Shown in pieces: positions 1 through 35,291 of a DNA stretch of 35,291 bases. Source of the DNA: Saprospirales bacterium (GTDB taxonomy: Bacteria; Bacteroidota; Bacteroidia; Chitinophagales; Saprospiraceae); contig RECS01000113.1 of the NCBI GenBank assembly GCA_007693915.1, forward strand, positions 1 through 35,291, in the 5' to 3' direction. Below the pieces are notes generated by a model, which was not told the origin of the DNA, made no database searches, and saw only the letters and a list, made by a program, of their open reading frames with translations. The stretch's first letter is position 1; every line of letters starts with the position of its first letter. Position numbers and translations under genes: made by a program.

Positions 1-89
1 AGGAATTGTAGCCCAATTTTGAGGATAACAAATTTCGAGCATTTTCAATTATAGCTGACAGTTTGGCTTTGCAGTAGAAATTTTGTGAA

Positions 90-101
90 TAACCCGGGTT
101 A
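90..101. other. 12-bp perfect palindrome TAACCCGGGTTA
   Basis: A perfect 12-bp palindrome lies about 40 bases beyond the stop codon of the aldehyde dehydrogenase gene. The flanking 101-121 also forms an imperfect stem. It could be part of a transcript end or a protein site. No U-run follows it on the minus strand, so a classical terminator is not supported. The first 140 bases show no gene. Confidence 0.3.
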
Positions 102-140
102 AATCTAAATGAATCTAACCGCCCGTATGTACAATGGGTT

Positions 141-1667
141 TTAGAAGAAACCAAGTTTTGACTTACTGTAAGAAATAAGCATATTCTTGGTTTGACGGTA
201 ATGGTTGAGCATCATTAAGTGATTTTCTCTACCGAAGCCTGATTTTTTATACCCCCCAAATGGCGCATGGGCAGGGTATGCGTGATAATTGTTTACCCAA
301 ACTCTACCTGCTTTGATGGCTCTCGGAATCTGATAAATTTCGTGCGCATCCCTTGTCCAAAGACCTGCACCCAGACCATAAAGCGTATCATTACTAATTT
401 CTATTGCCTCTTCAGCATCCTTGAAGGTAGTTACAGCCGTTACAGGTCCGAAGATTTCTTCCTGAAAAATACGCATCTTATTGTGTCCCTTAAAGATGGT
501 AGGTCTAATATAATAACCTCCACTCAATTCGCCTTGAAGTTTTGCAGCTTCGCCACCGCACAATACTTCAGCACCCTCCTGACGACCTATGTCGAGGTAA
601 GAGAGAATTTTTTCATATTGGTCATTGGAGGCCTGAGCACCCATCATGGTATCCGATGCCAAAGGGTGGCCCATTACAATAGCATTGGTCCGGTCGATCA
701 CCCTTTCCATGAAGCGGTCATAAATATCTTCATGGACTAAAATCCTACTTGGGCAAGTACAGACTTCCCCCTGATTTAGAGCAAATAGCACGGCACCCTC
801 CACACATTTGTCAAAGAAATCATCATCTGCATCACCTACTGACTTCATAAATACGTTGGGGGACTTCCCTCCAAGTTCCATAGTCACTGGGATTAGGTTT
901 TGACTGGCGTATTGCATAATCAGCCTACCTGTGGTAGTTTCTCCAGTAAAAGCGACTTTTGCCACCCTTGGGGAAGTAGCCAATGGTTTGCCGGCTTCTA
1001 CTCCGAATCCAGTCACTACATTCAATACTCCCGGTGGCAATATATCCTGGATTAATTCCATCAGTACCATAATGCTTGTAGGTGTTTGTTCTGCCGGTTT
1101 TACCACTGTGCAGCAGCCCGCAGCAAGAGCCGGAGCAATTTTCCAGGTAGCCATCAGCAATGGGAAATTCCACGGAATAATTTGCCCCACAACGCCTAAT
1201 GGCTCCTGAAGCGAAATACTTACCGTATTGGCATCATGTTCTGAAATTACACTCTCATCAGCCCTGATTACACCGGCAAAATACCTGAAGTGATCAACGC
1301 ATAGCGGCAGATCGGCAGCTCTTGTTTCGCGGATAGCCTTTCCATTATCTATGGTTTCTACACGAGCCAGCATTTCCAGGTTTTCCTCAATAACGTTAGC
1401 AATTTTGTTGAGCATGTTGCTGCGTTCAGCTGCTGAGGTGGATGACCATGCAGGAAAAGCAGCATGAGCTGCATCAAGTGCCTTTTCAATGTCTTCGGCA
1501 TTTCCTCTTGCTGCTTTGGAAAAAACTTTTCCATCTATGGGAGATATATTGTCAAAATATTCTCCGGAGGAAGGTGCAACCCATTTGCCACCTATGTAGT
1601 GATCGTATTTTTCTGCGATCGTGGGTCTTTCAACCGCTTGTGTTTGGTTTAAAGTTAAAACAGTCAT
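141..1667 (-). CDS. exaC: NAD-dependent acetaldehyde/aldehyde dehydrogenase, ExaC/AldB type
   Basis: A 508-residue ALDH-superfamily enzyme expected to oxidise acetaldehyde or other short aldehydes to the acid in the cytoplasm. Visible motifs are IIPWNFPL (163-170), the nucleotide-binding [10 protein letters not shown] (238-247), MELGGKSPN with general-base Glu264, and [11 protein letters not shown] (298-308), where Cys303 is the expected nucleophile. The [10 protein letters not shown] form is typical of the ExaC/AldB/AcoD subgroup, and the length fits that group (about 506). The ATG at 1667 is chosen because the protein begins [10 protein letters not shown] before a normal ALDH N-terminus. 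It is divergent from an AraC-family gene 108 bases away, which is the likely regulator. Acetyl-CoA synthetase nearby could use the acetate formed. The exact substrate cannot be read from sequence. Confidence 0.93.
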
Positions 1668-1691
1668 AATTCATTCATTTTTGATTCGCTG

Positions 1692-1699
1692 CAAATATC
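1692..1699 (-). promoter_or_regulatory. candidate -7 box for the aldehyde dehydrogenase gene
   Basis: On the minus strand this reads GATATTTG, 7 of 8 matches to the Bacteroidota TAnnTTTG box. It lies 25 bases upstream of the ATG at 1667, inside the 108-bp divergent region shared with the AraC-family gene. The element GCAAATA occurs on the plus strand at 1691 and again at 1734, a possible regulator half-site pair, but this is only a visual pattern. Confidence 0.4.
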
Positions 1700-1775
1700 T
1701 TTTATGTAAACTTTTAAAAATATCATTATCTTAGCAAATAATCATACGATCTTACCATTTGAAAAATATTTTATT

Positions 1776-2684
1776 TTGAGTAGTTCGGTTCCATGGCGGT
1801 CAGAAAAAGATTTAAAATCCCTGGTAGAAAACAGGGTTATCTTTGGTTTTGAAAATTGCGAACTCAATATTTTTGAAACACATCAGGAGGCAGAAGACGT
1901 ACATCTGACCTTCAACAGCTTTGTACTTACAGCCATGTTGAAAGGAAAAAAAAATATGGCCTTGGGCAACACATCCTTTTTTGATTATTTGCCCGGAGAA
2001 ATGGTAATTGTTCAGCCAGAAGAGGTGATGAGAATTAATTTCCCAACAGCCACTATGGATGACCCCACCCAATGTATTGCTCTTAGTATTTCTGAAGAAT
2101 CTATCAAAGAGACTTTTGAAATGATGAATGAAAAATATCCTAGATTGATGTCCGGCAATAAGTGGGAACTGGATAAATCATTTTTTCATCTCCTAGGTGG
2201 GGATGATTTAAATAAGATAGTGAATCGCTTTATCCATCTGGCGATATCTGATGATTCCGGCGAGAAGGATGTTATTGCCACTTTTACTTTAAAGGAGATG
2301 CTCATCCGACTCTCGCAGACTCAAGCAAGATATGTACTTGAATCTTCGCTTAATTCCAGAAAGGATTCCAATCCTTTGTTTCATGTGGTGAATTATATAA
2401 AGACCAATATTACTGAAAAATTCAGCCTGGATGGGCTGAGTAAAATGGCTTGTTTGAGCCCAACTCACTTTAGCCGTCTTTTTAAGTTGGAGACTGGCAT
2501 GACACTCACTGAATTCATTCAATACGAGAGACTGAAAAAAGCAAAAAAGCTTCTCATCGCTTCCACTTTTTCTGTTAGGGAAATAGCTTTCAGAACGGGA
2601 TTTACAGACGTCAATTTTTTCAATCGCGTGTTTAAACGAGAACTGGGAGTGACCCCGACTGTATTTCGCTTAAGTAAGGAGTGA
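1776..2684 (+). CDS. AraC-family transcriptional regulator
   Basis: A 302-residue regulator. The N-terminal half (about 45-115) resembles the AraC_N effector/dimerisation region, with GKKNMALGNTSFFDYLPGE and a following P-E-E-V block. The C-terminal 100 residues (about 200-300) carry two helix-turn-helix motifs of the AraC DNA-binding domain: SLDGLSKMACLSPTHFSRLF and VREIAFRTGFTDVNFFNRVF, ending in G-V-T-P-T-V-F-R. The start is a TTG at 1776: no in-frame ATG occurs upstream, and the next Met is about 50 residues in, past conserved-looking sequence. It is divergent from the aldehyde dehydrogenase gene, so control of that gene by an aldehyde or alcohol signal is a reasonable inference. Confidence 0.88.
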   Translation: MSSSVPWRSEKDLKSLVENRVIFGFENCELNIFETHQEAEDVHLTFNSFVLTAMLKGKKNMALGNTSFFDYLPGEMVIVQPEEVMRINFPTATMDDPTQCIALSISEESIKETFEMMNEKYPRLMSGNKWELDKSFFHLLGGDDLNKIVNRFIHLAISDDSGEKDVIATFTLKEMLIRLSQTQARYVLESSLNSRKDSNPLFHVVNYIKTNITEKFSLDGLSKMACLSPTHFSRLFKLETGMTLTEFIQYERLKKAKKLLIASTFSVREIAFRTGFTDVNFFNRVFKRELGVTPTVFRLSKE

Positions 2685-3194
2685 GGTTTTTATCACGCAA
2701 TACTCATAACCTTCTGGGCTTGATCAGAATTATGGATAACGCCAGCTCAATAACCACATTTCGACTGCGCTCTGTGCGAAGCAGGGCTAGAGATTTGAGG
2801 TTGACAGTGTATTAATGCAAAAATAACGTCGACCATTTTTTGACAATGTTCAAAAATAGTTTTTTTGTTATTCTTGAGTGATATTAGATCTTGTGGTTTG
2901 GTAAAGCATCAACAAAATAGTTCTTGCAAAGGCGCGAATGTCGCAAAGCAAAGTTCACTAAGCAGTGGGCATGGCTAAGAAATAATAGTAGAATTAAAAT
3001 TCCCTGACAAGGAGATTTTAACTGTCTATTTCCAAAGACCTTATTGAGTGATGGATTTCTTTTGGAAGGGCTCGAAATGACTCAACTAAATTAGCTCTCA
3101 TGATTTGGGTTTACAACTTTGTTATAACTTATATCCAAAATGTGGAAAACTCAAAGTTAAAAAAAATCGCAATTAGGTTTTCTCCCATGGCTGA
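2685..3194. other. 510-bp convergent intergenic region, no gene seen
   Basis: This lies between the ends of the AraC-family gene and acetyl-CoA synthetase. All frames are broken and no tRNA-like or strong hairpin structure was seen. A stretch at 2925-2956 holds imperfect GCAAAGGCGCGAA / GCAAAG repeats, like debris I recall from other Bacteroidota intergenic regions. Confidence 0.5.
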
Positions 3195-5111
3195 TTAATA
3201 ATTACCACCCCTTATTTCTTCGGCCCTGTCCTTAATGACATCTACTACCTGAGGATCCAATAGAGTTGACGTATCTCCAAGGTTGGAGGTATCTCCTTCT
3301 GCAATTTTTCTCAAAATTCTCCTCATGATTTTGCCGGACCTTGTCTTGGGCAGACCTGGTGTAAATTGAACGACCTCAGGTTTGGCGATTTTTCCGATTT
3401 CATTTACTACAGACTGTATGATTTCAGCTCTTAATGATTCGGGATCTTCTATCTGCTCTTTTAAGGTCACGTAGGCATAGATGGCCTGACCTTTTATCTC
3501 ATGCGGGAAGCCCACTACTGCCGATTCAGCTACTTTATTATTGGTGTTGATGGCATTTTCAATTTCTGCCGTACCAAAACGATGGCCTGAAACATTAATG
3601 ACATCATCCACCCTTCCAATAATGCGGTACATGCCATTTTTATCCCTTTTGGCACCATCACCGGTAAAATAGTAGCCTTTGTAATGAGAAAAATAAGTCA
3701 ATTTACATCTCTCGTGATCGCCGTAAGTTGTCCGTAAAATTGAAGGCCATGGAAATTTCACGCAGAGATAACCCTCCTTTTCATTTTCTGTTATTTCCTT
3801 TCCATCTGCATCTAAAAGTACCGGTTGTATCCCGGGCAAAGGGTAGCCGGCATGGCTCGCTCTCATTGGAGAATGCATACCTAGCCCACTAATCATGATC
3901 CCTCCGGTTTCAGTTTGCCACCAGGTATCTACTATTGGGCATCTGCTTTTTCCTACCAACTGATAATACCAGTTCCAGGCTTCCTCGTTTATGGGTTCTC
4001 CTACGGTGCCCAAAACCTTTAGCGAATCTAGGCTGTAACTCAATAGGTGATCTTCTCCATGAGCCATTAAAGCTCTGATGGCTGTTGGGGCGGTATAAAA
4101 CTGATTTACCCCATGCTTATCACAAACCTGCCAGAATCTACCCGGACTCGGGAAAGTGGGTATCCCTTCAAACATCATAGTAGTTGCTCCATTCAACAAT
4201 GGCCCGTAAACGATGTAGGTATGACCGGTAATCCAACCGATGTCGGCTGTACACCAGTAAACATCAGATTCCTGGTACTGGAAGACATTTTTGAAGGAAT
4301 ATCCCGCGTATACCATATAACCTCCACAGCTATGAACGACCCCTTTGGGTTTTCCGGTAGAACCTGATGTGTATAATATAAACAACATGTCCTCCGCGTC
4401 CATCTCTTCTGCAGGGCATATTTTTCCTACGGTCTCTATTTCTTCATGCAACCATAAGTCTCTTCCTTCTTCCATATTTACATCCCAGTTGGTGCGCTCC
4501 GATACGATTACTTTTTCCACTGAGTTACATTGCTTTAGTGCCTCGTCCACTATTCTTTTTACCGGAATTTCTTTAGTTCCCCGGAAGAGACCATCACTGG
4601 TTAGGACGAATTTTGCGCTTGCATCATTGATTCTGTCTGCTAGTGCACTTGCGCTAAAACCGGCAAAAACTACTGAATGTACTGCACCAATACGAGCACA
4701 GGCAAGGGTAGCAATGGCGAGATCGGGTATCATGGGCATATATAAGGCTATGCGATCTCCTTTTTTCGCACCGTGTTTTTTGAGCACATTGGCATATTGA
4801 CAAACTTTTTCATGAAGTTCCCGATAGGTGAGTCTGACTACCCGTTCTTTGGGGTCATTGGGTTCCCAAATGATGGCCAGTTTGTTTCCCCTTTCCTTAA
4901 GGTGTCGATCCAGACAGTTTTCTGTTATGTTTAATTTGGCATTGGTAAACCAGTTGATGTCGGGGTCATCAAAATTCCAGTTAACGACCTCATCCCACTT
5001 TTTTCTCCATTGATAATGATCAGCAATTTCAGCCCAAAAACCCTCAGGGTCTTCTACGCTTTTTTGATAGGTTTTCTTGTAATCTTCAATCGACTTAATT
5101 CTAAAATCCAT
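3195..5111 (-). CDS. acs: Acetyl-CoA synthetase (AMP-forming acetate--CoA ligase)
   Basis: A 638-residue cytoplasmic enzyme that converts acetate, ATP and CoA to acetyl-CoA via acetyl-AMP. The length fits the Acs family (about 650). The N-terminal domain covers about 1-60. The adenylate-forming P-loop YTSGSTGKPKG is at 247-257. DTWWQTETGG (395-404) contains the Trp that limits the pocket to acetate in characterised Acs enzymes. YFTGDGAKRD and GRVDDVINVSGHR (481-511) form the hinge region. PKTRSGKIMRR (588-598) holds the catalytic lysine Lys594, the residue acetylated in Acs enzymes. The ATG at 5111 gives the usual MDFRIKSIEDYKKTY opening. A consensus -7 box lies 105 bases upstream. The gene is convergent with the AraC-family regulator and is likely the metabolic partner of the aldehyde dehydrogenase. 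Confidence 0.97.
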   Translation of the reverse strand: MDFRIKSIEDYKKTYQKSVEDPEGFWAEIADHYQWRKKWDEVVNWNFDDPDINWFTNAKLNITENCLDRHLKERGNKLAIIWEPNDPKERVVRLTYRELHEKVCQYANVLKKHGAKKGDRIALYMPMIPDLAIATLACARIGAVHSVVFAGFSASALADRINDASAKFVLTSDGLFRGTKEIPVKRIVDEALKQCNSVEKVIVSERTNWDVNMEEGRDLWLHEEIETVGKICPAEEMDAEDMLFILYTSGSTGKPKGVVHSCGGYMVYAGYSFKNVFQYQESDVYWCTADIGWITGHTYIVYGPLLNGATTMMFEGIPTFPSPGRFWQVCDKHGVNQFYTAPTAIRALMAHGEDHLLSYSLDSLKVLGTVGEPINEEAWNWYYQLVGKSRCPIVDTWWQTETGGIMISGLGMHSPMRASHAGYPLPGIQPVLLDADGKEITENEKEGYLCVKFPWPSILRTTYGDHERCKLTYFSHYKGYYFTGDGAKRDKNGMYRIIGRVDDVINVSGHRFGTAEIENAINTNNKVAESAVVGFPHEIKGQAIYAYVTLKEQIEDPESLRAEIIQSVVNEIGKIAKPEVVQFTPGLPKTRSGKIMRRILRKIAEGDTSNLGDTSTLLDPQVVDVIKDRAEEIRGGNY

Positions 5112-5215
5112 GTTTATCTTTTTTACTGATCATCATAGTTTTTGGTCTACTGTGATTGATCAATTCTTAAAACAATCTTTTTTGCAATGACCGATATGTA
5201 GATCTGCAATAAATT

Positions 5216-5223
5216 CAAAGATA
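5216..5223 (-). promoter_or_regulatory. -7 promoter box (TATCTTTG) for acs
   Basis: On the minus strand the sequence is TATCTTTG, a perfect match to the Bacteroidota TAnnTTTG consensus. It implies a start near 5209 and a leader of roughly 100 bases before the acs ATG at 5111. The -33 element is T-rich but lacks a clear TTG. Confidence 0.55.
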
Positions 5224-5303
5224 TTGTTTCTTCGATAAAAATGGAAAAACAGATGGAAAATTATGTAAAATTTGTTATCACAACATACACCTTTTGGAAA
5301 AAA

Positions 5304-5468
5304 TCAGACCCAATAGGTCTTAATCCAGAAAAGGATATCGCTCCTTCTCATAATGGCATAAACTATCAGACCAATGAATACGAACAATATGGTCACCTTG
5401 AAGTTGCGGCTGTCTCTCTTGTAGCGTTCCCTTCTGCTCAACCGTCGATGTTTAGATGAAAAAGACAT
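5304..5468 (-). CDS. Small single-pass membrane protein, 54 residues
   Basis: A short gene reading MSFSSKHRRLSRRERY..., a strongly basic N-terminus (about 1-24) followed by one hydrophobic helix VTILFVFIGLIVYAIMR (about 25-41) and a short aromatic tail ending TYWV. The ATG is at 5468 and TGA at 5306-5304. A perfect -7 consensus box (TACCTTTG, 5531-5538) sits 63 bases upstream on the same strand, which supports a real gene. The positive-inside rule puts the basic N-terminus in the cytoplasm. It lies upstream of acs on the same strand, but acs has its own promoter candidate in the 192-bp gap. No function is recognised. The overlapping plus-strand frame has no recognisable protein features. Confidence 0.68.
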   Translation of the reverse strand: MSFSSKHRRLSRRERYKRDSRNFKVTILFVFIGLIVYAIMRRSDILFWIKTYWV

Positions 5469-5530
5469 ATGGTCGTTGTTTTATAATGCGGAATGTAAAT
5501 AGATGAAAATTAGTTCCGTAAAATGAGCCG

Positions 5531-5538
5531 CAAAGGTA
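5531..5538 (-). promoter_or_regulatory. -7 promoter box (TACCTTTG) for the 54-residue protein gene
   Basis: Minus-strand TACCTTTG matches TAnnTTTG exactly and is followed by GC, as often seen in this phylum. The predicted leader is about 55 bases. Bases 5539-5769 further upstream hold no gene; a weak plus-strand box TATCTTTA at 5720-5727 could serve the dead hydrolase. Confidence 0.5.
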
Positions 5539-5769
5539 GACAGAAAAAGTAATTTGGTGTATTGGTTTATTGAGAATTTGCTTATGTATTTGGTTTTTAT
5601 AAACACATAGGAGAATTTATCAAACCAAAGGCATGACATGAGGCAGCTAGATTTTCATTTTTATTTTCTATACACTTTTTATCTAAAAAAAATGTATACT
5701 GATCTGATTTTATGATTTTTATCTTTAGGGTTTTTATAACTTGGGGTTGAATTTCTAAAATTTTAGACG

Positions 5770-7181
5770 ATGAAAGATTTATTTTATACGGCAAGGGTCG
5801 GATTGGTGGCAATGATTCTATGTTTTTTAGTGTAACCCATATTTACCCAAAATCCCAAGGGTAGTTGGAAAGGGGTACTAAAGGTGATGGGACAGGAAAT
5901 CCGATTGGTTTTTCATTTTGAAGGGGAAGGTGAAAGTCGGAAGGCTACCATGGACAGCCCTGATCAGGGAGTCAATGGAATTGGCGTAGATGAAGTAAGA
6001 GTCAATAATAGTGAAATTGAGTTGAAAATTTTCGCAGCTGGAATCACTTATTCCGGTCAAATCAAAGTTAACGAAATTGTTGGCACTTTCAAACAAAGTG
6101 GTTTGGAATTGCCATTGAAGTTGGAAAAAATGTCAGAAGGGGAGGAAGTTACTAAGATTGAAGGGAAAATCAAAGTGCGTCCTCAGGATCCCGAACAACC
6201 TATTCCCTATAAAGAGGAAATCCTCGGATTTTATAATCGAGATGAAGATATTCGGCTTGAGGGTACATTGACTATCCCTGAAGGGGAGGGTCCTTTTCCA
6301 CTTGTTGTATTGATAACGGGAAGTGGTCCTCATGACAGGAATTCGGAGATATTAGGACACCGACCATTTCTTGTAATAGCCGATTATTTGAGTCGCCATG
6401 GAATAGCTGTATTTCGTTATGATGAGCGCGGTGTGGGTGTATCTGAGGGGGATTTTTCAAAAGCGACCACTGCTGATTTTGCGGCAGATGCCAAAGCTGC
6501 TATAGAGATGCTTAATGAGCACCCGGCCATTTATGCCAATAAGCCGGAATCGCAGGTCATAGTGAAGGTGGATTGGTGGCACCCATGGTAGCCGTTAGAA
6601 CAGATGCTGTGAACTTTTTGATAATGATGGCGGCAAGTGGTGTCAGAGGTGATCAATTGTTGTTGGAGCAAAAAAAACAAATTGAACTTCAAATGGGTTT
6701 TGATTCCTCCATGGTGATGGAGTCTCTTGCTTATTTTGGAAATGCATATCAGTTGATTGTGGAGGGCAAACTGGAGGGAACTGAGCTAAAAGAGGCTGTG
6801 GGCGAAGCATTAAGGCCCGTACTTGGACCTAATGTGCCAGAAGCTCAATTTGAGGCATTAATTTCTCAATTGCTCAACCCATGGATGGTGTTTTTCATGC
6901 GTCATGATCCTGCTTCGGTACTCAAGCAAGTCCAATGTCCAGTTTTGGCATTTAATGGTGATTTGGATCTGCAGGTATCGGCTGAGATCAACTTACCCGC
7001 AATCGAGCAGGCTCTGATTGAGAGCGGAAATGAACAGGTAAAAACTTATGTATTTAAGGAACTGAATCACCTTTTTCAAACTGCTCAAACCGGATTACCT
7101 GCTGAGTACGAATCTATAGAAGAGACCTTTGCTCCCAAAGTGCTGGAACTGATGGTAGAGTGGATTATGGGTTTGGAGTAA
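5770..7181 (+). pseudogene. Secreted alpha/beta hydrolase, broken by a nonsense codon and a frameshift
   Basis: The coding sequence starts at the ATG at 5770 with a signal peptide (MKDLFYTARVGLVAMILC...). It then hits TAA at 5833-5835 and continues in the same frame as PIFTQNPKGSWKGVLKV, the expected mature start, so one base change (for example TCA to TAA) explains the stop. A beta-rich N-terminal domain follows, then the oxyanion region LVVLITGSGPHDRNSE and FRYDERGVG. Near 6541-6545 one base is missing. The next frame supplies AGIAGHSEGGLVAPMVAV, with the nucleophile Ser codon at 6561-6563. Asp (GDLDLQV, codon 6966-6968) and His (ELNHLFQ, codon 7068-7070) follow, so the triad is intact but split. 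Two independent lesions argue for a true pseudogene rather than a single sequencing error. Products starting at the internal GTG 5884 or TTG 6573 would each lack half the fold. Confidence 0.87.
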
Positions 7182-7409
7182 GATGCTAAATTTGTTGTGG
7201 AAGGATACGGTTCCAGATTCGGTGGTATTTTGATTGTTTTTCAGAAGATATGGAGAGAATTAACAGAATCAATAGTAACTGGGACGTTTATCGGTGTGTT
7301 TTAACACCTATGGGTTAGTGTTAATTATAGCCGTACAAAATAAATTTTTAGAGAACAAAAACGGTACTCTAAACCAAATATTTGAGTTGGAAAAGTAGGT
7401 TATTCTTAA
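7182..7409. other. Intergenic, nested inverted repeats, no gene
   Basis: Between the two dead genes. GGTGT/ACACC (7293-7297 with 7304-7308) and TTAACAC/GTGTTAA (7301-7307 with 7318-7324) overlap, giving mutually exclusive small hairpins. No coding frame is convincing. It may be a decayed transcript end. Confidence 0.3.
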
Positions 7410-8341
7410 ATGAATCCTGTATTTAATTTATCGAATGCATGGAGTCCTTCTAAGAACTGTGTATTGAGTCTTATTTTTTCTGCCGGATTGGAGCAGCAGC
7501 AGAGAAAATTTTTAAATCACACCCAATCAGGGCTCTTAGCTTTGTCTCAAGATTTAACCCTAAAGCTTCCTCTACCCTTTCATGATCATAATTCCATTTT
7601 TTGGCAGTACCTACCCAATAGCGTTTTCCGCCCTCAGGAACGATACTGAGACCGGCATTGATCATATACGGAAATTTTTCAACCCGTATACAACTGTAAG
7701 TGCCTGCCCTTTACTCGGCTAGATAGGAATAAAACTGAAGAATAGGTTATTGACGGTTTTAGCACCTTCGCAGAAAATAATTTCTTAGTCTAGAGTCCTT
7801 TAAAAATACAATGCTCCGCATTAATCTCAAGCACTGAACAATTAAACTCTTCTTCAATAAATAATTCTTCTGATTTAAGTAATTTCTGTAAGAAGTAATT
7901 AACTCCTTCATATTCAACTTGAACGAAGACTTTATCACAACCGGATTTCCTTTTTAAGACCTCTAAAAGTGCACCAACATGAAGAAGCTCACTCAATTGA
8001 GCTACAAAATCAGCACCCTCTTTTCTCTCCTCCAACTTTTTCACTTCATTGTCATTTTTTTAAATCCTGATCATAGGAAGGTGTTGCACAAACCGAAATT
8101 TCAATATATCTTCCAATTTAGCATAAACCTGAAGGGCTTTGCTTCTTAAATTTTTGAAATCCGGTTTTAATATAAACCTCCTACCTGTGCTCGGATGGAC
8201 CACTCCCGCTGCCATTGAAGAAGAAATATTCTGATGCCCTTTATCTATAAGCCGGACTTTTTTTCCTTTTTATATCAATTCATGTGCAACCAAGGTTCCA
8301 GCTATCCTCTGCTCTAATATTAAATAATCAGCATCCACCAT
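7410..8341 (-). pseudogene. FAD-dependent oxidoreductase (DAO family) remnant
   Basis: Reading down the minus strand from the ATG at 8341 gives MVDADYLILEQRIAGTLVAH, clearly the FAD-binding Rossmann start of a DAO-type enzyme in which G-Q-G has become E-Q-R. In the same frame come a TAA (8272-8270), VRLIDKGHQNISSSMAAGVV with the usual A-A-G-V-V-x-P-x-T-G-R-R block, a second TAA (8062-8060), and a region ending EHCIFKGL before TAG (7792-7790). After a shift the frame reads IIFCEGAKTVNN then P-S-K-G, and after another shift MINAGLSIVPEGGKRYWVG. The tail near 7410-7470 (LEGLH...) may be the C-terminal motif with a deletion. At least three stops and two or three frameshifts make this dead. The original product would have been a flavoprotein of about 340-350 residues. 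Confidence 0.8.
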
Positions 8342-8633
8342 TTGAAAAAAAACCTGGTATGGAAGACCATTATTGGGATAAACTGCATTCCAATGCTTTT
8401 TATTCATGTGATAACCCGGAGTCACCGCTTCAGGGTGTTTTTCCCTATTGGTAATATTATCTTCAGGTTTTCCTTCTTAATTGACGGAAAACTCAGTAGG
8501 ATCTATTATTGGTAAGCGAAAAAATCTTGGTGCCAATTCCAAAGGCAAGTACAGACTCATCGAATGGCAGGTCTTCGATTACTCCTATTTTGTCAATAAC
8601 ATAATCTCGAAAGATACTATATTCATGATGCAT
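8342..8633 (-). pseudogene. YjbR/MmcQ-family protein remnant
   Basis: The minus strand from the ATG at 8633 reads MHHEYSIFRDYVIDKIGVIE then DLPFDESVLAFGIGTKIFSL, the typical YjbR opening, and stops at TGA 8495-8493. One frame over it resumes as EFSVN, a TAA (8479-8477), then HPEAVTPGYHMNKKHWNAVY, the signature P-G-Y-H-M-N-K-K-H-W-N motif. The sequence runs straight into the start of the oxidoreductase remnant with no separate C-terminus, so its end has been lost or fused. YjbR proteins are small DNA-binding-like proteins of uncertain role. The identification is firm; the gene is not functional. Confidence 0.8.
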
Positions 8634-8783
8634 AGTTAAAAAGGAAAATAGATGTTTTGAAAAGGAGGGTAAAATTAATTATTTTCGTAATCCAAAAGAT
8701 CCCCGTAGTTCAAGGGATAGAATAGAAGTTTCCTAAACTTTAGATTCAGGTTCGAGAGGGGCTAGCAATATCTAACTTTTCTA

Positions 8784-10781
8784 CTACCGTATAAGAAAAA
8801 TCTGTTTTTCATACTGTGCCTCACCATCTGAAATCTGAAAAAGATATATTCCCGAAGGTAATTCGGATAAATTAATTACGGTGTAATGACTGTAAAGGTC
8901 TTGCTTACGAATTGGTTTTCCTGAATTATCTATTATCATAAGAGAAAAATGCTTTTCCATTAACGAATGATCATTTTCACCTATATTGATAATAATTTCA
9001 GAAGCTGTTGGATTGGGATAAAGACTCAAATTGAGTTTGGTATCGATAGAACTTTTAAGATTAGTAATAATGCTAAATGAGGCATGTATTTCATGATTAT
9101 TAGTAACTCTTTCAAAGAGAAATTCAGAAAGTGGTCCAACATTAAGACCATCTACAAGTAACTCATCAATCTCATAATCATCATCTGGAAGAATAATAAA
9201 CAATATTGAATCATTTTCGAATACACTAATGGATCCTGAGGGTTCTATTATTCCACCATCTCCATGAGTAGCAATAATGCTCAAAGTATTCCTTAGAGTA
9301 GTAAAAGTCAGTGTATTACCATAAGAGGTTCCAATTTCGTTAGTAGCATAAGCACGGACATAATACGCTACATCTGGCTCCAACTGCTGTAGTTCTGAAA
9401 TAAAACTACCAATACCTGTTCCGTCTTCTGTTATGCCAATAGCACTGGTCAAATCCGGTTGTCCTGAGTTATTCCAAACTACACCTCTATTTTGAATGGG
9501 AGAGCCTCCATCATGCGAGATAACCCCTCCACTTGTAGCAGTTGCCTGACTAATATTACTTATTTCTGAGGTTACTACTTCGGGAAGTCCCATTACAAAA
9601 TCAACCTCAAAAGATTTTTCTCTAACATCCACCCAAACATCAGTTCCTCCAGCTTCAATGGTATTTATCAAGGCTTCCAGCCAATAGGAGTCTGCTATAC
9701 CAATAGGTGCACTTCTCATAAATCCTGAAAGTCGGGATGCCTCTGAATTAAGCACCCATCTTTCCACCGGAAAAAACATTCCAAAGGACTCACTCGGAAA
9801 ACCAATACCCTCATCACCTGTCCACCTACTAAAATAAGGAGCTTGTCTTAACCACCATAAGGGAAATCTTTCTAAACCAAACTGATGCCTTTCCACTACC
9901 GACTCAAATACATGATCCTTTATAAACCTTCCAATTTCAGGGCTCATGTTCAGAAAAATATACCCTCGATATATAAATTGATCTTTTCTTTGCGTGTATT
10001 CCTCTCCATATGGAGCATCCCATCCTGATGTACCAAAAGCAGCAATTTGATCAATATTATCTATATTAATTGCATTATCGAGTAAATTAACAAGCCTGTT
10101 TCTGGCACTTTGTATGGTAGCATCGTCACCAAAAATATTTGCAAGCCGAGCCATACCAATATGGGCTGAAAGAGTTCCATACATATCCCCTCTATCAGAG
10201 CCCGCAAGTGCCTTTTGCTGATAAAAATTACGAATATCTTCATAATGAGGTGCTATAGACAATGTATCATGAGTTCTATAGATATAGGACCAAACTGCAT
10301 ATACATTCTGAATAGTGGGTCGGAAACGCTGATAATTATTTCCCTCTCCCCATAAAACTTCTGACTCATAGGGTTCGCGGTTTTTTCCGGCAACTTCAGA
10401 TAGTAAATTCATTGACCAAGGGCGGTGAATGGGGTCATTCAGAAGTTCTGCTACCATTGGTCTTATCGTATTCTTTTGGTCTTCTCTCAAATAAGGATAA
10501 GCATCTGCAATAGTTTGTAAAATCCTACTAGGCTCTTTATAAAGAAAATAATGCTCTGTCAGCTGATCATGGTATCTACAAGGTAGTGGCCTAAAAAATA
10601 AGTCTCCTGATTCTATAATGTTGTCAAAATGCGATCTTAGTTCGTTTACTAATTCATTATTTAGAACCAATTCTTCTTGTAAAGGATATTCCCATAAGTA
10701 TTTGTCGACATCGATTTGAGAAAAAAATGTGGTACAAAAAAAATAAAACGAAAAAAAAACGAGAATACTTTTCATTTTCAT
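8784..10781 (-). CDS. T9SS-secreted protein with unrecognised helical N-terminal domain
   Basis: About 665 residues from the ATG at 10781 (MKMKSILVFFSFYFFCTTFF, a signal peptide cut near FSQ-IDV). A frame open further upstream would overlap the preceding gene's stop, so this start is preferred; it leaves a 7-base gap and implies one operon. Residues about 30-390 are alpha-helical and Trp/Tyr-rich, with motifs such as SRWTGDEGIGFPSES and a W-G-E-G-N-N patch. An alpha/alpha toroid enzyme such as a polysaccharide lyase is possible, but no family is recognised. Then come a fibronectin-III-like module (about 400-500; AYYVRAYATNEIGTSYGN), an InlB B-repeat-like module (about 505-570; IIEPSGSISVFENDS), and a T9SS type A sorting domain (about 585-665; LSLYPNPTASE...LPSGIYLFQI). 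It is presumably surface-attached or released and works with the upstream glycoside-hydrolase-like protein. Confidence 0.85.
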   Translation of the reverse strand: MKMKSILVFFSFYFFCTTFFSQIDVDKYLWEYPLQEELVLNNELVNELRSHFDNIIESGDLFFRPLPCRYHDQLTEHYFLYKEPSRILQTIADAYPYLREDQKNTIRPMVAELLNDPIHRPWSMNLLSEVAGKNREPYESEVLWGEGNNYQRFRPTIQNVYAVWSYIYRTHDTLSIAPHYEDIRNFYQQKALAGSDRGDMYGTLSAHIGMARLANIFGDDATIQSARNRLVNLLDNAINIDNIDQIAAFGTSGWDAPYGEEYTQRKDQFIYRGYIFLNMSPEIGRFIKDHVFESVVERHQFGLERFPLWWLRQAPYFSRWTGDEGIGFPSESFGMFFPVERWVLNSEASRLSGFMRSAPIGIADSYWLEALINTIEAGGTDVWVDVREKSFEVDFVMGLPEVVTSEISNISQATATSGGVISHDGGSPIQNRGVVWNNSGQPDLTSAIGITEDGTGIGSFISELQQLEPDVAYYVRAYATNEIGTSYGNTLTFTTLRNTLSIIATHGDGGIIEPSGSISVFENDSILFIILPDDDYEIDELLVDGLNVGPLSEFLFERVTNNHEIHASFSIITNLKSSIDTKLNLSLYPNPTASEIIINIGENDHSLMEKHFSLMIIDNSGKPIRKQDLYSHYTVINLSELPSGIYLFQISDGEAQYEKQIFLIR

Positions 10782-10788
10782 TTGGGTT

Positions 10789-13700
10789 TTAGGGTTCGTA
10801 GGACTCAATAGCAACAATAGCAAACTCTTCCGAAATAAAAACATATTTTCCAGCCAAAGCCGGTGCCATCCTTCCGGCTGTCCGTTGTTGCGTAATTATG
10901 TATGGCACATCAAAATAAAAGTCTTGGAGATTAGTCTGTCTGTAGCAAAAATGTGCTTCAGAAAAATCACCTCCATCATTTTGACAGGTGGTTACCTGAA
11001 CAGCTTCATATTCACTAGTCCTAAGATTTAGCGCATGGGTACCACGAAAATTTTGCCTCATCCATAAATAATCTCCACCCACGCTTAGACCATACAAGTT
11101 ATCTGTTTCAATTTGCCAGATATTGGCTAGTTGGCCATTATCAATAATAACTCTATAACCTGTCTCCGGATCTATACCTGCAATATCAATAGTAAAATCT
11201 GTACCGAAAATAGGTGACTCAACAGTGATATATGGAAACTTGGTTTTCCACCATCTGAGAATTCGCCCTTCATTATCAATAACAGGAGAGGGGGACGGAT
11301 AACCAACTCCATCAACCGGACCTGCCGGTATTAAAAACCGGTTTTGAAGCGTTTCAGTGTCTAACGCAAAAACATGTTGCCAATCCTGTGAAGCATCAGA
11401 CCAACGACCATTGTTATCATCCCCTTGTAACCATCTTTTAATAAACTCCTCCTCTTCCTCTAAACTATTTGCATCTGCAAGGACTTCATCCATGACATAT
11501 TCACTACCTGCCATAGGGATAGCCATGGTTGTTACATATAAAGTTCCCTCATAGAGCACCGGATGACACAACCTGAAACTCTGACCAATTACCTTTTCCC
11601 GGGCTTGAATATTCCCATTAGTAATATCTAATGCGTAAACATTCATGTCCTCTGCAGGTATATATATAAAGTCTTCTGATGCTGCGATTCCACCAACTAT
11701 CGGTACATCTAAGTTTGCGACCCAGTTAATTAACCCTAAAGTATCAATCTTGTAAACATTTCCTTTATGATTGGTAACTATCAGGGAATTTTCAACAACT
11801 AATGGTGCTGTTGTCATTGCTCCCCGAGTATCAACTACCCATGACCTATCACCTGTAAGTGTATCTAGAGCATATACATGTCCATTAACTGTTGTAAAAA
11901 TCACCAAATTATTAAGGACTGCAGCACTGACTATGCATGGAGCACCTAGGTCATTAGCCCAAAGTGTCGTACCATCATTAATATCTAAAGCGTAAGCGTT
12001 GCCCTCCATAGTAGAGAAATAGAGTCTCTCTCCTTTAATTACAGGTTGAACACTACCGGAAATAGTAAAGCCTACAGAGTCAGGAATAGGAAATGAATAT
12101 CCCGGGCGACTTGTCAAATCATCGGACCATCCATCCTCGCTTTCCATATTGCGAAGAGTAAGATCAGGTCCAACCCAAATCCATCGAGGTCGATAAGGTG
12201 GAGGCAAATTAATATGGCTTCTTCCGTGCCTTTTACTATTTTGCTGGAATTGCGGCCAGTCTGTTATATTCACAGGTTCTTCCTGCAGTTCAATATTGAA
12301 CGTTTTAAAGGCAAGATCACGTATTAAGTCTTCAACCTCAATCACTAAAACACCATCATTGGAAATTTGAACCGTATCCGTAAACAAAGCAACTGTATCT
12401 CCTGTCCACGGCCTCCAATATTCAACAATTGTCGAGCCTGCTGAAAGATCATGAATCTCCAAAACCTCGCTCTGTGGTGTTGGCACGCCATGGTTTAAAA
12501 CTCTTTTCCATGTATGATCTCGATTTTGAATCCAAAAGTGGCTTGCTCTACCTTCAAATCCGATTTGTCCCCAAATCCGCAACTTATCATTAGTGTTACT
12601 TACATTAATTGGCTTATAATTCCCCCGGTGTAATTCAATCTCCTTCATAAAAGCCTGATAAGTGGAGTACCTAAAATAAAGGTCATTGCTCCTTATATTA
12701 TCAGCATTCCATATTAAACCGGAAACTCCACCATGGTTAATATGACCCCAGATAAAATTATGCAACCAAATACCTGAAGTATCTAAAGTAAGCATTGGAT
12801 CAGGATCCTGACTACCAGGCACATCCAAATCTGTCTCTCCCCAAATAACCGGTTTATTCCTTAATTCATCAGTTCCAACCGTGACAGAGTAGGCGTATAC
12901 AGCTGCAGCAGCATCGTTTTTCAAATCTTCCCTATTATAAAATATCCCATCAATAGTAATCGTATCAATCCAACCGGTAGTCATTATATAAGCGTGAATA
13001 TCACCATAATCAGCCCTTGAATCACTCCAGTATTCAGGTTCCCAATTCGACCAAAAGGAAGTACTCACCATTCGATGAAAAGGTGAATTCGTTTGAAAAA
13101 ACTCTGAAAGATGATTTAATAATTCAAAGTAAGAACGAGGGGCACCTTCGTTAACCAGTTCCCAGGAATGTACCGATGTGGCATAACCCCAACGAGCAAT
13201 AAGATACCTCCAGTAATATTCATATAGCGTCCTAAGTGCTGAATCATCAGTCTGATCAAAATTTCCATGAGTAGAGCTCACAAAACCAGCTTTATCAATA
13301 TGATTGCTAATGAAGTCTCCTTTTTCATGAATAACAATTTTATAGTAAACATCTTGATTATGAGCCTGATCTATTAAAAAATCAGCTTCTTTACTCTTAA
13401 TGGGATCTAGATAAAGGTGTGAGTTGGCATTCCATTTTGACAAGATATTTGCTTTAAGGCCTCCATCAGGTTTGATTTCCTGCAGAGTCATTTGATCAAG
13501 AAATGCTTCTCCTGTACAATTTTCTAGAACCAAATAAATATAATCAAGTGTATGTTGTCCTGGTTGAGTTTCAATAATAGCAGTTAAATAGGACCAATCA
13601 TTATTTCCTCGCATATAAGCCGAAATAGTTTGCCCAATATCTGGTTGAATGACCTCTTCTCCCAGCCAATCCCCATACTTAATAACTAATCCACCAGCGC

Positions 13701-15591
13701 CCTCTACATTTACTGTTTTTACCCTGGCAATAAGAAGGTAACTGCTATTTTCTTCAACCTGAATTGGGCCGTCCCAAAACCCTCTGAATATAGCAGGTGT
13801 ATTTTCATTTTCTATAGGAGGACTTGCAATGCGGTAAGAAAATTGTCCATTTGCGTATTTTTGATTTGTTGTCAGGAGAGGAGGAGGCATATAGCCATTA
13901 TTCTCCATAGGATGATGTGTAGCCCATGAAGACCAAGAATCAGAAAAAGGAGATTGAGATGAGAGCCAAAATCGACTAAAATTGATTCCATTATCTTTCC
14001 ATAAATTAATTTCATTTACCATTTGGTCAGGATTAGAAGGATTGGTTCCGAAACCTAAAGGAAAAAAAAGGTGCCCATTGTCAAATTCAAAATAACGATT
14101 ATCCGACGAGGAAACCTTTATGAAACCCTTAGCCGTAAAATCTTGTAATACCACAACAGAAGGACCGGGAAATTCTCTACGTCCTCCGGCATCTTCAGCA
14201 ATAATAGTACTCGTCCACATTCCTTTATCTTTAAAAGCCATTCGGACCTGCCAATTGTATTCAGCAGTGGGTATAAGATAATTAGACTTTTGTTCATAAT
14301 TCTGAGCGTAAAATGCAGGTTGAATTAGCGTTTTTTCCCCATTAGAAAAGACTACATCAACACTTACACCACTACCAGGATCTACTCCCGGAAAATTAAA
14401 ATCATGATAAGGAAAAAATAAATTATCCGCAATTGTTGTCAGATCAAATTGAATATCAACTCTTTCATATTGAAGGACTGTAGTTTTCTTTACTTCAATA
14501 TTTTGAACGATGGGACCATTATATCCGGCGGGAAAATAATCAACCCGAATTTCATCTTTAACAAATCCCCCAGCGCCATCAGCTGATTGAATCTGAATGA
14601 TATTTAAACCTGGTTTCAGATAGATATCTTCAACAACAAAAATGGAATCTTCCGAGAGAATATGACCACTTTGCAAGGTTTTTTCATTTATCCAAAACAA
14701 TTTTCCCTCCCCGCCGATAACTTCACCTGTCAGAGAAATACTATCCTGATCAGTTTGGAAGTTCATGCCATTGTAAACAGGGTCTGTGATTTTAATTTGG
14801 TGTGAATTATCCCCGATAGCTTCTATCTGAAAAACCCTGCTGTCAATTGCTCCACCATCATCTACAATAGTGATAATGAGTTCGTATTTACCTGAAAAAA
14901 AATAGGTATGGGAAAAGTGTGAACTTCCTGTATAAACTGCTCCGTCACCGGTTTTTATCACGTAATTCTCAATAACACCATCCGGATCGTGAGCTGAGAT
15001 ATGACCGTTTACATTAAAAGGTACTACACCCGATAGAGAATTTAAGTGGATTTCATCAATAACAGGTGGCTCATTAATATCACTCTCGTCAAATAGAGTT
15101 ATTTCATCAAAACTAAAATCAACATCCCAGTCTGATCCCCCAAAAAATCCAATCTGAATTCGAATTTGGTCATTGATGGGAGTAAAACTAATAATCTCAT
15201 TAAACCAAATACCTCTTGGTCTATTATCTATGGTATAAAAGTCTGAAACATACCACTCCGACCAATCCTCTTCAATTGCCGAAAATCGAATACCCCCCCA
15301 ATCGTCTCCACTCATTTCATTTATTCTAATCCAGGCACTCAACCTATAGCTTGCCCCAGCTTCTAAACTCACAGGCCATTGCTCTAAAGTCCCCCTAACT
15401 TGAAATCGAGCTGAGTTTGTCCCATTATGGACATACTCTTCATCCAGGAAAATAAAATTCCCCCACCCTGACCAACTATCCGTCCCATCATCAAAATTCC
15501 CATTTTGCAATAGGTTTCCTGACTGAGAACTTAAACAGATAGAAAAACCAATAAAGAAAAAAAGAATAGAAAGGTGTTTTAAAGTTACCAT
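10789..15591 (-). CDS. Giant secreted multimodular protein: clan-A-like glycoside hydrolase fused to PQQ-type beta-propeller
   Basis: About 1600 residues from the ATG at 15591 (MVTLKHLSILFFFIGFSICL signal peptide). Modules in order: a jelly-roll carbohydrate-binding-like domain (about 25-170), a PKD-like domain (about 175-260), an Ig-like domain (about 265-350), a DUF5060-like domain (about 360-485), then a TIM-barrel glycoside hydrolase resembling GH5-like enzymes (about 490-985). A second jelly-roll (about 580-705) appears inserted into the barrel. WELVNEG (Glu815) fits an acid/base and VIWGETD (Glu919) a nucleophile, as in clan GH-A. A beta-sandwich follows, then a PQQ-like propeller (about 1110-1598) with blades such as GNAYALDINDGTTLW and GHVYALDTLTGD. 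No T9SS sorting domain is present at the end (VAIESYEP), unlike its neighbours. It is followed 7 bases on by another secreted-protein gene. The substrate is unknown, presumably a polysaccharide. Confidence 0.85.
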   Translation of the reverse strand: MVTLKHLSILFFFIGFSICLSSQSGNLLQNGNFDDGTDSWSGWGNFIFLDEEYVHNGTNSARFQVRGTLEQWPVSLEAGASYRLSAWIRINEMSGDDWGGIRFSAIEEDWSEWYVSDFYTIDNRPRGIWFNEIISFTPINDQIRIQIGFFGGSDWDVDFSFDEITLFDESDINEPPVIDEIHLNSLSGVVPFNVNGHISAHDPDGVIENYVIKTGDGAVYTGSSHFSHTYFFSGKYELIITIVDDGGAIDSRVFQIEAIGDNSHQIKITDPVYNGMNFQTDQDSISLTGEVIGGEGKLFWINEKTLQSGHILSEDSIFVVEDIYLKPGLNIIQIQSADGAGGFVKDEIRVDYFPAGYNGPIVQNIEVKKTTVLQYERVDIQFDLTTIADNLFFPYHDFNFPGVDPGSGVSVDVVFSNGEKTLIQPAFYAQNYEQKSNYLIPTAEYNWQVRMAFKDKGMWTSTIIAEDAGGRREFPGPSVVVLQDFTAKGFIKVSSSDNRYFEFDNGHLFFPLGFGTNPSNPDQMVNEINLWKDNGINFSRFWLSSQSPFSDSWSSWATHHPMENNGYMPPPLLTTNQKYANGQFSYRIASPPIENENTPAIFRGFWDGPIQVEENSSYLLIARVKTVNVEGAGGLVIKYGDWLGEEVIQPDIGQTISAYMRGNNDWSYLTAIIETQPGQHTLDYIYLVLENCTGEAFLDQMTLQEIKPDGGLKANILSKWNANSHLYLDPIKSKEADFLIDQAHNQDVYYKIVIHEKGDFISNHIDKAGFVSSTHGNFDQTDDSALRTLYEYYWRYLIARWGYATSVHSWELVNEGAPRSYFELLNHLSEFFQTNSPFHRMVSTSFWSNWEPEYWSDSRADYGDIHAYIMTTGWIDTITIDGIFYNREDLKNDAAAAVYAYSVTVGTDELRNKPVIWGETDLDVPGSQDPDPMLTLDTSGIWLHNFIWGHINHGGVSGLIWNADNIRSNDLYFRYSTYQAFMKEIELHRGNYKPINVSNTNDKLRIWGQIGFEGRASHFWIQNRDHTWKRVLNHGVPTPQSEVLEIHDLSAGSTIVEYWRPWTGDTVALFTDTVQISNDGVLVIEVEDLIRDLAFKTFNIELQEEPVNITDWPQFQQNSKRHGRSHINLPPPYRPRWIWVGPDLTLRNMESEDGWSDDLTSRPGYSFPIPDSVGFTISGSVQPVIKGERLYFSTMEGNAYALDINDGTTLWANDLGAPCIVSAAVLNNLVIFTTVNGHVYALDTLTGDRSWVVDTRGAMTTAPLVVENSLIVTNHKGNVYKIDTLGLINWVANLDVPIVGGIAASEDFIYIPAEDMNVYALDITNGNIQAREKVIGQSFRLCHPVLYEGTLYVTTMAIPMAGSEYVMDEVLADANSLEEEEEFIKRWLQGDDNNGRWSDASQDWQHVFALDTETLQNRFLIPAGPVDGVGYPSPSPVIDNEGRILRWWKTKFPYITVESPIFGTDFTIDIAGIDPETGYRVIIDNGQLANIWQIETDNLYGLSVGGDYLWMRQNFRGTHALNLRTSEYEAVQVTTCQNDGGDFSEAHFCYRQTNLQDFYFDVPYIITQQRTAGRMAPALAGKYVFISEEFAIVAIESYEP

Positions 15592-15967
15592 TGGTATTAA
15601 ATTTTCACAAATTAAAAGCCGGAACTCCACTTATCACTTTAATAAAACTCAAAATGCAAGCCATAAAATTAATGAAATTTCAGCAAGAAAGAGCAAAACA
15701 TATAGGTGATTTTTTATTATTTTCTTAACCCGCATTATTCACCAGGAGTAGATTTCTCCCAATTTTAAGAATTTTAGGATTTTAAACTTTGAGTGGGCTT
15801 GAATTCTGATAAAATACCCTCTAATCCGTATTTAAGTTTAAGTCTTTTTGTACCCAATTTCTAGTTTTGAGACCAAAATTTGGGGTTTATTTGACTGCAG
15901 GGCATAGGTGTCCCATCTGCTCATCGGAGCATTGTAAAATATTATCATCTATAAAGGGTAATAGGCC
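15592..15967. other. 376-bp region between the glycoside-hydrolase gene and the IS remnant
   Basis: AT-rich, with no coding frame. It should contain the promoter of the giant minus-strand gene; the best box seen is imperfect (minus-strand TATGTTTT, 15695-15702). One end of the IS1380-type element should also lie here, but no terminal repeat matching the other side was found by eye. Confidence 0.35.
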
Positions 15968-17000
15968 TCAGCGAAGTGCAATTAATTTCTTGAATAAACC
16001 CTGATATACAAAGGCTTTTGAGAGTTCATAATAGATTCTTCTTTTGGTGATTTTGATTGTTGCTCCTACCTTCAGTAAATATGTTCTGATGGAGCAAACT
16101 TGCCATTTTTCAGCTGTCTTGTGCCCGACTTCCTTGATTTCATCCTTAATTATTCGCATAAATTCATACACAATCGAGCTTAGTAATAAGCGAAAAAAGT
16201 TTGATAAGAAACCGTGGTTAGATAGCCTGTCTGAAAAACACATGTTTTTTACTTCCTTAATCCTATTTTCGCTCCTATCACCTCTTTTAACGTAAAAATC
16301 GAAATAAATCTCTCTGGCTTTCTTACCTTCAATATTACTAACAAAATGTCGTGTATTTAAACCTCGTCCAGTGCTTTCTATTTTCGCATAACATTTTTGT
16401 GGTTTATGCCAGCTTTTGGCCTGATAACTATATCCAATAAAATGTTGATATTTTGTTCCTCGTTCTACATGTGTTCTGCGTACAGCATGCTCTACCCGTG
16501 ATACCTTTCTTTTCAATACCTCATTGCTAGCTATACCTGTAGCAAATATTAGATTATTTTCATCAGCCAATTTATAAAATGCGGGACCGCTAAAGCCACT
16601 ATCTGATCTAATGGTTATTTTAATGGAAGGATACTTTTGTCTTATCTTTGTTACAATACGCTTGAGAATACCGGTATACCATCTATTAGAATGACTATTC
16701 CCTGGTCTCAAGACGGGCAGTATAATCTGTCCAGTTTCCCCATCATGAAAAAACAACTCATTGTACATGAACTTTCCGTAAAAGCCATTGAATAACGATA
16801 ATTGTTGGTTACCATGAGTAGGTCACATGCTGTGGGTCACTATCATCAGGAATAAATTGGCTTATTCTTTTAATTATCCCGTATTTGCGTTCTATTTTTT
16901 CTAAATAAACAACTGCACCATCCGAACTAATTTCACTGGCTGAAAATTTTACGGAAACAGCTTGCTTACCTCGATAAAAAAGTGTATTTTTGTTCCTCAT
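15968..17000 (-). mobile_element. Defective IS1380-family insertion sequence, transposase with internal deletion
   Basis: The N-terminal part (ATG at 17000) reads through ISQFIPDDSDPQHVTYSW and then stops. The C-terminal part, in another frame, reads PTHGNQQLSLFNGFYGKFMY then NELFFHDGETGQIILPVLRP and continues to the stop at 15968, with IRSDSGFSG and KRGDRSENRIKE supplying the second and third catalytic acidic residues. IS1380 transposases are usually over 400 residues; about 100 residues between HVTYS and the D-P-T-H-G motif are missing. That segment should hold the first catalytic Asp. The junction is at 16812-16822 (plus strand CCATGAGTAGG). The frame is lost as well, so the element cannot move itself. 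A 12-bp inverted pair ATAATTGGGCTA (16999-17010) / TAGCCCAATTAT (17059-17070) flanks the start codon. Confidence 0.88.
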
Positions 17001-17070
17001 AATTGGGCTATTTAAATGTTTTTATACTTTTTTTTAACAACCTAAATATAAGCATTTTAGCCCAATTATT
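16999..17070. repeat. 12-bp inverted repeat upstream of the IS1380-type transposase
   Basis: ATAATTGGGCTA at 16999-17010 and its exact complement at 17059-17070, separated by 48 bases. It overlaps the transposase start codon. It could be part of the element's terminal or regulatory structure, or a transcription-blocking stem. The remaining bases to 17222 show no gene. Confidence 0.5.
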
Positions 17071-17222
17071 TTTATTTCATCATGAATTTTTCGGGTTAGA
17101 TACACCAATAAAGATTTACAGCATACTGTTGACCGCTTGTCCATCTTTTATAAACAAAATAAAATATTTCAATTTCTTTGTTGAACTATCAATAGTACCT
17201 ATTATTGTAATTGTCAAGAACT

Positions 17223-19169
17223 TTAATTTTTGATAATAAATTTTGTACTTGATCTGAATGTGTCACCAATTATGGTCATGATATACATATCCGGTGAGAA
17301 ATCCTCATTAAATAACATTTCTTCACTTTTAATGATTCCACTATTCATTAAAATGCCTAATTGGTTAAAAATCATGTATTTACTCCCTGTTACCTCCGAT
17401 GGAGTTTGCAACGTGAACTCTCCTGTAGAAACAGTTGGACGAAGCTCAATGTCACTCTTTTCAAAATCATTTATACCGGTTATTCGATCAATAAAAACTG
17501 TAGTTACGGCTGAGCACCCATTTGCATCTATAACTTCAACCACATAATTTCCTGCTTTTAAAGAAATTAAAGTAGGGTTATTTACCTCCGGAAAGTCAAC
17601 CCAATGATAGTTGTATGGGCTAGTGCCACCTTCAGCTGTTACTGTAGCGGATCCATTTGATTCATTATTCGTCTCTTCAGTAGAACTTGTTGTTAAAATA
17701 AGCTCAGGTGGTTCAGGGATTGTAATTGATTGTTGCACGCTATTATAAAAATCATCGAAAACTGTAACAGTATAATCACCTGCCGGAAGAAAATTCCTCA
17801 TTTTACTATTAATGGAACTATCTTCCCATTTAAAATCAAGGTTACCAAACCCTCCATCTGCAAAGACTTCCACAGATGCAGTATTATCCCCATAGCAAGC
17901 AATAGAATCTATTATTATTATCTCTGCGGTCATATGTACCTTATCACCTTGCTCAAGAATATAAAGATGCCCTCCATTGTCTTCTGTTATAATTAGATAA
18001 TCTCCGGATAAGGTCAAATTGCCGCCATATCTAAAAACTCCCTCAACTTGTTTTGTCTCTCTATCAACAATAACAGTTCGTTCATTAGAGCTGAAAACTA
18101 CTATACTTTCCGTCACAACCGGGTCAAACTGTCCATCATAATCTTCGTCAGACCAAATCAATTGTCCATCGGATGCAGATAGTTCCATTATCAAATTAGA
18201 GGTTCCTATAAATAGAGAATTACCCGCTAAGGCAGGCGTACTAGTAAACCAGCCAAAATCTATAGAACTAATACTCCAATTCATTTCATAAATATCCAAG
18301 TCCAGGGCAAAAATGAAATAATGATTAGTAAGTATAACCTGATTATTTAAAGTATCAATAACAGGGTTGCCATGTGCAGACCATCCTGACCATTGATATG
18401 GTAAATCATTTCTTGTTATGTGTTTTAATAATTCACCAGTTTCTATATCTAAAACACCGAAATCATCAGCATATCCATAAATTTTACCATCATATATTGC
18501 CGGATTCCAATTGTCAATATTATTGGTGCTTATGTCTTTCTTCCATTTTAAATCACCGTTGTATGCATCATAACAACCTATTGTTGATCTATAGCTACCC
18601 TCAACTATATAAATATTTCCATCAATTGCAACGGGGCCTGTGAAATCTGCCCATTGGATTGTGAAACCAGTAGACCATATCGTTGAACCATTTGTAGGAG
18701 AAAGGCAAACTAACTGACTGGATGAATGATTGCCAACCTGTAAATAAATATTACCATAAGCAAAACAAGGAGTACTTAAATCGCGGGTATTATTATATGT
18801 ATTCATCCAGATAACTTGCCCTGTTTCAATATCTCTGGCCCAAATTCTTGTTCTACTTGTGTAAATTATTTTGTTCCCTACAACAATAGCCCGGTTTAAA
18901 CCATCAATATTACCCACATTGTTAGCTATACTATTTTTCAAGGCAACCGGATAATTAAATCGGGAAGTGGGAGCGTAAGAAGTGTTATAATTATCCTTTC
19001 CATAAACATTCCAGTCATCTTCAGATTCTTCGATAATGGTAAAGTTAATATCCTCTCCGGCTGAAGGAATCTTACCAATTTCTTGTTGGATTGTTTCTAC
19101 ATGTGGATCTTGAGAAAATGCTAAAATTGGAATAAGTAGGAATGCGATACTAAAAAAAAAAGTTTTCAT
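17223..19169 (-). CDS. T9SS-secreted PQQ-type propeller protein with SprB-like repeats, short paralogue
   Basis: 648 residues from the ATG at 19169 (MKTFFFSIAFLLIPILAFSQ); this Met aligns with the start of the neighbouring long paralogue, so the ATG two codons upstream is not preferred. After signal peptide and about 20 residues similar to the long copies (DPHVETIQQEIGKIPSAGED), it jumps at FTIIEESEDDWNVYGKD to the position of residue 901 in the 1506-residue copies and matches them to the end without net length change. So it keeps only the propeller (about 50-410), two SprB-like repeats (about 415-560; IACYGDNTASVEVFADGG and ESNGSATVTAEGGTSPYNY) and the type A sorting domain (about 570-648). 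The VCBS-like and Ig-like N-terminal 850 residues are missing, in frame. An extracellular binding role is likely; the ligand is unknown. Confidence 0.87.
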   Translation of the reverse strand: MKTFFFSIAFLLIPILAFSQDPHVETIQQEIGKIPSAGEDINFTIIEESEDDWNVYGKDNYNTSYAPTSRFNYPVALKNSIANNVGNIDGLNRAIVVGNKIIYTSRTRIWARDIETGQVIWMNTYNNTRDLSTPCFAYGNIYLQVGNHSSSQLVCLSPTNGSTIWSTGFTIQWADFTGPVAIDGNIYIVEGSYRSTIGCYDAYNGDLKWKKDISTNNIDNWNPAIYDGKIYGYADDFGVLDIETGELLKHITRNDLPYQWSGWSAHGNPVIDTLNNQVILTNHYFIFALDLDIYEMNWSISSIDFGWFTSTPALAGNSLFIGTSNLIMELSASDGQLIWSDEDYDGQFDPVVTESIVVFSSNERTVIVDRETKQVEGVFRYGGNLTLSGDYLIITEDNGGHLYILEQGDKVHMTAEIIIIDSIACYGDNTASVEVFADGGFGNLDFKWEDSSINSKMRNFLPAGDYTVTVFDDFYNSVQQSITIPEPPELILTTSSTEETNNESNGSATVTAEGGTSPYNYHWVDFPEVNNPTLISLKAGNYVVEVIDANGCSAVTTVFIDRITGINDFEKSDIELRPTVSTGEFTLQTPSEVTGSKYMIFNQLGILMNSGIIKSEEMLFNEDFSPDMYIMTIIGDTFRSSTKFIIKN

Positions 19170-19241
19170 ATGCAAATAAGTTACAACTCTAAAAAAAAAT
19201 ATAATATTTACTTTTTTATGTTAAAATAAATAGCAGTCTAC

Positions 19242-19250
19242 CCCCTTCAA
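19242..19250 (-). promoter_or_regulatory. Shared upstream motif TTGAAGGGG, short paralogue
   Basis: The minus strand reads TTGAAGGGG 73 bases before the ATG. The same motif occurs as TTGAAGGGTG at 23873-23882 and TTGAAGGGG at 28625-28633 before the other two paralogues. A TATTkAtT element follows about 15-18 bases on, so this may be the -33 part of a promoter; the match is imperfect. Confidence 0.35.
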
Positions 19251-19280
19251 AATCACCCATTGGGACAATTATCCTGACCT

Positions 19281-22200
19281 CTAATTTATAATAATAAATT
19301 TTGTACTTAATCTCGATGTATCAGTAATTATGGTGATAATATAAAGATTCGGTGGCAAATTCTCGTTAAATAACATTTCTTCACTTTCAATGATTCCACT
19401 TTTTATATAAACACCTAATTGGTTGAAAATTATATATTTACTTCCTGATAAATCTGATGGAGATTGCAGAGTAAACTCTCCTGTAGAAATAGTTGGTCGC
19501 AGCTCAATATTATTCTTTTCAAAATCATTTGTCCCGGTTATTCGATCTACAACAACAGTAGTTAGGGCTGAACACCCATTAGCATCTATAACTTCAACAA
19601 TATAATTTCCTGCATTCAAAAATTGTATAGTAGGGGCAGAAAGTCCTGGATAATCAACCCAATGATAGTTGTATGGGCTAGTGCCACCTTCAGCTATTAC
19701 TGTGGCTGATCCATTCGATTCATTATTCGTCTCTTCCATAGAACTTGTTGTTAAAATAAGCTCAGGTGGTTCAGTTATAGTAATGGATTGTTCTACATTA
19801 TTTAAAAACATATCCGAAACTCTAACAGTATACTCGCCGGCCGGGAGAGAACTTCTAAGGTTACTATTGATGGCATTATCCTCCCATGTGTATTCAAGCT
19901 CACCAATTCCACCTTCTGAAATTACTTCAATTGATGCAGTATTACCTCCGTAGCAAGCAATAGAATCTAATATTATTATTTCTGCGGTCATATCTACCTT
20001 TTCACCTTGTTCCAGTATATAGAGCTGCCCTCCATCATGTTCTGCTATAATCAGATAATCACCTGACAAGGTCAAATGACCTCCTTTATTGAAGCCTCCT
20101 TCAATTTGTTTGGTTTTTCTATCAACAATAACAGTTCGTTGTTCAGAACTAAACACCACAATACTATCTGATACAACCGGGTCAAAATTTCCATTATAAT
20201 TCTCATTATACCAAATCAATTCTCCATTAGAGGCGGATAGTTCCATTATCATATTGGAGTTCCCTACAAATAGTGAATTACCTGATAATGCAGGTGTACT
20301 GTTAAACCAGCCGTAATCTGTAGAACTTATACTCCAATTGATTTCATAGGTATCCAGTTCCAGGGCAAAAATGTAATGGCGATTGGTAAGTATAATCTGA
20401 TTATTCACAGTATCAATAACAGGGTTGCCAAATGCAGACCATCCTGACCATTGAAATGGTAAATCATTTCTTGTTATATGTTTTAAGAATTCACCGGTTT
20501 CTAAATCCAAAACACCAAAATCATCAGCATATCCATAAATTTTGCCATCATGTATTGCCGGATTCCAATTGTCAAAATTATTGGTGCTTATGTCTTGCGT
20601 CCATTTTAATTTACCATTGTATGCATCATAACAACCTATTGTTGATCTATATCTACCTTCAATAATTAAAATATTCCCATCAACAGCTAAAGGACCTGTT
20701 AATTCTTGCCATTGAACCATGTAATCAGTAGCCCATATTAATGAACCATCTGAAAGGGAAAGGCAAACTAACTCGCTGTCAAGATGATTACCGATCTGCA
20801 AATAAATATTACCATAAGCAAAACAAGGTGTACTTAAAACATCCCTATTGCTATATGTATTTTGCCAGATAAGATCACCTGTTTCAAGGTCTCTAGCCCA
20901 AATTCTATTATTACTCGTAAAAATCACTTTGTTCTCTGCTACAATAGAACGGTTTAATCCATTATTTGGATGAATATTGTTAGCTATACTATTTTTTAAT
21001 GTTACTGGATAATTAAATCGCGAAGTGGGAGCGTAAGATGTGTTATAGGTATCATTCCCATAAATACTCCAATTGTCCATAGACTCTTCGATAATGGAAA
21101 AGCTGATACTATCAATTGCACTCCAATTTTCAGAACCATCTTGGGCAGCCAAATAAACAGTATGAGTTCCAATGTCTAATGCTAGGGAGTTTATATTAAT
21201 TTCAAAATCCTCAGTACTGGAATCAAGTTTGCCATCAAGACCGGGGACACTTATACCTGCACTAATACCCGATGCATCGTTTAATGAATAAAGTATTTTT
21301 TTAATATCGGAAATAACGCTATCATTGACATCAGAGGCAGTTCCTGAAATAGATATGAGTTGGCCCGGGAAAATTTCGCTCTTTGTTTTAAGATTGATAA
21401 AATAGGGGGGAATGTCATCAATCCCAGAGCCCATATTTAAAGTAAATGTAAACTCATCTTCATCTCCATCATAGATTCCATTCCTATTTCCATCAAGATT
21501 ATTTCCGGCTAAATCAGTTATTGTACTCGGAAGAAGTATAGATATGTTTTCATTTGGAGTCCAATTTGTACTTGGTTCTAACAATAGCGTTCGCTGATTA
21601 GAGCTTAGTTCAGCGGTGAATGATTGTATTATACCATTCTCACTAATTATTTCAATTCCATTTAGTGATAATGGCTCTATTTCTTCTGAAAAAGTTACTG
21701 AAATAGTAGTATTTGTTGCAAGCTTTTCTTTACCGGATGTTGGACTGTATTCTCTTATAAACGGCAGCGTCACATTCAGGAATTCTTCATTTATTCTGAT
21801 TCTTGCATATCCATATTGATGAGCTATTAATATATCCTTGTGTTTGTCCAAATTTATGTCAGCAACTGCAATGTCAGTAAGATTAATAGTGCTTTGATTG
21901 AGTTCTGATGGAAATGCATCAATTTCTGATAATATCAGATAACTCTCAGTATCATAAATGTAAAATTTATCTCCTAAAACTATCATTTCCGGCCTTGCCG
22001 TGCTGTCCAAATTTACATGTTTAACAACTCGAAGCGCAATCGATTTATTCAAGATATCAATCTCCTCGATTGTTTCATCTTCAATATCAATAAGCTGAAT
22101 ACTAGTTTTATTAGCATAATTTTGTCCCCCTATTACAAACGCATAGTTTCCATCCTGATTAAGATCTACAACGTCAAAGGCGTTGTGGTTTTGGTTGTAA

Positions 22201-23801
22201 TTAACAAAGATTTGTTTTATAAGCGAATCAGATTCTGTGTCATATAAAAAAATGGCATCATTATATAAGATGGCAACTTCTGTCGACTCATCAGTGTAAA
22301 AATTTCCAATTTTATACGATTTACATACATTATTTGATTGGGGAGATTCCCAAATCAAATTAATTTCACCATCAGTTATTGATAAAATAACAACTGTTCT
22401 GTTGTTTTTTATTCCGATAATACAAGGATCTCCTTTCTCTTCCAGCTGAATAAGCTGTATGCTGGAGAGGTTAAAATTAAAAATGTCTAATGATGCATAA
22501 ACTGAAGTAAATGTATTTTTGTAAACAGATATTTTTCTATTTCCCTCTTTGGTTAAATAATACGTATCATTATCTATGTGTAACGCAGCGATATCATTAA
22601 TAGCGGAAGAATTGTCTAGTAAAATTGAACCTTCAATAATCGAATCAGATATGCCATTGCGAATCTCTAAAAGTCCACCACTATTATTCGTGTTTGAGGA
22701 TCCACTGCAACTAACATAATTCATGTGTTCTCCATTATTTCTGTCAATTAATGCAATGAATGCCCGATTGGATTTCACTTGTGACATCCAATCAGTTGAT
22801 GATTCAATATCACTCACAACTAACTGATTGTCTGAAACATAAAACAAATTCCTATTTCCATCACCATTTAAATCATGTACCAACATACCTGAATTGTTTG
22901 ATCCGGGAGTTGGAATTTCCCAAAGTTCATTGCCGGTAGCTGGACTTCTTGCAGAAATGCCTGAACCAGTAGATAATAGCAGGAAACCAGTATGATTTCC
23001 GCTTGCTGATACGTACGAAAACCTTGTGTTTTGAAATGAGCCATTAACTGCCCAAATTTGGCTTTGAGCTTGAATATCAAAACACTTTAATGTATTTTGT
23101 CGTAAGCCATAAACTAATGACACTCTATTTTCGTCCGGGTTACCTAAGGTGATATGATTACCAAAATCACTAAAATACTTCCACTTCCTTTGGAAAGAGA
23201 ATAGATCCAGAATCTTACTTTCGAAAGATAGAGATAAAATAATATCAGTATTACCATCGTCAATAACTTCTCCGATTGTAAAATCTCTAATAGTTCCAAA
23301 ATTTTCTTGATTTAAAATGACTCCTTCTTGATTTATTAAAACCAAATCTAACAAAGTGCTTACTACAAAATAATTCATCGAATCAGTAGTGTAGATTTCA
23401 AATTTTCGGATATCCCTTGAAAAATTATCTTTTATCACTTCCACTAAATTAGTGATAGGATCGAAGCTTAATAATCGACGTGATTCAGCAATATAAATTT
23501 TATTTTCGATAGAATCATAGTCTATCCATATGATTTGAGAATTTGCAGGGTTTTCAATGCGATGTTCTCTATACCCATTTCCCTCTGCCTGTAAAAATTT
23601 TAAAAATGTATTAATTTGATTTCCAGTTGTAAAACCAACCTCTAATGTTCCATTTTTATTAAAATCACCAACAATAGTATTTCTCTGTCCTGTTGAAGAA
23701 ATATTATAAATTTCTTGGTAGATTAATTCTGCATAGGGGTCTTGAGAAAATGCTAAAATTGCATTGATTGAGAATAAAATACTAAAAATAAATGTTTTCA
23801 T
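19281..23801 (-). CDS. T9SS-secreted 1506-residue VCBS/Ig/PQQ-propeller/SprB-repeat protein, copy A
   Basis: Signal peptide MKTFIFSILFSINAILAFSQ (1-20). Residues about 21-680 form a repeated beta structure with calcium-type FG-GAP/VCBS motifs, for example GDFNKNGTLEVGF (45-57), HDLNGDGNRNLFYV (309-322), VDLNQDGNYAFV (545-556) and ADINLDKHKDILIA (647-660). An SbsA-type Ig-like domain (about 683-790) carries a D-x-D-G-N-R-N-G-I-Y-D-G-D-E acidic loop (770-782). A second Ig-like domain follows (about 795-903), then a PQQ-like propeller (about 908-1267; DLETGDLIWQNTY, DAYNGKLKW), two SprB-like repeats (about 1270-1345 and 1350-1420) and a T9SS type A sorting domain (1430-1506). It is likely displayed on or released from the cell surface. 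Related SprB proteins act in gliding adhesion, but a binding or polymer-capture role here is only inference. Confidence 0.9.
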   Translation of the reverse strand: MKTFIFSILFSINAILAFSQDPYAELIYQEIYNISSTGQRNTIVGDFNKNGTLEVGFTTGNQINTFLKFLQAEGNGYREHRIENPANSQIIWIDYDSIENKIYIAESRRLLSFDPITNLVEVIKDNFSRDIRKFEIYTTDSMNYFVVSTLLDLVLINQEGVILNQENFGTIRDFTIGEVIDDGNTDIILSLSFESKILDLFSFQRKWKYFSDFGNHITLGNPDENRVSLVYGLRQNTLKCFDIQAQSQIWAVNGSFQNTRFSYVSASGNHTGFLLLSTGSGISARSPATGNELWEIPTPGSNNSGMLVHDLNGDGNRNLFYVSDNQLVVSDIESSTDWMSQVKSNRAFIALIDRNNGEHMNYVSCSGSSNTNNSGGLLEIRNGISDSIIEGSILLDNSSAINDIAALHIDNDTYYLTKEGNRKISVYKNTFTSVYASLDIFNFNLSSIQLIQLEEKGDPCIIGIKNNRTVVILSITDGEINLIWESPQSNNVCKSYKIGNFYTDESTEVAILYNDAIFLYDTESDSLIKQIFVNYNQNHNAFDVVDLNQDGNYAFVIGGQNYANKTSIQLIDIEDETIEEIDILNKSIALRVVKHVNLDSTARPEMIVLGDKFYIYDTESYLILSEIDAFPSELNQSTINLTDIAVADINLDKHKDILIAHQYGYARIRINEEFLNVTLPFIREYSPTSGKEKLATNTTISVTFSEEIEPLSLNGIEIISENGIIQSFTAELSSNQRTLLLEPSTNWTPNENISILLPSTITDLAGNNLDGNRNGIYDGDEDEFTFTLNMGSGIDDIPPYFINLKTKSEIFPGQLISISGTASDVNDSVISDIKKILYSLNDASGISAGISVPGLDGKLDSSTEDFEININSLALDIGTHTVYLAAQDGSENWSAIDSISFSIIEESMDNWSIYGNDTYNTSYAPTSRFNYPVTLKNSIANNIHPNNGLNRSIVAENKVIFTSNNRIWARDLETGDLIWQNTYSNRDVLSTPCFAYGNIYLQIGNHLDSELVCLSLSDGSLIWATDYMVQWQELTGPLAVDGNILIIEGRYRSTIGCYDAYNGKLKWTQDISTNNFDNWNPAIHDGKIYGYADDFGVLDLETGEFLKHITRNDLPFQWSGWSAFGNPVIDTVNNQIILTNRHYIFALELDTYEINWSISSTDYGWFNSTPALSGNSLFVGNSNMIMELSASNGELIWYNENYNGNFDPVVSDSIVVFSSEQRTVIVDRKTKQIEGGFNKGGHLTLSGDYLIIAEHDGGQLYILEQGEKVDMTAEIIILDSIACYGGNTASIEVISEGGIGELEYTWEDNAINSNLRSSLPAGEYTVRVSDMFLNNVEQSITITEPPELILTTSSMEETNNESNGSATVIAEGGTSPYNYHWVDYPGLSAPTIQFLNAGNYIVEVIDANGCSALTTVVVDRITGTNDFEKNNIELRPTISTGEFTLQSPSDLSGSKYIIFNQLGVYIKSGIIESEEMLFNENLPPNLYIITIITDTSRLSTKFIIIN

Positions 23802-23872
23802 ATGTAAATAAGTTACAACTCTACAAAAAGATACATCATTAACTTTTTCATGCTAAAATCAATACCAGCTTA

Positions 23873-23882
23873 CACCCTTCAA
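23873..23882 (-). promoter_or_regulatory. Shared upstream motif TTGAAGGGTG, copy A
   Basis: Minus-strand TTGAAGGGTG lies 73 bases before the ATG at 23801, the same spacing as before the short paralogue. Further upstream (23935-23942) is AATATTTG, 7 of 8 to the -7 consensus, an alternative start site. Confidence 0.35.
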
Positions 23883-24021
23883 AATCTTTAAAATCTCACT
23901 TTTCATTTCAGGTTCTGATGTCAAAAAAACTTAGCAAATATTTTAGTATTTAAATAAATTCATGGCTCTCAATCGCTTATTACTTTTTCAAAGTCACTCA
24001 TTGGAATTATTATCCTGACCT

Positions 24022-27000
24022 TTAATTTTTAATAATGAATTTTGCACTTGATCTTGAGGTGTCAGAAATTATGGTGAAAATATATAGATTCGGTGGCAAA
24101 TTCTCGTTAAACAAAATTTCTTCACTTTCAATGATACCACTTTTTATTAAAATGCCTAATTGGTTAAAAATCATATATTTACTTCCAGTCACATCCGGTG
24201 GAGTTTGCAGGATAAACTCTCCTGTAGAAACAGTTGGTCGCAGCTCAATGTTATACCTCTCGAGATCATTTGTGCTGGTTATTCCATCAACATTAACAGT
24301 GGTTACAGCTGAGCACCCATTGGCATCTATAACTTCAACAAAATAATTTCCTGCTTCCAAATAATTTATGGTAGGAACAGAAAGTCCTGGAAAATCAGCC
24401 CAAACGTAGATGTAAGGTCTAGTGCCTCCTTCAGCTATTACTGTGGCTGATCCATTCGATTCATTATTCGTCTCTTCAATAGAACTTGTTGTTAAAATAA
24501 GCTCAGGTGGTTCAGTTATAGTAATAGATTGTTCTACATTATTTAAAAACATATCCAAAACTCTAACAGTATACTCCCCGGCCGGGAGAGAACTTCTAAG
24601 GTTACTATTGATGGCACTATCCTCCCAATTGAATTCAAGCTCACCAATTCCACCTTCTGCAATTACTTCAATTGATGCAGTATTATCTCCATAGCAAACA
24701 ATAGAATCTAATATCATTATCTCGGCTGCCATAGGTACCTTTTCACCTTGTTCCAGTATATAAAGCTGCCCTCCATTATGTTCTGCTATAATCAGATAAT
24801 CCCCAGATAAGGTTAAATGACCTCCTTTATTAAATCCTCCTTCAACTTGTTTGGTTTTTCTATCAACAACAACAGTTCGATTATTAGAACTAAATGCCAC
24901 AATACTATCTGATACAACCGGATCAAAATTGCAATTGAAATCTTCATTATACCAAATCAATTCTCCATCAGAGGCAGATAGTTCCATAATTAAATTAGAG
25001 TTTCCTACGAATAGTGAATTACCTGATAATGCCGGCGTACTATTAAACAAACCGTAATCTGTAAAACTAATACTCCAATTAATCTCATAAGTATCCAAAT
25101 CCAAGGCAAACATGAATTGTCGATTAGTTAGTACAATCTGATTATTTACAGTATCAATAACAGGGTTGCCAATTCCAGACCATCCCCACCAATGATATGG
25201 TAAATCATCACTTGTTATGTGTTTTAATAATTCACCTGTTTGCAGGTCTATAACACCGAAATTATCAGCATGTCCATAAATTTTTCCGTCATATATTGCC
25301 GGATTCCAATTATCAAAATTATTGGTACTGATGTCTTGAGTCCAGTTTAAATTACCGTTATATGCATCATAACTACTTATTATTGTCCAGGAATAACCTT
25401 CAACAATAATAATGCTACCATCAGCTGCCAATATACCAGGTAAGTCTGATTTTTGGACTGAATAATTAGTAGACCATATCGTTAAACCATTTGTAGGAGA
25501 AAGGCAAACTATCTGGCTTGATGAACGATCGCCAATCTGCAAATAAATATTACCATAAGCAAAACAGGGAGTGCTTAAACTTTGCCTATTATTATATGTA
25601 TTCTTCCAAATAAGTTCGCCTGTTTCAAGGTCTCTAGCCCAAATTCGGTTATTACTGGTAAAAATTACTTTGTTCTCTACTATAATAGAGCGGTTTAACC
25701 CATCAAAAACATCAACCTCATGAGTTATACTATTTTTTAGTGATACTGGATAATTAAATCGGGAAGCGGGGGCGTAAGATGTATTATAGGTATCCTTGCC
25801 ATAAACACTCCAATTGTCCACAGACTCTTCGATAATGGTAAAGCTGATACTATCAACTTCACTCCAATTTTCAGCAAAATCTTGCGTAGCCAAATACACA
25901 GCATGAGTGCCAAGATCTAATGCTACAGAGCTTATATTAATTTCAAAATCCTCAGTACTGGAATCAAATTTGCCATCAGTACCGGGGACACTTATTCCTT
26001 CACTAATAACTGAGGCATCGTTTAATGAATAGAGTATTTTTTTAATATCGGATATAACACTATCATTGACATCAGTGGCAGTTCCTGAAATAGATATGAG
26101 TTGCCCCGGGAAAATTTCGCTCTTTGTTTTAAGATTGATAAAATAGGGGGGAATGTCATCAATCCCAGAGCCCATATTTAAAGTAAATGTAAACTCATCT
26201 TCATCTCCATCATAGATTCCATTCCTATTTCCATCAAGATTATTTCCGGCTAAATCAGTTATTGTACTCGGGAGAAGTATAGATATGTTTTCATTTGCAG
26301 TCCAATTCGTACTTGGATCTAACAATAGGGTTCGCTGATTAGAGCTTAGTTCAGCGGTGAATGATTGTATTATACCACTCTCACTAATTATTTCAATTCC
26401 ATTTAGTGAGGATGGCTCTATTTCTTCTGAAAAAATTACTGAAATCGTGGTATTTGTTGCAAGTTTTTCTTTACCGGATGGTGGTCTGTATTCCCTTATA
26501 AACGGCAGCGTAACATTCAGGAATTCTTCATTTATTCTTATTCTTGCATATCCATATTGATGAGCTATTAATATATCCTTGTGTTTGTCTAAATCTAAGT
26601 CAGCAACTGCAATGTCAGTAAGATTAATAGGGGTATGATGGGGTTCTAGGGGAAATGCATTAATTTCTGATAATATCAGATAACTCTCAGTGTCATATAT
26701 GTAAAATTTATCTCCTAAAACTATCATTTCCGGTCTAGCCGTGCTGTCCAGATTTTCATGATAAATTACTTGAAGCGCAATCGATTTATCTAGAATGTCA
26801 ATCTCTTCGATTGCTTCATCTTCAATATCGATAAGCTGAATACTAGTTTTATTAGCATAATTTTGTCCTCCTATTACAAACGCATAGTTTCCATCCTGGT
26901 TAAGATCTACAACATCAAAGGCATTGTGGTTTTGGTTGTAATTAACAAAGATTTGTTTTATAAGTAAATTAGATTTTATGTCATACAAAATAATAGCATT

Positions 27001-28542
27001 ATTATATAGGATGGCAACTTCTATCGATTCATCGGAGTAAAAATTTCCAATCTTATACGATTTACATACATTATCTGTCTGAGGGGATTCCCAAATTAAA
27101 TTGATGCCACCATCAGTTATTGAAAAAATAACAACTGTTCTGTTTTTATTTATTCCGATAATACAAGGATCTCCATTTTCTTCCAGCTGAATAAGCTGTA
27201 TGCTTGTGAGGTTAAAATCAAAATCGTCTAATGACGCATAAACTGAAGTAAATGTATTTTTGTAAACAGATATTTTTCTACTACCTTCTCTGGTTAGATA
27301 ATACGTATCATTATCAATGTGTAAAGCAGCGATGTCATTAATAGTTGAAAAATTATCTAGTAAAATCGGACCTTCAATAATCGAATCAGATTTGCCGCTA
27401 CGAATCTCTAAAAGTCCACCACTATTATTTGTGTTTGAGGAACCACTACAGTTAACATAATTAATGTAATCTCCATCATTTTTATTAATTAAAGCTATGA
27501 ATGCCCGATTGGATTTTACTTGTGACATCCAATCAGTTGATGATTCAATATCCCTCACAACCAACCGATTGTCTGAAACATAAAACAAATTCCTATTTCC
27601 ATCACCATTTAAATCGTGAAACAACGTACTAGAATTGTTTGATCCGGAAGTTGGAATTTGCCAAATTTCATTGCCGGTAACAGGATTTCTTGCAGAAATA
27701 GCTGAATTCGTAGATAAAAGTATTAAGGCATTATCATTTCCGCTTGATGGTACGTACGAAAATCTTCTGTTTTGAAATGATCCTTCAATAGTCCACATTT
27801 CGCTTTGAGCTTGAACATTAAAACATGTTAAATTACTATAGTTTATTCCATAAATTAACGACAATCCGTTTTGACCCGGTTCGGACAGATAAATATTATT
27901 ACCAAAAACACCAGAATATTCCCATTTAATTTGAAAAGAGAAAAGATCTAAAATTTTACTTCCTGAAGATTGAGAGACAATAATCTCTTTATCACTTTTA
28001 TCATAAACATTCCCAATAGCAAAATCACGAAAACCTCCAAAATTTCCTTGATTTAAGATGGTTCCTTCTTGATTTATCAATAACAAATCAGAGGAAGCCC
28101 TAACCACAAAATAATTCATTGAATCAGTAGTGTAGATTTCAAATTTATTGATATCCCTTGAAAAGTTATCTTTTATCACTTCCACTGAATTAGTGATAGG
28201 GTCGAAGCTTAATAAACGACGTGATTCAGCAATATAAATTTTATTTTCGATAGAATCATAGTCTATCCAAAGGATTGGAGAATTTGCAGGGGTTTCAATG
28301 CGATGTTCTCTATATCCATTTCCCTCTGCCTGTAAAAATTTTAAAAATGTATTAATTTGATTTCCAGTTGTAAATGCTACCTCTATTGTTCCATTTTTAT
28401 CAAAATCACCAACAATAGTATTTCTCTGTCCAGGTGAAGAAATATTATAAATTTCTTGATGGATTAATTCTGCATAGGGGGCTTGAGAAAATACTGAAAC
28501 TGAAATAAGGAAGAATAAAATACTAAAAAACTTTGTCATCAT
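24022..28542 (-). CDS. T9SS-secreted 1506-residue VCBS/Ig/PQQ-propeller/SprB-repeat protein, copy B
   Basis: Same length and module order as copy A: signal peptide MMTKFFSILFFLISVSVFSQ, VCBS-like N-terminal region, SbsA-type and second Ig-like domains, PQQ-like propeller, two SprB-like repeats (IVCYGDNTASIEVIAEGG; ESNGSATVIAEGGTRPYIY) and a type A sorting domain ending SSAKFIIKN. By hand alignment, residues 21-147 are about 91% identical to copy A, 148-280 only about 57%, and 691-840 about 96%. It is the first gene of the array in transcription order, with the clearest promoter upstream (28673-28680). The start ATG at 28542 is one codon before a second Met; either could be used. Confidence 0.9.
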   Translation of the reverse strand: MMTKFFSILFFLISVSVFSQAPYAELIHQEIYNISSPGQRNTIVGDFDKNGTIEVAFTTGNQINTFLKFLQAEGNGYREHRIETPANSPILWIDYDSIENKIYIAESRRLLSFDPITNSVEVIKDNFSRDINKFEIYTTDSMNYFVVRASSDLLLINQEGTILNQGNFGGFRDFAIGNVYDKSDKEIIVSQSSGSKILDLFSFQIKWEYSGVFGNNIYLSEPGQNGLSLIYGINYSNLTCFNVQAQSEMWTIEGSFQNRRFSYVPSSGNDNALILLSTNSAISARNPVTGNEIWQIPTSGSNNSSTLFHDLNGDGNRNLFYVSDNRLVVRDIESSTDWMSQVKSNRAFIALINKNDGDYINYVNCSGSSNTNNSGGLLEIRSGKSDSIIEGPILLDNFSTINDIAALHIDNDTYYLTREGSRKISVYKNTFTSVYASLDDFDFNLTSIQLIQLEENGDPCIIGINKNRTVVIFSITDGGINLIWESPQTDNVCKSYKIGNFYSDESIEVAILYNNAIILYDIKSNLLIKQIFVNYNQNHNAFDVVDLNQDGNYAFVIGGQNYANKTSIQLIDIEDEAIEEIDILDKSIALQVIYHENLDSTARPEMIVLGDKFYIYDTESYLILSEINAFPLEPHHTPINLTDIAVADLDLDKHKDILIAHQYGYARIRINEEFLNVTLPFIREYRPPSGKEKLATNTTISVIFSEEIEPSSLNGIEIISESGIIQSFTAELSSNQRTLLLDPSTNWTANENISILLPSTITDLAGNNLDGNRNGIYDGDEDEFTFTLNMGSGIDDIPPYFINLKTKSEIFPGQLISISGTATDVNDSVISDIKKILYSLNDASVISEGISVPGTDGKFDSSTEDFEINISSVALDLGTHAVYLATQDFAENWSEVDSISFTIIEESVDNWSVYGKDTYNTSYAPASRFNYPVSLKNSITHEVDVFDGLNRSIIVENKVIFTSNNRIWARDLETGELIWKNTYNNRQSLSTPCFAYGNIYLQIGDRSSSQIVCLSPTNGLTIWSTNYSVQKSDLPGILAADGSIIIVEGYSWTIISSYDAYNGNLNWTQDISTNNFDNWNPAIYDGKIYGHADNFGVIDLQTGELLKHITSDDLPYHWWGWSGIGNPVIDTVNNQIVLTNRQFMFALDLDTYEINWSISFTDYGLFNSTPALSGNSLFVGNSNLIMELSASDGELIWYNEDFNCNFDPVVSDSIVAFSSNNRTVVVDRKTKQVEGGFNKGGHLTLSGDYLIIAEHNGGQLYILEQGEKVPMAAEIMILDSIVCYGDNTASIEVIAEGGIGELEFNWEDSAINSNLRSSLPAGEYTVRVLDMFLNNVEQSITITEPPELILTTSSIEETNNESNGSATVIAEGGTRPYIYVWADFPGLSVPTINYLEAGNYFVEVIDANGCSAVTTVNVDGITSTNDLERYNIELRPTVSTGEFILQTPPDVTGSKYMIFNQLGILIKSGIIESEEILFNENLPPNLYIFTIISDTSRSSAKFIIKN

Positions 28543-28624
28543 GTGTAAAGTAATTACAAATTTAATAAAAATTATATAGAAACTTCATAAACATCTTTAT
28601 CTAGCATCAATAATCAGTCCAATC

Positions 28625-28633
28625 CCCCTTCAA
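28625..28633 (-). promoter_or_regulatory. Shared upstream motif TTGAAGGGG, copy B
   Basis: Third occurrence of the leader motif, 83 bases before the ATG at 28542 and about 40 bases downstream of the predicted promoter, so here it would lie in the transcribed leader. Confidence 0.3.
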
Positions 28634-28662
28634 ACAATTTGCAATTTCCTTCTTTCGCACAA

Positions 28663-28690
28663 TTATTATGCACAAATTTATACATAATAA
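28663..28690 (-). promoter_or_regulatory. Candidate promoter and operator of the paralogue array
   Basis: The minus strand contains TAAATTTG (28673-28680), a perfect TAnnTTTG -7 box. It sits within the spacer of a perfect 8-bp inverted repeat, TTATTATG (28663-28670) and CATAATAA (28683-28690). A protein bound to this dyad would cover the promoter. The rest of 28543-28760 shows no gene. Confidence 0.45.
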
Positions 28691-28765
28691 ATCAAATCTA
28701 AAGAACATTATAAAACTTTATTGGTTACCTGCGTTGACTGAAGTAGGTCTCTGTGGCAAATGGAT

Positions 28766-28885
28766 TTCCTAAATCACCTTTTTCAATCCGCTACGACCGG
28801 ATTGCCTGCTGAATACGAATCCATTGATGAGACTATTGCTCCAGAAGTTATGGAATTAATGGTGAAGTGGATAAAGCAGTTGTAG
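28766..28885 (+). pseudogene. C-terminal remnant of a second alpha/beta hydrolase
   Basis: The plus strand reads FLNHLFQSATTGLPAEYESI then DETIAPEVMELMVKWIKQL and stops at TAG 28883-28885. This matches the end of the broken hydrolase at 7062-7181 (LNHLFQTAQTGLPAEYESIE, then ETFAPKVLELMVEWIMG), including the catalytic His, but differs at many codons, so it is a paralogue rather than a recent copy. Homology starts abruptly near 28766. No start codon, nucleophile or Asp motif is present upstream. It ends 10 bases before the convergent LytTR gene's stop. Confidence 0.82.
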
Positions 28886-28894
28886 GGTCTGGAT

Positions 28895-29773
28895 TTATTT
28901 AAATTCCGAACTTTGATTTATTTTCGCTTTTACTTCAGGAATAAAAGACCTCGATACGGGCACCTTTTCTTCAGAAAAGTTCAACTGTAATTGAAGTCCC
29001 TGAGCATTTCCACTAACAGACTGCAGGTGGTATAAATTGGCTGCATGAGAGCGGTGGGTTTGAACAATTAGCTGATGACCATTTATTTGATTGAGCAAGT
29101 TTTTTAAAGTGGATCGAATTAATAATCTTTCAGTTTCCCCTGATTGGGAAAAATGTAATTCCACGTAATTCCCGGCTGCTTCAAGTCGTATGATCTCATC
29201 AGAACTAAGACGAATAAGTTCATTTCCTGTCTGATCAAAAAGTGAAATCAGCCCCTCTTGGCCTGGCTTTTTGTTATCTGATTTCTTTAAAGTTGATTCA
29301 CCTCTCAAGGCCTTTGCTTCAGCCAAATATTTTTTAAAAAGAAAATAATAATTGAACAGTATGCCTACAGTCATTGGAAAAACTCCCAGTGAAAAGGTCC
29401 AGAGTAGTGCAGTAAGAAATCCTTGAATTGAATACCTCATATAACCGAGGGTGATGGTATATACCCAATTCGCTATCGCTATAGTCGTAATTACTGCCAT
29501 GCTGAACAATATCTCTTTTAATAGGGTCCAACTTTTTTCTGAAAAAAGCCTGGGAAATAATGCCTGAAACGGAAAATTGAACAACCAGACCACAAAGGAG
29601 GTGATCAAACCATAACCCAATAGGACCGGTATCTTGTTTTCAAACAAATCCGACAATCCAAAGGGCTGAAAAAACAACAGAAACAGAAATACAAATCCTC
29701 CTATGAAGATAACCGCCTTCCACTTTTGGGATTTTTCAAGGAAAAGGGGATAGGGTTGGTTGAGGAATGCCAT
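28895..29773 (-). CDS. Membrane-bound LytTR-family transcriptional regulator
   Basis: 292 residues. The N-terminal half holds about four hydrophobic helices (about 18-38, 48-70, 85-112, 118-146), with the FQPFGL motif common in Bacteroidota membrane LytTR proteins. A charged linker (about 150-180) leads to a C-terminal LytTR DNA-binding domain (about 188-288; IIRLEAAGNYVELHF, RSTLKNLLNQI, QTHRSHAANLYHL, VPVSRSFIPEVKAKI). There is no receiver domain, so the membrane part probably senses or mediates partner contact. It is divergent from a multi-TM protein 180 bases away; paired direct repeats in between are candidate LytTR sites. The target may be that neighbour, itself, or the nearby secreted-protein array; only the first two are suggested by position. 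Confidence 0.9.
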   Translation of the reverse strand: MAFLNQPYPLFLEKSQKWKAVIFIGGFVFLFLLFFQPFGLSDLFENKIPVLLGYGLITSFVVWLFNFPFQALFPRLFSEKSWTLLKEILFSMAVITTIAIANWVYTITLGYMRYSIQGFLTALLWTFSLGVFPMTVGILFNYYFLFKKYLAEAKALRGESTLKKSDNKKPGQEGLISLFDQTGNELIRLSSDEIIRLEAAGNYVELHFSQSGETERLLIRSTLKNLLNQINGHQLIVQTHRSHAANLYHLQSVSGNAQGLQLQLNFSEEKVPVSRSFIPEVKAKINQSSEFK

Positions 29774-29866
29774 AGGTTATTTTTCTATAAAAGTAATGGA
29801 TTTAAAATAATAGATCCCCTCATTAACGGAAAAATTAAAAATGAGTAATGTATGCTTGAATTAGCT

Positions 29867-29897
29867 TTGTCATTCGTCCCAAAAGCTTGTCATTGGT
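29867..29897 (+). promoter_or_regulatory. Paired direct repeats TTGTCATTSGT, candidate LytTR binding site
   Basis: TTGTCATTCGT (29867-29877) and TTGTCATTGGT (29887-29897) are 10 of 11 identical with a 20-base period, about two helical turns. LytTR regulators typically bind two direct repeats about 21 bases apart on one DNA face. The pair lies between the divergent lytTR and membrane-protein genes. Confidence 0.45.
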
Positions 29898-29929
29898 GGA
29901 TTAATCTTTTTCGAAGGAAGTATTGATTC

Positions 29930-29937
29930 CATCTTTG
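29930..29937 (+). promoter_or_regulatory. Candidate -7 box for the DUF2306-like gene
   Basis: CATCTTTG, 7 of 8 to TAnnTTTG, followed by C and located 16 bases before the ATG at 29954. The direct-repeat pair ends 32 bases upstream of it, a reasonable position for an activator. Confidence 0.4.
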
Positions 29938-29953
29938 CAAAAAATTTAAAACG

Positions 29954-30589
29954 ATGACTTCAATACTTTTAATGATTCACATTGTGCTTGGATATACAGC
30001 CTTAATTGCAGGATTCGTTGCTGCATTGAGCAGGAAAAGAAGAGGGCTGCATTCAAAATCCGGTAATGTATTTTTCTACGGAATGCTCATTTCCTTGATT
30101 GCTGCGATTTTTTTGAATATGATTAAATTTTCCCCATTTCTCTTCCCCATAGCTTTATTCACATTGTATATGATAGTGGGAGGCAAGTTGATTTTTAGCC
30201 TGCGCAATTCCGATAATCTTAGAAAATGGTGGAACTTATATACTGGATTGGGACTTTTTATCTCCCTCATGATGCTGGGTATCGCCTTGTTTTTATTTGT
30301 TAAAAACCTCTTGGGAATGGGGATTATACTATTGATTTTTGGAATCATTCAAAGTCTGATGACTTATTCCGACCGGAAGAACAATCCGGCTAACCACTCG
30401 AAGAGCCGAATTTTTCAACACATCAATAAAATGGGAGGAGGTATGATCGCTTCCGTAACAGCTTTTGCAGCCGTGAATATTCATTTTTTGCCTTCATTAG
30501 TCGTTTGGTTGACACCTAGTATTATTGGGAGTTTTTTGATTGCTTATGCGATTAGGCAGCGGAGGAAAAAATACAAGATGGACTATTAA
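29954..30589 (+). CDS. Multi-pass membrane protein, DUF2306-like
   Basis: 211 residues with about six or seven hydrophobic helices. The start MTSILLMIHIVLGYTALIAG, followed by R-K-R-R-G-L-H-S-K-S-G and FFYGMLISLIAA, has the pattern of Bacteroidota DUF2306-type proteins (an early H-I-V-L-G, then H-x-x-S-G next to the second helix). The basic tail RQRRKKYKMDY should be cytoplasmic. Biochemical function is unknown. It is divergent from a membrane LytTR regulator, an arrangement suggesting regulation or a shared sensory role. The family assignment is by overall pattern and is moderately certain. Confidence 0.75.
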   Translation: MTSILLMIHIVLGYTALIAGFVAALSRKRRGLHSKSGNVFFYGMLISLIAAIFLNMIKFSPFLFPIALFTLYMIVGGKLIFSLRNSDNLRKWWNLYTGLGLFISLMMLGIALFLFVKNLLGMGIILLIFGIIQSLMTYSDRKNNPANHSKSRIFQHINKMGGGMIASVTAFAAVNIHFLPSLVVWLTPSIIGSFLIAYAIRQRRKKYKMDY

Positions 30590-30802
30590 AAGCATTTTAA
30601 TTTTTCAGCATATGCCATTACTGTCAAATTTAAAAGATAAGGTTTTAGGCTGAAAGATGCTAAGCTAAAAAAATGAGCTGAAAAGTTTTGAACCAACAAA
30701 CAGCATCTAAAAAATTCAGCAATCAGGATTTTAGGGGAAGTATTACAATGGCAAGTAACTTTAAGATAGCTTGATCAATTTTTCTAGGAAGATAAAGATT
30801 CC

Positions 30803-30810
30803 TATATTTG
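30803..30810 (+). promoter_or_regulatory. -7 promoter box (TATATTTG) for the CHU_C protein gene
   Basis: Perfect TAnnTTTG match 28 bases before the ATG at 30839. A perfect 7-bp inverted repeat TTGATCC (30808-30814) / GGATCAA (30831-30837) overlaps the box and ends one base before the start codon, so it could be an operator or a leader hairpin. Bases 30590-30802 show no gene. Confidence 0.5.
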
Positions 30811-30838
30811 ATCCCTTTACTTGCAGGATCGGATCAAA

Positions 30839-33800
30839 ATGAAATCAATTTTTACAGGCATCTTTCTTCTTGGTTTTTGTATATCAATCAGTCTTGACTA
30901 TCTATATGCTACATGTCTTTTAACGAAAACCTCTGCTAAAGTAAATTTATCTGAGATCATTTCTTTAGAATCAACAGATAGAGAAGAAAAGTTTGTGGAT
31001 TATAGTTTGCAGGAGGATTATCTATATATCAGTCCCGAAGGAAAACCTAACTCAAGTTTTTCTACCTGTAATGAAATCATTAGTGCAGGAGAAGGTCAGG
31101 TATTATGTTGGCCTGGTGGTTCGACTTTATTGGAAGGATTTTTCAGTAGCAATGAATACCTGACTTTAGAGTGGTCGCCTGAAGAGGGTTTGTCAGATCC
31201 CAATATTCTTCAACCCATAGCAGATGTCACTTCGACAACTACTTATACCCTCAATATTGCAACTATATCCGAAGAAAACCTGATTGTAAACGGTGATTTT
31301 GAATTGGGGAATACCGGTTTTTCGAGTGATTATATATACAACGAATTGAGTCCGGGATTTCTGGGTCAGGGGGAATACTCTATTCAAGCGAACCCAATAG
31401 TTGGTAATCCAGGCTTTTCAGAGTGTGGAGACCACACAAGTGGATCGGGGAATATGTTTATTGCGGATGGCGCCTTATTTGCAGGGACTCAGGTTTGGTG
31501 TCAGACCGTGACTGTTTTACCTGATACCGATTATTTTTTTCAATTTTTTATAACTTCAATTTTTCCTGTATCACCGGCTGAAATAGAGACTACATTTAAT
31601 GGCAATTCGATCGGCACCATAAGTCCCACAAGTAATACATGTGAGTGGTTAGAATTTTCAACCGTATGGAATTCAGGAGGATTGAATGAGGTGACCATCT
31701 GTATGGTTAATTTAAATATCGTTGGTTACGGAAATGATTTTGCACTTGATGACATTTCACTCAGACGCATTTGTGAATATTCAGATGAAGTTACCATTAC
31801 TGTGCTGGAGGAAATCAGGACAGAGGAGGAATATCTGATTTGTGCAGGAGAGTCAGTTGAAATCGGAGGGCAGGAATTTTCTGAACCTGGTAATTATGAA
31901 GTCCTGCTTACCAATGATTTTGGTTGCGATAGCATAATTGATTTGCAGATTGACTGGGTTCCTGTTTTTGCTTTTATAGAATATCCTTTAACCATCACCT
32001 GCGAAAATGAAGTTGTTGAACTCGATGGAAGTCTATCGTTGGGAACTGAATTCCAATGGTCAACAACTGATGGCCTTATACTCACTGACCCCTCTGAGTC
32101 AATAATCAGTGTGGGCGCGGCAGGGACTTATCAACTTGAAGTGACAAATGTAGAAAATGGTGTATTTTGTCAGGATTGGGTCAGTGTAAATGTTTCGGTC
32201 GATACTATCAGTCCCATTTTTGAAATTATCATTCACGAACCATTGAGTTGTAGTGATTCTGTGGCAATCCTGGAGGCTTTGCCTGTTTCAATACCCCCAA
32301 ATGCCATCATAGAATGGGAGACTCAAAACGGTGAAATTATAAGTGGTTCAAATACACTTATGCCTTCGGTTGGGAGTGCGGGAACCTACACATTAACTAT
32401 AAGCAATCCCGTCAACGGCTGTATGAGTTCGCACAGTATTGAGTTGGAAAGCGACACTTTAAAACCTGTTCTGGAACTCAGTGATTTGTTGTTTATTACC
32501 TGTCGCGATTCACAGGTCGTTCTCTTAGCAGAGGTGATCAGTCCGGATACTAATTTTGTTTTTTCCTGGACAACAGACGGGGGAAATTTTGTAAGCGGCG
32601 AAAATACTATAGAGCCAACAGTAGATGCTCCCGGTCTGTATTCTATTATTGTGACAGATACTTTAAGCGGTTGTGAGAGCAGAGGAAGTGTTCGTGTGGA
32701 GCAGGATTTTTTTCTACCAGAAATTGAAGTGACATCTGTCGATACTTTTCCATGCTTGGAAGATAGTATGACCTTATCAGTAGTTATCACTCCTGATTCC
32801 AGTATTTTTCAATTTAGTTGGACGACGCCAAATGGGACTATCCTAAGCGGAAATGAAACTACCAACCCAATAATAGGAGCTGAAGGAGATTATCAATTGG
32901 TAATTGAAAATGTAAATAATGGTTGTAAGGATTCACTTTGGGTAGAAATAACAGAGGATTGTCCCTGCATAGCAAGCGCAGGCGAATTTCAAATTGAAGA
33001 ATTGGAACTGTGCGAAGGAGAAGATATTGAGTTAGCTGCTTTAGATCTTCAAAGCACGATTGATGATGAGGATTTTAAGTTGTTTTTTGTGCTACACGAA
33101 GGTGATGCAAATGAGATCGGTAATATTCTGGCGATTTCTCAGGGTGATCCCATCGAATGGTCGTCAGGTTTCGAGTTGGGGAGGGCGTATTTCATTACAG
33201 CAATCATTAGTACTTCCGAAGAGGGTGAAATCAACTTCGATGATCCCTGTATTGATTTTTCTGTGGGTATTCCGGTGGTATGGGTTTCCGGGCCAAATGT
33301 TGAGATTAGCGGATCTATTGAAATTTGTTTGGGAGAGGACCTTTTTCTTACTGTAGAGAGTGAGGGGCCGTTTCCATTTAATATTGAACTTAATAGTAGT
33401 GCCGGCGATACTATAGATGTCGAAATAACAGAAGCAAATCAGCAAGTCAATCTTCCCCAAAATGCGGGAGAAACTATCTGGGAAATCAATGCCGTAGTAA
33501 GTGAATGCGATGGTATCTTTAGCGGGGAATTTATAGCTATCGTCTCTGAACCATTAGAACTTAACTTTTTCACTGCTCCGCTAATTTGCAATAACGCTCT
33601 ATTTGGCTCCATACTCGATTTGAATGAATTAATCATTGGCGGGACTATTGATGGAACATGGATTTTCGATGGTGAAGAGGTATTGGATGGGGTAATCGAT
33701 TTTGATGGATTTGATCCGGGGCAATATGAATTTTTCTTCAGCACTGAGGGTTTTGAAGACCCCTGTCCGGGAACCAGCTGGTTGGTGTTGATAGATGTAA

Positions 33801-35104
33801 TTGGCTGTGATTGTCCTCCTGTTAGTTTGCCATCGGCGCTGCGGATATGTTCAGATTTTGACCCCATTCCTTTAATGGAATTAACAGGAGAAGCCGTTGA
33901 AGGAGTATGGACACTGAATAATCCCGGCATGATTTCCCCTGCACCTTTGATTGTGGATGGATTTTTAGTTGCGGATTTAGCGGTTTCGGGTGTTTTTGAA
34001 TTGGTATTTACGGTTACTGATTCTTTACCGGAGGAGTGTACATCAGAATATACGGTGATTCTGGAGATTGAGGAATTCAGATCTGCGGGCGAGGTAATTG
34101 CAAGCCCCGTGGAATTGTGTGAATCTGAATCCAATGAGGTCAATTTATTTGACTATCTCACAGACTTTTCGGAAGGAGGAGTGTGGTTAGATGAAAATCG
34201 TGAAATGATTGATGAGATAGTAGATTTGTCCGCAAATGGACTGACATCGAGCACTTTTTATTACTTAGTTGAGGGTGAGGGGCTGTGTAGTTCTGATGAG
34301 GTCGAAGTCAATATAGCACTCTTGTCATCTCCTGAGTATGAGATCACTACTATTGATCCGGCATGTCCGGGAGAAAATAGCGGTTCAATAATAGTGGAAA
34401 ATCTAGATTCGGACAATCCAATTAGAACTGTATTTTTGGATGGCAATGCAATTACGGAAGCTGGTCTAAGTTTACTTTTCGCCGGGACATATACTTTAGA
34501 GTTGGTTGGTGAGAACGGATGTAGCAGACCGGTTGAGATAGTCGAGATAACTGATCCTGAGGGAAATTTTGTGGATTTGGGTGAAGATATTGAAGTGTCT
34601 TTTTCTGATGAAATTGTTCTGAATTATGAGACAGACTTAGCTGATAGCCTTACAGCGGAGATTATTTGGTCAGAAGCTGGAGTTGTACTTGCAGAAGGCG
34701 TTACAGACTTAGGCTATACTGCCACAACAGAAACTACAGTTGGTGTTGCGCTGATCAGTATCGATGGTTGTTTAATAAGAGATGAGATCCGAATAATTTT
34801 AGCCGAGCAGGGTGTTTACATTCCGAATGTGTTCAGGCCTGGTAGTGATATCAATGTCAATTCCGCCTTTGGGCCTCTGGGTACTGAATTTATTAGTAAA
34901 GTGAAACAATTTAGCATTTTTGACCGATGGGGCAGCAGGGTACATCATGTAGCCAATGTTTCCCATGACCAATCCGGCTTATTCTGGAACGGTAAGTTCA
35001 GAGATGAGAGTGCACCCGAGGGGGTGTATGTGTATCTATTGGAGTATTTGGATTTAGGGGGAAGAACCCATTTCAAATCAGGAGATTTTTTACTCATAAG
35101 GTGA
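30839..35104 (+). CDS. Giant Ig-repeat surface protein with gliding-associated CHU_C (T9SS type B) C-terminal domain
   Basis: About 1421 residues from the ATG at 30839 (MKSIFTGIFLLGFCISISLD, signal peptide); a TTG six codons upstream would only add a non-signal extension. An Ig-like module (about 75-145; WSPEEGLSDPN...TTTYTL) precedes a jelly-roll module (about 147-320; LIVNGDFELGN, FALDDISLRR). Four repeats of about 80 residues follow (about 382-709), each with the W-x-T-x-x-G-x-I and A-G-x-Y-x-L pattern and spaced Cys. Further cysteine-bounded beta modules lead to the CHU_C domain (about 1325-1421; IPNVFRPGSDINVNSAFGP, FSIFDRWGSRVHHV, PEGVYVYLLEYLDLGGR), the T9SS type B signal seen in SprB-like adhesins. 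It is very acidic overall. It probably works as a surface or extracellular adhesin. The CHU_C domain is complete at the stop codon. Confidence 0.9.
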   Translation: MKSIFTGIFLLGFCISISLDYLYATCLLTKTSAKVNLSEIISLESTDREEKFVDYSLQEDYLYISPEGKPNSSFSTCNEIISAGEGQVLCWPGGSTLLEGFFSSNEYLTLEWSPEEGLSDPNILQPIADVTSTTTYTLNIATISEENLIVNGDFELGNTGFSSDYIYNELSPGFLGQGEYSIQANPIVGNPGFSECGDHTSGSGNMFIADGALFAGTQVWCQTVTVLPDTDYFFQFFITSIFPVSPAEIETTFNGNSIGTISPTSNTCEWLEFSTVWNSGGLNEVTICMVNLNIVGYGNDFALDDISLRRICEYSDEVTITVLEEIRTEEEYLICAGESVEIGGQEFSEPGNYEVLLTNDFGCDSIIDLQIDWVPVFAFIEYPLTITCENEVVELDGSLSLGTEFQWSTTDGLILTDPSESIISVGAAGTYQLEVTNVENGVFCQDWVSVNVSVDTISPIFEIIIHEPLSCSDSVAILEALPVSIPPNAIIEWETQNGEIISGSNTLMPSVGSAGTYTLTISNPVNGCMSSHSIELESDTLKPVLELSDLLFITCRDSQVVLLAEVISPDTNFVFSWTTDGGNFVSGENTIEPTVDAPGLYSIIVTDTLSGCESRGSVRVEQDFFLPEIEVTSVDTFPCLEDSMTLSVVITPDSSIFQFSWTTPNGTILSGNETTNPIIGAEGDYQLVIENVNNGCKDSLWVEITEDCPCIASAGEFQIEELELCEGEDIELAALDLQSTIDDEDFKLFFVLHEGDANEIGNILAISQGDPIEWSSGFELGRAYFITAIISTSEEGEINFDDPCIDFSVGIPVVWVSGPNVEISGSIEICLGEDLFLTVESEGPFPFNIELNSSAGDTIDVEITEANQQVNLPQNAGETIWEINAVVSECDGIFSGEFIAIVSEPLELNFFTAPLICNNALFGSILDLNELIIGGTIDGTWIFDGEEVLDGVIDFDGFDPGQYEFFFSTEGFEDPCPGTSWLVLIDVIGCDCPPVSLPSALRICSDFDPIPLMELTGEAVEGVWTLNNPGMISPAPLIVDGFLVADLAVSGVFELVFTVTDSLPEECTSEYTVILEIEEFRSAGEVIASPVELCESESNEVNLFDYLTDFSEGGVWLDENREMIDEIVDLSANGLTSSTFYYLVEGEGLCSSDEVEVNIALLSSPEYEITTIDPACPGENSGSIIVENLDSDNPIRTVFLDGNAITEAGLSLLFAGTYTLELVGENGCSRPVEIVEITDPEGNFVDLGEDIEVSFSDEIVLNYETDLADSLTAEIIWSEAGVVLAEGVTDLGYTATTETTVGVALISIDGCLIRDEIRIILAEQGVYIPNVFRPGSDINVNSAFGPLGTEFISKVKQFSIFDRWGSRVHHVANVSHDQSGLFWNGKFRDESAPEGVYVYLLEYLDLGGRTHFKSGDFLLIR
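31982..32965 (+). repeat. Four tandem ~80-residue Ig-like repeats inside the CHU_C protein
   Basis: The units start at YPLTITCENEVVELDG, HEPLSCSDSVAILEAL, DLLFITCRDSQVVLLA and VDTFPCLEDSMTLSVV. Each ends near N-x-x-x-G-C or an equivalent followed by D-T-x-x-P-type linkers. DNA similarity between units is low, so these are old protein-level repeats. Confidence 0.75.
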
Positions 35105-35291
35105 TTAGAATAATAAAAGTTGACTTAGCATGCACCTTAATAGTTTTTCAATAGATTATCAAACTCATTATGTTTTAAATTATTTCCATATTATTTCTTT
35201 ATAGCCTTAAAGAATTGCTTTTTTTTATTATATTAAGTATATTTTTTAATTACACAAAAAGCTGTATCTTGTGGTCAAAAACAAGCCATGG
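35105..35291. other. AT-rich end of the window, no gene seen
   Basis: After the CHU_C gene stop the sequence is AT-rich with long T-runs (35219-35227). No terminator hairpin with a clear GC stem and no coding frame was seen. Confidence 0.4.

Follow-up and report, generated by a model that had tools for sequence, protein, structure and literature searches.

A GH-A-like enzyme joined to a PQQ-type propeller in a Saprospirales bacterium: probable fusion within a three-protein set

The locus and the domains of P0001

The stretch of DNA analysed here, called the window below, comprises positions 1 to 35,291 of contig RECS01000113.1 of a Saprospirales bacterium (assembly GCA_007693915.1). Its minus strand carries an open reading frame of 1600 amino acids without internal stop (P0001, 10789..15591), starting with an ATG at 15591 and with a stop codon ending at 10789. 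The frame had been given with its start at 15591 in a preliminary description of this DNA and is borne out here, as is the numbering there of Glu815 (in WELVNEG) and Glu919 (in WGETD). In a search of its own genome (E 1e-5) P0001 was the only match to the whole protein.

The N-terminus of P0001 (residues 1-23, 15523..15591; all features of P0001 and P0002 lie on the minus strand) is hydrophobic by inspection and resembles a signal peptide in sequence and hydropathy; no good lipobox was seen by eye. It is followed by a CBM_4_9 module (residues 24-168, 15088..15522; PF02018, 34.8 bits against a Pfam cut-off of 25.9, best stretch 25-93) and a PKD domain (PKD_4, residues 173-257, 14821..15075; PF18911, 29.3 bits, cut-off 27). 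Residues 262-353 (14533..14808), which show 26-42% identity in an alignment with 6 orthologs, are possibly Ig-like. The domain order suggested earlier, namely CBM, PKD, Ig, DUF5060-like, interrupted barrel and propeller, was largely right, but the Pfam scan gave no family match for the "Ig" segment.

The next domain, a DUF5060-like beta-sandwich (residues 356-485, 14137..14526), reached 16.9 bits with PF16586. This is below the cut-off of 27.2, but the assignment made in the preliminary description is backed by the alignment of the domain with the N-domain of a DUF5060-type mannanase, both by sequence profile and in a structural model (VIA, Z 9.1). The GH-A-like barrel that follows consists of a first part (residues 486-545, 13957..14136), identified by a profile match to the same mannanase, ManDH5, and a catalytic part (residues 713-985, 12637..13455) with E815 at 13147-13149 and E919 at 12835-12837. 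A C-terminal beta domain (residues 986-1100, 12292..12636; 24-29% identity to 4 orthologs), which aligns with the end of ManDH5, completes the enzyme.

P0001 matched none of the glycoside hydrolase families in Pfam or NCBIfam. For Cellulase (PF00150) neither the whole protein at E 1 nor the core at E 10 gave a match, and because the cut-off of this family was not reached P0001 is not filed as GH5 proper. With phmmer, the core matched the PDB entries 9gmj and 9gpc. Both are ManDH5, a GH5 beta-D-mannanase of Dictyoglomus thermophilum, 9gpc being the E303Q mutant according to the Foldseek listing. A profile built from seven orthologs matched 9gmj with an E-value of 7e-40 (hmmsearch) in three stretches: one spans the DUF5060 domain and the beginning of the barrel, the next the first catalytic region, and the last the second catalytic region together with the C-terminal domain. 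E303 of ManDH5, the residue mutated in 9gpc, aligns with E815 of P0001. E815 is kept in 7/7 ortholog rows and E919 in all six rows reaching that far. Weaker profile matches were found to GH5 mannanases (E 0.0025-0.0033) and then to GH39 (E 0.0097). These alignments show a distant relationship between the catalytic part and ManDH5, and together with the conserved glutamates this likeness would most simply make P0001 a retaining enzyme that hydrolyses a beta-linked polysaccharide.

The AF2 model of the enzyme core, built on an alignment of four rows, was poor (mean pLDDT 39.5, the barrel part mostly below 50). Ten-residue means of pLDDT were 53-73 in stretches of the DUF5060-like domain and lower in others. 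Foldseek and VIA matches of this low-confidence model were used only for the two best-modelled domains, the DUF5060-like domain and the insert in the barrel; the many unrelated beta-sandwich proteins listed beside ManDH5 and CBM folds were ignored as background.

The insert occupies residues 546-712 (13456..13956, approximate limits). Between the first and the second matching stretch the profile has 238 positions compared to 79 residues in ManDH5, so that about 160 residues are inserted in the barrel of P0001. The interruption postulated in the preliminary description is thus borne out by the alignment; the binding-like fold of the inserted module is modelled at only moderate confidence (CBM-like beta-sandwich, ten-residue mean pLDDT 51-76). 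Residues 225-354 of the model matched CBM folds of families 16, 22 and 29 and a hyaluronan-binding module with Z 7.3-8.6, which is near background, as VIA itself cautions that Z 7-8 is common by chance and Z below 8 common. Comparison of the insert with the N-terminal CBM of P0001 itself gave a probability of 64-68% (hhalign). A Pfam scan of 4 insert fragments gave no CBM family over its cut-off and one match below it (19.2 against 27, in locus L011). Taken with its length and the model, the insert is probably a CBM-like binding module. Its identity to the orthologs (44-65%) is near that of the catalytic barrel part 713-985 (52-65%) and exceeds that of barrel residues 486-545 (36-50%), the N-terminal CBM (32-52%) and the DUF5060 domain (24-46%), for which reason we infer that it probably helps to form the substrate site. 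The substrate of the enzyme is worth measuring, since no Pfam glycoside hydrolase family was matched and the insert is about as conserved as the catalytic part.

Behind a linker of eight residues (1101-1108, 12268..12291), placed between the end of enzyme homology and the start of free propellers, P0001 ends in a complete PQQ-type, BamB-like propeller (residues 1109-1600, 10792..12267; PQQ_2, 66.6 bits, cut-off 27.6). At the linker the other two forward frames contain stops. With the PQQ model PF01011, whole P0001 reached 24.2 bits, below the cut-off of 26.7, and the propeller part alone 29.1. The propeller part matches four free-standing propellers end to end, and its C-terminus is level with theirs; the earlier statement that the protein ends inside the propeller is wrong. 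PQQ-dependent dehydrogenase was rejected as an identity (TIGR03075, 39.9 bits against 480).

The next gene, P0002 (8784..10781, likely ATG at 10781), starts 7 bp downstream of the fused gene; in its product a helical domain is followed by beta domains and, at the end, by a T9SS type A tail (Por_Secre_tail, 41 bits, Pfam cut-off 27). Upstream, 376 bp from the fused gene, lies a partial DDE transposase open reading frame (15968-16768, minus strand; PF13701, profile positions 170-427 of 435), possibly the scar of a rearrangement. Further upstream lie the genes of P0003-P0005 (17223-28542, minus strand), three related proteins that combine PQQ_2 propellers with SprB repeats and T9SS tails. On visual inspection P0004 and P0005, of 1506 amino acids, seem to be near-duplicates, and P0003 resembles their C-terminal part. 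T9SS signals were over the curated cut-off in P0002, P0003 and P0006 and under it in P0004 (18.7) and P0005 (22.5, both against 23). The claim that the neighbours all carry such signals thus holds for the five large secreted ones, but eight other scanned open reading frames gave no Pfam T9SS match at E 0.1. Two overlapping frames on the plus strand (5884-7181) with weak alpha/beta-hydrolase matches possibly represent a single frameshifted gene. The G+C content is 31-35% at about 16000-29000 of the window compared to 39-43% at both window ends.

Separate counterparts of enzyme and propeller

In another genome of the phylum, G292, the two halves of P0001 are encoded separately. The counterpart enzyme has the same domain order as the enzyme part of P0001 but ends in a T9SS type A tail, and 453 of 1142 aligned positions are identical between the two (BLAST). 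Upstream of it in the cluster are genes for a propeller protein of 503 amino acids, which begins with a signal-peptide-like stretch and in which no tail was detected, and for a helical protein of 597 amino acids with a tail. The propeller is identical to residues 1111-1596 of P0001 at 205 of 489 positions and the helical protein to P0002 at 138 of 364 (both BLAST). The gene order is propeller, helical protein, enzyme in G292 and fused enzyme-propeller, then helical protein in the window. The join, of about 8 residues, is at the place where the enzyme would have had its tail and the propeller its signal peptide. Free propellers were found as separate proteins of about 500 amino acids in four genomes with an unfused enzyme.

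We interpret P0001 as two fused partners from a set of three proteins, namely enzyme, propeller and helical protein, with a probability of about 0.8. The first partner would be a clan GH-A-type hydrolase of the retaining kind that has a CBM at its N-terminus and a module inserted further on. The second would be a propeller resembling BamB, whose start is signal-peptide-like and which lacks a T9SS tail in all five genomes seen. The third, the helical protein, has such a tail, and its gene adjoins that of the propeller. The lineage of the window has neither the tail of the enzyme nor the propeller's signal peptide, and enzyme and propeller are joined in frame, presumably by a change from separate to fused genes. 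The set probably degrades a carbohydrate.

A search of 395 genomes of the phylum revealed one strong relative beyond the window's own genome (G000), that of G292 (core identity 45%), and four weak ones; a search of the same size for the helical core matched 2 genomes, again G000 and G292. Among 396 genomes of the order 33 had an enzyme match, the strong ones being G000, G810 and G869 and the other 30 remote. In the order of G292 (164 genomes) 4 matched, with G292 and G1022 as the strong ones. The propeller profile matched 21 of 294 genomes of the class of G292. G292 itself scored 980 bits, and the other 20 gave partial matches of at most 83 bits over at most 175 of 494 positions. Whole P0001 had no match at 1e-10 in 7 further genomes of its genus. 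The distribution of the set is therefore patchy and hints at loss or transfer. No enzyme relatives turned up in viral contigs, phages or plasmids. Viral contigs gave no propeller match and plasmids only partial ones (38 records, none covering 80%), and the helical core was not found in plasmids.

A first scan of genome contigs with whole P0001 gave no match, and a second scan three loci (L010, L011, L012). L011 (Ignavibacterium sp. HOT.MB2.1) has the same cluster as G292 and is identical in sequence to contig C35 of G1022. L010 and L012 belong to two Bacteroidetes MAGs of 1.8 and 2.3 Mb. They contain closer enzymes (58% core identity) with genes running off the contigs, and because these genes are incomplete both were left out of the count. 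A complete enzyme gene is thus present in five genomes (G000, G292, G1022, G810 and G869) from three genera and two families, G292 and G1022 sharing one genus and G810 and G869 another; as evidence for the fusion and the trio they amount to no more than three lineages. The full-length propeller was found in all of the four genomes other than the window's own. G810 and G869 have the propeller gene immediately behind the helical gene, the two overlapping by 4 bases; in both genomes the enzyme lies on another contig, and no partner gene was seen beside the enzyme in the stretches read. The fused form occurs in one of the five genomes.

That the three genes are functionally unrelated and the fusion neutral appears unlikely. 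The separation of the enzyme from the propeller and helical genes in G810 and G869 would fit such an explanation, as would the MAGs of L010 and L012, where neither propeller nor helical core was found at E 1e-5, matches to P0002 being to its later domains. All three members are present, however, in 5/5 genomes with a complete enzyme (5/7 if the two MAGs are counted), spanning the three genera and two families at 33-44% identity between lineages. An assembly artefact or a truncated gene is very improbable: the one genome with the fused form is a draft assembly of 197 contigs and P0001 lies on one of these, but a single open frame crosses a clean domain boundary, the propeller matches free-standing orthologs at both ends, and the spacing between propeller and helical gene is 7 bp here compared to 10 and 8 bp in two other genomes.

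Gene fusions tend to join interacting proteins, and contact between propeller and enzyme would accordingly be expected. The fusion points to a trio of an enzyme, a tail-less propeller and a tailed helical protein, and joint action of propeller and enzyme would be predicted from it. For the helical protein, whose helical part was aligned in 5 genomes, many invariant W, D, E, R and Y positions would suit an enzyme. Its model had a pLDDT of 48.3, the best Foldseek match an E-value of 0.082 and the best PDB sequence match one of 0.48. Polysaccharide lyases were among its weak Foldseek matches and were left out of account. Neither the trio nor the enzyme-propeller architecture was seen described among the papers listed in the literature searches, and none of the papers listed for four of nine PDB codes dealt with P0001. 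Literature searches for DUF5060 led to vaginal Lactobacillus and those for a fused PQQ propeller and glycoside hydrolase to fungal AA12.

Export and location of the fused protein

The preliminary description had noted that P0001 lacks a sorting signal, and indeed no C-terminal sorting domain of type A, B or C was detected with Pfam and NCBIfam. The genome of the window has 127 T9SS tail matches at E 0.001 or better. T9SS models of Pfam and NCBIfam matched none of the five propellers (scanned at E 10 for three and at E 1 for those of G292 and the window, with an additional Pfam scan at E 10 for the window's propeller part). As none of the five has a detectable tail, the missing tail of P0001 is not a truncation. 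Truncation or frameshift as its cause was also rejected in view of the complete propeller and of the distance of 7 bp to the next gene. Fusion within a recurring trio, rather than a truncated protein, would explain the missing tail.

Where the fused protein ends up is a separate question. A passage of a review (PMC10202324) calls the CTD necessary and sufficient for T9SS export. Since by this rule the C-terminal signal is needed, the fused enzyme would most likely stay in the periplasm, to which we assign an even chance.

Export in trans is less probable but deserves consideration. Here, binding of the propeller to the helical protein would take place in the periplasm, and the T9SS tail of the latter would bring the complex across the outer membrane, in which case the fused enzyme could do without a tail of its own. 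The propeller gene or part adjoins the gene of the helical protein in 5/5 genomes, and the helical protein has a T9SS tail in all five (over the cut-off in 3). The unfused enzyme is tailed in 4/4 genomes, over the Pfam cut-off in 2; the tails of G810 and G869 are weak (19.6 and 17.1 bits against 27). Proteins that become fused are usually located in the same compartment. The N-terminal CBM and PKD domains of P0001 are retained at 31-53% identity. Furthermore, T9SS carries folded, very large cargo according to part of a published account (PMC9251779). Against export in trans stand the rule on the CTD just cited and the fact that none of the papers listed for piggyback T9SS export describes it, judged by title or abstract start. 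It is still more doubtful, though conceivable, that the propeller acts as an adaptor for T9SS export in trans, docking on the CTD-bearing helical protein and carrying along anything bound, or in this case fused, to it, which would bring an enzyme without a tail to the cell surface. If this were true, it would be a T9SS cargo complex in which the signal of one subunit serves the others. Whether every protein exported by T9SS needs its own C-terminal signal or can be carried by a partner thereby becomes testable.

There is little likelihood that the propeller itself is an unrecognised export or anchoring signal. It occupies the C-terminus where the unfused orthologs have their T9SS tail, and its best matching stretches with known propellers do not extend beyond about position 300 of 482. 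Its matches, however, are to BamB-like and designed propellers and to no T9SS signal model, and the three other PQQ propeller proteins of the window have T9SS tails of their own (one over and two under the cut-off).

Comparison with known enzymes and propellers

The propeller of P0001 resembles BamB and the PQQ_2 propellers in that the propeller fold is recognised by sequence (profile matches with E 1e-22 for BamB and E 6e-55 for a designed propeller). It differs from BamB, as the equivalog model TIGR03300 gave 77.5 bits compared to a cut-off of 285.2 and the best stretch of BamB covers about 120-155 of 482 positions. BamB proper was therefore rejected as its identity. The neighbours P0003-P0005 also have PQQ_2 propellers and signal-peptide-like starts but, unlike P0001, SprB repeats and their own T9SS tails. 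A derivation of the P0001 propeller from these neighbours is not supported (no BLAST match at E 1e-3).

DUF5060-GH proteins of the same bacterial family share a GH-A-like core with P0001, and their DUF5060 domain exceeds the cut-off. A T9SS tail was present in all three examined, in one below the cut-off. They are remote from the P0001 enzyme (best match 56 bits), give no CBM_4_9 or PKD match, and one of them (L080) has no insert, since it matches ManDH5 over equal lengths. Another combination of propeller and glycoside hydrolase was observed in genome G894 (L081:4858-8664), where FG-GAP repeats and ASPIC/UnbV precede a DUF5060-GH core with a T9SS tail.

ManDH5 (PDB 9gmj, 9gpa, 9gpc) is like the P0001 enzyme in its N-terminal DUF5060-type domain, both glutamates and the C-terminal beta domain. 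It differs in being a chain of 568 amino acids without the insert, with 16-23% identity in the model alignments, and its substrate is for these reasons not transferable to P0001. A mannan-like substrate would be a guess, with the odds somewhat against it.
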